A stretch of DNA of 64,000 bases from the NCBI GenBank assembly GCA_031284315.1, contig JAITAB010000063.1, positions 1 through 64,000 of the forward strand. Direction: 5' to 3'. The translations under genes and the position numbers were made by a program. Shown piece after piece: positions 1 through 64,000 of the stretch. How positions within the stretch are numbered: the stretch's first letter is position 1; each line of letters begins with the position of its first letter. This stretch comes from Campylobacteraceae bacterium (GTDB lineage Bacteria; Campylobacterota; Campylobacteria; Campylobacterales; Campylobacteraceae). The notes beneath the pieces were generated by a model. That model was not told the DNA's origin and did not search any database. It was given only the letters and a program-made list of their open reading frames with translations.

Positions 1-1259
1 GTTTTAAATCGTCCTCGGTTTTGAAGCTCGGGGATTACAAGCTGTCCGAAATCCTCCCAAGTTCCGGGCACGACAACGCGGCTTAAATTTATGCCGTCCA
101 ATTCGCCCTCGTCTATCCACTTTATAAGCTCGTCCGCTACCTGCGAACCGTCTCCTACTATCGTATGGTAAGGCGAAAACGCATTTTCTCTAAGTAAATC
201 GCGCAGTGTAGAATGCTTTTGTGCGGCATAATCAGCGATGCTTTGAATGTGGTTATTTGCGCTGTAATCTATCGGCGCGTCAAGGTCAAACTTTGAAAAG
301 TCAATGCCCGTGCTTCCCGCAAAATGCACTAAATTTGCTTCGGGATTGGCGTATTTGAGATACTCTTTGTATTTTTCTTGCGCCACTTTTTCCGTTGCGG
401 CGGGAACGGCGGCAAGTCCTGCAAATATTTTCACATCTTCAGCCTTTCGCCCCGCATCAACAGCGGCTTGACGGATTTTGCGCGCAAGTTCTCTTGCTCT
501 TTCTATCGTAGGCGCAGAGATAAACGCTCCTTCGGCATGTTTACCTGCAAAAGCGCTTCCTCTTTCGCTTGCTCCGGCTTGAAACAATACGGGCGTTCTT
601 TGCAATGATGGAGAGCTTCCATGTACGGCGTTTGAACGGTAATATTTACCGTTATGCTCTATTGCTCTCACTCTTTCAGGTCTTGCGTAAATGCGGTTTT
701 TGCGGTCGGCGGCAACTGCGTCGTCAGCCCAGCTTCCTTCCCAAAGCTTATAAACCACTTCCAAAAATTCGTCCGCTCTGTCATATCGCTCGTCATGCGG
801 CTCCAATTTGTCATAGCCCAAACCATTCACATCTTTATCGCGATAGCCAGTTACGATATTCCATCCAATCCGTCCTTTTGTAAGGTGGTCAAGGCTTGAA
901 ACGCGGCGCGCAAAAGCGTAAGGATTTTCAGCCCGCACAGTAGCGGTGATGCCAAAGCCAAGATGTTTTGTAACAGCCGCCATCGCGCTTACAAGCGTCC
1001 ATGGGTCGTTTTTCGGCAGTTGAACAGCCTCTTTAAGCGTAATATCAATATTATCTTTATAGATATCATGATAACCATGACCGTCAGCTATAAATATGCC
1101 GTCAAAAAGATACCTTTCAAGCGTTTTAGCGATATCTGTCCAATAATCAAGATCATTGAAAAATATCGAACGATCCTGCGGATGCGTCCAAAGTCCATGA
1201 TGAATATGTCCCACACTGTTTAAATTGAATGCGTTTAGTAAAATCTGCTTTTGAGCCAT
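1..1259 (-). CDS. LLM-class flavin-dependent monooxygenase (NtaA/SnaA/DszA family), 3' end cut by window edge
   Basis: Minus-strand translation from ATG at 1259 gives MAQKQILLNAFNLNSVGHIHHGLWTHPQDRS..., colinear with the full-length paralog at 12062-13447. Confidence 0.85.
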   Translation of the reverse strand, partial: MAQKQILLNAFNLNSVGHIHHGLWTHPQDRSIFFNDLDYWTDIAKTLERYLFDGIFIADGHGYHDIYKDNIDITLKEAVQLPKNDPWTLVSAMAAVTKHLGFGITATVRAENPYAFARRVSSLDHLTKGRIGWNIVTGYRDKDVNGLGYDKLEPHDERYDRADEFLEVVYKLWEGSWADDAVAADRKNRIYARPERVRAIEHNGKYYRSNAVHGSSPSLQRTPVLFQAGASERGSAFAGKHAEGAFISAPTIERARELARKIRQAAVDAGRKAEDVKIFAGLAAVPAATEKVAQEKYKEYLKYANPEANLVHFAGSTGIDFSKFDLDAPIDYSANNHIQSIADYAAQKHSTLRDLLRENAFSPYHTIVGDGSQVADELIKWIDEGELDGINLSRVVVPGTWEDFGQLVIPELQNRGRFK

Positions 1260-1374
1260 CTTGTTACCTTATCTTTTAAAGATTATGTCAATCATAATCC
1301 ATTTTTAGCTTTGTGCCAACAAAGCGCCTGTTACCTGCAACTATTGCAAACCATCCGCCGCGCCCGCGCATTTT

Positions 1375-2037
1375 TTAACGCGCCCGCAAATAGCGCGCCG
1401 TAGAATCGCCGATTAACTGCACCAAGCACACCAATGCAATCAATACGACAATCACGATAACCATCACTTGCGTATCAAAACGCTGATATCCGTAGCGAAG
1501 CGCAAGATCGCCAAGTCCGCCTGCGCCCACCGCGCCCGCCATCGCCGAAGCATTGATAATGGACACCAGCGTAACCGTAAAACCGCCGATAATACCGGGA
1601 AGAGCTTCTGGCAAAAGCACATACCAGATAATATGCCGTTTGTTGCAGCCCATCGCCTGCGCCGCTTCTATCAGTCCATGATCCACTTCGCGCAGACTCA
1701 CTTCGGCTATTCGCGCGAAAAACGGCGCCGCGCTAATCGTCATAGGCACAATCGCCGCCCAAACGCCGATAGTTGTGCCGACTACAAGGCGCGTAAACGG
1801 GATTAACGCCACCAAAAGCACGATAAACGGCGTAGCCCTAAAACCATTGATAAACCACCCCAACACAGCGTTAAGTTTGGGAGCGGGCAAAAAACCGCTC
1901 TTTTGCGTAATAATCAACAGCACCGCAAGCGGTATCCCGATAAAAAAAGTTACAGTTCCCGAGATACCGCTCATAATCAATGTATCTAAAAAAGCGTTTG
2001 TGTAACGCTCAAATGGAATAGTCAGGGAGAGGGACAT
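1375..2037 (-). CDS. metI: Methionine-type ABC transporter permease (MetI family)
   Basis: Multi-TM permease with EAAQAMGCNKRHIIWYVLLPEALPGIIGG EAA loop; adjacent to metN and metQ. Confidence 0.9.
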   Translation of the reverse strand: MSLSLTIPFERYTNAFLDTLIMSGISGTVTFFIGIPLAVLLIITQKSGFLPAPKLNAVLGWFINGFRATPFIVLLVALIPFTRLVVGTTIGVWAAIVPMTISAAPFFARIAEVSLREVDHGLIEAAQAMGCNKRHIIWYVLLPEALPGIIGGFTVTLVSIINASAMAGAVGAGGLGDLALRYGYQRFDTQVMVIVIVVLIALVCLVQLIGDSTARYLRAR

Positions 2038-3154
2038 AACCTATTACCTCGATATTGTGAACTATGGCGTCGTCGCCTTGCATTAGCGGCTTTAAATCGG
2101 GCAGCCGCGCCTCGCTTGAAATGGATACCAAAAGCCGTCCGAAAGCTCTTCCTTGTATGCGATCAACGCCGCCATGCACCAATTGAACGCTTGCATGAAG
2201 AGAATTTGCTATGCGCGCCAAATCGCATTCAAGCGCGCCCTCGCCCGTGTATTTAAGCGCGACTATTTGATTATAATCGGCGTGTTCGGGTTTCTCTTTG
2301 ACTAAAATAGCCGCCAAATCTTCGGGCAGACTTTGACGCAAAGGAGCAAGCAAAGCCCGCGTAGCTTCATGATGCGGCGCGCCGAATACGCGCCATACTT
2401 CTCCAAGCTCCGCTATTTCTCCTTTTTCTAAAACAAGCGTCCTGTCGGCAATTTCACGGATTACGCTCATTTCATGCGTGATTAAAATTATCGTAATGCC
2501 GAGCTTTTTATTTATATCGCGCAGTAGCTGTAAAATTGAGCGCGTCGTTTCAGGATCAAGCGCGCTTGTCGCTTCATCGCACAGCAAAATTTCAGGCTGC
2601 GTGGCAAGAGCTCTTGCAATGCCTACGCGCTGTTTTTGCCCGCCGCTTAACCTGCTCGGATAAGTTTTATATTTTTCGCTTAAACCGACAAGCTCTAGCA
2701 TATCGTTCACGCGCGATTTTATATGCGCGCGGTTTGCCCCCGCTACTTTAAGCGGCAAAGCTATATTTTCAAATACGCTCTTGGCTGAAAGCAGATTAAA
2801 ATGCTGAAATATCATTCCGATACGCCGTCTTAAAGCCACAAGCTCTTTTTCGTTTAACAACGCTATATCTTCGCCATTGACTAAAACGCGTCCGCTTGTC
2901 GGCTTTTCAAGGCGGTTTATCATACGAATCAAGCTTGACTTGCCCGCGCCCGAGCGTCCGATAATGCCGAATATTTCGCCGCTTTTAATATCTACGCTTA
3001 CATTGTCGAGCGCTTTTACTTTACCTGCGCTTGATTCGTAGATTTTGCCGACCGCTTCCAATTTTACTTCGCCGCGATTTGCGCGGTTTTCGGATACGGC
3101 ATTATCTGCCAAAATTTCAAAATCCGCCGTATCCGCCCTGAAAAATGCCATCAA
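2009..3154 (-). CDS. metN: Methionine-type ABC transporter ATP-binding protein (MetN)
   Basis: Walker A GRSGAGKSS, signature LSGGQKQRVGIARAL, Walker B ILLCDEATSALD, C-terminal NIL-like region. Confidence 0.92.
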   Translation of the reverse strand: MMAFFRADTADFEILADNAVSENRANRGEVKLEAVGKIYESSAGKVKALDNVSVDIKSGEIFGIIGRSGAGKSSLIRMINRLEKPTSGRVLVNGEDIALLNEKELVALRRRIGMIFQHFNLLSAKSVFENIALPLKVAGANRAHIKSRVNDMLELVGLSEKYKTYPSRLSGGQKQRVGIARALATQPEILLCDEATSALDPETTRSILQLLRDINKKLGITIILITHEMSVIREIADRTLVLEKGEIAELGEVWRVFGAPHHEATRALLAPLRQSLPEDLAAILVKEKPEHADYNQIVALKYTGEGALECDLARIANSLHASVQLVHGGVDRIQGRAFGRLLVSISSEARLPDLKPLMQGDDAIVHNIEVIGYVPLPDYSI

Positions 3155-3160
3155 CGCCCC

Positions 3161-3964
3161 CTATTGGTTTAGCCAAGTAAGCGTATATAGGCGCGGGTCG
3201 TTATTGAAGCCTTTTTTCAGCGTTTCTCTGACCGCTTCGGAAGTTTGATATATTTTGACAAACTTATGCAGTACGGGGTCGTCTTTTTTTGCCGTTGGAA
3301 CGACAAAGCGGATAGTATATTTCTTATCCTCTATGCCGCCCCAAATAAGCCCGCCTGAAGGATCATATTGACCCGAAGCCGCGACAAAGTGCGGGAAAGT
3401 AATCGCTATATCAACTTCGCTGATAGTGCGCACGACCTGTACGCCCTCCACTTCCGTGAAGCTCAATTTTTTAGGATTGTCTGTTATGTCGTCAAGCGTT
3501 GATTTGTCATGCCCGCTGTCTTTTAGCTTAATAAGTCCCGCTTTTTGCAGCAGTAAAAGCCCTCGTCCTTGATTGACCGGGTCGTTTGCTATCGCTACTT
3601 TGGCTTTATTTGGTATCGTATCAAATGACTTGTGTTTGTTTGAATACAATCCGATATTTGCCAGCACGCCCCATCCAATCGGCGTCAGTTTATAGCCGTT
3701 TTTCTCAATAGCGTTATTTAAAAACGGCTCATGCTGATAATAGTTAAGGTCTATATCGCCCTTATCGGTAGCCACATTGATGGTTGTCCAATCGGTAAAT
3801 TCCACCACCTCTACTTCAATACCTTGTTTTTTAGCCTCTTTTGCGGCAGCCTCTATGGAATCGCCATAAGCGCCCGGCACGCTTCCAACGCGGATTTTAT
3901 CCGCCGCCATTGCTAAACTTGCAAGCGTTAAAAACGCTAAGCCTATTTTTGTCGATATTTTCAT
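3161..3964 (-). CDS. metQ: MetQ/NlpA-family substrate-binding protein
   Basis: Signal peptide MKISTKIGLAFLTLASLAMA; DLNYYQHEPFLN and NDPVNQGRGLLLLQKAGLI motifs; next to metNI. Confidence 0.9.
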   Translation of the reverse strand: MKISTKIGLAFLTLASLAMAADKIRVGSVPGAYGDSIEAAAKEAKKQGIEVEVVEFTDWTTINVATDKGDIDLNYYQHEPFLNNAIEKNGYKLTPIGWGVLANIGLYSNKHKSFDTIPNKAKVAIANDPVNQGRGLLLLQKAGLIKLKDSGHDKSTLDDITDNPKKLSFTEVEGVQVVRTISEVDIAITFPHFVAASGQYDPSGGLIWGGIEDKKYTIRFVVPTAKKDDPVLHKFVKIYQTSEAVRETLKKGFNNDPRLYTLTWLNQ

Positions 3965-4791
3965 TTTTTTGTCTCCTTTTCATTTTTCTCGTCTTCAACC
4001 CAAGTTAGAGTATATAGACGCGCGTCATTGTTGAATCCCTTTTTCAGAGCCTCTCGGACAGCTTCCGAAGTCTGGTAAATCTTCACAAATTTATGAAGTA
4101 CGGGATCGTCTTTTTTTGCCGTAGGCACAACAAAGCGGATAGTATATTTCCTATCCTCTATGCCGCCCCAAAGAAGTGCGCTTGACGGGTCGAATGCGCC
4201 TGAAGCGGCAACATAATGGGGGAAAGTAACGCCGATATCAACATCGTCTATCGCACGCACTATCTGCATCAACTCCACTCCTATAAAATGCAGATTTTTG
4301 GGATTTTCAACGATATCCTCCAGCGTTGATTGGTCGCCGCCGCCGTTTTTCAACTTGATAAGACCTGCCTTTTGCAATAACAGCAGCCCTCGTCCTTGAT
4401 TGACAGGGTCGTTTGCAACCGCAACTTTGCCTTTTATGGGAATATCGTCTAAGGATTTATATTTGGTAGAATACAGTCCGATATTTGCCAATGATCCCCA
4501 TCCAATCGGCGTTAATTTGTAACCGTTTTCTTTGATTGCATTATTCAAGTAAGGCTCATGCTGATGATAATTCAGGTCAATATCTCCTTTATCTGTGGCA
4601 ATATTCGGAGTAGTTCCATCGGTAAATTCAATCACTTCTACTTCAATGCCATATTTTTTAGCTTCTTTTGCCGCCGCCTCTATTGAATCTCCATAAGCGC
4701 CCGGCACAGTCCCGACTCTGATTTTATCCGCCGCCATTGCTAAACTTGCAAGCGTTAAAAATGCTAAGCCTATTTTTATAGATATTCCCAT
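3961..4791 (-). CDS. MetQ/NlpA-family substrate-binding protein, tandem paralog
   Basis: Very similar to the 3161-3964 product along its length; 4-nt overlap with it. Confidence 0.9.
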   Translation of the reverse strand: MGISIKIGLAFLTLASLAMAADKIRVGTVPGAYGDSIEAAAKEAKKYGIEVEVIEFTDGTTPNIATDKGDIDLNYHQHEPYLNNAIKENGYKLTPIGWGSLANIGLYSTKYKSLDDIPIKGKVAVANDPVNQGRGLLLLQKAGLIKLKNGGGDQSTLEDIVENPKNLHFIGVELMQIVRAIDDVDIGVTFPHYVAASGAFDPSSALLWGGIEDRKYTIRFVVPTAKKDDPVLHKFVKIYQTSEAVREALKKGFNNDARLYTLTWVEDEKNEKETKK

Positions 4792-4839
4792 TTATTTACC
4801 TCCTTTTTGTTTTCGCGCGCTTTGATAATGCTTACTGCG

Positions 4840-6036
4840 TTAAACCTCTCTAACCCCTGCGCTCCAGTGATATGGCAGCTCTTCGCCGTTTAGCAGATTT
4901 GTGCCAAGCGATTTATACTTATATGAAAGCGGATTGTGGCTTGCCAAAGTACGCGCATTTCTCCAATGGCGGTCTAAAACCAGCGCGCCCGAAGCGATTG
5001 ACGCGCCGCCCGTTTCAAAAATTTTACTTGCCGCATCAAGCGTTAGATTGATTACAATTCCCTGTGCGGAAGCCGTCGTTCTTTCGGCAATTTCCAGCAA
5101 ATCAGTATCTTCGCCGCCCGCGTTAATAGCAATATCAAGCGTGTCCGCTATGCCAAGAGCCGCCGTTTTTGCGCCGTATGCCGCGGAGGCGATTTGCCCT
5201 ATCGTTTCTTGAACGAGCGGATCGTTGCGCGGCAGCGCGGCCGGAGCATGACTGAAAGTCCTCGTTCTGGGACGCACCCATGCTATCGCGTCTTCTAATG
5301 ATCGTTGCGCGATGCCTGCAAGCGAAGCCAACAGCGTAAGCTGCAAGTATGATGTTGCCCATGAACGCCCTTCTCTGCCGTAGCCGTCTCCTAAAATGTC
5401 CCCTTCATTTATCGCGACATTATCATAGCTTGACGAACCGCTCGCGGTAAGCCGCTGTCCAAATCCGTCCCAATCGTCTTTTTGACTAAGTCCTTTTGCG
5501 TCTGCCGCGACCGCCGCGCTTACGCGCTTCCCGTCCAAATCCGCCGCGACCGCTATATAGTCTGCATACAAAGAACCCGTACTGTAAAACTTCTCGCCGT
5601 TTAAGCGCAAAGCCCCGTTTTTATCGCGGGTAATAGCCGTTTGATAGCGTTTTGCCGCTCCCAAACCAAGCTCCGTTACGGCATTGCCGAAAAACTTACC
5701 CTCAACCGCTCTTTTTAGCCAAACTTTCGCGCTTTCAACGCCTTTGGTAAAATTTAGCCTCTGCTCTTCCACAAATATGAAATGCGGACGAAATGACTGC
5801 GACAAGTTGGAATCCGCCGCAGCTAAATCAATCAGCAATTCAAACTGCTGACGAATAGTCGCGTCAAGTCCGCCTAACTCTTTTGGAACTCTAAGCGTCC
5901 CAAATCCCGCCGCCAAAAGCTCTTTTACCTCATCGTAAGCAAGCTCGCGCTTTTCTTCACGCTTAGCCGCGCTTGCGGCGATTTTCTTAAAAATTGGCGT
6001 AAACCGCTCCCGTAATACCTTAATGTCAGTGCTCAT
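4840..6036 (-). CDS. Acyl-CoA dehydrogenase-fold flavoenzyme, SfnB/DszC-like monooxygenase
   Basis: Acyl-CoA dehydrogenase-like layout; C-terminal LDRHWRNARTLASHNPLSYKYKSLG motif typical of SfnB/DszC-like enzymes; island context. Confidence 0.75.
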   Translation of the reverse strand: MSTDIKVLRERFTPIFKKIAASAAKREEKRELAYDEVKELLAAGFGTLRVPKELGGLDATIRQQFELLIDLAAADSNLSQSFRPHFIFVEEQRLNFTKGVESAKVWLKRAVEGKFFGNAVTELGLGAAKRYQTAITRDKNGALRLNGEKFYSTGSLYADYIAVAADLDGKRVSAAVAADAKGLSQKDDWDGFGQRLTASGSSSYDNVAINEGDILGDGYGREGRSWATSYLQLTLLASLAGIAQRSLEDAIAWVRPRTRTFSHAPAALPRNDPLVQETIGQIASAAYGAKTAALGIADTLDIAINAGGEDTDLLEIAERTTASAQGIVINLTLDAASKIFETGGASIASGALVLDRHWRNARTLASHNPLSYKYKSLGTNLLNGEELPYHWSAGVREV

Positions 6037-6078
6037 GAAAACCTCCTTTAATATTTATTTGTCTAATACCGTTTCGCA

Positions 6079-6963
6079 TCAATTATCCGAAACGGGCGTA
6101 TATATACCATGCACCAGCGGGTCGTTCGTAGTCTCAAGATATTGTTTTAATCTCGGGTCTGAAAACGCCCGTATAAGCTTTTTTATCTGCGGGTCGTCTA
6201 AAAATTTCGTTCCTATAACAAGCTGCGAAGCAAAAATCCTCGGAGCTTTCGGAAATAAAAGCCCTTTGCTTCGCGGGATTTTACCCGCGTCAAAATTTGA
6301 AACATAACCAACGGCAATATCTACAGAATCTAAAACGCGCGGCAACGCCAAAAAGTCAAACTCTTTAAATTTGAGATTGCGCGGATTGCTCACGATATCT
6401 TTGATTTTTGCATTTTGGCGTTCGCCGTTCAACTCTAAAAGCCCTTCGCGTTCCAAAAGCCACAATGCCTGAGCTTGATTGCCTCCGTCCACAGGTATAG
6501 CGACTAACGCATTTTGCGGCAGTTCGTCAATACTTTTGTATCTATCCGAATAGATGCCAAAACCCCATTGAAATATCGGAAAAACCGCCGTCAGTTCAAA
6601 ACCGTTAGCCGCGATAACCTCTCTTAGCCACAATTCATGCTGATAAATAGATGCGGCAAGCTCGCCCGAGGCTACTGCGCTGTTACCCAAAGACGAGTCT
6701 TGAATGCCTGCTCCTTCTATCTTGATGCCGTAATCGGGCGCGATATGTTCGTTGATGTATTTTAATATCCTCTCTTCGCCCGCTTCGGCAGGTTCGTAAT
6801 GGACTTTCAATATCTCGCCGAAGACTACTTTGTCGGGTTTTGACGCTTTAATATAAAAAAATGCGCCCAACAAAGCGGACAATATAACCGCCCCCGCGAT
6901 AATCCATACAAAACTGTTTCTCTTTTTTCTCTGAAAATCCGCATTATTTTTTGACATGTACAA
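6079..6963 (-). CDS. NlpA/MetQ-like binding protein with N-terminal TM anchor
   Basis: N-terminal TM helix FVWIIAGAVILSALLGAFFYI then KVHYEPAEAGEERILKYI, IPVDGGNQAQALWLLEREGL. Confidence 0.8.
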   Translation of the reverse strand: MYMSKNNADFQRKKRNSFVWIIAGAVILSALLGAFFYIKASKPDKVVFGEILKVHYEPAEAGEERILKYINEHIAPDYGIKIEGAGIQDSSLGNSAVASGELAASIYQHELWLREVIAANGFELTAVFPIFQWGFGIYSDRYKSIDELPQNALVAIPVDGGNQAQALWLLEREGLLELNGERQNAKIKDIVSNPRNLKFKEFDFLALPRVLDSVDIAVGYVSNFDAGKIPRSKGLLFPKAPRIFASQLVIGTKFLDDPQIKKLIRAFSDPRLKQYLETTNDPLVHGIYTPVSDN

Positions 6964-6989
6964 CTCCTTTTTGTAAGATATTGCCGTAA

Positions 6990-8330
6990 TTACTCTCTAC
7001 CCTTAAACTTTTCAGCAGGTTTAAAGCGTTTGATGAGTTCGTCAAAGCGTTCGCCGGTTTCATTTTCTATATACCGCTCTATCGCCTCTTTTGTCTGCAA
7101 ATTCAAAATAAGAGAAGGTTCTGACTGGAAGCGAAAAAACGCTGAGCCGGCGCGTTCATTTACCGCCGCGGCGGGAAATAGAGCCTTCAAATGGTCGGCA
7201 TATTTTGCATCGCCGAGATAAAGTCTGGTAGCCTCAGTCGCTCCATAACCGTGATTTGCCCAGTGCGCGTCAAACTGCCGCGTAATCCACTCCGCGTCAA
7301 ACGCGCCTTTATGCTCTTTTGCGGCTTTTACCAAAGCGGCTGCTTGAATAGAGACATTTTGCGCCCCTTGACCCGCAATAGGGTCAAATATAATTGCGCT
7401 GTCTCCAAGAGCCGCGACAGGCTTACCGCTTTTTGTAAAGCCGACCGCTTTGCGCACATGCGGCGTAACCGCGCCTTTAAGCCATGAGTGCGGATCGCTT
7501 TCAATAAGCGTAAATTTCGCAATCTCTTTTGCGTCTTCAGGGAAATAATCGCGGAAAATTTCATTGAAAATTCGCAGTGCAGATGCCGCATCATCAGCTT
7601 CTTCAAAACGCCGACGCCAATCGCTTTTTGGCGTAGCAAAGCCTAAAATACTCCAGCTATGCCCTATGTCTTTGTGCAGAATGCCGCCGACAAATATCTC
7701 GCCCTGCTCTTCGTTAGAAGTGAAAAGATTGTGCTTCCATCCGACTTTGCTTCGGTAATCAAACGCTTTGCTATCGTAAGGCAGTCCGGCGATATTTACC
7801 GTCAAAAGATATCTTTGCGGCTCGCTATATACGGTGCGGCTTTTATCTATTTCAAATATATCTATAAGTCCGCCTTTGCCCGTAGCCACAAGCGTCAAAT
7901 CATTTTTGCCCGCGATAATATCAAGCTTATCCGAATTGACCTCTTCTGTTATGAATGTTCCGCCGCGCTCGATAAATCGACCTATTCTGTCGTCCGCTCT
8001 CAAGCGCGGATCCACCGCCTGCGCCCTGAAATAGCGAAAATCCACGTCAAACGATAAAAGCGGCGTTTTATCGGGATTGTATCCGCGTACCGAAAACCCG
8101 TCGGTAAAGCTCTCTTCGCCGTAAAGATTTTCAATGATTTGCGCATCTGCCTCCTGAGAAGGCTTGCCGAAATATATCGCCGTGCCGGTAGCGGGAACAT
8201 CATCGCGCAAAGCTTTACGGCTTTTATCGCTGTAAAGCGTTACTTCAAATCCCGCGTCAAGCAGTCCCAAAGCCGCGCTTGAGCCTGCAATACCTGCGCC
8301 GATAACGGCTGCTTTTCTATTTGCCGACAT
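6990..8330 (-). CDS. FAD-dependent monooxygenase, styrene/indole monooxygenase (StyA)-like
   Basis: N-terminal AAVIGAGIAGSSAALGLLDAGFEVTLYSDK FAD motif; GDSAIIFDPIAGQGAQNVSIQAAAL. Confidence 0.75.
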   Translation of the reverse strand: MSANRKAAVIGAGIAGSSAALGLLDAGFEVTLYSDKSRKALRDDVPATGTAIYFGKPSQEADAQIIENLYGEESFTDGFSVRGYNPDKTPLLSFDVDFRYFRAQAVDPRLRADDRIGRFIERGGTFITEEVNSDKLDIIAGKNDLTLVATGKGGLIDIFEIDKSRTVYSEPQRYLLTVNIAGLPYDSKAFDYRSKVGWKHNLFTSNEEQGEIFVGGILHKDIGHSWSILGFATPKSDWRRRFEEADDAASALRIFNEIFRDYFPEDAKEIAKFTLIESDPHSWLKGAVTPHVRKAVGFTKSGKPVAALGDSAIIFDPIAGQGAQNVSIQAAALVKAAKEHKGAFDAEWITRQFDAHWANHGYGATEATRLYLGDAKYADHLKALFPAAAVNERAGSAFFRFQSEPSLILNLQTKEAIERYIENETGERFDELIKRFKPAEKFKGRE

Positions 8331-8514
8331 GTTTTAACTCCTTTAAATATTTTAAATATCTGTCTGCCTGTTCTTTGCCTCTATGTAAATCCGCGCCGAA
8401 TCTCGCACCCGTTAGACCTTTTTGCCTGTTAAGCTTTTTTGCCTCGCCTGCTGCGGCTATGTTTGCGATAATGGCTAAGACAGCCTCCATTTGGTTAATT
8501 TCAATATTCCTCAT
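8317..8514 (-). CDS. Small protein of unknown function (65 aa)
   Basis: Complete ORF between an nlpA-like gene and the styA-like gene, same strand, minimal overlap. Confidence 0.45.
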   Translation of the reverse strand: MRNIEINQMEAVLAIIANIAAAGEAKKLNRQKGLTGARFGADLHRGKEQADRYLKYLKELKHVGK

Positions 8515-8525
8515 GTTAAGCTAAC

Positions 8526-9410
8526 TCAATTATCAGAAACGGGCGTTAAAACGCCATGTACCAACGGGTCGTCTGTCGTTTCAAGATATTTTCTCAATCT
8601 CGAATCGGCAAATACCTGCTGTAATTTTTTAATCTGCGGATCATTCAAAAATTTCGTTCCTATAACTAACTGAGAAGCGAAAGTTCTTGGAGGCGGAGGA
8701 AAAAGTATCCCTTTTTCCCGCGGGATTTTGCCTGCGTCAAATTGCAGCACATATCCCACCGCCGCATCAACAGAGTCTAAAATACGCGGTAAAGTCAGCA
8801 AATCAAGCTCTTTAAACTGAAAATTGCGCGGATTTGACACGACATCGCGGATTTTAGCAACTCTTGGCTCTACATTTTCATTTAAGCCTATCAACCCCTC
8901 GCGCTGTAAAAGCCACAAAGCCTGCCCTTGATTTGCTCCGTCCACAGGCACGACTACTACGGCGCCATCAGGCAATTCGTCAATGCTTTTATGTTTGTCC
9001 GAATAGATGCCAAATCCCCACTGAAATATAGGAAAAACAGGCGTTAAATCAAAGCCGTTAGCATCCACTACCTGTTTTAGCCACCATTGATGCTGATAAA
9101 TAGTCGCGGCGTATTGTCCGTCAGCTACGGCGCGGTCGGCTTGTACGGGATCTTGCAGACCGACAGCTTCTATTTTCAAGCCGTAATCAGGCGCGATATT
9201 TTTCGCAACATATTGAATGATACGCTCCTCTCCCGCCATGGCAGGCTCAAAATGAACTTTCAAAGTGTCTGTGAAAACAACTGTATCGGAAGCTCTTGAT
9301 TTAACATAAAAAACAGCCGCAGCTATAATAACCGCCGCAATTAAAACGGCGATAATCCATCTAAGCGTCTTTTTGTTTTTTGTCTGAAATTGCACATTTG
9401 TCTTTGACAT
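8526..9410 (-). CDS. NlpA/MetQ-like binding protein with N-terminal TM anchor
   Basis: Paralog of 6079-6963; TM segment WIIAVLIAAVIIAAAVFYV; VPVDGANQGQALWLLQREGLIGL. Confidence 0.8.
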   Translation of the reverse strand: MSKTNVQFQTKNKKTLRWIIAVLIAAVIIAAAVFYVKSRASDTVVFTDTLKVHFEPAMAGEERIIQYVAKNIAPDYGLKIEAVGLQDPVQADRAVADGQYAATIYQHQWWLKQVVDANGFDLTPVFPIFQWGFGIYSDKHKSIDELPDGAVVVVPVDGANQGQALWLLQREGLIGLNENVEPRVAKIRDVVSNPRNFQFKELDLLTLPRILDSVDAAVGYVLQFDAGKIPREKGILFPPPPRTFASQLVIGTKFLNDPQIKKLQQVFADSRLRKYLETTDDPLVHGVLTPVSDN

Positions 9411-9429
9411 GGTTGCTCCTTTTTGAATT

Positions 9430-10311
9430 TTAATTTTCCGAAACAGGCGTTAAAACGCCTTGTACAAGCGGGTCGTCCGTAGTCGCAAGATACTCTTGTA
9501 TTCTTGGGTCGGCAAACGCCTCTTGAAGTTTCTTTATATACGGATCGTTTAAAAATTTCGTTCCTATAACCAGCCGCGAAGCAAAAGTCCTCGGAGTTTT
9601 AGGGAAAAGTATCCCTTTTTCCCGCGAGATTTTGCCCGCGTCCCATAGCGAAACGTATGTTATTCCTGCGTCTATGGAATCCAAAACGCGCGGCATAGTC
9701 AGCAAATCAAGCTCTTTGAACTTAAATTTGCGCGGATTATCAACGATATTTTTGATTTTTGCGGTTTTCGGCTCTATATTTTTATCCAGACCAATCAACC
9801 CCTCGCGCTGTAAAAGCCACAGCGCCTGTCCTTGATTGGCTCCGTCTATTGGTATGGCTATCACCGCGCCCTCAGGCAGCTCGTCAATGCTTTTATATTT
9901 ATCCGAATATATGGCAAAACTCCACTGAAACACTTCTACCGTAGGCGTTAACTCAAAACCGTTAGCTTCCACGACTTGTTTTAGCCACCATTGATGCTGA
10001 AGAATAGTGGCGGCAAATCCTCCCTCCGCAACTATCCTGTTTGCTTGCAAATCGTCTTGCAGCGCGACAGGCTCCACTTTGATACCGTAATCCGGCGCGA
10101 TATATTCGGCGATATATTTCAATATCTTCTCCTCGCCCGCATAAGAAGGCATATGATGGACTTTCAAAGTATCCGTAAAAACGACTGTATCCGACCTTTG
10201 AAATTTAAAGTAAAAAAACAGACCGACTACTGCCGCCAGCGCTATGATACCCAAAGCAATCCATATACTCTTTCTGTTTTTTTTCAATTGAAAATTTGTA
10301 TTTTTTGACAT
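9430..10311 (-). CDS. NlpA/MetQ-like binding protein with N-terminal TM anchor
   Basis: Paralog of 8526-9410; TM segment IWIALGIIALAAVVGLFFYF. Confidence 0.8.
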   Translation of the reverse strand: MSKNTNFQLKKNRKSIWIALGIIALAAVVGLFFYFKFQRSDTVVFTDTLKVHHMPSYAGEEKILKYIAEYIAPDYGIKVEPVALQDDLQANRIVAEGGFAATILQHQWWLKQVVEANGFELTPTVEVFQWSFAIYSDKYKSIDELPEGAVIAIPIDGANQGQALWLLQREGLIGLDKNIEPKTAKIKNIVDNPRKFKFKELDLLTMPRVLDSIDAGITYVSLWDAGKISREKGILFPKTPRTFASRLVIGTKFLNDPYIKKLQEAFADPRIQEYLATTDDPLVQGVLTPVSEN

Positions 10312-10329
10312 ATATAACTCCTAAAAAAA

Positions 10330-11010
10330 TTAATGACTTGTTTTACGGACAAGGCAATCGCCTATCCATTGAACTATTTGAATACTCACAATCAAAATGA
10401 TAATCGTTGATATCATGATATTGTGGTCAAATCTTTGATAGCCGTAAACAACGGCAAGATAGCCTATACCTCCCGCGCCTATCGTACCTGCGATAGCCGA
10501 ATACTCAATCATTGAAATGGTATTGAGCGTTACGGCGGCGATAATGCTCGGGAACGCTTCGCTAAGCTGGGCATGGACGATAATCTGCAGCGGCGAACCG
10601 CATGAGACAAGTCCGACGGCGTTTACTTCGCGCGGCAAGTCGCGCAGGGCATTTTCCACAAGCCTTGCGAAAAACGGCGTTCCCGCTATGACCATAGGCA
10701 CAACCGCCGCAGGAATACCTATAGTCGTTCCTGTGATGTATTTGGTAAACGGGATAATAGCCGCCATCAACACCAAAAACGGTAAAGAGCGCCCGATATT
10801 CACAAACCAACTCAAAACGCCGTTAAACCGCCGATGCGGAAACAGTCCGTAATTTGAAGTATTGAACAGCAATATGCCGGTTACGCCGCCGATGACAATA
10901 ACAAGCGCCATAACAACGCCTACCATTGTTAATGTTTCCAAATAAGCCGGTATTAAAAGCGTATGCACTTCCCCCCATGGAGTGTCGTTTCCGAGAACTG
11001 TCGCGCTCAT
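10330..11010 (-). CDS. Methionine-type ABC transporter permease (MetI family)
   Basis: Multi-TM permease with MetI-like NALRDLPREVNAVGLVSCGSPLQIIVHAQLSEAFPSI; 4-nt overlap with the metN paralog. Confidence 0.88.
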   Translation of the reverse strand: MSATVLGNDTPWGEVHTLLIPAYLETLTMVGVVMALVIVIGGVTGILLFNTSNYGLFPHRRFNGVLSWFVNIGRSLPFLVLMAAIIPFTKYITGTTIGIPAAVVPMVIAGTPFFARLVENALRDLPREVNAVGLVSCGSPLQIIVHAQLSEAFPSIIAAVTLNTISMIEYSAIAGTIGAGGIGYLAVVYGYQRFDHNIMISTIIILIVSIQIVQWIGDCLVRKTSH

Positions 11011-12044
11011 GCCGTACCCCTTTCATTGTTTTCGTCAAAGTCAATATTGTTTTTGAACTCCGCATGCAGTCCGATATGTTTCAACGCGTTGACGACATGT
11101 ATGATATCCACTTTGTGCGCCTGCAAAAACTCAAACCCCACAAGCGCGCGTCCGTAAATAATTCCGCCGCTTATCTGCTCTATATTCGCGCCGAGCAGAT
11201 GAATATTCGCTTTCAACCGCTCGCTTAATATCTGCGACCAATTTGACGGAACATTTGCGCTGTAAGTCAGCTCTGCAACAAGGTGGCGTTTATTGAACGC
11301 TTCGGCAACTCTTAGCGAGACAAGCTGTCTGCCTATATTGGATTTTGGATTTGAAACAAGCTCTTGAACCCGTCCTTGCTCAACTATCCTGCCGTCTTTT
11401 ATCGCGGCGATAGAGTCCGCGATATTACGCACCACATCCATTTCATGCGTAATTAAAACGATAGACAACTCAAACTCATCGCGCAGCTTTTTTAAAAGAC
11501 TTAAAATTGTTTCTGTCGACTGCGGGTCAAGTCCGCTTGTCGCCTCATCGGATAAAAGCACCTGCGGGTGAAGCGCAAGCGCGCGGGCTATACCTATGCG
11601 CTGCTGCTGTCCGCCGGAGAGCTGAGACGGATAATATCCGCCTTTATCAAGTAAACCGACCGCATTTAATAACTCTTTAACTCTTTTCTCTACATCCGAT
11701 TTGACAACGCCAAAATACTCCAAAGGCAGCGCGATATTCTGCGCCGCCGTTTTTCTGTGAAGCAGGGCTGATGATTGAAAGATAGTCCCTATCGCGCGGC
11801 GTTCATTACGCAAAGCCTCTCCCGAAAGAGAGGAAAGGTCTTTGCCGTTCACTAAAACAGAGCCGCTGGTGGGGCGTTCTAATAGACTAATGCACTTGGA
11901 AAGCGTAGATTTCCCCGCGCCGCTTGGACCCACAATCGCCGTTATAGAGCGGTCAGGCACAGTCAAACTAATATCTTTTAGTATCTGCGCCTCGCTTTTA
12001 TTCGGCAGTATGTAGCTTTTTGACAAATTTTTTATCTCAATCAT
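11007..12044 (-). CDS. Methionine-type ABC transporter ATP-binding protein (MetN family)
   Basis: Walker A GPSGAGKSTLS, LSGGQQQRIGIARAL, VLLSDEATSGLDPQ, C-terminal NIL-like region. Confidence 0.9.
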   Translation of the reverse strand: MIEIKNLSKSYILPNKSEAQILKDISLTVPDRSITAIVGPSGAGKSTLSKCISLLERPTSGSVLVNGKDLSSLSGEALRNERRAIGTIFQSSALLHRKTAAQNIALPLEYFGVVKSDVEKRVKELLNAVGLLDKGGYYPSQLSGGQQQRIGIARALALHPQVLLSDEATSGLDPQSTETILSLLKKLRDEFELSIVLITHEMDVVRNIADSIAAIKDGRIVEQGRVQELVSNPKSNIGRQLVSLRVAEAFNKRHLVAELTYSANVPSNWSQILSERLKANIHLLGANIEQISGGIIYGRALVGFEFLQAHKVDIIHVVNALKHIGLHAEFKNNIDFDENNERGTA

Positions 12045-12061
12045 AACTCCCCCTTATAAAG

Positions 12062-13447
12062 CTATTTTTTAGCCTGCTCTTTTTTTACTTTCTCAATGTC
12101 GCGGTAATGCGCGGCAGGGTGATTGTCAGGCAGATATTTGTGTCCGAAAATCTTCTCTCTTAGCGTACCGTCTTTGTAAGATGTCGGATATACTCCTCTT
12201 CGCTGAAGTTCGGGAACAAGATATTTAACTACATCGGCAACTGTTTCATGCGAGAGGGCATAAGCTATATTAAAGCCATCTACATCCGTGTATTCAACCC
12301 ACTCTTGAAGCTGGTCGGCGACTGTTTTTGCCGAACCTACAAATAACGGACCAAGTCCGCCGATACCGACCCATCCTGCCAAATCGTTCGGCGTCCAATC
12401 CTTCTCGCCGTTTGTCAAATGCTCAACTACGGAAATAATGGCGTTAGTATCCTCTTTTCTTATAGGCTCGTCAGGTTTGTATTTGCTAAAATCAATACCG
12501 CTCCATCCTGATGCCAAAGAGAGAGCGCCTTCGTATGAAATATATTTTTTATACTCTTCATGCTTTGCTTTCGCCTTTTCGTCCGTCTCATCAACGATAA
12601 TCGTAATAAGCGCCAGAACAAGCGTCTTTTTAGGGTCGCGTCCGTTTTCGGCGGATTGCTTTCTGACATCGGCAACATACTCCTTAACTACCTTTTTGCT
12701 CGGCGTAGAGACAAAAACAAGTTCCGCATGTTTTGAAGCAAATTTTTTACCGGATTCAGATGATCCCGCCTGAAACAAAACAGGCGTTCTTTGCGGCGAA
12801 GGCTCTGTAAGACCAATACCCGGGACTTCAAAGTATTTGCCTTTGTGTCCTATCTCATGGACTTTATTCGGGTCTGCAAAAATGCGTTTTTCTCTATCGC
12901 GCAAAACCGCGCCCTCTTCCCAGCTTCCTTCAAGCAGTTTGTAAATAACTTCAAGATACTCTTCGGCTACTTCATAGCGGTTATCATGACGGTTTAAGCC
13001 GTTGTCGCCGACATTTTTAGCTCCGCTTTCAAGATAGGAAGTAACGATATTCCAACCTACGCGCCCTTTTGTGTAGTGGTCTGCTGTGGCAATTCTGCGC
13101 GCCCATGTATATGGATGCTCGAATGAAGTCGAAGATGTGATACCGATACCTATATGTTTTGTTGCCTGCGCTACCGGACCTGCGATTTGAAGCGGGTCGT
13201 TTACGGGAATCTGAACGCCGTTTTTCACAGCCGCTTTTGCATCTCCGTTATATACGTCATAGTAGCCGACGACATCCGCTATAAAAATCGCCGTAAAATA
13301 GCCTTTCTCCAAAGTCTTAGCCAAATCCGTCCAATACTCCAAATCCTTATACTGCCATGACCTGTCTCTCGGATGCGCCCAAAGACCGGGCGATTGATGT
13401 CCTACGCAATTCATTTCAAATGCGTTAAAAAAAATCTGTTTGCTCAT
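12062..13447 (-). CDS. LLM-class flavin-dependent monooxygenase (NtaA/SnaA/DszA family)
   Basis: MSKQIFFNAFEMNCVGHQSPGLWAHPRDRS...; GRVGWNIVTSYL; QRTPVLFQAGSSESG motifs. Confidence 0.88.
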   Translation of the reverse strand: MSKQIFFNAFEMNCVGHQSPGLWAHPRDRSWQYKDLEYWTDLAKTLEKGYFTAIFIADVVGYYDVYNGDAKAAVKNGVQIPVNDPLQIAGPVAQATKHIGIGITSSTSFEHPYTWARRIATADHYTKGRVGWNIVTSYLESGAKNVGDNGLNRHDNRYEVAEEYLEVIYKLLEGSWEEGAVLRDREKRIFADPNKVHEIGHKGKYFEVPGIGLTEPSPQRTPVLFQAGSSESGKKFASKHAELVFVSTPSKKVVKEYVADVRKQSAENGRDPKKTLVLALITIIVDETDEKAKAKHEEYKKYISYEGALSLASGWSGIDFSKYKPDEPIRKEDTNAIISVVEHLTNGEKDWTPNDLAGWVGIGGLGPLFVGSAKTVADQLQEWVEYTDVDGFNIAYALSHETVADVVKYLVPELQRRGVYPTSYKDGTLREKIFGHKYLPDNHPAAHYRDIEKVKKEQAKK

Positions 13448-13528
13448 AATTTCTCCTTTAAAAATTTATTTACTATAAAATAGCTCCTCACGAAAAACCG
13501 CCGAATCGCAATCCGAATCATTCAAAAT

Positions 13529-13564
13529 CTAACCAAACGCGCCAAAGTAAAAATTTTTACTCAT
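13529..13564 (-). other. Candidate 11-codon upstream ORF or remnant: MSKNFYFGAFG*
   Basis: Minus strand ttttaaggaggtctcATG with strong Shine-Dalgarno and early TAG; resembles the start of the downstream MSKQIFFNAFEM. Confidence 0.4.
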
Positions 13565-14363
13565 GAGACCTCCTTAAAATTATTTATTACATATAATTTT
13601 TTTATATTCAATGCGGCATCCGCCGCCGTTATTAAAAAAAATAAATTGGTGATTTTACGTATCTGTTTCGCACTGATGAGCGGTTTTGATATGAAACGCG
13701 CCGTTATTTGAGAAATTTTCAGCAAAACGGACAAATGATTAAACATATTAAAGCGGTTAACGGCAAAATTTATATTCAAGCTGTATGAGACTGTTTTCAG
13801 CCAAAATATCAAATTTATACCGCAGTTTTTAAAAGTTTTCCAGACTGTTGCAAATTCGGATTTTTCAGTCCGTTTTCGGATGTTAAACTTGTCTGAAATA
13901 TTAAATGGCGGCAAATTAAGCCTGTGCTGTTTGGCTATGCGAAGCTTGTTAGTGAAAAGCCGCGCATATGCCAAAACTATTAATAAAAATATACTCCTCA
14001 CTGTATACTCCCGTTATTGTTTGACATATTGGCGTTGATAATTTTAGAAGATAGACAAAACTCCTTTTTGTAGCCAGACTTGTGCCAACTTCTATTTATC
14101 GCTATAGTCTTAAGACCTCATCAAATTTCCTCCATGTCCTCTAAGGACGCCTTTTATATGCAACTACAAATAAAAACCAAAATATTAAATCCGCCGCCTT
14201 TTTACAAAGCGGTCAAAAAATTTAATCCTTAGTTAATCTATCAATATAATTGAATATATATTTTGTATTCTATAATCAATACTATTAAATACGACTTAAA
14301 AAACAAGAGTTTTTGTATCTGATTACTCAATTTTATGGAAAATTTGCGGTTTTTGACTGAAAA

Positions 14364-15638
14364 TCAATTGACGGATTTTTGAGTTTTTTTATCGGTTTTT
14401 ATCGTGCATAACTTGTTTATTTTACTCATGTAGGCGTTTTTCATCGCGTTTTCAAATGCGTTATTGTTTTCATATTCAAATCCAAAAACGCTTTCCCACA
14501 AACTCGCATCTTCCATGCAAAGATAGAAAAACACATCTTTGTGCCATGCCTCAAAAGCTTTGTAAAGCGCGCCGAACATTTGCTTTTTTACCTCAAGCGG
14601 ATAGGAAAATTTGCCGTTAGCCTCTGTAAGCGGCATTTGCAAAATACGGCTTTTATCCGCTTTTGTTCTGATTTGCCTTAAAACAGGCTTTATAAAAGTG
14701 AGCGTTCCCATGGAGACAAGCGCGGTATTTTCGGGCTTAAATCTTTGCGTAAGTTCGCGGGCAATGGCTTCATACTCTTTTTGCCAGCCTTCAAAATATA
14801 TCATCGGGTGAAAATGAAATCCAACCAAAACACCTTTTTGCGAAAGCTTTAACGCGGCTTGCATGCGCTGTTTTAAACTCGCGGTGAAATGCTCTTCATT
14901 ATCTATGACCGCTTGCGGATTTAGCGAAAATGTGCAAATGATATTTGGCGGCAGTTCGGTTTTTAACAGATATTTTATATTGGCGCTTTTGGTTTTAAAT
15001 TCCAAAATTACATTCGGATTTTCGCGTGCAAAATTTATCAGCGCATCCAAAATGCCACCTTTACTGCCAAGCATCAAAGAATCCGAAGACTGCCCCGTGC
15101 CTATATGATAAATCTCGTTTTTATCAAGCCCAATACATGAGAGTTTTTGCGCGAAGTTCGTATTTAGCGATATTTTGCCGCCGTAAAAAGTCTGTATGGA
15201 ACAGTAAGAACAGCCGTAAGCGCACCCCTCCGCAGCATCAAGCGTCAAGAGATTACAGCATCTGGTCTTTGGCGAGGCAACAGGACATCTGCCAAAACCC
15301 ACAACGCTTTTATCTATATTTAAAAACTCTATTGCTCTGTTTTGCGCATGGATTTTTTGCGGGAGATATTTTTTCGGAGTATTTCTTATCTGTTCATATT
15401 TTTCAAAAAATTTTTTAAAAGCTTTTTTGTCTTCATTCCACAACTCTTTTATATCCAAGTCCCACATTTGCAAATCAACAGCCGCGCTTATAAGCTGTCT
15501 TATTTGAGAAAAACTGAAAGAGTAAAAATCCGCCTTTTGTCTGATAAACTCCCGCGTTTTTGCATGCAGGCTTAAAAACGGGCTTTGTTCGCACGCTTTA
15601 TCAAATTTTGACTCAAACATAAACGCTCCATGAGGCAA
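14364..15638 (-). CDS. Spore photoproduct lyase-like radical SAM protein
   Basis: CAYGCSYCSIQTFYGG (CX3CX2C) cluster motif; GTGQSSDSLMLGSKGG; SPL-like layout. Confidence 0.75.
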   Translation of the reverse strand: MPHGAFMFESKFDKACEQSPFLSLHAKTREFIRQKADFYSFSFSQIRQLISAAVDLQMWDLDIKELWNEDKKAFKKFFEKYEQIRNTPKKYLPQKIHAQNRAIEFLNIDKSVVGFGRCPVASPKTRCCNLLTLDAAEGCAYGCSYCSIQTFYGGKISLNTNFAQKLSCIGLDKNEIYHIGTGQSSDSLMLGSKGGILDALINFARENPNVILEFKTKSANIKYLLKTELPPNIICTFSLNPQAVIDNEEHFTASLKQRMQAALKLSQKGVLVGFHFHPMIYFEGWQKEYEAIARELTQRFKPENTALVSMGTLTFIKPVLRQIRTKADKSRILQMPLTEANGKFSYPLEVKKQMFGALYKAFEAWHKDVFFYLCMEDASLWESVFGFEYENNNAFENAMKNAYMSKINKLCTIKTDKKTQKSVN

Positions 15639-16137
15639 GCGTTTTTTGTATCAGCGCGCTTGTTTTGGCTTTTGTCGGCACGGTTGTATCAAGATGGTCT
15701 GAAACGACTTTAAATATATATTTTTCCATGCTTTGCGGGACTGCATTTAAAAACGCTTCGCCCTCCATGTCGGCAAGAAGCGAATTGATACCAATGCCGC
15801 TTTCAACGCCCTTTTCATGCGAACTAAGCGAAGCGTAAGGAATGGAAAGATTTTCATGCGTAGCGCAAAATAGAGAACCTGTTTTTATATTTTTATCAAT
15901 ACAGCCCGCCATGCCGATATTTATCGCGCGCCGAGGCGAAAAAAGCGTAAATGCAAACGCCAAAGCCTTTTTTGTTTTTTGTGCGCCGATGCCTGAGACT
16001 ACGAGCGCGATATTGTCGTTTGCGTAGATATTAAACGGTATTTTGTTTATGCATGCGAGGCGGAAATAGCCGATTATCGGCTTCGCTTCTGCGGTAAGCG
16101 CGGCGTGGATAAGCGTTTTAATTGCTGTTTTTTTCAT
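15613..16137 (-). CDS. Nucleoside phosphorylase/nucleosidase superfamily protein
   Basis: ALTAEAKPII..., ALVVSGIGAQKT, INIGMAGC, DMEGEAF motifs. Confidence 0.7.
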   Translation of the reverse strand: MKKTAIKTLIHAALTAEAKPIIGYFRLACINKIPFNIYANDNIALVVSGIGAQKTKKALAFAFTLFSPRRAINIGMAGCIDKNIKTGSLFCATHENLSIPYASLSSHEKGVESGIGINSLLADMEGEAFLNAVPQSMEKYIFKVVSDHLDTTVPTKAKTSALIQKTLASWSVYV

Positions 16138-16249
16138 TACATAATTATATCTTTTTAATAGAAAATTGCGGCGGCGGGCTTAAAATCAAATATATTTAAT
16201 GAAAATCGCGCTAAAATCAAAAGTTTAATATTTTGATAAGGGAGTAAGT

Positions 16250-16753
16250 ATGGCGCACGAAGAAGGACGAAGAAAATTCTTCGGCTATGCGCTTGGCGGA
16301 TTCGCGGCTTTGGGAGGCGTTTTGTCTCTTGGAGCGATGAAAAAGAGTTGGGATCCGCTGCCAAGCGTAGAAGCTGCTGGTTTTTTGACCGTAGATCTTT
16401 CGCCGTTGAAAGACGGTGAAAGCCGCACTATAGAGTGGCGCGGTCTGCCCGTTTTTATTTTAAAAAAAACGGCTGAAATGAAAAAAAATGAAAATAGAGA
16501 CGTGGTAGTGGACGATACAAACTACACGGTAGTGGTACAACTCTGTACGCACCTTGGGTGTATCCCCGAATGGAAAGAATCCAAACAACAGTTTCACTGC
16601 GCATGCCACGGCGGCGTATTTGACGCCGATGGACTTGTAGTAGTGGCTCCGCCTCCAAAACCGCTAAGTATCCCGCCTTTCAAGATAGAAGGTTCGACTT
16701 TGGTACTCGGCGAAGAGGGTCCCGAGTATAAACAACTCGCGCTCAAAGCATAA
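16250..16753 (+). CDS. petA: Ubiquinol-cytochrome c reductase Rieske iron-sulfur subunit
   Basis: CTHLGCIP and CACHGG Rieske motifs; followed by petB and petC. Confidence 0.95.
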   Translation: MAHEEGRRKFFGYALGGFAALGGVLSLGAMKKSWDPLPSVEAAGFLTVDLSPLKDGESRTIEWRGLPVFILKKTAEMKKNENRDVVVDDTNYTVVVQLCTHLGCIPEWKESKQQFHCACHGGVFDADGLVVVAPPPKPLSIPPFKIEGSTLVLGEEGPEYKQLALKA

Positions 16754-16764
16754 GGAGGCTGGCA

Positions 16765-18039
16765 ATGGCACATATTAGAAAAGCGACAGGTTTTATAGAT
16801 TGGCTTGACCAGCGGCTGGCGGTAAAGCCTTTAATGAAAGTTTTGATGACGGAGTATTGGATACCCAAAAATATCAACTTTCTTTGGGCTATGGGCGTAG
16901 TGCTTTTAGTACTATTTGCGGTACTTTTTATATCAGGGCTGTTTTTACTCATGTATTACAAGCCCGATATTAAATTGGCATTTGACAGCGTAAATCTGAC
17001 GATTATGCAGGAAGTTTCATACGGCTGGCTGTGGAGGCATCTGCATGCGGTGGCGGCAAGTTTGATATTTCTTATCATATATATACACATGTTTGTGGCG
17101 ATATACTACGGTTCGTATAAAAGCGGCAGAGAGATTATCTGGATAAGCGGTATGCTTTTATTTGTCTGTTTTTCGGCGGAAGCGTTTAGCGGATATATGC
17201 TCCCATGGGGACAGATGAGTTACTGGGCGGCGAAAGTTATCACCGAGCTTTTTGCGAGCGTTCCGCTTATAGGCGATGATTTGGTCGTATGGATAAGAGG
17301 CAATTTTTACCCTGCGGACGCTACTTTGACAAGATTTTTCATGCTCCATGTAGTACTGCTTCCTATCGCTATCATAGCTATCATAGCTCTGCATTTTTAC
17401 TCTTTGCGCATTCCTCATGTCAATAATCAAACGGCGGAAGAGTTTGACTTTAATGAAGAAGCCGACAAATACAAATACGGCAGCAAAAAAGAGTCCAAAG
17501 TCATACCTTTCTGGCCTGCATTTTTATGCAAAGATTTTTTTGTAGTAAGCGTATTTATGATATTGGTATCGTATCTTGTATGCTTTCATTTCAATTTTGC
17601 AATGGATCCTATCAATTTTGACCCTGCGGACAATCTCAAAACGCCGGCACATATTTACCCCGAATGGTACTTTTTGTGGAGCTACGAAGTGTTGAGAGGC
17701 TTCTATTTTGATATAGCGGGCATTCCCGCGATGTATATAGGACTTGCCGCGTTCGGCTTCGCTCAAATCGCATTTTTCCTATTGCCGTTTTTAGACCGCG
17801 ACCCAAGCGTAAAACCTGCCTTTAAAAGACCGCTGTTTAAGATATGGTTTTGGGCGCTCATCGTGGATTTGATACTTCTTACCATATACGGCAAACTGCC
17901 GCCCGGCGACGACATCTATAGTATCCTTATCTCAAATAACGCGGCAGGCTTTATCTTGACTATACTATTTTTGGTTCTTTTTATTATACTGCCGATTATC
18001 ACGATTATTGAGAGAAAAAGAGACGGAGGCGCAAAATGA
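16765..18039 (+). CDS. petB: Cytochrome b subunit of the bc1 complex
   Basis: Multi-TM cytochrome b; GYMLPWGQMSYWAAKVIT; PEWYFLWSYEVLR. Confidence 0.95.
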   Translation: MAHIRKATGFIDWLDQRLAVKPLMKVLMTEYWIPKNINFLWAMGVVLLVLFAVLFISGLFLLMYYKPDIKLAFDSVNLTIMQEVSYGWLWRHLHAVAASLIFLIIYIHMFVAIYYGSYKSGREIIWISGMLLFVCFSAEAFSGYMLPWGQMSYWAAKVITELFASVPLIGDDLVVWIRGNFYPADATLTRFFMLHVVLLPIAIIAIIALHFYSLRIPHVNNQTAEEFDFNEEADKYKYGSKKESKVIPFWPAFLCKDFFVVSVFMILVSYLVCFHFNFAMDPINFDPADNLKTPAHIYPEWYFLWSYEVLRGFYFDIAGIPAMYIGLAAFGFAQIAFFLLPFLDRDPSVKPAFKRPLFKIWFWALIVDLILLTIYGKLPPGDDIYSILISNNAAGFILTILFLVLFIILPIITIIERKRDGGAK

Positions 18040-19079
18040 GAGAGTTAAAAATTTTAGCCGTACTTATAGTTTTTACGCTTATAACATACATCGGGATAGA
18101 GCCTTTTGCGCACAGCCAAATGAGTCCTCATACGGCGGCGGCTAATTTTAATTACGACCAAGAGGATACAGACCTTGCGAAAGTAAGGATAGAAGAGGCA
18201 AAAGCCGCGCTTGCAAAAGCCGAAGATAAACTTGCAAAAAAGACAGACGATGAAAATCTTGCAAAAGCCGTTGAAAGCGCGCGCCAAGAGCTTGAAGTAA
18301 GAGAAAACGACTTGAATGCATATCAGGAGCTTTGGATGCAGGCAAACGCGATAGCCGCGCTTGAAGGAAACGCCGAAAACGGCGCGGAACTTTTCGCGGC
18401 ATGCACGGCTTGCCATGGATTATCGTCTCAGGGTTTTGAAAGTCCGTTTGATGCGGCAATGGCGTCTGAAAGTTACGGAGTAGCCGTTCCCGACCTCAGC
18501 CTCGCGGGAACCGTTTATGACAAAAAATTTCTCGCCGCGCTTATCATCAATCCGACGCAGGCTTTAAAAGTATCCAAAAAATTTAATGATGAAAATCCGC
18601 TTCCCATGACTCCATTTTTTGGTTTCGGAGAAGATGTGAATCAGGAAACCGCCGATATAATCGCATATTTGCGCTCTGTAGCTCCACAGAATGTAAGCGG
18701 TAAAGAAGCTTTTGAGACTGCTTGTCTGCGCTGCCATGACGCAAGATATGACGCACTCTATTCGCCTACGGAAAAGAGCGCTTTAAAGGGCTACATGGGT
18801 TCAAATCCGCCCGATTTGTCTATTATGATTCGCTCGCGTTTGGCTGATTATCTTGAGTCTTTCATAAATGACCCTCAAAAGAAGCTTGACGGCACGGCAA
18901 TGCCGCGCGTAGGACTTACAAAAGAGCGCACGGAGCAGGTCATAAGTTATCTTGAAGAAGTCGGCGACAGCAAAAAAGACGAAAGAACTGCCGTTGGTAT
19001 CGGCATGATTATATTTTTCGCGATATTGGCATTTTTTGCCTACATGTGGAAAGAGGGAGTTTGGAGAGAACTTCACTGA
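18036..19079 (+). CDS. petC: Diheme cytochrome c subunit of the bc1 complex
   Basis: CTACH and CLRCH motifs; N- and C-terminal TM segments; overlaps the petB stop. Confidence 0.92.
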   Translation: MRELKILAVLIVFTLITYIGIEPFAHSQMSPHTAAANFNYDQEDTDLAKVRIEEAKAALAKAEDKLAKKTDDENLAKAVESARQELEVRENDLNAYQELWMQANAIAALEGNAENGAELFAACTACHGLSSQGFESPFDAAMASESYGVAVPDLSLAGTVYDKKFLAALIINPTQALKVSKKFNDENPLPMTPFFGFGEDVNQETADIIAYLRSVAPQNVSGKEAFETACLRCHDARYDALYSPTEKSALKGYMGSNPPDLSIMIRSRLADYLESFINDPQKKLDGTAMPRVGLTKERTEQVISYLEEVGDSKKDERTAVGIGMIIFFAILAFFAYMWKEGVWRELH

Positions 19080-19097
19080 TATTGCCAAGCGGCGCGA

Positions 19098-19124
19098 CCA
19101 ATACGAGATTCGAACTCGTGTTGG
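19098..19124 (-). other. tRNA T-arm-like stem-loop (possible tRNA 3' remnant)
   Basis: Minus strand CCAACACGAGTTCGAATCTCGTATTGG: 5-bp stem, 7-nt TTCGAAT loop, G53-C61-like closing pair; no 5' tRNA half recognised. Confidence 0.35.
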
Positions 19125-19134
19125 ATAATCTTCG

Positions 19135-19164
19135 CGGGGAGTTAAACGCTCCCCGATTTTTTTG
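19135..19164 (+). terminator. Rho-independent terminator after petABC
   Basis: cggggag-ttaaacg-ctccccg stem-loop followed by attttttt. Confidence 0.85.
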
Positions 19165-19176
19165 AACGCCGAAAAA

Positions 19177-19341
19177 ATGCTGAGCGTATTATATGTAGTA
19201 TCAATCTGCGCAATTTTATATCTTGTATTCAGCGGACTTTTCAGCGCCGACAAAAATGGAAAGCGGAATATTTTCCCAAATTTTATTCTCGCTTTTTATC
19301 TTTTTATTATTGCGGCAGGACATATTCTTTCAATTATTTAA
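19177..19341 (+). CDS. Small hydrophobic membrane protein (54 aa), function unknown
   Basis: ATG ORF MLSVLYVVSICAILYLVFSGLFSADKNGKRNIFPNFILAFYLFIIAAGHILSII*, two probable TM helices; not in the supplied track. Confidence 0.4.
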   Translation: MLSVLYVVSICAILYLVFSGLFSADKNGKRNIFPNFILAFYLFIIAAGHILSII

Positions 19342-19386
19342 GTTTGTGCGTCATTTTTGATTTTGCTTTAAAAATTTTTCGCTGTT

Positions 19387-19797
19387 TTGAGCGCCGTTTT
19401 TGTGTTTGCTGCGGCTGTTTTGGCTAATGACGAAGCAATTGAAGCTTTTAAAAGCGGCGATGTTGAAAAAGGCATTGAGATTTTAAAACGCTCATGCGAG
19501 GACGGAAACGCCAGCAACTGCAATGTTTTAGGCTCTTTGTATAAAAACGGCTACGGAGTAAAACGAGATTACTCCAAAGCCGTAGAATTTTACAAGAAGG
19601 CATGCGAGGGCGGATTTACTAAAAGCTGCGTTGCTTTGGGACTCATGTATGAATTTGGCAAGGGCGCGGCAAAAGATAAAAACAGAGCCCTTGAACTCTA
19701 CAAAAAAACATGCAATTCAAATGATCAAGACGGATGCGAAAACTACAAAAGAGCAGTTGAGGGCAAAAATAAATTCATGTCAATATTTGGGTTTTAA
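19387..19797 (+). CDS. Sel1-repeat (HcpA-like) protein
   Basis: NCNVLGSLYKNGYGVKRDYSKAVEFYKKACEGG repeats; signal-peptide-like N-terminus; start uncertain (TTG). Confidence 0.7.
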   Translation: MSAVFVFAAAVLANDEAIEAFKSGDVEKGIEILKRSCEDGNASNCNVLGSLYKNGYGVKRDYSKAVEFYKKACEGGFTKSCVALGLMYEFGKGAAKDKNRALELYKKTCNSNDQDGCENYKRAVEGKNKFMSIFGF

Positions 19798-20033
19798 AAA
19801 AGACGCGAACTGTTTTTAACATAACTTCGCTATATTTTGCGGGCGCGGCAAAGGCGTTTTTGTTAAATCAGCGGCGCTTACAGGCTGTTTTATTAGATTT
19901 TTGCTCGTTTCTTGCACTACAATCAATCTTTAATTTTCACAATTTACCTAAAATGCGGGTATGCCTTTTGATTTTATGCTTTTTAAATTAAAATGGTATT
20001 ATTACGCAAATTATTTTTTACAAGGAGGAGCTT

Positions 20034-20495
20034 ATGGCATATTGGAATTGGGAAGATTCTTACAATATCGGTATAGAGGATATAGACAATCAGCACAAAA
20101 AGATAGTTGAATACATCAACGAACTGCATGAGGCAATTATATTAAACGATAAAAACATTGTCAAAAATACGCTTTTTCATATAACTGATTATATCGTTTC
20201 GCACTTTTCTTTTGAAGAAAAATTAATGGAAGAAGCCGATTATCCGCAGTTCATGCATCATAAAAACATTCATGAAACTTTTGTCTCAAATATCGGCAGA
20301 TACAAAATCGCCTTCAATGAAGGGCATGATATAGCAGGACAGCTTATGGCGGAACTTCAAATTTGGCTCACGCATCACATACTCCATGAAGACAGAGCAT
20401 ATAAAGAGTGCGTACAAAAAATGCTAAGCGGCAAATCCGAAAATAAAAAATCAAGCCTGTTTGAAAAATTTTTCGGAAGTTCTACCAGGCAATAG
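20034..20495 (+). CDS. Bacteriohemerythrin
   Basis: IDNQHKKIVEYIN, HFSFEE, HHKNIHETF, HHILHED metal-ligand motifs. Confidence 0.9.
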   Translation: MAYWNWEDSYNIGIEDIDNQHKKIVEYINELHEAIILNDKNIVKNTLFHITDYIVSHFSFEEKLMEEADYPQFMHHKNIHETFVSNIGRYKIAFNEGHDIAGQLMAELQIWLTHHILHEDRAYKECVQKMLSGKSENKKSSLFEKFFGSSTRQ

Positions 20496-20537
20496 ATAAA
20501 ACTTCCGCTTATTTAGCCGCGCCTGCACGCAAACGGC

Positions 20538-21095
20538 TTAAACCTCGATATACGGCTTTTGTCCCGTCTCATAAAAATTATTGCCCTCGCTGTCTATCGC
20601 TACTATCGCGGGAAAATCTTCCACAGTAAGCCTTGCGACAGCCTCGGGTCCAAGCTCGGGATATGCCAAAACTTCATACTTTTTAATCGTCTGCGATATA
20701 AGCGCGCCGGCGCCCCCGATAGCCACCATGTAAACCGCGCCGTTTTTTATGATAGAGTCAATAACGGCTTTTGAGCGGTAACCTTTGCCTATCATACCGC
20801 TTACGCCAAGTTCCAAAATGCTCGGCGTGTATTTATCCATTCTGCCGCTTGTTGTTGGTCCCGCCGCGCCTATAACCTGACCCGGTTTTGCGGGGCTTGG
20901 TCCCAGATAATAGATAGTTTCTCCCGCAAGTTCAACGGGTAGTTTCTCGCCGCGCGCCAAAGCTTCGGTTAAAACCTTATGAGCGGCATCGCGCGCCGCT
21001 ATTATCGTACCTGAGATTAAAACATTATCGCCTGCTTTGAGTTTTTTAGCGACATCTTTGCCAAACGGCGCTTTTATTTTTATAGTTTCCGACAT
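20538..21095 (-). CDS. Class I fumarate hydratase, beta (C-terminal) subunit
   Basis: YLGPSPAKPGQVIGAAGPTTSGRMD, GKGYRSKAV motifs; next to the alpha subunit. Confidence 0.9.
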   Translation of the reverse strand: MSETIKIKAPFGKDVAKKLKAGDNVLISGTIIAARDAAHKVLTEALARGEKLPVELAGETIYYLGPSPAKPGQVIGAAGPTTSGRMDKYTPSILELGVSGMIGKGYRSKAVIDSIIKNGAVYMVAIGGAGALISQTIKKYEVLAYPELGPEAVARLTVEDFPAIVAIDSEGNNFYETGQKPYIEV

Positions 21096-21104
21096 TGTAA
21101 CTCC

Positions 21105-21950
21105 TTAAAGCGTAATATCTGCATGCCGCGCCGCATGACAATTTACGTTAACGGCGACAGGAAGTCCCGCTATATGAGTAGGATACCACTCTACATTGAC
21201 TTTGACGGCTGTTGTCGTGCCGCCCAAACCCTGCGGACCAACGCCTGTTTTATTGGCAAGCTCCAAAAGTTCCTCTTCAAGTTTTGCGTAATCCGCATGT
21301 TCATTGTGCGAATCAACGGAGCGCACAGCCGCCTGTTTGGCTAAAAGCGCGGCTTTATCCATAGTGCCGCCTATGCCCACGCCGATGACCATCGGGGGAC
21401 AGGCATTGGGACCCGCAAGTTTTACAGCTTCCAAGAAAACTTTTTTTATGCCTTCCAAACCGTCCGCAGGAACGAGCATTTTTAAAACGCTCTTATTTTC
21501 GCTGCCAAAGCCTTTCGGGGCGACTTTGATTTTGAGTTTATCGCCTTTGACAATTCGCGCATTGATAACAGCGGGCGTATTGTTGAGCGTATTTTTTCTA
21601 TTGAATATCGGCTCGGCGACTACGGATTTTCTCAAATACCCCTCCGTATAGCCTTTCGCAACGCCTTCGTTGATAGCGTCTTCCAGATAACCGCCCTCTA
21701 TTCTTATGTCCTGCCCGTATTCAACAAATACGACTGTCATGCCCGTATCTTGACAGATAGGCGTTTCATCTTTTTTCGCGATATCGGCATTTTCTATGAT
21801 TTTGCCCAGAATGTCGCGTCCAAGAGGCGATTTTTCATCTTTTTGCGCCTGTTTAAAAGCTTTATACATGTCAGGCGTTACAATTCTGCACGCCTCAATA
21901 CAAAGTTTAGCAACCGCATCGGTAATATCCTGCGCTTTGATTACTCTCAT
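21105..21950 (-). CDS. Class I fumarate hydratase, alpha (N-terminal) subunit
   Basis: PICQDTGMTVVFVEYGQDI, FGSENKSVLKML, GVGIGGTMDKAALLAKQA motifs. Confidence 0.92.
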   Translation of the reverse strand: MRVIKAQDITDAVAKLCIEACRIVTPDMYKAFKQAQKDEKSPLGRDILGKIIENADIAKKDETPICQDTGMTVVFVEYGQDIRIEGGYLEDAINEGVAKGYTEGYLRKSVVAEPIFNRKNTLNNTPAVINARIVKGDKLKIKVAPKGFGSENKSVLKMLVPADGLEGIKKVFLEAVKLAGPNACPPMVIGVGIGGTMDKAALLAKQAAVRSVDSHNEHADYAKLEEELLELANKTGVGPQGLGGTTTAVKVNVEWYPTHIAGLPVAVNVNCHAARHADITL

Positions 21951-22045
21951 ATCCTCTCCTTGATTAACTAATTTTATACTTGAAGTATTGTACTACCATG
22001 TAATTAAAAAAATTCTATTTTAATTAAATTAACCCGTAAAGAAAC

Positions 22046-22435
22046 TTATTTTTTTAACATAACCAAAATAACGCCGCTTGAGATTAAAATATTTTGTTCT
22101 TTTGTTTCAAAATAGATTTCGCTTAATGCGGAATTTGGCAAACTGTTTTTTACATGTATGTTAAATTTTGTCCCTGCAGGTTTTTTATGCAAGACAAGAT
22201 TTGTGCAGGAGAGCAGATAACCCTCGTTTTCGTTTTCGCTTAAAGCCGCGCTGCTTTGAGCGGCGGCTTCCATTATCATGCCGATCGTGGGCGGTTTTGG
22301 AAATTCCACCGACACGACAGCCCAATTTTCGCCTTTATTCAAAACTTCTTTGACAAAAAGTATCGGCGGCTTGTGAGGAAGCTTTAACACTCTACGCCCA
22401 CTATCGCCGTTGGGTTTGCATTTAAATATTTGCAA
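22046..22435 (-). CDS. Hotdog-fold 3-hydroxyacyl-ACP dehydratase-like protein (ApeI/FabZ-like)
   Basis: KPPILFVKEVLNKG..., MIMEAAAQSSAALS hotdog helix; within the KS/ACP cluster. Confidence 0.6.
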   Translation of the reverse strand: MQIFKCKPNGDSGRRVLKLPHKPPILFVKEVLNKGENWAVVSVEFPKPPTIGMIMEAAAQSSAALSENENEGYLLSCTNLVLHKKPAGTKFNIHVKNSLPNSALSEIYFETKEQNILISSGVILVMLKK

Positions 22436-23028
22436 AGGCTCATAAGTTTTGCTATGCTTGAAACAAAATTGGGCAGAGGTTTCAAGTTTTCATACAATAT
22501 ATCGGGTTTTTTATCGCTTGATTTTACCATTAACCCGACCGCGCTCTCAAAAGCCGCACCGCAGCCGTTTAACGCACGAAGTTCGTCAATGCCGAAGCTC
22601 TCGCACACGGCGCAAAATATGATGTCTTTGTCCATTGCTTTTACGGCGGCTGTCTTTAAAACATTATCGCCTGTTTTGCCGCCATTGGATACGCTCATGA
22701 TTTCCGAAGTATTGTCATTTAAAATTGAAAGATATGACGCAGGCGCATTATAAACAGAATTTTGAAAATCCGTAGGACTCGGCGGAGATTTGGCAAATAC
22801 GCTTTTTAATATGGATATGCTCTCCCGCAGTTCGCCGTAACTGCTGCCGTAAATTATTCTTTGATTTTTAACTTTAAGCATGTGCGCCAGATAAATAAGC
22901 ATTTTAGCGTTTCTTGTCAAACGGCGGCGCACTATCATGTTGGGCACAAGCTCTTTTTCCCTCAAATCCTCTATCTTTTCAGCATCAAAAAGCGAATGAA
23001 AAGATTGGATTTCAAGAGATATTATCAC
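22384..23028 (-). CDS. Ketosynthase-like protein (chain-length-factor type, no evident catalytic Cys)
   Basis: IIYGSSYGELRESISIL... NAPASYLSILNDN, SVSNGGKTGDNVLKTAA; truncated KS-like fold. Confidence 0.6.
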   Translation of the reverse strand: MIISLEIQSFHSLFDAEKIEDLREKELVPNMIVRRRLTRNAKMLIYLAHMLKVKNQRIIYGSSYGELRESISILKSVFAKSPPSPTDFQNSVYNAPASYLSILNDNTSEIMSVSNGGKTGDNVLKTAAVKAMDKDIIFCAVCESFGIDELRALNGCGAAFESAVGLMVKSSDKKPDILYENLKPLPNFVSSIAKLMSLCKYLNANPTAIVGVEC

Positions 23029-24173
23029 TGTTTTACGACCGCTTCAAGCAGAACAAACGCCGTTGAAAATCTGCCGCTTTCAGGTATAAAACAGAGTATT
23101 TTGCTGCCGCTTTTAAGAGGTTTTATTCTCGCAAATTCTTCTAAAATAATATAAAACGATGCCGCGCCTGTGTTGCCTTTCTCATAAAGATTGGTAAACC
23201 ACTTATCATAGCCTATCTCAAATCCCGCTTTTTTCAATCCTTCATAAGTTTTATCTTTAAAATAATGCGATGAGTAATGCGGTAAAAAATAGTCTATATC
23301 GTTTGCGCTTAACGCTCTTTTTTTTACAATTTCTCTAACAGGCTTTATAACAGTATATTCGACTATATTCTCATTTAACAGTCTCACATCTTGTTTGATG
23401 CTGAAAATTGAGAGTTTTTGCCTCTCGTCCTGCGAATATGTAAGATACCCGTTAAATCTGCCCTCATCGTCTATATGCGCGCCTGCGTACATGCAAACAG
23501 GCATCTCTCCCGCGTACGAGACTTGCTCTATCCAATTGATTTTAAAAGATACGCCGCTTTCGTTTGGTCTTGAAGAGAGCCACAATGCGCCTGCTCCATC
23601 GGAAAGCATCCATCGTAGAAAGTCTTTTTCAAACGATATCTCGGGGTTTTTTTCAAGCGCTTCAAGCTTGAAAGCGCTTTCGGCTTCAAAATTTTCTTTG
23701 CGCAAAAGCTGTGAAGCCGTTTCGCTGCCCACCGCAACAGCGTTTCGCGTCAATCCCAAAGCTACGGACATATAAGCGTATTTCAATGCCATAATACCGC
23801 TTACGCAAATCCCTGCCGTCGAAACTGCCTCCATAGGCTTGGCTTTCAATTCCCCATGCACCATTAAAGCGTGGTTCGGCATAGTTTGGTCAGGCAGGCT
23901 CGTACCGCACGCCAAAAGCTCCAAATTTTCAAGGTCTGCGCCTTTCGCTCCAAGCTCCTCTACCGCCAAAGCCGCAAGTTTTGCATTTGTGAAAAGCAAT
24001 TTACCGTCTTTAAAAACATAATGCCTGCTTTTTATACCATTGCTTTTCAACACTATCTTTCTTGCACGGGAACGCATACCGCCTATAAATCCTAAAACCT
24101 CTTCCATTTCATCATTATTTACAGGCTCGTTGGGCATCACTGCGCTTAGGTAATTTATAAAAACTTCATTCAT
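23025..24173 (-). CDS. darB: KASIII-like 3-oxoacyl-ACP synthase (DarB-like)
   Basis: AVSTAGICVSGIMALKYAY active-site region; FLPHYSSHYF; NLYEKGNTGAASFYIILEE; follows the DarA-like gene. Confidence 0.65.
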   Translation of the reverse strand: MNEVFINYLSAVMPNEPVNNDEMEEVLGFIGGMRSRARKIVLKSNGIKSRHYVFKDGKLLFTNAKLAALAVEELGAKGADLENLELLACGTSLPDQTMPNHALMVHGELKAKPMEAVSTAGICVSGIMALKYAYMSVALGLTRNAVAVGSETASQLLRKENFEAESAFKLEALEKNPEISFEKDFLRWMLSDGAGALWLSSRPNESGVSFKINWIEQVSYAGEMPVCMYAGAHIDDEGRFNGYLTYSQDERQKLSIFSIKQDVRLLNENIVEYTVIKPVREIVKKRALSANDIDYFLPHYSSHYFKDKTYEGLKKAGFEIGYDKWFTNLYEKGNTGAASFYIILEEFARIKPLKSGSKILCFIPESGRFSTAFVLLEAVVKQ

Positions 24174-25113
24174 TATTTTCCTTAAAAATTTTAGAACCGG
24201 AAGGTTCTTCATAGTATGCTTTCTGTTTTTTTAGTTTTTTAATCATCAGCGGATAAAAAAGTATCCTAAAAAGAAGGGTAAAAGGTACGACAGTTATTAT
24301 CATCAATACCAAAAAAAGCAGATAAATGCAAAGAAAAACGCGCCTTATTTTGCTTTTCGGCTGCCCGATTTTTCTCAAAAATTTTCCCCATATCAGAAAA
24401 CTTCTATGTCCTATCTTTTCGCTCATGATAAGTTTTTCATTTACATTGACGGCGCCAAGCCCTTGAAGCAGCGGCTTTTTGCTCTTTTCAAGGTTATTTT
24501 TCAAAGCGCTGCTTATAGCCCGTCCGAATCTTGCGCTCTTTTCCATATCGCTTTTTTTAATACCTGCGCTTGAAAAAAACCAAAACTTCTCTTTTTTGCC
24601 TGTAAGCAGCCATCTTGGAGTTGTTATAAATGTTTCAAGCGAATTTCCGCCGTCTATTAACGCTATATTATCGCATAAAATTCCGCCGTTTTGCGCTATA
24701 AGGCGTTTCATTTTTTCCTGCGCGGTAAGCCACATGTTACGGCATGCGATAAAGGTTATAACGCTTTTGCCCTCTATCCATGCTTTTGCTTCCATGCTAT
24801 GTAAAAAACTTGACATCGGAAGCGAAGGGGATAAAAACCAGACTTGATAAGCCAAAATAATTAAATCAAACTCTTCGTTTTTATCTATGCCGAACGGTTC
24901 AAGCGGTATTTTATCGCAATAAACGCTTTCGGGAAAAACGCTTAAAAAGTCCAAAATATCCCATGGAAAAGGAAACGGCGCGCGCGGTTTCAAACTCAAA
25001 TCCGTAACGGATACGCTTTTGTCGCTTAAAAGAGGAGAAATGCAGTATTTTATCGCATCATCAAGCTGTCCGCTTTGCGAATAGTGTACGACCAAAACCT
25101 TTTTGTGTGGCAT
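24166..25113 (-). CDS. darA: DarA-like dialkylresorcinol condensing enzyme candidate
   Basis: N-terminal flavodoxin-like KVLVVHYSQSGQLDDAI; C-terminal TM; immediately upstream of the KASIII gene; resemblance recalled, not searched. Confidence 0.55.
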   Translation of the reverse strand: MPHKKVLVVHYSQSGQLDDAIKYCISPLLSDKSVSVTDLSLKPRAPFPFPWDILDFLSVFPESVYCDKIPLEPFGIDKNEEFDLIILAYQVWFLSPSLPMSSFLHSMEAKAWIEGKSVITFIACRNMWLTAQEKMKRLIAQNGGILCDNIALIDGGNSLETFITTPRWLLTGKKEKFWFFSSAGIKKSDMEKSARFGRAISSALKNNLEKSKKPLLQGLGAVNVNEKLIMSEKIGHRSFLIWGKFLRKIGQPKSKIRRVFLCIYLLFLVLMIITVVPFTLLFRILFYPLMIKKLKKQKAYYEEPSGSKIFKENNE

Positions 25114-25209
25114 AGCCTACAATCCTTATTTTTTAAAAGTAATTATGTTATTGAAAAATTACTTATTTTCTGATAAAATGCGCCGTTTTAACTCAAATAT
25201 CGGCGAACT

Positions 25210-26103
25210 ATGTTACATATAAAAAATATCAGCAAAAATTACGGCTCTTTTGCGGCATTACGGAGCGTTTCATTGAAACTTCCCGACAGCGGAATTTTTG
25301 CGCTTTTAGGCATAAACGGCGCCGGTAAAACTACGCTTATGTCCATTCTTTGCGGCATTATAAAAGCAGATAGTGGAGAGATATTTTATAATGAAACGCC
25401 ATATTTTGAAGCTCTAAAAAAAGACGCTTCGCTCTGTTCTTTAACGCCGCAGGAGTTTGCATTTTATCCGACTTTAAGCGTTAAGGAAAATGTGGATTTT
25501 TTTTCGCAAATCAATACTCTCTCTTCGAAAAAACGCAAAGAAATGGTTGATTTTGCGCTTAATATCTGCGCTTTGGAAGGATATTTGGAAAAACGCGCCG
25601 CAAATCTTTCAGGCGGCTTAAAAAGAAGATTAAATCTTGCCATAGGGCTTTTAAACGACCCGAAAATTCTTTTTTTGGACGAACCCACAGTCGGCATTGA
25701 TCCGAAAACCAGAGAATTTATACTGAATTCCATAAAAAGCCTCTCTCATGAGAGGCTTATCGTATATACTTCACACTACATGAACGAAGTTGATTTTTTG
25801 GCGGACGAAATAGCCGTTATAGACGAGGGCAGGATATTGGCGGCTTTTAAAAACGGCAGACAGGATAGAGTTTTGGTATTGGAGTTAAAAGAACATGATA
25901 AAACAAGCGTTAAAACGCTAAACGAATTCATGCCCTTTACCGAATGCGGCGGTTTTTTGCAAAGCGGTGCGGCAAATGAGCAAACTCTTTCAAATTTATT
26001 GGAATTCGCGAAAAAGCGCGGCATGGAACTCAAATCCGTATCGCTTTCGCCCGTGTCGGCGCAAACGCTATTTTTAAGCTTAACAAATAAAGATATAAGA
26101 TGA
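25210..26103 (+). CDS. ABC transporter ATP-binding protein (export type)
   Basis: Walker A GINGAGKTTL, NLSGGLKRRLNLAIGL, ILFLDEPTVGIDP. Confidence 0.92.
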   Translation: MLHIKNISKNYGSFAALRSVSLKLPDSGIFALLGINGAGKTTLMSILCGIIKADSGEIFYNETPYFEALKKDASLCSLTPQEFAFYPTLSVKENVDFFSQINTLSSKKRKEMVDFALNICALEGYLEKRAANLSGGLKRRLNLAIGLLNDPKILFLDEPTVGIDPKTREFILNSIKSLSHERLIVYTSHYMNEVDFLADEIAVIDEGRILAAFKNGRQDRVLVLELKEHDKTSVKTLNEFMPFTECGGFLQSGAANEQTLSNLLEFAKKRGMELKSVSLSPVSAQTLFLSLTNKDIR

Positions 26104-27227
26104 TGCGAATTTTTACCGCGCTTTTAAAAAAAGAGTTTTTCATAGTTTTCAGGGATTTGCACGCGCTTTTGGCTCTGTTTTTACTGCCGTCAATTTTCAT
26201 ACTCATCATGTCTTATGCTTTAAAAGATGCGAACAGCGCTTCAAATATAAAATGCGTCTATTATGCGGACGATAACAATCCCGAAGAGATTGTGAAAAAT
26301 TTTGAAAAAATGATGGAAAACCTTCAAAATTTCTCCTGCCGAAAAACGAACGACAAGAGTTTCAAAAGTGATATAACGCTATTTATCCCAAGCGGATTTT
26401 TTGAGAGTTTTCAAAATGACATAGATAGTGATTTGCGGGCGCGCATAGATTATATTCCTACTCTAAACAACGGCGCTATACAGCTTTTTGAAGCGCTTTT
26501 AAAAGAGAGAATAATTATGCTTTTTACCGCTGAGAGCAAATACATGCCCATATTCGTAACAAATCTCCAAAAGCCGTTTATAGAGTCTCACACTTCAAGC
26601 CGCAAAATACCAAACAGCGTAGAGCAGAGCGTGCCTTCATGGATAGTATTCGCCATGTTTTTTGTACTGATACCGTTTTCTACCGTTTTTATCGTGGAAA
26701 AAAGGCAAGGCACATACAGAAGATTAAAAAGCATGGGATTAAATACTTTTTTATTTTTCGCGGCAAAAACGCTTGTGTATAATATCATCAATCTATTTCA
26801 AGGCATATTATTGCTGTTTGTGGGGGTATATATCGTCCCGTTTCTTGGGCTTGAGGGATTGCATATAGGAGATATTTTGCCTCTTTTGGCGGTTTTATAC
26901 GCGCTTTCATTTGCCGCTATCGGTTTTGCGCTGTTTATAGCCGTAATTTGCAAAAGTACAGCTCAAGCGGTAATCACGGGCGGCATTAGCAACATACTCT
27001 TAGGCGCAATAGGCGGCATCATGGTGCCTAAATATATTATGCCGCCTTTAATGCAGCAAATAAGCGTTATTTCGCCGATGTCATGGGGATTTGACGCATT
27101 TATACAACTGTTTTTATATAAAGCCGGAATTGACAAAATCGCACAAGACTTGCTGTTTTTATTGCTTTTTGGAATAATTATGTTTATAATATCGCTCTTT
27201 ATTTTTACAAGGAACAGCGATGATTGA
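26100..27227 (+). CDS. ABC-2 type transporter permease
   Basis: N-terminal TM, large soluble domain, C-terminal TM block; IPFSTVFIVEKRQGTYRRLKSMG; overlaps the ATPase gene. Confidence 0.9.
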   Translation: MMRIFTALLKKEFFIVFRDLHALLALFLLPSIFILIMSYALKDANSASNIKCVYYADDNNPEEIVKNFEKMMENLQNFSCRKTNDKSFKSDITLFIPSGFFESFQNDIDSDLRARIDYIPTLNNGAIQLFEALLKERIIMLFTAESKYMPIFVTNLQKPFIESHTSSRKIPNSVEQSVPSWIVFAMFFVLIPFSTVFIVEKRQGTYRRLKSMGLNTFLFFAAKTLVYNIINLFQGILLLFVGVYIVPFLGLEGLHIGDILPLLAVLYALSFAAIGFALFIAVICKSTAQAVITGGISNILLGAIGGIMVPKYIMPPLMQQISVISPMSWGFDAFIQLFLYKAGIDKIAQDLLFLLLFGIIMFIISLFIFTRNSDD

Positions 27228-27486
27228 TTTAGCGGCTCTAAAATTAGAATTAAAAGAGCTTATCATAAAAGAGAGCGGCAAAGAGTATGATCCGCGCGAC
27301 ATACAGGATAACGAACCGTTGTTCGGAGGAGAAAGCATACTTAATTTGGATTCTCTTGACGCGCTTCAAATATCTGTTGCCATTCACCACAAATACAACA
27401 AAAAGCTTAACGACAGCAAAGAGGCAATGAGGGCATTAGCCAATATAAACACGCTGGCAAATTTTATATCCGAAGAGAACAATTGA
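27220..27486 (+). CDS. Acyl carrier protein
   Basis: GESILNLDSLDALQISVAI: phosphopantetheine DSL motif. Confidence 0.88.
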   Translation: MIDLAALKLELKELIIKESGKEYDPRDIQDNEPLFGGESILNLDSLDALQISVAIHHKYNKKLNDSKEAMRALANINTLANFISEENN

Positions 27487-28541
27487 GGCGTATATATATA
27501 GAACGATACGGTATTTGCAGCGCTTTGGGGGCGGATTTGCCCTCTCATGTACGCGCTTTGGGCGATGAAAATTTAACTCCTCCCACAGAATTTACGCATG
27601 CATATGAAGGGAATGTTTTATATTATAAATCAAAGGGCGATATTGACGGATTGATAAAAGGCATAGGCAAGTTGCCCGAAAATACGACTCTTTTTATTGG
27701 TTCGTCCTCTCTCGGCACACATTTAAATGAACAAAACTACATTGAAGAGGGCATAAAATATTTGGGCTATGATCTAGGAACGCATGAAATATGCGAAAAA
27801 CTTGGGATAAAGCCATGCTATTACATTTTCAATACCGCCTGCACCTCAAGCGCAAACGCCCTTATATACGCTGCAAGAATGATAAAAGAAGGCATAATTA
27901 ATAATGCTTTGGTAATAGGTGTTGAGGTGCAGAATATGTTGAGTTTATGCGGTTTTATGTCGCTCGGATTAATAAGCAAAAATGGGATAAAACCGTTTGA
28001 CAAAAATAGAAGCGGTATCGTTTTGGGCGAAGCATGCGGTTTTGTGCTTTTGTCATCGCAGGAGAATTTGTGGGAGTTTGCGGACGGCGAGATTTTAAAC
28101 GATATTTCAAATGTTACAACTCCATCAGCAGACGGCAAAATACTTCAAAACATTATAGAAAAAACGCTTTACAGCGCGGAAGTAAAAACTTCGCAAATTG
28201 ACTTGATAAAGCTTCATGCCACAGCCAGCGACAGTAACGATATATCCGAAAACAACGCCATTTGTAAAGTTTTCGGCAAATCTATCCCGTTATGCGTTGC
28301 ACTCAAAGGCTATATAGGGCATACTTTGGGCGCTTGCGGCGTATGCGAACTTGCTTTGCTGCTCGGCGCTTTGGATAACGGTTTTGTTCCTAAAAGTCTT
28401 GGATTTGAGACAAAAGATGAGAAATTTGACATAATTCCCACAACGCAAAAAAGTGCGTGGAAAGGCAGATATGTACTGTTTAACTATCTTGCTTTCGGCG
28501 GAAACAGCGCGGCTTTTTTGATTAAAAGAGGTGAAAATTGA
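27483..28541 (+). CDS. Beta-ketoacyl-ACP synthase (FabF-like), intact active site
   Basis: NTACTSSANALIYA, LHATASDSND, YIGHTLGACG Cys-His-His layout. Confidence 0.88.
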   Translation: MRRIYIERYGICSALGADLPSHVRALGDENLTPPTEFTHAYEGNVLYYKSKGDIDGLIKGIGKLPENTTLFIGSSSLGTHLNEQNYIEEGIKYLGYDLGTHEICEKLGIKPCYYIFNTACTSSANALIYAARMIKEGIINNALVIGVEVQNMLSLCGFMSLGLISKNGIKPFDKNRSGIVLGEACGFVLLSSQENLWEFADGEILNDISNVTTPSADGKILQNIIEKTLYSAEVKTSQIDLIKLHATASDSNDISENNAICKVFGKSIPLCVALKGYIGHTLGACGVCELALLLGALDNGFVPKSLGFETKDEKFDIIPTTQKSAWKGRYVLFNYLAFGGNSAAFLIKRGEN

Positions 28542-29335
28542 TACTTTCGTCATCATTTTTATCATTTTCGCCAAAAGCAGGACTATGCGGATGGGAAGAG
28601 ACATTAAATAGTTTGACGCAAGCCAAATTCAGGCGTGCGGATAGATTTTCGCATGCTGTGTTGGCTGGCGCGCTATCTTGTTTAAAGCAGTACAATTTGC
28701 AAGAGTTTTCACTCTATTTCGGCACCTCAAATGGCAGTATTGAAAGCGTCAAAAACTCTCAGGATAATATATTTCAAAATCAATTTCCAATGCCGTTTGC
28801 ATTTATCAATACTCTAAGCAGTACGCCGCTATTTTTTTTGCTGCAATATTTAAATATACAAACTGCCGCCATCAGTATCGCACACTCGCAATTCGCATTT
28901 GAAAATGCTCTTAGCCTCGCGCTTATTGATTTAAAACAAAAACGAATAAAAAATGCGCTTGTGGGTGTTTGCGATGTCTGGTGCGAGTCTGTTGCGCGCT
29001 CATGCAAGATAGATAATGAAGCGTACGAATTTTCTGCATGGATAAGTTATGAGTATGACGAGAGAGACTGTGTGAAATTTTTCGGCAATTTTAATGAAAC
29101 ATTAAAATTTATCAAGCGGTTTAAAACGGAACAAGTTTGCGTTTCGCCGAATTTTCCACAACATGAGTTAGAGGAGCTTCAAAAGACGGCGCAAGTTTGC
29201 CGAAGCGATACTGCTAAAACTGCGGCAAATTGCTCCGCTGCTGTTATATGCGAACATTTTGCAAACTCCAAAATGCCGCTTTTTTACATCGGATATGATA
29301 AAAGAGGCGGCTACTCTTTCGTAAACATTAATTAA
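28538..29335 (+). CDS. Ketosynthase-like protein lacking the active-site Cys (chain-length-factor type)
   Basis: KS-like N-terminal fold; AAISIAHSQFAFENALSLAL where TACTSSAN is expected. Confidence 0.55.
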   Translation: MILSSSFLSFSPKAGLCGWEETLNSLTQAKFRRADRFSHAVLAGALSCLKQYNLQEFSLYFGTSNGSIESVKNSQDNIFQNQFPMPFAFINTLSSTPLFFLLQYLNIQTAAISIAHSQFAFENALSLALIDLKQKRIKNALVGVCDVWCESVARSCKIDNEAYEFSAWISYEYDERDCVKFFGNFNETLKFIKRFKTEQVCVSPNFPQHELEELQKTAQVCRSDTAKTAANCSAAVICEHFANSKMPLFYIGYDKRGGYSFVNIN

Positions 29336-29396
29336 ATTATACAATTTCAGTTTTTTTATGCTAAAATCTCAGAAAATTTTTTTAAAAGGATAAAAA

Positions 29397-29798
29397 ATGG
29401 CTAAAAAACTCTTTTTGGCTTCTTTGATTATAGTCGGCGGTCTGTTTTACGCGGGCTGCTCAGCTACACAACAGCCTTTGTACAATGTGCAAGGGGCACA
29501 GGCTCAAAGCTTTGACGGCAGGAAACTAACTCAAGCTCAAGTTGAAAAAGCTATTTTGCAGGCAGGCGCTCAACGCGGATGGGTAATGAGAAAAGTCAAA
29601 GACGGCTTGATATCGGCTACTCTTAATGCGAGAAACCACATGGCTCTTGTTGAGATTAGCTATACCGGCTCATCTTACAATATTGTCTATAAAAATAGCC
29701 AAAATCTCAATTACGACGGCATCAATATCCACAAAAACTACAACAGCTGGGTAAGAAATCTGGATAACACTATTCAGCTTGATCTAGGCGGTTTTTAA
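29397..29798 (+). CDS. Small putative lipoprotein, function unknown
   Basis: LASLIIVGGLFYAGCSA lipobox, short secreted domain. Confidence 0.65.
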   Translation: MAKKLFLASLIIVGGLFYAGCSATQQPLYNVQGAQAQSFDGRKLTQAQVEKAILQAGAQRGWVMRKVKDGLISATLNARNHMALVEISYTGSSYNIVYKNSQNLNYDGINIHKNYNSWVRNLDNTIQLDLGGF

Positions 29799-29811
29799 CT
29801 TATAGAGAGGG

Positions 29812-30669
29812 TCAATGACCCTCTTCGTCTTTCCAAAAATCGTATAAGTTAAACCATTGGTCTGGGGCGGCAAGGATAACTTTTTCATAGGTTTGGGCAT
29901 ACTCTTTGACCATATTTTCGATATTTGTACTCAATTTTATTTTTATATACTCTAATTTATAAGTCTGTTTTTTTATGTAAGTAATAAAAAACGCTATCAA
30001 TGGAACTTGCGCTTTTTGAGCGATTTCAAACGGTGTTTTGTTAAATTCAGCCAAAGAGCCGAAAAAATCCACGCTTATTGTATGTTTTGGATTGTTTGCC
30101 CTGTCGCCCATCATAGATACTACCTCTTTTTCCATCAAAGCTTCGGCTATTTTTATGGAAGCTTCAAGTTTTGACACATGCGCCAAATCAAGTATATGGA
30201 TATTTGTCTTTTGACCCTCTCTAAGTCTCTCTTCTATAACTTTTATATCTTCTTTTATCACCTCTTGCATGACAATATTTACCCTTAAATTATCTATCCT
30301 TAAAAGGCTTGGCGTAATAGACCATCCGCCAAAATGTGAAAAGAGTATAACGCCGCCGTTCCTCAGCTCTTTTGCTATCTCATCTCTATCTACTATCAGT
30401 TTATATGCAGAAGTATCGCATTTTGTGATAAATCTGTCTGTCATAACAACGGCAAATTTTCTTAAATGCTCAAAGTAGCGCCATTGCATATATTTTATGC
30501 CTATTTTTTTATAGTATAGCTTCAACGCGCATCTTGTATTGGAAGCTTTCAAATAATAGATAAATGTTATGGGATAAAGCAAAATGAAAAACGACATATA
30601 TCCGAAATGACTATAAATCCATAATGCCAAACGAATACTCCAGCCGCTGCCTCTTTGTTTCGTATGCAC
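29812..30669 (-). CDS. LpxL/HtrB-like (LPLAT) acyltransferase
   Basis: ILFSHFGGWSITPSLL; MMGDRANNPKHTISVDFFG; APE-type gene context. Confidence 0.75.
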   Translation of the reverse strand: MHTKQRGSGWSIRLALWIYSHFGYMSFFILLYPITFIYYLKASNTRCALKLYYKKIGIKYMQWRYFEHLRKFAVVMTDRFITKCDTSAYKLIVDRDEIAKELRNGGVILFSHFGGWSITPSLLRIDNLRVNIVMQEVIKEDIKVIEERLREGQKTNIHILDLAHVSKLEASIKIAEALMEKEVVSMMGDRANNPKHTISVDFFGSLAEFNKTPFEIAQKAQVPLIAFFITYIKKQTYKLEYIKIKLSTNIENMVKEYAQTYEKVILAAPDQWFNLYDFWKDEEGH

Positions 30670-31374
30670 TTAAATAAATCCTTTCAGCAGCAAAATCCTC
30701 AAAGGCAAAAGCCTTATATGCACCCAGATAATAGACATGGTATCGCGCCATTTTTTAAAGTGGCTTATTCTCTCTTCGGCTTTCGGATAGTAACACTCCA
30801 CGCTTGCTTCTACTATTTTCCGCTTTAACCACGCATGCCGTACCAAAACCTCCATTTCATAATCAAACTTTATCGTATATGTAGGCAGCTGCAAAATAGA
30901 AACAGGGTAGAGCCTGAAGCCCGAAAGCGAATCGGTAATTTTACAGCCTGTATCCAGCGATGCCCAAAAATTACTTATCAAACGCCCTATTTTAGAGCCT
31001 TGCGGCACATTATCCGTATTAAAATCTCTTGAACCTATAACTATGGTTTCATCTCCATCATTTACGGCATCTGCAAGCTTATAAATCTCGCATGGCAAAT
31101 GCTGCCCGTCCGCATCCATACTGACGAAATACGAATATCCAAGCTCTTTTGTTTTTCTACAGCCGCTGATAAGAGCCGCGCCTTTGCCGAAATTGCGCTC
31201 ATGCGTTACAACATGGGTTTTTTCATCGCATTTCAAAACATCTTTAATGCTTACATGCGAACCGTCGTCCACAACAATAACTTCATATCCCAACTGCCGC
31301 ACAGCTTTTACAATATTGAATACGGTATCGTTATTTAGAGTAGGTATCACAACTGCCGCGCGGTATCTATCCAT
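30670..31374 (-). CDS. Family 2 glycosyltransferase
   Basis: AAVVIPTLNNDTVFNIVKAVRQLGYEVIVVDDGS; GKGAALISGCR; SMDADGQH. Confidence 0.88.
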   Translation of the reverse strand: MDRYRAAVVIPTLNNDTVFNIVKAVRQLGYEVIVVDDGSHVSIKDVLKCDEKTHVVTHERNFGKGAALISGCRKTKELGYSYFVSMDADGQHLPCEIYKLADAVNDGDETIVIGSRDFNTDNVPQGSKIGRLISNFWASLDTGCKITDSLSGFRLYPVSILQLPTYTIKFDYEMEVLVRHAWLKRKIVEASVECYYPKAEERISHFKKWRDTMSIIWVHIRLLPLRILLLKGFI

Positions 31375-31513
31375 AAAAAATCCAAATATAAAAATAAAAC
31401 GGTAATGTTACCATAAAAAATACTCAAAACAAGATAATTTCAGCTAATTTATTTTACAATGCACAATTTAACATTTTATAGTTAAATTTTCACATAAGCG
31501 TAAAAGGATTCAT

Positions 31514-32602
31514 TTGTATTTTAACTTTAAACCAAAAGAAAAGAGCGCTTTAGACGCTCAACATGAAGCTCAAAAAATCGCTTTTGCGCCGATTATTTTC
31601 CAATGTGTAAGAGTTTTGAAAGAGTGGGGGATATTAAAACTTTTATATGAAAACGACAAATCGGGACTAAGCCATGAAGAGATTTGCCAAGAGAGCCAAA
31701 AAAGCGTATATTCTATAAGTTTGTTGTTAGAAAGCGCTTTAAGCGCCGATATAGTTGAATTAAAAAATGACCGTTATTTTTTAAGCAAAGTCGGTTATTT
31801 TTTGCAAAACGACCCCATGACTGTCTCCAATTTTGATTTTAACCATTATGTAAATTATCTTGGAATGTACCATTTGGACGAAGCGATGGAGCAGGGAAAG
31901 CCTGCGGGATTAAAATATTTCGGCGATTGGCAGACTATTTATCCCGCTTTATCAAAATTGCCTTCAAAAGTAAAAGAGTCGTGGTTTGCATTTGATCATT
32001 TTTATTCGGATGGGGCATTTGAAGCGGCTTTGAAAATTTTAAAAACGCTTAACCACAAAACCGTGCTTGACATCGGCGGCAATACGGGCAAATTTTCACT
32101 TCTTTGCGCAAAAACGCTAAAAGATTCCACTATCTGCGTAGCGGATTTACCTGAACAGATTGAGTCTGCGCAAATAAACATAAAAAAGGCGCTTTTGCAA
32201 AAACAAATAACGACTTTTGCTATTGATATTTTAAGCTCTTTGCCATTGCCCAGAGGATATAATATCGTCTGGATGAGTCAATTTTTGGATTGTTTTTCGG
32301 AGGAAGACATACTTAAAATACTCACAAAAGTTTATGAAAGCCTTGAGTATGATTCGAGGGTTTGTATACTGGAGCCGATTTGGGACAGGCAGCGCCTTGA
32401 AACTTCGGCTTTTTGTATTATTAATACATCACCGTATTTTACGGCAATTGCAAATGGTAAAAGCAGAATGTTCAAATGGGATAATTTGAAAAACCTAATA
32501 GAAAAATCATCATTAGAAATTGAATGTGTGCATGACAATTTAGGTTTCGGACACTCGTTGATTATATGTAAAAAAATAAAGGAAAATAATGGTAACAAGT
32601 GA
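31514..32602 (+). CDS. Class I SAM-dependent (O-)methyltransferase
   Basis: TVLDIGGNTGKFSLLCAKT SAM motif; N-terminal winged-helix/dimerisation-like region; WMSQFLDCFSEEDILKIL. Confidence 0.82.
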   Translation: MYFNFKPKEKSALDAQHEAQKIAFAPIIFQCVRVLKEWGILKLLYENDKSGLSHEEICQESQKSVYSISLLLESALSADIVELKNDRYFLSKVGYFLQNDPMTVSNFDFNHYVNYLGMYHLDEAMEQGKPAGLKYFGDWQTIYPALSKLPSKVKESWFAFDHFYSDGAFEAALKILKTLNHKTVLDIGGNTGKFSLLCAKTLKDSTICVADLPEQIESAQINIKKALLQKQITTFAIDILSSLPLPRGYNIVWMSQFLDCFSEEDILKILTKVYESLEYDSRVCILEPIWDRQRLETSAFCIINTSPYFTAIANGKSRMFKWDNLKNLIEKSSLEIECVHDNLGFGHSLIICKKIKENNGNK

Positions 32603-32840
32603 AAATTTAAAGGCGCTTATAATAAAAAGCTTGAAGCTGGAAGATATCGGTATAGACGATATTAGGGACGATATGCCTCTTTTCGGTTCGGATGGGCTTG
32701 GGCTTGATTCTGTTGATTCTATAGAGCTTGTATTGACAATAGAACGCGAATATGGCGTTAAAATAGGCAGGAACGAAAACTATCAAGAGATTTTCAGCTC
32801 AATATCTGCGCTTTTAAATTTCATTAATGCCCAAAAATAG
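32589..32840 (+). CDS. Acyl carrier protein
   Basis: DGLGLDSVDSIELVLTIEREYGVKI: phosphopantetheine DSV motif. Confidence 0.88.
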   Translation: MVTSENLKALIIKSLKLEDIGIDDIRDDMPLFGSDGLGLDSVDSIELVLTIEREYGVKIGRNENYQEIFSSISALLNFINAQK

Positions 32841-33936
32841 AGTTTTTATAAATTATTTTGACGCTCTCTCATGTGCGGGATTAAATGAGTGCGAATTGTG
32901 GCGGAATATATTGGAGCAAAAAAGCGGCATTAGAATGTATGAAGATTTTTTGCCCAACTCAAAAGCCGTCATTGGAAAGATAAACTCTCCCAACTCTTTT
33001 AAAAAGCTGCTTTTGGCACAGACAGAAAAAGCTATCAAACAAAGCGGCATAAATACGACAAATTGCGCGCTTTTTATAGGCTCTTCCGTAGGCGGCATGC
33101 AAAATACCGAAAAAAGATTACAAAACGGCGCGGTTTTTGCGGATATAGACCCAAATTCTCATACGATAGAAGCTATCAAAAATGTGCTTTCCCCTCATTT
33201 CTCTTTTAAAGAGAGTTTCGCCTTTTCCACAGCTTGCACTTCAAGCGCAAACGCTATCGGTTTTGCATACGAATGTATAAGCAAAAATATATACGAAACA
33301 GCTTTAATAATAGGCGCGGACGCTATTTGCTTTACTACCGTATGCGGTTTTGACGCGCTTGGGGTTTTGTCGCATGAAGTTTGCAAGCCGTTTTGTCATA
33401 CAAGCGGCGGCATGAATGTGTCAGAAGGTATAGGCATACTCGTTTTAAGCGGCGCAAAAACTAAAAATGTTGTTGAGATTTTAGGAGTAGGGTACAGCTC
33501 GGACGCTTACCACATGACGCATCCAAAACCTAACGGAATAGGCGCGTTTGAAGCCATGAGCCGCGCTTTGGAAAATTCGGGGCTAAAACCGGCGCAGATA
33601 GATTACATAAACGCTCATGGCACAGGAACAAAAGCAAACGATACTACCGAAGCGGAAGCGATAGTTTCGCTTTTTCGCAAAACTCCCCATGTGAGTTCCA
33701 CAAAAAATATCATAGGACATACATTGGGAGCCGCAGGCGCGCTTGAAGCTATTGTCGCATGTAAAGCTATAATAGAAAATATCATACCTCCAAACGGCGA
33801 AATAATGCAAAGTGTGAACGAAGAGTGTAGTTTTGCCCCGACTTTTCCGTTAAGACAAGAGGTCAATTTTGCCATGAGCAACTCTTTTGCGTTTGGAGGC
33901 AATAATACCTCTTTGATATTTGGTAAAGTCTTATGA
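32827..33936 (+). CDS. Beta-ketoacyl-ACP synthase (FabF-like), intact active site
   Basis: STACTSSANAIGFA, NAHGTGTKANDTTEAEA, NIIGHTLGAAGALE. Confidence 0.92.
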   Translation: MPKNRVFINYFDALSCAGLNECELWRNILEQKSGIRMYEDFLPNSKAVIGKINSPNSFKKLLLAQTEKAIKQSGINTTNCALFIGSSVGGMQNTEKRLQNGAVFADIDPNSHTIEAIKNVLSPHFSFKESFAFSTACTSSANAIGFAYECISKNIYETALIIGADAICFTTVCGFDALGVLSHEVCKPFCHTSGGMNVSEGIGILVLSGAKTKNVVEILGVGYSSDAYHMTHPKPNGIGAFEAMSRALENSGLKPAQIDYINAHGTGTKANDTTEAEAIVSLFRKTPHVSSTKNIIGHTLGAAGALEAIVACKAIIENIIPPNGEIMQSVNEECSFAPTFPLRQEVNFAMSNSFAFGGNNTSLIFGKVL

Positions 33937-34334
33937 AAATCAAAGATACGCCGCAAGAGATTAATAAAACTTTGGACGGAGCAAAAAAAGCCCTCTATGC
34001 GCAAGACGATAACGGCGAATATAAAATAATCGCTTCTGCAGGCTGGAAAGTTGAAGAAATGGCTACTTTGGCGGCTATTGAAGAGTTAAAAGAGCAAGAA
34101 AAAGCGGCTTTTAAAGAATATCTTGAAGGCAGACTTTCGCCGCTTCCTTATTACATGTATCAAAAAAGAATGGATATTTCAATTCTTGCTTGCACGGCAG
34201 GCATGTGCAAATGGCGCGTTAAAAGGCATTTTAAGCCTTCCGTTTTTAAAAAATTAAACAATAATATTTTGATGCGTTACGCAGAAGCGCTGGATATAAA
34301 AATAGAGGATTTGACGCACAATGACCGAATTTAA
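33933..34334 (+). CDS. Small conserved-looking protein of the KS/BtrH cluster
   Basis: Overlaps upstream KS and downstream BtrH-like genes; LSPLPYYMYQKRMDISILACTAGMCKWRVKRHFKPSVFKKL. Confidence 0.6.
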   Translation: MKIKDTPQEINKTLDGAKKALYAQDDNGEYKIIASAGWKVEEMATLAAIEELKEQEKAAFKEYLEGRLSPLPYYMYQKRMDISILACTAGMCKWRVKRHFKPSVFKKLNNNILMRYAEALDIKIEDLTHNDRI

Positions 34335-35319
34335 ACACTCTCATGCCGCCCATTGCGAAAGCGGGACGGTTTCATCTTTATTAAGATACGGCGGTTTTGA
34401 TATAAGCGAAGCCATGTGTTTTGGTATCTCAAGCGCGCTTACTTTCGGCTATTTTCCGTTTATCAAGATAAACAATCAGCCGTTGATTACTTACAGAATG
34501 CCTCCGCGCCATATATTGAAAGGCGTGGCAAAAAACTTGGGCGCAAAATTTGAAATCAAAACTTTCAAAAACGACAGGCTCGGCGCCGTGAGGGCTTTGG
34601 ACGAAGAGCTTGAAAAAGGCAGGATAGTCGGCGTGCAAACATCTGTATTTTATCTGCCTTATTTTCCCAAAGATATGCGTTTTCATTTTAACGCGCATAA
34701 TCTCATAATATTTAAAAAAGAGGGCGGTACCTATTTTGTAAGCGACCCCGTGTTTGATTATATAAATACCATAAACGAAGAGGATTTGACAAGAGCCAGA
34801 TTTGCCAAAGGCGTGCTCGCACCGAATGGCTCTTTTTATAAGCTTGTTTCGCCGCCAAAAAATGTAAATTTTGAAAAAGCCATAAAGCAAGCCGTATCCA
34901 AAACCGTATTTATGATGCTGAAAACTCCGCTTCCGATTATCGGCGTTTGGGGCATGAAAACGCTTGCAAAAAAGATAGCTTCTCTGAAAACTGCAACGGA
35001 GGGCGATAAACATTTTGCAAAGATGTTTATCACTCAAGTTATTAGAATGCAAGAAGAGATAGGCACGGGCGGGGGCGGATTTAGATTTATGTACGCTTCG
35101 TTTTTGCAGGAGAGTTCAAAACTTTTAAATTCCTCTTTGCTGGCTGAAGCTTCTAATATCATGAGCGAAGCGGGAGACAAACTCAGGTTTTTTGCATTAA
35201 AAGGCGCAAAAATCGTAAAAAATCAAGATGAGTTTAATCCTGAATATCTATCGCGGCTTTTTAAAGAGTGCGCGCTTTTGGAAAATAGCGCGTACAAGCT
35301 GCTGCGGAAGTTAAAATAA
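34321..35319 (+). CDS. BtrH N-terminal-domain acyltransferase-like protein
   Basis: HSHAAHCESGTVSSLL (Cys region), FHFNAHNLIIFKKEGGTYFVSDPV (His/Asp region). Confidence 0.7.
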   Translation: MTEFKHSHAAHCESGTVSSLLRYGGFDISEAMCFGISSALTFGYFPFIKINNQPLITYRMPPRHILKGVAKNLGAKFEIKTFKNDRLGAVRALDEELEKGRIVGVQTSVFYLPYFPKDMRFHFNAHNLIIFKKEGGTYFVSDPVFDYINTINEEDLTRARFAKGVLAPNGSFYKLVSPPKNVNFEKAIKQAVSKTVFMMLKTPLPIIGVWGMKTLAKKIASLKTATEGDKHFAKMFITQVIRMQEEIGTGGGGFRFMYASFLQESSKLLNSSLLAEASNIMSEAGDKLRFFALKGAKIVKNQDEFNPEYLSRLFKECALLENSAYKLLRKLK

Positions 35320-35376
35320 TATTTCAAGCATATTTTTGCTAAGATAACATCTATTTTTTTGGCAAGGAGTTTTATT

Positions 35377-36111
35377 GTGAAAAAGTTTTTAACTTTTATA
35401 TGTTTGGGCGGCTTGCTTTTTGCGGGCGATTTTGAAGATAACCTGAAAGAAAGCATCAAAAACAATTTCGGACAAGACATGGAGGTTATAAGTTCGGACA
35501 GTCTTCAGAGCATAAGCGGTCTGCGTCTTGCCATATTAAAAACTGTTGAGGGTAACGCCATGCCTTTATATGTATCCGAGGACGGCAGATCATTTTTGGC
35601 AGTGTCGGATTTTTTCTATTTTCACAACAGCAGCGATAAAGACCTTTTAATAGGCAAAATAGATGAAATCAAATCTATAAACGAAGCGGCGAAAGTAAAA
35701 GTGTTTGATCAAATGTTTGACAGCATACCAAAAGAAGCGGGGCTTATTTTAAAATCTCAAACCAAAACAGATGAGCTTTTGACGATAGTTACAGACCCTG
35801 ACTGCCCGTACTGCCGCGCGGAACTTGCAAATTTGAGACAGCATTTGAACAGTACAAATGTAAGATTGATTTTTGCGCCCGTGCATGATGAAAAGGCTTT
35901 TATCAAATCGGCGCTTATTTTGGAAGAGACGAAAAAATTGAAAGATAATGAAAAAATTATCGCCGTTATAGAGAAATATTACAAAGACATAGAGCTTGAC
36001 GAAAAACAGCTTCAAACAAAAACAGATGTTGTACATGGTGCGGCAAATACGATATTCGGCTCAGGTCTTATACGGGGAGTGCCATATCTTCACAACGGAA
36101 AAATGAAGTAG
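35377..36111 (+). CDS. DsbC/DsbG-like thioredoxin-fold periplasmic protein
   Basis: GTG start, signal peptide, TDPDCPYCRAEL CXXC, RGVPYL cis-Pro. Confidence 0.8.
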   Translation: MKKFLTFICLGGLLFAGDFEDNLKESIKNNFGQDMEVISSDSLQSISGLRLAILKTVEGNAMPLYVSEDGRSFLAVSDFFYFHNSSDKDLLIGKIDEIKSINEAAKVKVFDQMFDSIPKEAGLILKSQTKTDELLTIVTDPDCPYCRAELANLRQHLNSTNVRLIFAPVHDEKAFIKSALILEETKKLKDNEKIIAVIEKYYKDIELDEKQLQTKTDVVHGAANTIFGSGLIRGVPYLHNGKMK

Positions 36112-36121
36112 GAGATAATTT

Positions 36122-37279
36122 TTGGAAGCGAGCGCGGTCGTTATATTTTTAGCGCTTTTATTGGTGTCCGCGCCCTTTATTTCAAGCGTTACAAAAATCC
36201 CAATTGTCGTAGTGGAGATGCTTTTAGGAGTATTCGGCGCATATATCGGACTTTTAAAGGCATTTGCGGCATTTGAAACTTTCGCCCATCTTGGCTTTTT
36301 ATATTTGATGTTTTTGGTCGGCATGGAAGTTAATTTAAAGGAGCTGCGTTTTGGCAGGTCTTCGCTTCTAAAAAGAGTTGTCGTTTTTTTCGGCACGATT
36401 TATACTCTCTCAATTATCGCAACTCTCTACTTTAATCTAAACATCGTTTATGTCGCGATATTTCCCATTTTTTCAATCGGCATTTTGATGACTCTGGTAA
36501 AAGAGTACGGCAGAGAAGAGGCGTGGCTTTCGCTTGCTTTGAATGTCGGCATTATCGGCGAATTGCTTAGTATTATCGTCATGATTATTCTAAACAGCGT
36601 TTTAAAAAGCGGATTTAATATACAGTTTTTCATCACCTTTGTTATACTTATACTCTTTTTCGGCTCTTTCGCGCTCTTTTTCAAGGGGGCAAAAGTCTTT
36701 TTTTGGTGGTTTCCCGAAGTCAAAACCGTGATAATGCCCTATCAGGACAATAAAGACATAGATATACGATTTTCAATGGCGCTTGTTTTTGCCATGGTAT
36801 CTTTGATGATAATCATTGGCATAGACGAAGTGTTGGGGGCATTTTTGGCGGGGTTGTTTTTGGCTTTTTTTTTCAAGCACAAAACGGATTTGCGCGAAAA
36901 ACTCTCCTCGTTCGGATTTGGCTTTTTTATACCGCTCTTTTTTATACATGTCGGCTCAACTTTGCCTGTCGGAGCGTTTACAAATCCCGAAGTGTTGAAA
37001 CTTTCACTTTTTGTGTCGGGAACTATCGTATTGATAAGGCTTATCGGCTCTTTGACGGCTTATTTTAGCTATTTCGGGCTGAAAAATACGGTTCTGTTTT
37101 CTTTGGGCAACTCCATACCGCTTACATTTTTGGTCGCGGTCGCCACACTCGCGTATAATACGGGCGCGGTAAAAGACGACGAATATTACGCCGTTATCAT
37201 AGCAGGCTTAATCAGCGCGATAGTTATCATCATCGCGATAAAGATTTTGCACTTTGCTTTTAAGGTCAAAAAAGAGTGA
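36122..37279 (+). CDS. CPA2-family cation:proton antiporter (KefB-like membrane domain)
   Basis: About 12 TM segments; [49 protein letters not shown]. Confidence 0.85.
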
Positions 37280-38277
37280 TTTTAAGTATTGAGAGCAGCT
37301 GCGACGACAGCTCTTTGGCATTGACAAAGATTGATACCCGCAAACTTGTTTTTCATGAAAAAATTTCACAGGAGCTTGCCCACTCAAAATACGGCGGCGT
37401 TGTGCCTGAACTTGCCGCAAGGCTTCATGCGAGCGCGCTTCCTAAAATACTTGAAAAAGCCGCGCCGTATCTGAAAGAGATAAAAACGATTGCCGTTACA
37501 AATGAGCCGGGGCTTTCTGTAAGCCTCATAGAGGGCGTGATGATGGCAAAGGCTCTATCTATCGCGCTTAATGTGCCGATTTTGCCGATAAACCACTTGA
37601 AAGGGCATATCTATTCGCTCTTTATAGAGCGCGAAGAGAGGCTGCCGCTTGGAGTTTTATTGGTTTCAGGCGGGCATACGCAGATTTTGGATGCAAAAAG
37701 TTATGATGGCGTAAAGATTTTGGCTTCCACGCTGGACGACAGTTTTGGCGAAAGTTTTGACAAAGTTGCCAAAATGCTTCATCTTGGCTACCCGGGCGGC
37801 GCAGTGATAGAAGAGTACGCGAAAAACGGGGAGAAGCGTTTTAATTTTACCATTCCCATGCAAAAGTCAAAAACCGCCGCGTTTAGCTATTCGGGCTTGA
37901 AAAATCAAGTAAGGCTTGCCGTTCAAAAGCTTGGAGGAAATATTTCGCGCCAAGACATGTACGACATCGCCGCTTCGTTTCAAGACGCCGCGATAAGCCA
38001 TATTTTAAAACAGTGTGAAAAAATCCTGAAACAAAATCTGTTTAAAGAGTTTGCCATAGTAGGAGGCGCGGGCGCAAATCAAACGCTGCGTGAAAAAATG
38101 AGGATTTTATGCGGGAATTTCGGCGTAAAGCTATATCTGCCGCAGCTTGAATTTTGCTCCGACAATGCCGCCATGATAGGAAGAGCAGGCATTGAAGCGT
38201 ATAAATTAAAGAGATTTGTATCGCCGCATGAGATTAAAATCAGCCCGAAAACAGCCAAATTATTTTGCAACAAATAG
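37276..38277 (+). CDS. tsaD: tRNA N6-adenosine threonylcarbamoyltransferase
   Basis: [44 protein letters not shown]. Confidence 0.95.
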
Positions 38278-38333
38278 ACTTTATTTGTATTTTTAATTTG
38301 TATAGTAGAAATTTGTCTCTATCTTTTCCCGCG

Positions 38334-38357
38334 ACAGAACCATTGTGTCGGTTTATG
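38334..38357. repeat. Solitary CRISPR-repeat-like sequence
   Basis: acagaaccattgtgtcggtttatg matches 19 of 24 positions of the array repeat tail atacaacttttgtgtcggttcatg at 47363-47660. Confidence 0.4.
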
Positions 38358-38630
38358 AAAATCGCAATTGCAGGCGCTCCACAGGATAAAATAGCCCAAA
38401 ATATAAAAGCTTGTTTTGAACAGGTACAATGCAAAGACGGTGTTACTTATATAGACAACAAAGGCTGTAAACTTGAAAACAATGAATGGAAAAGTATTGA
38501 AGGCAACAGCATAAGTAAGTTTTTAGAACCGAAAAGGTTAGATATTGGAGAAGCCATTAGAGCATTCAAAGAAAAGCAAAGAACAGAGATTAAAGAACAT
38601 CAAAAACCTGTGTTTGATTTGGGCAGGTGA
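38355..38630 (+). CDS. Orphan small protein of unknown function (91 aa)
   Basis: ATG ORF MKIAIAGAPQDKIAQNIKACFEQVQ... between tsaD and nusA; no clear Shine-Dalgarno. Confidence 0.45.
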   Translation: MKIAIAGAPQDKIAQNIKACFEQVQCKDGVTYIDNKGCKLENNEWKSIEGNSISKFLEPKRLDIGEAIRAFKEKQRTEIKEHQKPVFDLGR

Positions 38631-38636
38631 GGAAAA

Positions 38637-39731
38637 TCACTCACCGCCGAATAGCATTTTCAGCGCATTTGGTTCAATAGCCTTATCTCCATCTTTTTTC
38701 TCTTCCGCAAGTTCTATCTCATATCCTGTCAGCATGGACGCCAAACGAATGTTGATGCCGTTTTTGCCGATAGCTTTTGATTTTTGTTCGCTGTTTAGCG
38801 TAACTACGGCTTTGGAATTTTCTATTCTCACGCTTGATATAACGGCTGGGCTTAATGCGCGCGCGATGAAAATTTCAGGCACGGTAGAGTATTCTAAGCA
38901 GTCTATATTTTCATTATGAAGCTCTTTGCTTACCGCATTTATGCGCACGCCTTTTGTGCCTACGGTAGCTCCGACAGCGTCAATGTTTGGGTGAATGGAA
39001 GCGACCGCGAGTTTTGCTCTGTCGCCGGGAATCCTTGCGGATTTTTGGATAACTACCGCGCCGTCTTTTATCTCCGGCACCTCAAGCTCCAAAAGCGCTT
39101 CCAAAAATTTCGGACTTGTGCGCGAAAGTTCAACGGTTATCCTTTTGGATTTGTCTATAAATACTTTTTTGATTACGCTTTTTATGACATTGCCGACTTT
39201 AAATTTTTCGCCTTTGATGCGGTTTTTGCGCGGCAAAATACATCTTATTTCGTCTATGTCTATATATGTGTTTTCCTCTTTGTCCACGCTCGTAACTATG
39301 CCATGTACGCATTTGCCCACACGGTTTTTATATTTTTCAAATATCTGTTGTTCCAAAAGCCTTTGGATATGGTATTCAAGTTCTCTTTGCAAAGTCGCGG
39401 CGGCAGTTCGTCCCAAATTGTCAAGCGGCAGTTCGTATCTTAACTCGTCTCCTATTTCCACAAGCGGGTCAATTTTTTTAGCCTCTTTTACGGATATATA
39501 ACTCTCTTCATTTTCCGACAATCTCTCGTCATCATTCGGTACGACAAGCACTTTTTGAAAAAGCTGTAAAATTTTCCTCTTTTCGTCTATCTGCGTTTCG
39601 TACTCATACGTTTCGCCATAAACTCTTTTGGCCGTTTTGTTTAACGACAATTTTACAGTCTCTTTGACATCGTTAAGAGCAAGCCCTTTTTCGTTTGCGA
39701 TTGACTCTATGATGTCCATAATTTTTTCCAT
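38637..39731 (-). CDS. nusA: Transcription termination/antitermination protein NusA
   Basis: SRTSPKFLEALLELEVPEI, AKLAVASIHPNIDAVGATVGTKGVRI, KSKAIGKNGINIRLA KH motifs. Confidence 0.95.
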   Translation of the reverse strand: MEKIMDIIESIANEKGLALNDVKETVKLSLNKTAKRVYGETYEYETQIDEKRKILQLFQKVLVVPNDDERLSENEESYISVKEAKKIDPLVEIGDELRYELPLDNLGRTAAATLQRELEYHIQRLLEQQIFEKYKNRVGKCVHGIVTSVDKEENTYIDIDEIRCILPRKNRIKGEKFKVGNVIKSVIKKVFIDKSKRITVELSRTSPKFLEALLELEVPEIKDGAVVIQKSARIPGDRAKLAVASIHPNIDAVGATVGTKGVRINAVSKELHNENIDCLEYSTVPEIFIARALSPAVISSVRIENSKAVVTLNSEQKSKAIGKNGINIRLASMLTGYEIELAEEKKDGDKAIEPNALKMLFGGE

Positions 39732-39890
39732 GTTAGTTACCCTGCCTTAGTTCGTTTTTTTGCAATGAAAAAATGGATTTTATAATTGCGAAGAGCGTAT
39801 ATTGTACCAAAATGAGCTTTTAATTTACTTTAAAGGCTCTTTTATGCAAATGTGGATATACTTGTACCTTTTTATAATCAGGGGATAACG

Positions 39891-40133
39891 ATGGAACTAA
39901 AATTGGTAAGAACAGGTTTAAACGAAAAACCCAAAACTATAGAATTGGGAAAAATTGAAGAGGCTATTGCAAAAGAGGGCGGACAGATATTTTACTTTGA
40001 CAAGGATAATTCTCACAAGAGTTTGGTAAAACTTGTGGAATACTTTGAAGCAAAAGACTTCAGCGTCTATCTGCGCCAAGTCAAATACGGACTTAACGAA
40101 CAAGACTACATGTACGAGGTGCATATACTTTAA
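39891..40133 (+). CDS. HP0268-family protein
   Basis: MELKLVRTGLN...QIFYFDKDNSHKSLVKLVEYFEAKDFSVYLRQVKYGLNEQDYMYEVHIL; directly before miaB as in Helicobacter. Confidence 0.8.
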   Translation: MELKLVRTGLNEKPKTIELGKIEEAIAKEGGQIFYFDKDNSHKSLVKLVEYFEAKDFSVYLRQVKYGLNEQDYMYEVHIL

Positions 40134-40142
40134 GCGGTTTAA

Positions 40143-41438
40143 ATGGCAAAAAAACTTTTTATAGAAACGCTCGGATGCGCCATGAATGTAAGAGATTCGG
40201 AGCACATGATAGCCGAATTAAACCGCGAAGAGCCGTATCTTTTGACAAAAGACGCCAAAGAAGCAGATCTTATACTTATCAACACTTGCAGCGTTAGAGA
40301 AAAGCCTGTAAATAAACTTTTTTCCGAAATCGGGCAATTTCTCAAACACAAAAAACCTGACGCGAAAATCGGTATCTGCGGCTGTACGGCGAGCCATTTG
40401 GGAGAAGAGATATTTAAAAGAGCGCCGGAGGTAAATTTCGTTTTGGGCGCGAGAAATGTTTCAAAAATACGCGAAGCCGTCTTAAAAGAGAAATTTTTAG
40501 ATATCAATATCAATTATGACGAGAGCGCGTACGCATTCGGCGAATTTCGTCAAAATCCATACAAAGCTTACATAAATATCTCCATAGGCTGCGATAAAAA
40601 ATGCGCATTTTGCATTGTTCCGCACACAAGAGGCGAGGAGATTTCGGTACCGCATGAGTTGATTTTAAACGAAGCGGCGCGCGCGGCGGCAAGCGGCGCA
40701 AAAGAGATTTTCCTGCTTGGGCAGAATGTGAATAACTACGGCTTAAGCGGCGGTAAAAAAGGCGGGGTTAATTTTTCACAGCTTTTAACGCGCATAAGCG
40801 AAATTGACGGCGTGGAGAGGATCCGCTTTACTTCGCCTCACCCTTTGCACATGGACGATGAATTTTTGGATGTATTTGCTTCCAATCCCAAAATTTGCAA
40901 ATCCATGCACATGCCGCTTCAAAGCGGTTCAACCGCCGTACTCAAAGCCATGAAGCGCGGATATACAAAAGAGTGGTTTTTAAAATGCGCAAAAAAACTT
41001 CGCGCCATGTGTCCGCAGGCTTCCATAAGCGCTGATATTATAGTGGCGTTTCCAAATGAGAGCGAGATGGATTTCATGGATACAATGGAGGTCATGGAAG
41101 AGATAAGGTTTGAGCAGATATTTTCATTCAAATACTCCCCGCGTCCGCTTACCGCCGCTGCGCAAATGACAAACAGGATAGATGATAAAACCGCCTCGGC
41201 GCGGCTAAAAATGCTGCAAGAACGGCATGCTGCTATACTTGACGAGATGACGCCAAGCTACATGGGTAAAGTCTTTGAGGTATATTTTGAAGAGTTGAGA
41301 GAAAACGGCTTTGCGGCGGGAAGAACTTCCCAAAACAACACAGTCTGCGTCAAAGGCAGCGAAGAGCTTCTGGGAAAGATAAAAAGCGTAAAAATAACGC
41401 AGCCTCAAAGATTAATATTATACGGAGAAGTCGTATGA
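40143..41438 (+). CDS. miaB: tRNA-2-methylthio-N6-dimethylallyladenosine synthase
   Basis: [32 protein letters not shown]-terminal TRAM. Confidence 0.95.
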
Positions 41439-42058
41439 AAAAATTTTTCAAAAAGACAGCGCATAAAATATCGCCGTTTTTTATAAATCTTATGCAGCAA
41501 TTTTTATATATGACATGTAAGAAAATTTATGAATTGCCAAGCGATGAAATTCCCGCTCCAGCCGTTTGGGTCTGCTGGCATGGACAGCTTTTGATGTGCC
41601 CGTATCTTTACCGCAAAATGCGTCCGCTTCCGATGAACGGCAGCGCGATAGTGAGCGAACATACTCATGGCGATATTGCGATAAGGGCGTCAAAGAAATT
41701 TAAATTTAATTATATCCGCGGCAGCAGCCGAAAAGGAGCCGTAAAAGCGCTCGTCCAAGCTATAAATGTGCTTAAAAAAGGCGATGATGTCGGTATAACT
41801 CCCGATGGTCCCGTGGGTCCCGTTTACTCCATATCGGACGGAGTAAGCGTACTTGCCTTTAAATGCGGCGTTCCCGTGGTCGCTTTCGGATATGCTTTAA
41901 ACTCGTTTTGGCAGCTTAAAAGCTGGGATAGAGCAAGAGTGCCGAAGCCTTTTTCTACGATAATTTACAGAGTAAGCAAACCCCTATATTTAGACGGTTT
42001 AAGCAAAGAAGAAGCAAACGAAAAAGTAAAAAACGCACTCATGAAGTGCATGAGTTAA
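41435..42058 (+). CDS. DUF374-type lysophospholipid acyltransferase-like protein
   Basis: [45 protein letters not shown]. Confidence 0.8.
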
Positions 42059-42068
42059 AATTACCCGC

Positions 42069-42716
42069 TTAAAAACGCAAAATCACGCCAGCCAGCGCCG
42101 CGCTGTGAAATTCGTACCACTGCGCTTCATGCGCTTTTCGTACGATGGAGCTTCCCATTTCTCTATACTTGACCTTATAATTATCCCAGCGCGGCATATA
42201 AGCGGCGGATAACGCAAGGCGTTTTGATATGTCAAATTCAATCCCAAATTTCAACGCGATACTTTTAAACTCCGTATTGTCATCAAAATATATCATTGTC
42301 GGCGCGCCTGCGTTTACCGCCGCAAGCGTAACATTATGCACTTCAAATACATCGTCGCCAAGCCCGATTTTTTCATCAAATCCCAAAACAAGCGATATGG
42401 GAATATGTTGAGAAGGTTTGTATTTGCCCTCCAAACCCCAGCCTACGCCGTATTGATTTGCATTTCCAAACCATAAAGAGCCGTAACCTCTAAAGCCGCT
42501 TCTATCGTTTTGCACATAAAGTCCCACATCAAATTCGTTGATATTTTTGCGCTTTCCTGTGAGTTTTTCCGCGCTTTGCGCGCCTAACATTTTGTCATTT
42601 TTGTCATTAAAAACGGAAGCGGTTTGTATGTAAAAACCTGAAATAGTATCGCTGTATAATTCATCGCCAAATGCGTAAACAACGGATACAATCAATAAAA
42701 AGACAGCTTTTTTCAT
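42069..42716 (-). CDS. Putative outer-membrane beta-barrel protein
   Basis: Signal peptide [17 protein letters not shown]; alternating aromatic strands; terminal ...GVILRF. Confidence 0.55.
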   Translation of the reverse strand: MKKAVFLLIVSVVYAFGDELYSDTISGFYIQTASVFNDKNDKMLGAQSAEKLTGKRKNINEFDVGLYVQNDRSGFRGYGSLWFGNANQYGVGWGLEGKYKPSQHIPISLVLGFDEKIGLGDDVFEVHNVTLAAVNAGAPTMIYFDDNTEFKSIALKFGIEFDISKRLALSAAYMPRWDNYKVKYREMGSSIVRKAHEAQWYEFHSAALAGVILRF

Positions 42717-43705
42717 TTTTCGCCTTTTATGAAAATTTGCGGGTTTATGTTTTCGCTGTACATGTAAGCTCTCGCATGCAGGGGGATTTTGGCTTTGCGG
42801 CAAAGCTCTTTAAACTCTTTGCTCATGGCGGCGTTTTGCAGATAGGGCGCGATAAAGACAAATTTATCATTTTTGCCGACAGCGATTTTACCGCTTACAA
42901 CACAACTATTTTGCACAGCTATCTCGTCTTGCTGAGGTTTACTTAAAACGATTTTAAAAAATTTTGCGATTTTTACGATGAGTCTCAGTTCGTTTTCGCT
43001 TCTTTCAAAAACATAAAGAGAATTTATCTTTTGATACTCATGCGGCAGAAGTCTTTTTTTGTCTTCTTCCAAAGCTTTAAAAGTGCGCAAAATTCCCTCT
43101 TTATACTCTTTTAAAAGGGGTTCGCCAAAATATTTGCGAAAGCGGTTGCGCTCAAATTTTTCGTCAAAATTACTCTCGTCTATGAAGTATTCATATCCGT
43201 TTTTTGTCAAAAATTCTAATAATTCCTCTTTTGTATGCCAAATCAGCGGGCGAATTACCGTAAAATCTTCCCTTTGCTCTACCTGTGAAAAGCCGCAAAG
43301 CTCCGCCGCGCCAGCGCCGCGCACAAGCCGCATGAAAAACCACTCCAATTTATCTCCCAAATGGTGCGCGCTTAAAAGCGTATCGTAACCTTCGTTTTTG
43401 ATAATCTCATAAAAAAACTCATATCTTGCCGCTCTGGCGTTCGCTTCAAAATTCGCGCTTTTTAATTTCACGCTTTTGATAAAAGCTTTTTTGCCATGTT
43501 CATGCGCCAAACGCCGCGCGAACTCCTCTTCGGCTTTTGAAGCGTCTCTTGTGTTGTAATTTACCGCCGCGATATCAAAAGGTATGTTTTTTTGCGCCAA
43601 CATGTAAAAAAGCGCGGACGAATCCACTCCGCCCGAAAAGGCAAGGAGATTTTTCGTCTGCTTGAGGCTCTCCCAAATGTCAGATGAGTTTTGTAACTGA
43701 TGCAA
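42713..43705 (-). CDS. tilS: tRNA(Ile)-lysidine synthase
   Basis: [38 protein letters not shown]. Confidence 0.92.
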
Positions 43706-45005
43706 TTAATTTATCCCCCGCAAGCTCGGTTATCAAAGCTTCCACAATGTCGCCTGTTTTTAAGTTTGAAACTTCGCTTTCGTTTATCAAAATTTCGCCG
43801 TCAATTTCGCTGATGCACTCTATTTTTCGCGCTCCAAGCAAAAGCTCGTGTTCGCCGCTTTGTCCTTCTATGACTAAAATGCTCTTTTTGCCTACATGCG
43901 CTTTTAGTCTATTCGTCATGCCGTTATTCACGGCTTTTTCAAGTTTTTTGACTCTGTCGTTCAGCGTCTTTTTGGTTATTTTGCCGTCCATGTCAAAAGC
44001 CGCCGTGCCTTCCTCATCGGAATATGCGAAAATATTTACTCTGTCAAATTCAAACTCTTTCGCAAAATCAAGAAGTATTTGAAACTCTTCATCGCTCTCT
44101 TTTGGGTGTCCTGCGATAAAACTTGTGCGCACAAATGAATTTTGAGAGCTTCTCATGAGGTTTAACTGCTCTTTTATGCGTTTTGAGATAGTTCCTCTTT
44201 TCATTCTTTTTAACATATTATCGTCAATATGCTGTACGGGCATATCAAAATAGTTATGAAAAATATCCGAAGATATGATGCGCAAAATCAGAGCGTTTGA
44301 AGTTGTCGTAGGATATAGATATAAAATCCGCGCACTTTTTACGCCTTCTATTTTTTCAACCGCATTAATCAGCAAAATAAGCCCGTCGTCTATCTTTTTA
44401 TCCCTCAAATATGAACTGCTGTCCTGCGATATAAAGCTAAAATCCCAAATACCCTGTTTTGCAAGATTTTGCACCTCTTTTACTATGCTTGCTATTTCGC
44501 GCGATTTCAGCCTGCCTTTGAAACTGGGAATAGCGCAGAAACTGCATTGTTGATTACAGCCTTCGGAGAGTTTGATATATGCATGCGTATTTGAGCCGGT
44601 GATAACTCGCTCTTCGCTCTCTATCAGATAAGTCTCTTTTGAAAAGCGGCTTTTGCGCTCTTCCACGATAGCGTCTATATGGTCGTAATCCCCAACGCCG
44701 GTAAATATATCAACTTCGGGCAGCTCTTTTGTCAACTGCTCTTTATACCGCTCGCTCAAACAGCCGCTTACGACCAAAAGCGAATCTTTTTTTCTCTGTT
44801 CATGTAAAGAAAATATCGTCCGCAAGCTCTCCTCTTTTGCCGCGCCTATAAATCCGCATGTATTTACTATCAGCACATCGGCTTCGTCTGCGGCATTTGT
44901 CAGCGCGTAAGATTTGAGTCGTCCTAACATAACTTCGCTGTCTATCAGATTTTTATTGCAGCCAAGCGAGACAAGATGAAGTTTTTTGCGCATTTTTATA
45001 TCCAT
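43680..45005 (-). CDS. rimO: Ribosomal protein uS12 methylthiotransferase
   Basis: [37 protein letters not shown]. Confidence 0.95.
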
Positions 45006-45817
45006 AAGTTGTCTATAAGTCTTGTATTTCCGACAAATGCGGCTATAAGCAAAATAGTTTCCTTGACGGTTATTTTCTCTTTTGCTTCAAAATCGCGCGA
45101 AAGAGCCTTCGCGTAATCCACCCTTAAATCCTTCAAAGAATCCAGCATGATAAGTTCTATATTTTTCGCGTCTCTTTCGCCTTTCATGATAGCTTGAGAA
45201 GCGTTTTTCAGCGCGATGCTAAGAGACAAAGCCTGCTCCCTCTCTTTTTTACCCAAAAAGACATTCCGCGAAGAGAGCGCCAAACCGTCGCTTTCGCGCA
45301 CTATATCGCAAGGAACGATATTGACATTTAAAAAGAGAGTTTTTACCATATTTTGCACAAGATAGAGCTGCTGCGCGTCTTTTTTGCCAAAATAGGCGTT
45401 TGTCGGGCGGGCGAGATTGAAAAGCTTCAAAACGACTCTCAAAACTCCATCAAAATGTCCGGGTCGGCTGCCGCCTTCCAAAATATACGCCAGATTTACG
45501 GGAGCCAAAATCTCAGGTTCTGTTTTTGCGTACATCTCCTCTTTTGTCGGCATAAAAAGTATATCTACGCCGGATAGCGTGCAGATTTTCAAGTCTGCTT
45601 CCTCGCGGCGCGGATATTTTTCATAATCCTCATTTGGCAAAAACTGTGTCGGATTCACAAATATAGAGACGATAACCGCGTCATTTTGTATCCTTGCCTG
45701 ACGAATCAAAGAGAGGTGTCCATTGTGCATGGCGCCCATCGTAGGCACAAAACCAACGCTTCCTTTCAGCTCTTCTCTGAGTGTTTTTAACTCTTTTACT
45801 GTTGATACTATTTTCAT
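44996..45817 (-). CDS. panC: Pantothenate synthetase
   Basis: [39 protein letters not shown]. Confidence 0.95.
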
Positions 45818-45882
45818 TTTAGCTGCTTTTCTGTAAAATCTTTTTTTAAAAAGTTGATTATATCAAAATTTACGGAGTTAGC

Positions 45883-46977
45883 TTGGATAGTTACGAATAT
45901 ACGGAGTTATTAAAAAAACTTTCGGTGAAAATAGACAATATCGCGAAAATAGTAAAAACGGACGAACTTTTAAAAAGATTGGAAGAGATAAACAAAATAG
46001 AGCAAAGTCCGAGTTTTTGGGAAGACGCCAAAAATGCGGGAACGCTTGCGAAGGAAAAAACCAAACTTACAAACATGTATAAAAAGTACGAAGACGCCAA
46101 AAATGCCGCAAATGACGCAAAAGCTTTGTGGGACATGGCAAATGACGAACAAGATGAAAGTACCTTAAACGCTCTCATGGAAGATGCTTTCAGCCTTGAA
46201 AACATAATAACGACTCTTGAAGTATCCATGATGCTTGGCGGCGAACATGACGGCGCAAACGCGATAGTAAGCATACACCCGGGCGCGGGCGGGACGGAGT
46301 CGCAGGATTGGGCGAGTATGCTTTACCGCATGTATCTTAGATGGAGCGAGCGCATGGGATATAAAGTGGAAATATTTGATTATCAAGAGGGCGAGGAAGC
46401 GGGGATTAAAGATGTGAGTTTTCTGGTAAAAGGCGAAAATGCGTACGGTTATCTGAAAGCCGAAAACGGCATTCACAGGCTTGTAAGGATAAGCCCGTTT
46501 GACGCGAACGCCAAAAGGCATACATCGTTTAGTTCTGTCATGGTAAGCCCTGAAATTGACGACGATATAGATATACAGATAGAAGAAAAAGATATAAGGA
46601 TAGATACGTACAGAGCAAGCGGCGCGGGCGGACAGCATATCAATAAAACGGAAAGCGCCATCAGAATCACGCATATTCCCACAAATATCGTAGTGCAGTG
46701 CCAAAACGACAGAAGTCAGCACAAAAACAAAGCGAGCGCGATGAAAATGTTAAAATCCAGACTTTACGAGTTGGAGCTTGAAAAACAGCAGGCGGTAAAA
46801 GACGGGATTCCAAAGAGCGAAATCGGATGGGGGCATCAGATAAGAAGTTATGTATTAGCGCCGTATCAGCAGGTAAAAGACGCCAGAAGCGGCATAGCCT
46901 ATTCGCAGGTGGAGGCTATACTGGACGGCGATATAACGAAAATCATTGAGGGCGTTTTAATTTCAACGCAAAGTTAA
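45883..46977 (+). CDS. prfB: Peptide chain release factor 2
   Basis: [35 protein letters not shown] (GGQ); single uninterrupted frame from a TTG start. Confidence 0.95.
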
Positions 46978-46995
46978 TATAAAAAGGGGCAAGTC

Positions 46996-47325
46996 ATGAC
47001 AAAAGAGGCATTTTTAACGCAGCTCGGATACAGCGTAACGGATTCGCTTTTGACGCAGCTCGAAAGAGTGAAAAATAAAACCGTAAGTTTTGATTTGATA
47101 TCGCGCCATATCATATCGTTGAATGACAATTTAAAGCATTACGATTCGTTTGTTGCACTTTCAAACTCTCACGACTTTTTGAAGATAAAAAACCAATCAA
47201 GCGGCGAATTGCTGGCGCAGGTTAACGAACTCATAAACGCTTGGGCGAAAAAATATAAAATAGCGCTTGAAAAAGTGTCGGGCAAAGAGACATTTTACAT
47301 CAGAGGATATGCAAAAACGGAGTAA
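46996..47325 (+). CDS. Hypothetical protein downstream of prfB
   Basis: Complete ORF with upstream aaaaaggggcaag; predicted helical, acidic/basic mix. Confidence 0.6.
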   Translation: MTKEAFLTQLGYSVTDSLLTQLERVKNKTVSFDLISRHIISLNDNLKHYDSFVALSNSHDFLKIKNQSSGELLAQVNELINAWAKKYKIALEKVSGKETFYIRGYAKTE

Positions 47326-47362
47326 TCCGAATTTTTATTTAAACTGTCGGCAGGTTAAAAAG

Positions 47363-47660
47363 ACAGCGCTACAACGCTTGTGTCGGTTCATGGCAACAAT
47401 GCTAACCCCGAATGCTACGGGACCCTTGATATTTCAATACAACTTTTGTGTCGGTTCATGTAATAGGCGGAGTCCCTAAGGGTAAGAATTATTTTTAATT
47501 TCAATACAACTTTTGTGTCGGTTCATGTCTTGTAACTCGCTTTTTGTATAAGTACTTACATCTATTTCAATACAACTTTTGTGTCGGTTCATGTTTTAAC
47601 CAAAGATATTGAGTTGAAATACACTCCATCATTTCAATACAACTTTTGTATAGATTTAAT
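47363..47660 (-). CRISPR. Five-repeat mini CRISPR array (terminal repeats degenerate), four spacers
   Basis: Three identical 30-nt repeats ATTTCAATACAACTTTTGTGTCGGTTCATG at 47431-47460, 47498-47527, 47564-47593, plus degenerate copies at 47363-47392 and 47631-47660; spacers of 38, 37, 36 and 37 nt. Minus-strand orientation gives a 3' ATTGAAAT end. No cas genes in window. Confidence 0.88.
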
Positions 47661-48435
47661 GCCGCGCAACTATCTCTATTTCCAGCTCCAGTTCAATGCC
47701 GAATTGCTCAAAAACGCTTTTTTTTGCTTCATTTATGAGTGTTATTGCCTCTTCGTAAGTTCCGCCGCCGAGATTTACCAAAAAATTTGCATGTATGCCG
47801 CTAAACGCCATATTTTCAAAGCGTTTGCCCTTAAATCCCGCCGCTTCCAGCAGCCGCCCCGCAAAATCATTTGGCGGATTTTTAAAACAGCTTCCCGCGC
47901 TCGGCAGTTTTGGCTGATTGCTTCTCATGCTCTTAAACGCTTCAAACAGTTCGCGGCTAAACCCCTCTTTTTTAGCAAAAACCGCTTCAAATATCACGCC
48001 TTTTATGCCGCTTTTTCTGTAACCGAAATTTATATCGCTTTTTGCTATTTTTTCGCCGTTTACCAAAACGCTGATAAGATTATCCGATATGCAAAACTCT
48101 TTCAATCCCGCGTTCATTTTCACGATGCCGCCCATTGTTCCGGGCAGTTTTTGCAGCAGTTCAAAGCCCTTTAGATTTCGTTTTTTGGCGTAACTCAAAA
48201 CTTTTCCGCCGCTTGCCGCCGCGCCGACATGCACGCCGTCTTCGTCTTCAAAAATATAATCAAATTTTTTGGAAAGCATAGCCAAAGGCGGAGGGTTTGG
48301 CGAGATTAAAAGATTATTCGCCCCGCCGATTAGAAAAACGCCTTTTGGCAAGTTATCCGCTTCGTCTATCTCTTCAACTTCAACTTTTGGTCCTATTTTG
48401 ATGCTTGAAAATTTGGAGAAATCAATCTCTCTCAT
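47656..48435 (-). CDS. murB: UDP-N-acetylenolpyruvoylglucosamine reductase
   Basis: FLIGGANNLLISP; LPGTMGGIVKMNAG; SAGSCFKNP. Confidence 0.93.
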   Translation of the reverse strand: MREIDFSKFSSIKIGPKVEVEEIDEADNLPKGVFLIGGANNLLISPNPPPLAMLSKKFDYIFEDEDGVHVGAAASGGKVLSYAKKRNLKGFELLQKLPGTMGGIVKMNAGLKEFCISDNLISVLVNGEKIAKSDINFGYRKSGIKGVIFEAVFAKKEGFSRELFEAFKSMRSNQPKLPSAGSCFKNPPNDFAGRLLEAAGFKGKRFENMAFSGIHANFLVNLGGGTYEEAITLINEAKKSVFEQFGIELELEIEIVARH

Positions 48436-49367
48436 AAGTATCTATCTTTTTTATATTCAAGCGGTATCAAATAATCCCTGCATCGTATCTGCTCATCGTA
48501 AAAGCCCGCGTTGAAGCCTATCTCAAAAAGCCTGTCCACCGCATCTAATTGCTTTTCACTCATGCAAACGGAATTATCGTTTGCGTAAAGATTGAGATAT
48601 TTTTCAAGGGTTTTGTCGTCCACGCGTACCAAATTTCGCTCCAAAAGCATATTTGAAAGCTGTTTTTTGCATTTTGTAGCCGCTAAAACGGCTTTTGTCA
48701 AAATCTCCTCGCATTCGCATGCGCGCAGTAACGGCATGGAACGCCTTAAAGCCATGCCTCCGAGCGGCAGCGGCAAATCGCTTTTTGTAAAATCCGTCCA
48801 GATATTCCAAACTTCGCGCTCAACTTCAAGGCTTTCATGAAAATCCAAAATACTCTCATGTATGAGCACGCCCGCATCTGCTTCGCCGCTTAAAACCGCG
48901 CTTTCTATATCCAAAAAGTTTTTATAGATAATACGCGCATGGGGGTATGCGGCGCGAAACAGTAACGCGTTTGTCGTATGTGCGCCGCTAAGGGCGGCTT
49001 TGAAATTGCGCTTTAATTTCACGCCTTTTTTTTTGACTATTTTCGGTCCGTATCCTTCGCCGAAACTCACGGCGGTGCGCAAAAGCGCGTAATCATTTCG
49101 TATCAGCGGATAAAGAGCAAAACTTATCGCGCTTACATCGTAAGAGCCTTTTAGGGCTTCATCATTTAGCGTCTGTATGTCAAGCGCGTAATTTTCAAAT
49201 TTCAAACTCCCGTCCACCCAGCCGAATTTAATGGCGTAATACATAAAAATATCGTCCGCATCGGGCGAATGGGCAAGCTGCAATCTCTTCAAAAACGCTC
49301 CTGATTTATGCAAAATATGCATGTTAAAAAAAATTTGTCTATTGTAGCGCAAAGAAATTAAAAACAT
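48432..49367 (-). CDS. mqnD: MqnD-like 1,4-dihydroxy-6-naphthoate synthase (futalosine menaquinone pathway)
   Basis: LQLAHSPDADDIFMYYAI; DVSAISFALYPLI; GVLIHESILDF; LPLPLGGMALRR. True start probably downstream of 49367. Confidence 0.8.
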   Translation of the reverse strand: MFLISLRYNRQIFFNMHILHKSGAFLKRLQLAHSPDADDIFMYYAIKFGWVDGSLKFENYALDIQTLNDEALKGSYDVSAISFALYPLIRNDYALLRTAVSFGEGYGPKIVKKKGVKLKRNFKAALSGAHTTNALLFRAAYPHARIIYKNFLDIESAVLSGEADAGVLIHESILDFHESLEVEREVWNIWTDFTKSDLPLPLGGMALRRSMPLLRACECEEILTKAVLAATKCKKQLSNMLLERNLVRVDDKTLEKYLNLYANDNSVCMSEKQLDAVDRLFEIGFNAGFYDEQIRCRDYLIPLEYKKDRYL

Positions 49368-49457
49368 GATTTTAATTATTTTTTAGTGTAGCGTCAGAAA
49401 TATTTGATAATTTTACACTATAAATCAATAAACGAAATTTTATTTAAAGGATAAAAA

Positions 49458-49928
49458 ATGGCATATTGGAATTGGAAACCGTCATACGAATTGGGAATAA
49501 GCGTTATTGATAACCAGCACAAAAGACTTGTGGAGTATATTAACGAGTTAAGCGCGGCGGTTACGACAAGGGATAAAAAGCAAATCTCTTTTATACTTAC
49601 GGGTATTATAGATTATACGATTTCGCATTTCGCGTTTGAAGAGCAGTTGATAGCGGAAGCCGGCTACCCGATGGCGGGTCCTCACAAAAAGCTTCATGAA
49701 TCATTTGTGGCTGCAGTAAGCAGATACAAAAAGAGTTTTGACGAAGGATATGATATAGCAGGACAGCTCATGGCTGAGCTTCAGATTTGGCTTACATATC
49801 ATATCTCAAATGACGACATGGACTATAAAGACTGCGTAAAAAAGATGCTCGTAAACAAAGAGATACAAAAGATAGAAGATAGAGCCGAGACGAAAAAGAA
49901 GAGCTGGTTTCAGACGCTGTTTGGATAA
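49458..49928 (+). CDS. Bacteriohemerythrin
   Basis: MAYWNWKPSYELGISVIDNQHKRLVEYINEL; HFAFEEQL; HKKLHESF; paralog of 20034-20495. Confidence 0.9.
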   Translation: MAYWNWKPSYELGISVIDNQHKRLVEYINELSAAVTTRDKKQISFILTGIIDYTISHFAFEEQLIAEAGYPMAGPHKKLHESFVAAVSRYKKSFDEGYDIAGQLMAELQIWLTYHISNDDMDYKDCVKKMLVNKEIQKIEDRAETKKKSWFQTLFG

Positions 49929-49981
49929 CGATTAAAATTCCAAACAGCCAATCGGCTCAGAGTTTTGCAAACTATTTTTGA

Positions 49982-50395
49982 TTAATCGTCAAAATCAAAC
50001 TCTTTTATTTTTTCCGCCCATGCTTTTTGTTTTTCGCTAAGTTTTAGCGCGGCATTTTTGCGCAAATTAAGATGCGTCAGTTTTAAAGCGGTTATATTTT
50101 CGGGCAGGGATATTAAATTATTCTCTTGCAGATCCAGCTTTTTGAGATTTTTAAGATTGCCCAGCTCTTCAGGCAGCGAAGACAATCCAAGAGATGAAAG
50201 GTTGAGTTCGGTAATTTTTAAAAGCGTTTTTTCGTCATAGCGCGGCATTTTTTTGCGGCTTACGCCGTTATCGTCTGCCCATTTTGCAAGAATGCCGCTC
50301 CATTTGTTCATATCATAACGCCTGTAACTTGAGACATAAACTATCATGCCAAGAGCCAAAAGACATATTATTGTCGTTATGGTTGTCGCTATCAT
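49982..50395 (-). CDS. Membrane-anchored leucine-rich-repeat protein
   Basis: N-terminal TM; LNLSSLGLSSLPEELGNLKNLKKLDLQENNLISLPENI. Confidence 0.75.
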   Translation of the reverse strand: MIATTITTIICLLALGMIVYVSSYRRYDMNKWSGILAKWADDNGVSRKKMPRYDEKTLLKITELNLSSLGLSSLPEELGNLKNLKKLDLQENNLISLPENITALKLTHLNLRKNAALKLSEKQKAWAEKIKEFDFDD

Positions 50396-50601
50396 AAATC
50401 AATCCTTTTTTTAAATTGCGAAATATTAGCATATTTTTTTAAAACCGAAACTTAGTGTGCCAAAAAGCTTAAAAGAGCGCAATAAAAAGGCTTTTAATAT
50501 TTTTTTAATATCGTTTTGATAAAATAATGCTCCTCTTAAAAAGCATTATGCGAAAATCGCTGATTTTTTGGGGATATTTTGTTTGGTTTTAAGGATATAA
50601 A

Positions 50602-50919
50602 ATGACAGAACTTTTATTTGTGCTTGAGTTTATTTTGGCGATTATCATCACTATTGCCGTTTTGCTTCAAAAAAGCTCATCTATCGGACTTGGCGCGTAT
50701 AGCGGCAGTAATGAATCGCTGTTCGGCGCAAAAGGTCCAAGCGGATTTTTGGCTAAATTTACGCTCGCTGTGGGGCTTTTATTTATTGTAAATACGATAA
50801 CTCTTACATATTTGTACAATCAGCAAAGCGGCGGCTCCGTAGTCGATAGTTTCGTTCCATCCGCTCCCGAAACCCTTTCGGAAGAGACTCCTTCCGCACC
50901 CGCCGCGCCTGAGATTTGA
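50602..50919 (+). CDS. secG: Preprotein translocase subunit SecG
   Basis: LLQKSSSIGLGAYSGSNESLFGAKGPSGFLAKFT. Confidence 0.92.
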   Translation: MTELLFVLEFILAIIITIAVLLQKSSSIGLGAYSGSNESLFGAKGPSGFLAKFTLAVGLLFIVNTITLTYLYNQQSGGSVVDSFVPSAPETLSEETPSAPAAPEI

Positions 50920-51860
50920 TGCGTCTGATAACTCTTTTGTGCGTACTCGCAGGCTATATATTTGCCGATGCGCATATTTTTTTATACCACCGCTTTAATG
51001 ACGAGCGGCATCCCTCTACCAATACGCAAAATGAGGTATTGCGCCGGCAGTTTGAATTTTTAAAAGACAATAACTATACGGTCGTGCCTTTAAAATCTAT
51101 CGTTGATAAGTTAAGTCAAAATGAAACTCTGCCCGAAAAATGGGTCGCTTTGACGATAGACGACGGATATAAAAGCTTTTTAAACGCGCTGCCGATATTT
51201 GACGAGTTTGGATATCCCTTCACGATGTTTGTATATGTTGAAGCGGCGGAGAAAAAATATCCCGATTTTTTGAGTTGGGAAGAGTTAAGAGAGCTTGAAA
51301 AACATAACGGCACGCTCGCTTTTCATTCATATTCGCATGGACGTCAGACAAGGCAGAGCGCGGAAGAGCTGAGGGAAGATTTTGAAAAGGGCTTGGAACT
51401 TTACGAAAAAAGAGTCGGCTCTAAAAGCGCGTTTTATTCGTATCCGTACGGCGAGTTTGACGATGAGGTGCAAAATATCGCGAAAGAGTTCGAATTTACC
51501 GCGATACTCAATCAAAATATCGGCACAATTTCCGATAAAAGCAGCGTATATGACTTAAACCGTTTCGCGCTGACAGGCAGTGCAAACATAAAACCTCTTT
51601 TAAAGTACGAATCCCTTGAAACGGAGTGGATAGAGCCGCAAAAATACCCCGAAAACGGCAATATCACAAAAGTAAAAGCGCGCATCAATGCCAATGTTAC
51701 GAAAGCGCAGCTTTATATTACGGATTTGGGCTGGCGCGGCGTAAAAGTAAAAGAGGGCATGATAGAATACGACATGAACGAAAAGCTAAAAAAGCAAAGA
51801 GTAAGGGTAATAATACGAACAGGCGATAAAATTTCAACAAAAATTTTAGTAAAGGATTAA
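50919..51860 (+). CDS. Secreted polysaccharide deacetylase
   Basis: [40 protein letters not shown]. Confidence 0.88.
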
Positions 51861-51861
51861 C

Positions 51862-52419
51862 ATGCTGGACGAAGTTTACAAATTTGAAAAAGAGCACATG
51901 AGTAAAAGCATAGAAGCTCTCAAACGCGATTTTCAGACGCTTAGAAGCGGCAAGGTGAATATATCGGTTTTGGATAATATCCATATAGATTATTACGGTT
52001 CGCCTACGCAGTTAAATCAAGTCGCTTCCATTATGGCTGTGGATGCGGTTACGATAAGTATCTCTCCATGGGAGAAAAAACTTATAAAAGAGATTGAACG
52101 CGCAATAGCCGAAGCAAATATCGGCGTCAATCCGAACAGCGACGGCGAGGGCGTGAAGCTCTATTTTCCGCCCATGACAGTAGAACAGCGCCAAGAGAGC
52201 GCAAAACATGCAAGAGCGTTCGGCGAAAAGGCAAAAGTCGCTATCAGAAATATCCGCAAAGAGGCAAACGATAAAATCAAAAAAGCCGAAAAGGATAAAA
52301 TTTTAAGCGAAGATGCGGCCAAAAAAGGCGAAAACGAAGTGCAAAAAATCACCGATGAATTTATAAAAACGGCTGACGACCTTGTCAAGCACAAAGAAAA
52401 TGAACTTTTGAAAGTGTAA
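51862..52419 (+). CDS. frr: Ribosome recycling factor
   Basis: [31 protein letters not shown]. Confidence 0.95.
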
Positions 52420-52420
52420 C

Positions 52421-53029
52421 ATGGATGTAGAAAAAATTTATAAAAACGCCAACGCCTATCTTGAAGGGCATTTTTTGCTCTCGTCAGGAAACCATTCGCG
52501 CTACTATCTGCAAAGCGCGAAAGTGCTTGAAAATCCGCGCACAGCCGCAGAACTTGCGCAAGAGCTTGCAAAACAGATAAAGATTTACGGCATAAAGGCT
52601 GATTGCGTATGCGCTCCTGCGCTTGGCGGAATATTGGCAGGTTATGAATTGGCGCGCGCGCTTGGCATTCGTTCCATTTTTACCGAAAGAGTTGAGGGCA
52701 AAATGACGCTAAGACGCGGCTTTGAAGTTAAAAAAGGCGAAAAATTTATCATTTGCGAAGATATTATAACCACGGGCGGTTCTGCCATAGAATCCGCCAG
52801 AGTTATTTTTGAAATGGGCGGACAAATAACGGCGTTTGCCGCGCTTGCCAACAGAGGATTTTGCACGCGCGTAAACAGTTCCGTCAAAACAAAACTAAGC
52901 TGTAAACTGCCGTATGATATACCGTTTTTCGCGCTTGCGGATTTTGATTTTGAGATATTTTCTCCCGAAGAGTGTCCCATGTGCAAATTCGGAAGCGTTG
53001 CCGTAAAACCCGGAAGCCGCGGCAATTAA
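52421..53029 (+). CDS. pyrE: Orotate phosphoribosyltransferase
   Basis: [33 protein letters not shown]. Confidence 0.93.
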
Positions 53030-53038
53030 AACCGTAAA

Positions 53039-53488
53039 ATGCGCCGTAAAAATATAATAAAATATAACAAAATTAAATTAGAAAATGAGCATGCCGCGCC
53101 CGTTTTTAAACGCGTGAAAGCCTTTATCATTGATATGTTTATGATAAATATGCCCATTTTATATTTTACGGCTTACGTTATTTTGGACGGACGCAGCGAA
53201 TTTTTAAACAGCCAAACGGCTATATTCGCATGCACGGCGGTTTTCGGATTTATCCTCTCTTTGTTTTTTGCCGCCGCAGGACAAAGTCCGGGATATAAAG
53301 CATACCAAATCAAATTAATAGACATGCGCACGAGGGAAAAGCCGCGTTTTTTCAGGGCGTATTTTAGATTTTTTTGTTTTATATTCTCAGGCGTTACGAT
53401 AATAGGGCTTTTGCTCGCGTTTTTAAGAGCTGATAAAAAGTGTTTTCATGATATATTTTCAGATACTGTTTGCATAGAGTGTAAATAA
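53039..53488 (+). CDS. RDD-family membrane protein
   Basis: FKRVKAFIIDMFMINMPI; QSPGYKAYQIKLID; KKCFHDIFSDT. Confidence 0.8.
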   Translation: MRRKNIIKYNKIKLENEHAAPVFKRVKAFIIDMFMINMPILYFTAYVILDGRSEFLNSQTAIFACTAVFGFILSLFFAAAGQSPGYKAYQIKLIDMRTREKPRFFRAYFRFFCFIFSGVTIIGLLLAFLRADKKCFHDIFSDTVCIECK

Positions 53489-53492
53489 AAAT

Positions 53493-54260
53493 ATGATACA
53501 ATTAACCCTATTTTTTAATTTTTGGAGAGCCATGAGAGCTGTGATAATATCCATATCGTTTATGCTGTTTTTTGTCGGATGCGCAGATAAAAGCGCCGTA
53601 CATGCGGACTTTGACGAAGACGATTTTGAAGCGGAATTTGCCTCAAACGACGAATTTGACCCTTTAAGCGGATACAACAGAGCCATGACGGCATTTAACG
53701 ATGCGGCGTATCGTTACGCGATTATTCCGACCGCCAAAGGTTACTCAAAAATCGTGCCAAAAGGCGCAAGAGACTCCATAAATAACTTTTTTGACAATCT
53801 TATCTTTCCATCGCGACTTGTGAATAATTTATTGCAAGGCAAATTTTCAAACGCCGCTTCCGAAACGGGACGGTTTATCATCAATACAACGGTTGGATTT
53901 TTAGGCTTTGCGAATGTTGCGGACGAAATATACGGCATGCAAAAACATGACGAGGATTTCGGGCAGACTTTGGGCGTTTGGGGCGTTCCGTCAGGACCTC
54001 ATGTGGCGCTGCCGCTTCTGGGTCCTTCAAATGTGCGCGATATCGGAGGAATGGTAACTGATTATCTGCTTAAAAGCCAATACGATACCGGTTTTTTTGA
54101 AGAAAACTGGCAAAATTACGCTCTTACAGGATTTAAAACATTTAATGGTTTAGCGGATTTCGCGCCCATGTACGAAACATTAACAAAAGATGCGATAGAC
54201 TTGTATCCGCTGATGAAAAACGCGTACGAGCAAAGAAGAGACAAACTGATAAAGGAGTAA
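53493..54260 (+). CDS. mlaA: MlaA/VacJ-family lipoprotein
   Basis: Lipobox region FVGCADK; DPLSGYNRAMTAFND; FGQTLGVWGVPSGPHVALPLLGPSNVRD. Confidence 0.9.
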   Translation: MIQLTLFFNFWRAMRAVIISISFMLFFVGCADKSAVHADFDEDDFEAEFASNDEFDPLSGYNRAMTAFNDAAYRYAIIPTAKGYSKIVPKGARDSINNFFDNLIFPSRLVNNLLQGKFSNAASETGRFIINTTVGFLGFANVADEIYGMQKHDEDFGQTLGVWGVPSGPHVALPLLGPSNVRDIGGMVTDYLLKSQYDTGFFEENWQNYALTGFKTFNGLADFAPMYETLTKDAIDLYPLMKNAYEQRRDKLIKE

Positions 54261-54262
54261 CG

Positions 54263-54859
54263 ATGAAATTGAGACTTTTTTTGGCGGCGCTTTTTGCATG
54301 CACGCTTTTGAGCGCGCTTGAAGAGAGCCGGATAGACGCTGTCATGAGCCGCGATATCATAAAAGCGACCGATATTTTGCAAAACAAAAATATAGGCGAT
54401 GAGGAGAAATCAAAAAAGATTTTTGAAATGTTTGACTCTTTTTTTGATTTTAATCAAATGGCGGTTATATGCCTTGGCAAAGCGCAGTGGACGCAGTTAA
54501 ATGATGCGCAGCAAAAGGAATTTATCGAAAAATTTGTCAAGCGGCTTAAAGAGTCTTATATAGTCAAACTCAAACTCTACACGGATGAAAAAATCACTAT
54601 CCAAAAAGCCGAAAAAAAGAGCGCGGCGCGTATTCAAGTGCCGATGATTTTGAGCGCAAAAGACGGGCAGACTTACGAAATTTTATATAAGTTTTACGAT
54701 ACCAAAAATGAGCGCGGCTGGCTTATTTACGATGTTGATGTTGTCGGGATAAGCATTGTGCAGACATACAGAAGCCAATTTGAGGGCGCGCTGAAAAGCG
54801 GAACATTTGAGGATTTGATAAAAAAGATAGACGCTATTGAGATAGAAGTACAAAAATAA
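54263..54859 (+). CDS. mlaC: MlaC/Ttg2D-family phospholipid-binding protein
   Basis: Signal peptide; FDSFFDFNQMAVICLGKAQW; GWLIYDVDVVGISIVQTYRSQF. Confidence 0.85.
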   Translation: MKLRLFLAALFACTLLSALEESRIDAVMSRDIIKATDILQNKNIGDEEKSKKIFEMFDSFFDFNQMAVICLGKAQWTQLNDAQQKEFIEKFVKRLKESYIVKLKLYTDEKITIQKAEKKSAARIQVPMILSAKDGQTYEILYKFYDTKNERGWLIYDVDVVGISIVQTYRSQFEGALKSGTFEDLIKKIDAIEIEVQK

Positions 54860-57315
54860 TGCTAAGAAAACTTTATGAGGGATTTGTACTGAAATTCCCG
54901 ATATTTGTATTGTCGGCGCTTTTGCTGATAATCGCCGCGCTGGCGTATCAGTCCACAAAACTTGAAGTGGACGCTTCAGCTGAAACGCTGCTGCTGGAAG
55001 GCGACGCGGATTTGCAGTTCATGAGAGAAGTTTCGGCGCGCTATCCTTCGGGGCTTGACATGCTTATCGTCTCTTTTGCGCCCGAATCCGACCTTCTTTC
55101 GCCGAAATCTCTGCGTTCTATTGATGAAATTTCAAAAGATTTGAAAAAGATAGAGCGCGTAGATTCTGTCATGAGCATACTTGATGTTCCGCTTTTGGAG
55201 AATGGAAGCAGTGCGATAAAAGAGTTGATAAACGATATAACTACCCTGCGTTCATCGTATGCGAATCTTGAAAAAGCAAGAGAAGAGCTTTTGACAAGCC
55301 CTATTTACAGTGAAAATATCGTCAGCAAAGACTTGAAAACTACGGCGATTGTCGTCATGTTAAAGCCGGACACTATTTATGCGGATCTTCTTGCAAAGCG
55401 CAATCAAGCCCGCGCGAAAGCCGAACAAAACCGAACGAAAGAAAACGAAGAGGCATTAACTGCCGCGATAGGCGAATTTAAGCATTACCGCGATGAATTA
55501 AGAATCAAAGAGAAGGAAACAATAATCCAAATAAGGGCGGTTTTAAAAGAGCATAAAGATGACGGCGCACTCTTTTTGGGCGGCGTAAATATGATAGCCG
55601 TTGATATGATAACTTTTGTCAAATCCGACCTTGTGTATTTCGGCGCGATACTGTTTGCGCTGCTGGCATTGATACTTTGGATTATATTCCGCCAAGCGCG
55701 GTATGTTGTATTGCCGCTGCTTATCTGCATTCTTAGCATCGTTTCAACGGCTGGGATTTTGGGATTTTTCGGATGGGAAGTTACAGTTATTTCGTCCAAT
55801 TTCGTGGCATTGCAGTTAATTTTGACGATTTCCATAGTTTTGCATCTTATCGTCAGATACCGCGAACTTGCCTCAAAATATCCAAAAGTCGCGCAAAAAG
55901 AGCTTGTTTTATTGACAGTTTTATCTAAGGCAAATCCATCTTTTTTCGCAGTTTTCACGACAATTATCGGCTTTTTATCCCTCATGCTTTCAAATATCAA
56001 GCCCGTGATAAATCTTGGATGGATGATGGCGAGCGGCATCACGATGTCTTTAATCATAGCTTTTGCGGCATTTCCCGTTATCCTCATGCTGATACCAAAA
56101 AAAGCTCTTTATACGAAATTTGAAAAAGAGTTTGCCCTTTCCCGTCTTTGCGCCGCAATCGTGGACAAACATGGTTTTTTTATCATAGGAACTGCTGTTT
56201 GCATGATTATATTTACGATTGTCGGCATACAGAAAATACGCGTTGAAAACAGTTTTATCAACTACTTTAAGCCCTCAACGCAAATATATCAGGGAATGCA
56301 AAATATAGACCAAAATCTTGGCGGTACAACGCCTATGGATGTGATTGTCCGCTTTAATACCGAAGAGATGGCAGAGGGCGGAGAAGACGACTTCGAAGCG
56401 GAATTTACAGAAGATAAAAACGATCCCAAATACTGGTTTACGCCGAAAGTTACAAATACCGCTCTTAAAGTCCATGACTATTTTGAAAACAATGAATTTG
56501 TCGGCAAAGTGCAATCTTTAGGGACTATGCTCAAAGTCGGCGAACGGCTCAACGGCGGCAGAGAACTTGACAGCTTTGAATTGGCTTTGATATATGAAAA
56601 ACTCCCCGAAAAATATAGAGATATGATTTTGTCGCCTTACATAAGCATTGAAAATAACGAGCTTCGCTTTACCATGCGGCTTATTGATTCAGACCCAAAT
56701 CTAAAACGAAACGAGTTGATACAAAAGGCGGACGAGGATTTGAAAGGGATAGTTACGCCGGACATTGGCACATACCGTTTATCGGGCGCGATGGTTTTAT
56801 ATAACAATATGCTCCAATCCCTTTTCAAATCGCAGATTTTGACGCTTGGCGCGGTGGCTTTGGTATTTTTTATCATATTTATTCCGCTGTTCAGTTCTGT
56901 AAAAGCGTCTTTGACGGCGATATTTTCAAATCTTGTGCCTATGGGCGTAGTGTTTGGATTTATGGGTTTTGCCGGTATTCCTCTTGACATGATGACTATC
57001 ACGGTCGCAGCTATCAGTATCGGCATGGGAGTTGACAATACCATACACTATATATACCGCTTTAAAGAAGAGCTTCGGCTTCATGGCGGGGATTATACAA
57101 AAGCGATGTACGCTTCTCACAACAGCGCCGGTTACGCGATGTACTATACGACTATATCTACCGCGTTGGGTTTCGGCGTGCTGGTGTTTTCAAATTTTAT
57201 ACCGACGATATATTTTGGCATGCTTACGGTCGCGGTCATGATAATGGTCTTTTTCGGCGCGATAATATTACTGCCGAGATTGCTTTTGATATTTAAGCCG
57301 TTCAAGATAAGGTAA
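54859..57315 (+). CDS. MMPL/RND-family transporter (HpnN-like)
   Basis: Two repeated TM blocks with large periplasmic loops; SIGMGVDNTIHYIYRFKEEL. Confidence 0.88.
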   Translation: MLRKLYEGFVLKFPIFVLSALLLIIAALAYQSTKLEVDASAETLLLEGDADLQFMREVSARYPSGLDMLIVSFAPESDLLSPKSLRSIDEISKDLKKIERVDSVMSILDVPLLENGSSAIKELINDITTLRSSYANLEKAREELLTSPIYSENIVSKDLKTTAIVVMLKPDTIYADLLAKRNQARAKAEQNRTKENEEALTAAIGEFKHYRDELRIKEKETIIQIRAVLKEHKDDGALFLGGVNMIAVDMITFVKSDLVYFGAILFALLALILWIIFRQARYVVLPLLICILSIVSTAGILGFFGWEVTVISSNFVALQLILTISIVLHLIVRYRELASKYPKVAQKELVLLTVLSKANPSFFAVFTTIIGFLSLMLSNIKPVINLGWMMASGITMSLIIAFAAFPVILMLIPKKALYTKFEKEFALSRLCAAIVDKHGFFIIGTAVCMIIFTIVGIQKIRVENSFINYFKPSTQIYQGMQNIDQNLGGTTPMDVIVRFNTEEMAEGGEDDFEAEFTEDKNDPKYWFTPKVTNTALKVHDYFENNEFVGKVQSLGTMLKVGERLNGGRELDSFELALIYEKLPEKYRDMILSPYISIENNELRFTMRLIDSDPNLKRNELIQKADEDLKGIVTPDIGTYRLSGAMVLYNNMLQSLFKSQILTLGAVALVFFIIFIPLFSSVKASLTAIFSNLVPMGVVFGFMGFAGIPLDMMTITVAAISIGMGVDNTIHYIYRFKEELRLHGGDYTKAMYASHNSAGYAMYYTTISTALGFGVLVFSNFIPTIYFGMLTVAVMIMVFFGAIILLPRLLLIFKPFKIR

Positions 57316-57445
57316 CGGCGCAATTCTCTCCCATACCCTTTAACAGCCGCGCAAATAGTACATGAGCGCGGCTCTTTTCATTCAAGGTCTTTTTTAAAAG
57401 CAAAATGGTAAAATATGCCACTTTATTTTTTTTAAGGATTTCCAA

Positions 57446-58498
57446 ATGGCAGCGATAGACGAAAACAAAAAAAAAGCTCTTGAATTAACTCTAAAACAGA
57501 TAGATAAAGCTTTCGGCAAAGGCGCGATAGTGCGTCTTGGAGATAAAGAATTTGAGCCTATTGACGCTATCAGCACGGGTTCTTTGGGTCTTGATATCGC
57601 TCTTGGCATCGGCGGCGTTCCCAAAGGCAGAGTTATTGAGATTTACGGACCTGAGAGTTCAGGCAAAACGACTCTTGCTTTGCAAATCATCGCGCAGTCT
57701 CAAAAAAGCGGCGGAGTTTGCGCTTTTATAGACGCTGAACATGCGCTTGATGTCAAATATGCTAAAAATCTCGGCGTTGATACGGACAATCTGCTTGTCT
57801 CGCAGCCCGATTTTGGCGAACAGGCGCTTGATATTGTGGAGACTGTCGCCAGAAGCGGCGCTATTGATGTGATAGTTATAGACTCAGTTGCCGCGCTTAC
57901 GCCCAAAAGCGAAATTGAAGGCGACATGGGCGACCAGCACATGGGACTTCAAGCAAGGCTCATGAGTCAGGCTCTTAGAAAATTGACAGGCATTTTGCAT
58001 AAAATGCAGACAACCGTCATATTTATAAACCAAATCCGCATGAAAATCGGCGTCATGGGATACGGCAGCCCTGAAACCACAACGGGCGGCAATGCGCTGA
58101 AATTTTACGCTTCCGTCAGGATTGACGTGAGAAAAATCGCTACGCTAAAACAAGCCGAAGAGCAGATAGGCAACCGCGTAAAAGCCAAAGTCGTCAAAAA
58201 CAAAGTCGCGCCGCCGTTTAGACAGGCGGAGTTTGACATTATGTTCGGAGAGGGCATCAGCAAAGAGGGCGAACTTGTGGATTACGGCGTGAAGCTTGAC
58301 ATTATAGACAAATCGGGCGCATGGTTTAGCTACAAAGAGACAAAAGTAGGGCAGGGCAGAGAAAATGTGAAGGCATTTTTGAAAGAACACACTGAGATTG
58401 CGAAACAAATTGAAGATGAGATAAAACAGAGCATCGGCATAAACTCCTCTTTGATAACGATAAGCGACGACGAAAAAGAGACGGCAGGAGACGAGTGA
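57446..58498 (+). CDS. recA: Recombinase A
   Basis: [37 protein letters not shown]. Confidence 0.97.
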
Positions 58499-59763
58499 TG
58501 ATATACATTGACGATGTGTACGGCATTGAGGTTTTGGACAGCCGCGGCAATCCGACCGTAAAAACAACCGTCATTTTAAGCGATGGTACAAAAGCAGCCG
58601 CCATTGTTCCAAGCGGCGCAAGCACAGGAAGCAAAGAAGCGATAGAGTTAAGAGACAAAGACCCCAAACGCTTTAAGGGTAAAGGCGTTTTAAAAGCCTG
58701 CGAAAATGTCGGTTTAATCGGCAATGAATTGATAGGTTTGGAGCCTTTCAATCAAGCGCAGATAGACAGGCTCATACAAGAGATTGACGGCACAAATAAT
58801 TACTCAAATCTCGGAGCCAACGCATCTCTTGGCATATCTATGGCAACGGCTCGCGCGGCGGCAAAGAGTCTTGGTATTCCGCTCTACCGCTATATCGGCG
58901 GCGCAAATGCCCATATACTGCCAACGCCGATGTTTAATGTCATCAACGGCGGCAAACATGCTGACAATAATGTGGATTTTCAAGAGTATATGCTTATGCC
59001 TTTAGATTTTAATAGTTTCAGCGAAGCCCTGCGCGCCGTTACAGAGTGCTACCACAGCTTGAAAGAGATTTTGCAAAAAAATGCTCACTCCGTATCTTTG
59101 GGCGATGAAGGCGGATTTGCGCCGAATCTCAAAAACAATGAAGAGCCGATTAAAATTTTAGCGGAAGCGATAAAGCATGCGGGTTATAAAGCGGGAAAAG
59201 ATATAGCCATTGCGCTTGACGCGGCAAGCAGTGAATTTTATGATAAAAACGGCTACAACTTAAAAGGCGAAAACAGGATTTTAAGCAGCGCTCAAATGGT
59301 TGATTATTACGCCGAACTTTGCGATAAATACCCGATAGTTTCCATTGAAGACGGACTTGGCGAAGATGACTGGGAAGGGTGGGAACTGCTTACAAAAAGG
59401 CTTGGCGGTAAAATACAGCTTGTAGGCGACGACCTTTTTGTAACAAATGCGGCGATTTTAGCCGAAGGCATTAAAAAAGGCGCGGCAAACTCCATACTTA
59501 TCAAACTAAACCAAATCGGTACGGTAACGCAGACGCTGGAAACTATCCGCTTAGCGCACCGCAGCGGCTATACATGCGTGGTAAGCCACAGAAGCGGCGA
59601 GAGCGAAGACGCTTTTATAGCTGATTTTGCCGTAGCCGTAAACTCGGGACAGATAAAAACGGGCGCAACGGCAAGAGGCGAGCGAACCGCCAAATACAAC
59701 CGTCTTTTAGAGATAGAAAGAGAGCTTGGCGGCGGCGAATATTTGGGAAAAATACTTTTTTAG
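58495..59763 (+). CDS. eno: Enolase
   Basis: [46 protein letters not shown]. Confidence 0.97.
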
Positions 59764-59872
59764 TATTTATTTTTAAAACGCGTTTTTAAGTTATGCATGT
59801 AAAAAGCGGCGGTTTAACGCAAAATGGCAATCTTGCACGGCTTGCGGTTTTTGTCAATTTGGCAGACGAGGC

Positions 59873-60175
59873 ATGAAAATATTAAGCAAAAAAATGGAAG
59901 CATTAAAAAATTTCAAAAACAGATTTTTTCACAATCTAAATCAAGAGAAATTTTTCTCTCATGTAAAGAAAATTTTAATCGGTTTTAGTGTCATTTTGCT
60001 TGGTATTTATGTCGGAAATATGCTTTTTGGCAACTCTTCGCTGGAAGTGTTGATCGGGTTGAAAAATGGCAAAATAGAGCTTGAACAGCGCATACGGGAG
60101 TTAAAACATGCGAATGCGCGGTTGCAAAAAGAGCTTTTTGAGCTGCAGCAGTTAGATCCCGATACGAAACAATAG
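59873..60175 (+). CDS. FtsB/DivIC-like septum formation initiator
   Basis: Single TM followed by a coiled coil (LKNGKIELEQRIRELKHANARLQKELFELQQ); directly after eno. Confidence 0.7.
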   Translation: MKILSKKMEALKNFKNRFFHNLNQEKFFSHVKKILIGFSVILLGIYVGNMLFGNSSLEVLIGLKNGKIELEQRIRELKHANARLQKELFELQQLDPDTKQ

Positions 60176-60265
60176 AGAAATTTTGCAATCCTGCCGCTTT
60201 ATTAAAATTTTTTAAGATAAATGTAGTAATATTACTTCATGCTAATTTCAACGCAAGGAGATAAA

Positions 60266-60454
60266 ATGAGACTTAGCGCTCCCACAAAAGTAATCTTTTT
60301 GATTACGCTCGTTATCGCGGTAGTTACCGTTGTCGCGGTTCTTCTCTCGGCTTTGGGCATTATAACAATTCCATTAGTCGTTCCATACGCTTTTTGGCTC
60401 GTAACCGCTGCGTATGTTCTTTTGGCTTTAGGCGTTACGCTTAAAGGTTTGTAA
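60266..60454 (+). CDS. Small hydrophobic membrane protein
   Basis: MRLSAPTKVIFLITLVIAVVTVVAVLLSALG..., two TM helices; aaggag upstream. Confidence 0.65.
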   Translation: MRLSAPTKVIFLITLVIAVVTVVAVLLSALGIITIPLVVPYAFWLVTAAYVLLALGVTLKGL

Positions 60455-60460
60455 AACTTA

Positions 60461-60502
60461 TCGGCAAAATCGTATTTTAAAAGATTTTGCCGATTTTTTT
60501 CT
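60461..60502 (+). terminator. Rho-independent terminator
   Basis: atcggcaaaatc / gattttgccgat perfect stem followed by tttttt. Confidence 0.88.
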
Positions 60503-60562
60503 AAAAATCCAAAATGCCGTGCATTTACTGCTGAATAGGCGTTTTAAACTCCTCGTTTTTTA

Positions 60563-61843
60563 TTACTCGAGCGTTATTTCCGTTGGTCCAAGATAAAGCT
60601 GGCGCGGTCTTGCGATTTTACCGTCGGGCTGCTCCTTGAACTCTATCCACTGCGCTATCCAGCCCGGAACCCTTCCTATGACGAATATGACCGCATACAT
60701 CTCTTTTGGTATGCCCAAAGCGCGCAGTATGAGTCCCGAATAAAAGTCTATATTTGGATACAAGCCGCGCTCTATAAAGTATTCGTCATGCAAAGCAATC
60801 TCTTCTATTTTGTTTGCAACTTCTATAAGTTTGCCGTCTATGCCGCGCTCTTGCATGATTTTTTCGCGAATATCTTTTAATACGGTCGCTCTCGGGTCAA
60901 AATTTTTGTAAACTCTGTGTCCAAAGCCCATGAGTCGGAATGGGTCGTTTTTATCTTTGGCTTTGGCGATATATTTTTCAACATTTTTCACATCGCCTAT
61001 CATCTCAAGCTGGCTTATTACGGACTCGTTTGCTCCTCCATGCGCCCTGCCCCAAAGCGCGCATATTCCCGCGCTTATCGCCGCATACGGGTGCGCATGC
61101 GTGGAAGCTACCGTTCTTACCGTAGTTGTGGAAGCATTTTGCTCATGGTCGGCGTGAAGCGTGAAAATCGTATCAAGCGCTTTTACCTCTATGGGTTTCA
61201 AGTCTATATGATCATGCGGATAAGCTCTTAACATGTACAATATATTTTCTGTAAATCCCCTGTCGAGATTTGGATATATGATAGGAAGTCCGCGGCTGTA
61301 TCTGTACGAAAACGCGGCTATTGTAGGGATTTTCGCGACTATTCTTTTCGCCATTTCCATATATTCTTCGGGCGAATCTATATCCAAATGGTCAAAATAA
61401 AACGCCGAAAGCGCGGAAACAGCCGCCGATAAAATAGCCATTGGATGCGCGTTGTCAGGAAATGCGTCAAACAGCTTTTTCATGCCTTCATGTATAAAAG
61501 AGCGTTTTTTTAATTCAAGCCTGAACGCATCTCTTTCTTCGCTGGAAGGAAGTTTTTTATACAGCAGCAGGTACGCCGTATCCACAAAACTCTTTTTTGT
61601 TGCAAGGTAAGAGATGTCATAGCCTCTGTACATCAGCTTGCCTTTTGAGCCGTCTATATATGTGATTTTTGACCTGCATGAGGCTGTAGAAGTGAAACCT
61701 CTGTCTAACATAAAAAGCCCGCTGTCTTTGTAAAATGTCGCTATATCCACTACGGGCGCGCCTAAAGTCGGGTCTATGATATTGTATTCAAAACTTTTTC
61801 CCGTACGATTATCTATCATTGTAACGCTATTCTTTTTTTTCAT
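60563..61843 (-). CDS. gltA: Citrate synthase
   Basis: LHADHEQNASTTTVRTVASTHA; GFGHRVYKNFDPRA; aaaaaggaatcggtaATG start. Confidence 0.95.
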   Translation of the reverse strand: MKKKNSVTMIDNRTGKSFEYNIIDPTLGAPVVDIATFYKDSGLFMLDRGFTSTASCRSKITYIDGSKGKLMYRGYDISYLATKKSFVDTAYLLLYKKLPSSEERDAFRLELKKRSFIHEGMKKLFDAFPDNAHPMAILSAAVSALSAFYFDHLDIDSPEEYMEMAKRIVAKIPTIAAFSYRYSRGLPIIYPNLDRGFTENILYMLRAYPHDHIDLKPIEVKALDTIFTLHADHEQNASTTTVRTVASTHAHPYAAISAGICALWGRAHGGANESVISQLEMIGDVKNVEKYIAKAKDKNDPFRLMGFGHRVYKNFDPRATVLKDIREKIMQERGIDGKLIEVANKIEEIALHDEYFIERGLYPNIDFYSGLILRALGIPKEMYAVIFVIGRVPGWIAQWIEFKEQPDGKIARPRQLYLGPTEITLE

Positions 61844-61883
61844 TACCGATTCCTTTTTATGAATTTTTACAATTATAAACAAA

Positions 61884-61899
61884 TCGTGCAAAGGCACGA
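61884..61899 (-). terminator. Candidate terminator hairpin between topA and gltA
   Basis: TCGTGC-CTTT-GCACGA on the minus strand followed by a T-rich run. Confidence 0.5.
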
Positions 61900-61982
61900 A
61901 TGTTTTTTATATAAGTGTAACTATTTTACACATTATCTTTATTGCGGTGTTACTTTTAGTAATAAAATAGAATTTGCGTATT

Positions 61983-64000
61983 CTATTCAGGCTTATAACG
62001 GCACTTCATGCACTCTAAAAATTCGCCCTTTTTTAGCGCTTTTTTTACCATAACGCCGCCGCATTTTGGGCATTTTTCATTTGTCGGTTCGCTGTTTGAG
62101 ATAAATTTGCATTTGGGATAATTGGAGCAGCCAAAAAATTTACCGCGTTTTGAGGTGCGCTCTATGATGTCTCCGCCGCATTCCGGGCATTTAACTGATA
62201 GTTTGACAGGCTCTTTTTTCGGAGCTTTGCCGATATTTTTCGTATATTTGCATTTTGGGTAATTGCTGCATGCTACAAATTCGCCGAATTTGCCTACTCT
62301 CAAGACAAGTTCGCTGCCGCATTCTGGACATTTTTCGCCTGTCGGAATGGCGATTTTGACGCTTTGTATCTCTTTTTTGCCTTTTGTTATAAGTTCGTCA
62401 AACGGCGTGTAAAATTCGCCCAAAACGACCTGCCACTCTTTTTTCCCCTCCGCTACCATATCCAGCATATCCTCCATGGAAGAAGTAAAGCCGCTGTCCA
62501 CGATGTTCGGAAAGTGTTTTTCAAGCAATTCCGTAACCGTAAAAGCTATTTTGGTCGGAACAATTTGTTTCTTTTCTATGTTGATATAATCGCGCGAAGT
62601 CAATATCGAAATCGTAGGCGCGTAAGTTGATGGACGCCCAATGCCCAGACTTTCCAGTTTGCTTATAAGGCTTGCTTCCGAATATCTCGCGGGAGGTTCG
62701 GTGAAATGCTGATTTGCTTCAATTTTTTTAAGCCCAACAGGCTCTTTTTCCTTTAATTCGGGCAGCAGCGCGTCTTTATCATTTCCGCCGTAAACTTTGT
62801 AAAATCCCTCAAACAAAAGCTTTCTGCCGTTGGCTTTGAATTTGCCCTTAGACGAAGCAAATATGACGCTTTGCGATTCAAAAAGGGCGTTTGCCATCTG
62901 CGAAGCCAAAAAACGGTTGTATATCAGCGCATAAAGTTTCAAATCGTCAGCTTCAAGGTATTTTGCGGCAATTTCAGGCGTAAAATCAATAATTGTCGGG
63001 CGTATCGCTTCATGAGCTTCCTGCGCGCCTTTTGATTTGGTCGTATAAAATTTCGGTTTTTCGCTTAAATATTTTTTGCCATAAACGGTTTCTATCTGCT
63101 CTCTTGCCGCGCTCATCGCCTCTTTTGCGATATTTAGCGAATCCGTTCTCATGTAAGTGATAACGCCGCTTATGCCGTTCGGAGTTTTCACGCCTTCGTA
63201 CAGTTTTTGAGCTATGCTCATGGTTCTTTTTGGCGAAAATCCCAAAAGAGAAGATGCGCTCTGCTGCATGGTAGAGGTCATAAACGGAGGCTGCGGAGAA
63301 GAGGTTCTGGTCTTTTTCTCTATGGATTCTACGATATACGGCTTATCTTTCAGCGCATCTTTTATTGTTAGAGCCGCCGCTTCATTTGCAATGCTTAATT
63401 TTTCTACTTTTTTGTTTTCAAATTCTACCAAAACGGCTTCTATATTCGGCGCAAACAGCGCGTCTATACTCCAATATTCTTCTTTTTTAAAAGCTTCTAT
63501 CTCTCTTTCTCTGTCCACTACTATTTTAAGAGCGGAGGATTGCACTCTGCCCGCGCTTAAACCTTTTTGTATCTTTGTGCCGAGAAGCGGAGAGAGTTTA
63601 TAGCCGACTATCCTGTCCAAAAGCCTTCTTGCCTGCTGCGCGTTTACGCTGTCTATATTTATATGTCTGGGATTTTGAAGAGAGTTGAGGACGGCTGTTT
63701 TCGTTATCTCATGAAATACGATTCTGGGCAGCGTTTCGGGCTTTTCGCCGATAGCTACAGCTATATGATAGCCGATAGCTTCACCCTCTCTGTCTTCGTC
63801 CGTTGCAATATATATTTTATCGCTGTTTTTTGCGGATTCTTTTATCTCTTTTACTATGGGAATACGCTCTTTTTCTATTTTATATTCGGGTACGAAGGCA
63901 GAATTTTCAATTTTTATGCCAAAACTGTTTTTGGGCAAATCTCTTATATGCCCTTTGGATGCCAAAACGAAATATTCGTTTCCTAAAAAATTTTTTATGG
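61983..64000 (-). CDS. topA: DNA topoisomerase I, N-terminus beyond window edge
   Basis: YIATDEDREGEAIGYHIA; INAQQARRLLDRIVGYKLSPLL-type motif; four-Cys zinc fingers CPECGSELVLRVGKFGEFVACSNYPKC; frame open to 64000. Confidence 0.95.
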   Translation of the reverse strand, partial: IKNFLGNEYFVLASKGHIRDLPKNSFGIKIENSAFVPEYKIEKERIPIVKEIKESAKNSDKIYIATDEDREGEAIGYHIAVAIGEKPETLPRIVFHEITKTAVLNSLQNPRHINIDSVNAQQARRLLDRIVGYKLSPLLGTKIQKGLSAGRVQSSALKIVVDREREIEAFKKEEYWSIDALFAPNIEAVLVEFENKKVEKLSIANEAAALTIKDALKDKPYIVESIEKKTRTSSPQPPFMTSTMQQSASSLLGFSPKRTMSIAQKLYEGVKTPNGISGVITYMRTDSLNIAKEAMSAAREQIETVYGKKYLSEKPKFYTTKSKGAQEAHEAIRPTIIDFTPEIAAKYLEADDLKLYALIYNRFLASQMANALFESQSVIFASSKGKFKANGRKLLFEGFYKVYGGNDKDALLPELKEKEPVGLKKIEANQHFTEPPARYSEASLISKLESLGIGRPSTYAPTISILTSRDYINIEKKQIVPTKIAFTVTELLEKHFPNIVDSGFTSSMEDMLDMVAEGKKEWQVVLGEFYTPFDELITKGKKEIQSVKIAIPTGEKCPECGSELVLRVGKFGEFVACSNYPKCKYTKNIGKAPKKEPVKLSVKCPECGGDIIERTSKRGKFFGCSNYPKCKFISNSEPTNEKCPKCGGVMVKKALKKGEFLECMKCRYKPE

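Follow-up and report, generated by a model that had tools for sequence, protein, structure and literature searches.

Flexirubins, which are polyene-resorcinol esters chemically (PMC3992019), are classic marker pigments, and the enzyme responsible for joining their halves has only been guessed at in the literature consulted. The locus described here raises the question of whether this step belongs to DarH, a BtrH-related papain-fold acyltransferase of 332 residues encoded on the forward strand at 34321..35319 of the analysed window, the 64,000-nucleotide stretch that forms the first part of a Campylobacteraceae contig. DarH probably takes the polyene from an acyl carrier protein (ACP) onto its predicted nucleophile, Cys12, and passes it to a resorcinol hydroxyl, joining the pigment halves; we favour this role because DarH goes with both halves and its fold supplies a mechanism. 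NCBIfam already has a named DarH family, of which the present protein is, judged by its profile score, a further member. What is new here is stronger comparative support for the role of DarH and a new operon arrangement.

The DarH protein and its predicted fold

The darH reading frame is intact, with an ATG start and no internal stops. The protein scores 435.2 bits (E-value 1.4e-130) against NCBIfam NF053550, the BtrH-related acyltransferase DarH model, for which the curated equivalog cut-off is 300 bits. It contains two Pfam domains, BtrH_N at residues 11–143 (1e-44, 152.5 bits, gathering cut-off 29.7) and DUF4872 at residues 154–327 (3.9e-43, 147.6 bits, gathering cut-off 28), which follow each other in the order expected for BtrH proteins and cover nearly the whole length. 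The initial annotation had called this protein BtrH-like and had read a Cys-His-Asp layout from its motifs, and both points are borne out: the motifs are present, HSHAAHCES at residues 6–14, FNAHNL at 123–128 and SDP at 141–143, and they hold the predicted nucleophile Cys12 together with His126 and Asp142. A chance or frameshift origin of darH was ruled out by the E-value of 1e-130 and by intact copies in relatives.

Cys12, His126 and Asp142 are unchanged in each of the 26 aligned homologues. A further 31 loci, drawn from Gammaproteobacteria, Bacteroidia and Campylobacterota and partly from the same genomes as the 26 homologues, have them as well; 29 of these loci were gathered by a motif that includes the cysteine, and the other two were aligned separately. 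The three residues are invariant in homologues of three phyla. Their equivalents are kept in two unrelated BtrH-domain proteins that are not DarH, and these share with DarH a GTGG-x-FR loop. The motifs FHFNAHN and RMQEEIG, on the other hand, look specific to DarH as far as these sequences go.

The AlphaFold2 model of DarH has a mean pLDDT of 88.3 and a pTM of 0.89. A Foldseek search of the PDB with this model gave full-length matches to AziU3 (TM-score around 0.7), CtaG (0.68–0.76) and CcbD (0.63–0.69), with E-values of 1e-7 to 1e-10 for CtaG and CcbD and the best value, 2.6e-12, for AziU3/AziU2. PDB sequence searches with DarH and with two other BtrH proteins returned no relative, and the fold search alone found some. 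The full-length likeness to CtaG and CcbD agrees with the papain-like, carrier-protein-dependent acyltransferase that had been anticipated from the sequence. When matched by position, Cys12, His126 and Asp142 of DarH have nearly the same residue numbers as Cys11, His128 and Asp144 of CtaG; structures of the CtaG variants C11A, H128A and D144N are deposited in the PDB, and the CcbD deposits include complexes with a carrier domain. A C39-type peptidase role for DarH was considered and dropped, as C39 peptidases match a part of the protein only, while CtaG and CcbD match both domains.

The darH operon and the surrounding pigment cluster

darH comes last in a run of five overlapping forward-strand genes, which encode a methyltransferase, an ACP, a ketosynthase, DarG and DarH; the overlaps are 14, 14, 4 and 14 nucleotides, in this order. 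The FlxJ-like methyltransferase (31514..32602), a Methyltransf_2 protein that scores 454 bits against NF053543, under the equivalog cut-off of 560, probably acts on the polyene head ring. It is followed by ACP2 (32589..32840; PP-binding, 1.5e-07; PRK09184-type) and the β-ketoacyl-ACP synthase KS2 (32827..33936), which is recognised by NCBIfam ketosynthase models and has the cysteine motif TACTSS. That darH ends a methyltransferase-ACP-ketosynthase run had been noticed in the initial annotation, but the small gene darG (33933..34334; NF053536, 164 bits against a cut-off of 70; synteny) had been omitted; it adjoins darH in nearly all loci examined. The best fold match of DarG is NGO0477, a weak one, and HicB3 is also among the matches. 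The model of DarG is predicted to contain an N-terminal β-β-α element and a C-terminal Xre-type helix-turn-helix, and DarG may have a regulatory rather than an enzymatic role.

The genes for DarB and the DarA homologue are located 9–11 kb from darH on the reverse strand. darB (23025..24212) encodes a ketosynthase/cyclase of the StlD/DarB family (NF005293, 560 bits against a cut-off of 450). The overlapping darA homologue (24166..25113) is flavodoxin-like and shares 50% identity with the protein in the DarA position in Poseidonibacter; it has no Pfam match and is named for its place beside darB. On the same strand are found the Ketoacyl-synt_2 protein that serves as polyene marker (22384..23028; PF13723, 7.7e-19) and, after it in relatives as well, a small protein without a family match (22046..22435), for which synteny suggests a dehydratase-like role.

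The ATPase (25210..26103) and the ABC-2 permease (26100..27227) of an ABC transporter, which belong to the darGH module, are encoded on the forward strand, followed by ACP1 (27220..27486; PP-binding, synteny) in the position of Azoarcus darC and the β-ketoacyl-ACP synthase KS1 of the dialkylresorcinol (DAR) module (27483..28541), the transporter and KS1 genes being assigned by family match and synteny. The next protein (28538..29335, forward strand) is ketosynthase-like, lacks the active-site cysteine motif, has no Pfam or NCBIfam match and is syntenic with KS1 in relatives; it is presumably chain-length-factor-like. On the reverse strand, a lipid A/lysophospholipid-type acyltransferase (Lip_A_acyltrans, 29812..30669; PF03279, 4.4e-15) and a GT2-type glycosyltransferase (30670..31374; family match and synteny), the latter conserved in polyene clusters, are candidates for a lipid-anchoring role.

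The window stops at base 64,000 of the 75,710-base contig. Past it, at about 66.7–73.4 kb of the contig, are genes for a dehydratase-like protein, an aromatic ammonia lyase, a ketoreductase, a membrane protein, a LolA-like protein, an MMPL-type exporter and an AMP-ligase. Three of these, the genes for the membrane protein, the LolA-like protein and the exporter, match no family and take their names from gene order and from resemblance to other aryl-polyene clusters. The lyase, ketoreductase, exporter and ligase genes are 31–38 kb from darH and 3–9.4 kb beyond the end of the window. The ammonia lyase scores 349 bits on the FlxA tyrosine-lyase model, which has a cut-off of 700. In a separate comparison, this lyase (contig 66988–68517) is 81–83% identical to Arcobacter-group homologues over the 205–231 residues available, against mostly 25–60% for the other cluster genes.

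The genome contains both the DAR and the polyene genes by which flexirubin and arcuflavin clusters are recognised, namely those for DarB, the DarA homologue, two ketosynthases, the PF13723 protein, two ACPs, the ammonia lyase, the ketoreductase and the AMP-ligase. The cluster is predicted to encode a flexirubin/arcuflavin-type pigment, with parts of the polyene and dialkylresorcinol pathways together, as is known from flexirubin and arcuflavin (PMC3992019, PMC3949708). Genes for such a hybrid pathway are present in several Campylobacterota genera.

Two other features of the contig were observed. Many MetQ-like lipoproteins, two MetNI-type ABC transporters and adjoining flavin oxidoreductases, as read from the open reading frames, form a probable sulfur-compound uptake cluster at 1375–12044 of the window, and a CRISPR-like array with at least 23 copies of a repeat of about 30 nucleotides, at a spacing of about 66 bp, occupies contig positions 74172–75710 and reaches the contig end.

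The closest relatives of DarH, mostly at 83–86% identity, are from metagenome-assembled Campylobacteraceae, and the isolate names suggest that these come from termite guts. Relatives at 46–50% identity are found in the Arcobacter group, Sulfurospirillum, Sulfurovum, Porticoccaceae, a beta-proteobacterium and Algoriella. Nearly all distant relatives have the order darA-darB-darG-darH, usually with the ABC, ACP1 and KS1 genes alongside. Only in the lineage of the window is darGH parted from darAB and joined to the methyltransferase-ACP-ketosynthase operon; a few Bacteroidia show a separation of a different kind. ACP2, which the initial annotation had named as the loaded ACP for an assay, is a possible donor, being one of two candidate polyene donors, but its place next to darH is lineage-specific and darGH lies beside darAB in other genera; adjacency therefore cannot name the donor.

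Distribution of DarH and its proposed joining step

DarH occurs almost only in bacteria with both polyene and dialkylresorcinol genes, and follows the pair rather than either set alone. The same sampled genomes were searched for DarH, DarB and PF13723. Among 321 gammaproteobacterial genomes, DarH is found in 15, all of which have DarB and all of which have the polyene marker. The marker itself is present in 77 of the gammaproteobacterial genomes, 59 of them without DarB, and none of these 59 polyene-only genomes has DarH. In the Bacteroidia (217 genomes), DarH is found in 37 and DarB in 36 of these, the exception being a DarH locus on a contig of 3,991 bases; a contig end truncates DarB in one further genome. 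Four of the Bacteroidia DarH genomes have no PF13723 match, a marker that scores weakly in this group. The 150 Campylobacteraceae genomes include 10 with DarH and 8 with DarB, and of the two exceptions one locus stops at a contig edge inside darA and the other genome has a completeness of 59%. The Fisher values are 4e-23 for Gammaproteobacteria, 2e-36 for Bacteroidia and 8e-12 for Campylobacteraceae, figures in which independence is overstated, the genomes being related.

Bacteroidia with DarB and no intact DarH comprise one lone DarB, one on a 5.5-kb contig and one in which neither DarH nor the ABC ATPase is intact; in the last, the broken genes lie at about 2850–6390 of the locus, and darA/darB on another contig look intact. 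Three Gammaproteobacteria have DarB without DarH, and there darA/darB stand alone, with no darG, ABC, ACP or KS gene within about 8 kb or more. Both halves do not by themselves require DarH, since these three have the polyene marker at another place in the genome; in them the two products may remain unjoined.

Mobile elements were searched as well. DarH was not found on viral contigs with the two short patterns used, and the matches listed for plasmids include only other BtrH-domain proteins, at identities up to about 30%. The Streptomyces plasmid darA/darB loci likewise yielded no DarH-type match, the neighbourhood being inspected in one record. DarB-like ketosynthase genes were also seen on plasmids of Bacteroides, Phocaeicola, Prevotella and Pseudoalteromonas; in the one neighbourhood inspected, that from Prevotella, neither darA nor darH is annotated next to the gene.

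The presence of DarA and DarB in the window, the polyene genes on the contig and the co-occurrence of DarH, DarB and the polyene marker agree with the polyene-resorcinol pathway role put forward in the initial annotation, and the co-occurrence favours a resorcinol acceptor over a lipid acceptor and over a role in resorcinol assembly. In the proposed mechanism, the finished aryl-polyene chain would move from an ACP phosphopantetheine onto Cys12 of DarH. His126, oriented by Asp142, would activate a phenolic hydroxyl on the dialkylresorcinol that DarA and DarB produce, and this hydroxyl would attack the acyl-enzyme to yield the polyene-resorcinol ester. No assayed or deleted DarH was found in the sources consulted.

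DarH might instead act within resorcinol assembly, moving or hydrolysing a fatty acyl or β-ketoacyl group between ACP1 and DarB. The position of darG-darH after darA-darB, usually beside the ABC, ACP1 and KS1 genes in other genera, is consistent with such a function, as is the identification of ACP1 as the likely DAR carrier by comparison with Azoarcus darC (PMC3949708). However, polyene genes are present in every one of the 15 gammaproteobacterial DarH genomes, and darA/darB function without DarH, which makes this role unlikely: they are found without darH in the three Gammaproteobacteria and on Streptomyces plasmids, and DarA and DarB of Chitinophaga alone gave a resorcinol in a heterologous host (PMC3992019).

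It is more doubtful still that the halves are joined by an ATP-dependent FlxW-type ligase, with DarH as an accessory protein, for example a proofreading thioesterase or a partner in export for the ABC transporter encoded next to it. The ligase-like FlxW was assigned the joining step in the 2014 flexirubin paper (PMC3992019), and darH forms a tight module with the ABC genes, both being broken in one genome that keeps darA/darB. However, the single AMP-ligase found on the contig, in a search that a distant ligase could escape, belongs to the ammonia-lyase block, a location fitting starter activation.

Least probable is that DarH passes the polyene, or some other acyl group, to a lipid or a glycolipid as anchor, the lipid-headgroup acceptor of the initial annotation. 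E. coli-type aryl polyenes are anchored to membrane lipids (PMC8253772), and a lipid A-type acyltransferase and a glycosyltransferase are encoded in the cluster, but the polyene-only genomes need such anchoring and yet lack DarH, and ApeD/ApeJ have been proposed for this task in E. coli (PMC8253772).

Comparison with known systems

The DarH proteins of NF053550 are of the same family and have the same invariant residues, and the relatives share the darA-B-G-H context, while in the present locus darGH is split from darAB and ends another operon. In the arcuflavin cluster of Azoarcus sp. BH72, the DAR part includes darE, a BtrH-like peptidase gene next to darD, darB and darA, as listed in 2014 (PMC3949708); this organism is from another phylum, and the likeness is taken from the published description. 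The gene named darH in the Azoarcus paper is a PilT-domain gene, unlike the darH described here (PMC3949708).

BtrH of butirosin biosynthesis has the BtrH_N domain in common with DarH and performs ACP-dependent acyl transfer. Its acceptor is an aminoglycoside, whereas the neighbourhood of DarH is that of a polyene/resorcinol pathway; no aminoglycoside genes were recognised around darH, which sets it apart from BtrH in the strict sense. AziU3/AziU2, a fold relative, is reported as an aziridine synthase and hence has another chemistry; since it is the top fold match, acyl transfer cannot be concluded from the fold alone.

CtaG (closthioamide) and CcbD (celesticetin) resemble DarH in fold over the full length and, by position, in the Cys-His-acid residues, at about 13% identity, and both use carrier-bound acyl groups. 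CcbD, with a Cys-His-Glu triad, performs a carrier-protein-dependent ping-pong transfer (PMC12945683), and for CtaG a transfer of p-hydroxybenzoate off its carrier has been proposed (PMC6772006). The product of CcbD is an amide, as is the proposed product of CtaG, in which the p-hydroxybenzoyl group would go to a β-alanine chain, whereas DarH, as the enzyme joining polyene and resorcinol, is expected to make a phenol ester. On balance, we lean towards DarH being an ester-forming (phenol-acylating) branch of a fold family whose better-known members make amides and, across three phyla, the general enzyme for joining the halves of polyene-resorcinol pigments, the uncharacterised ones of the Campylobacterota included.
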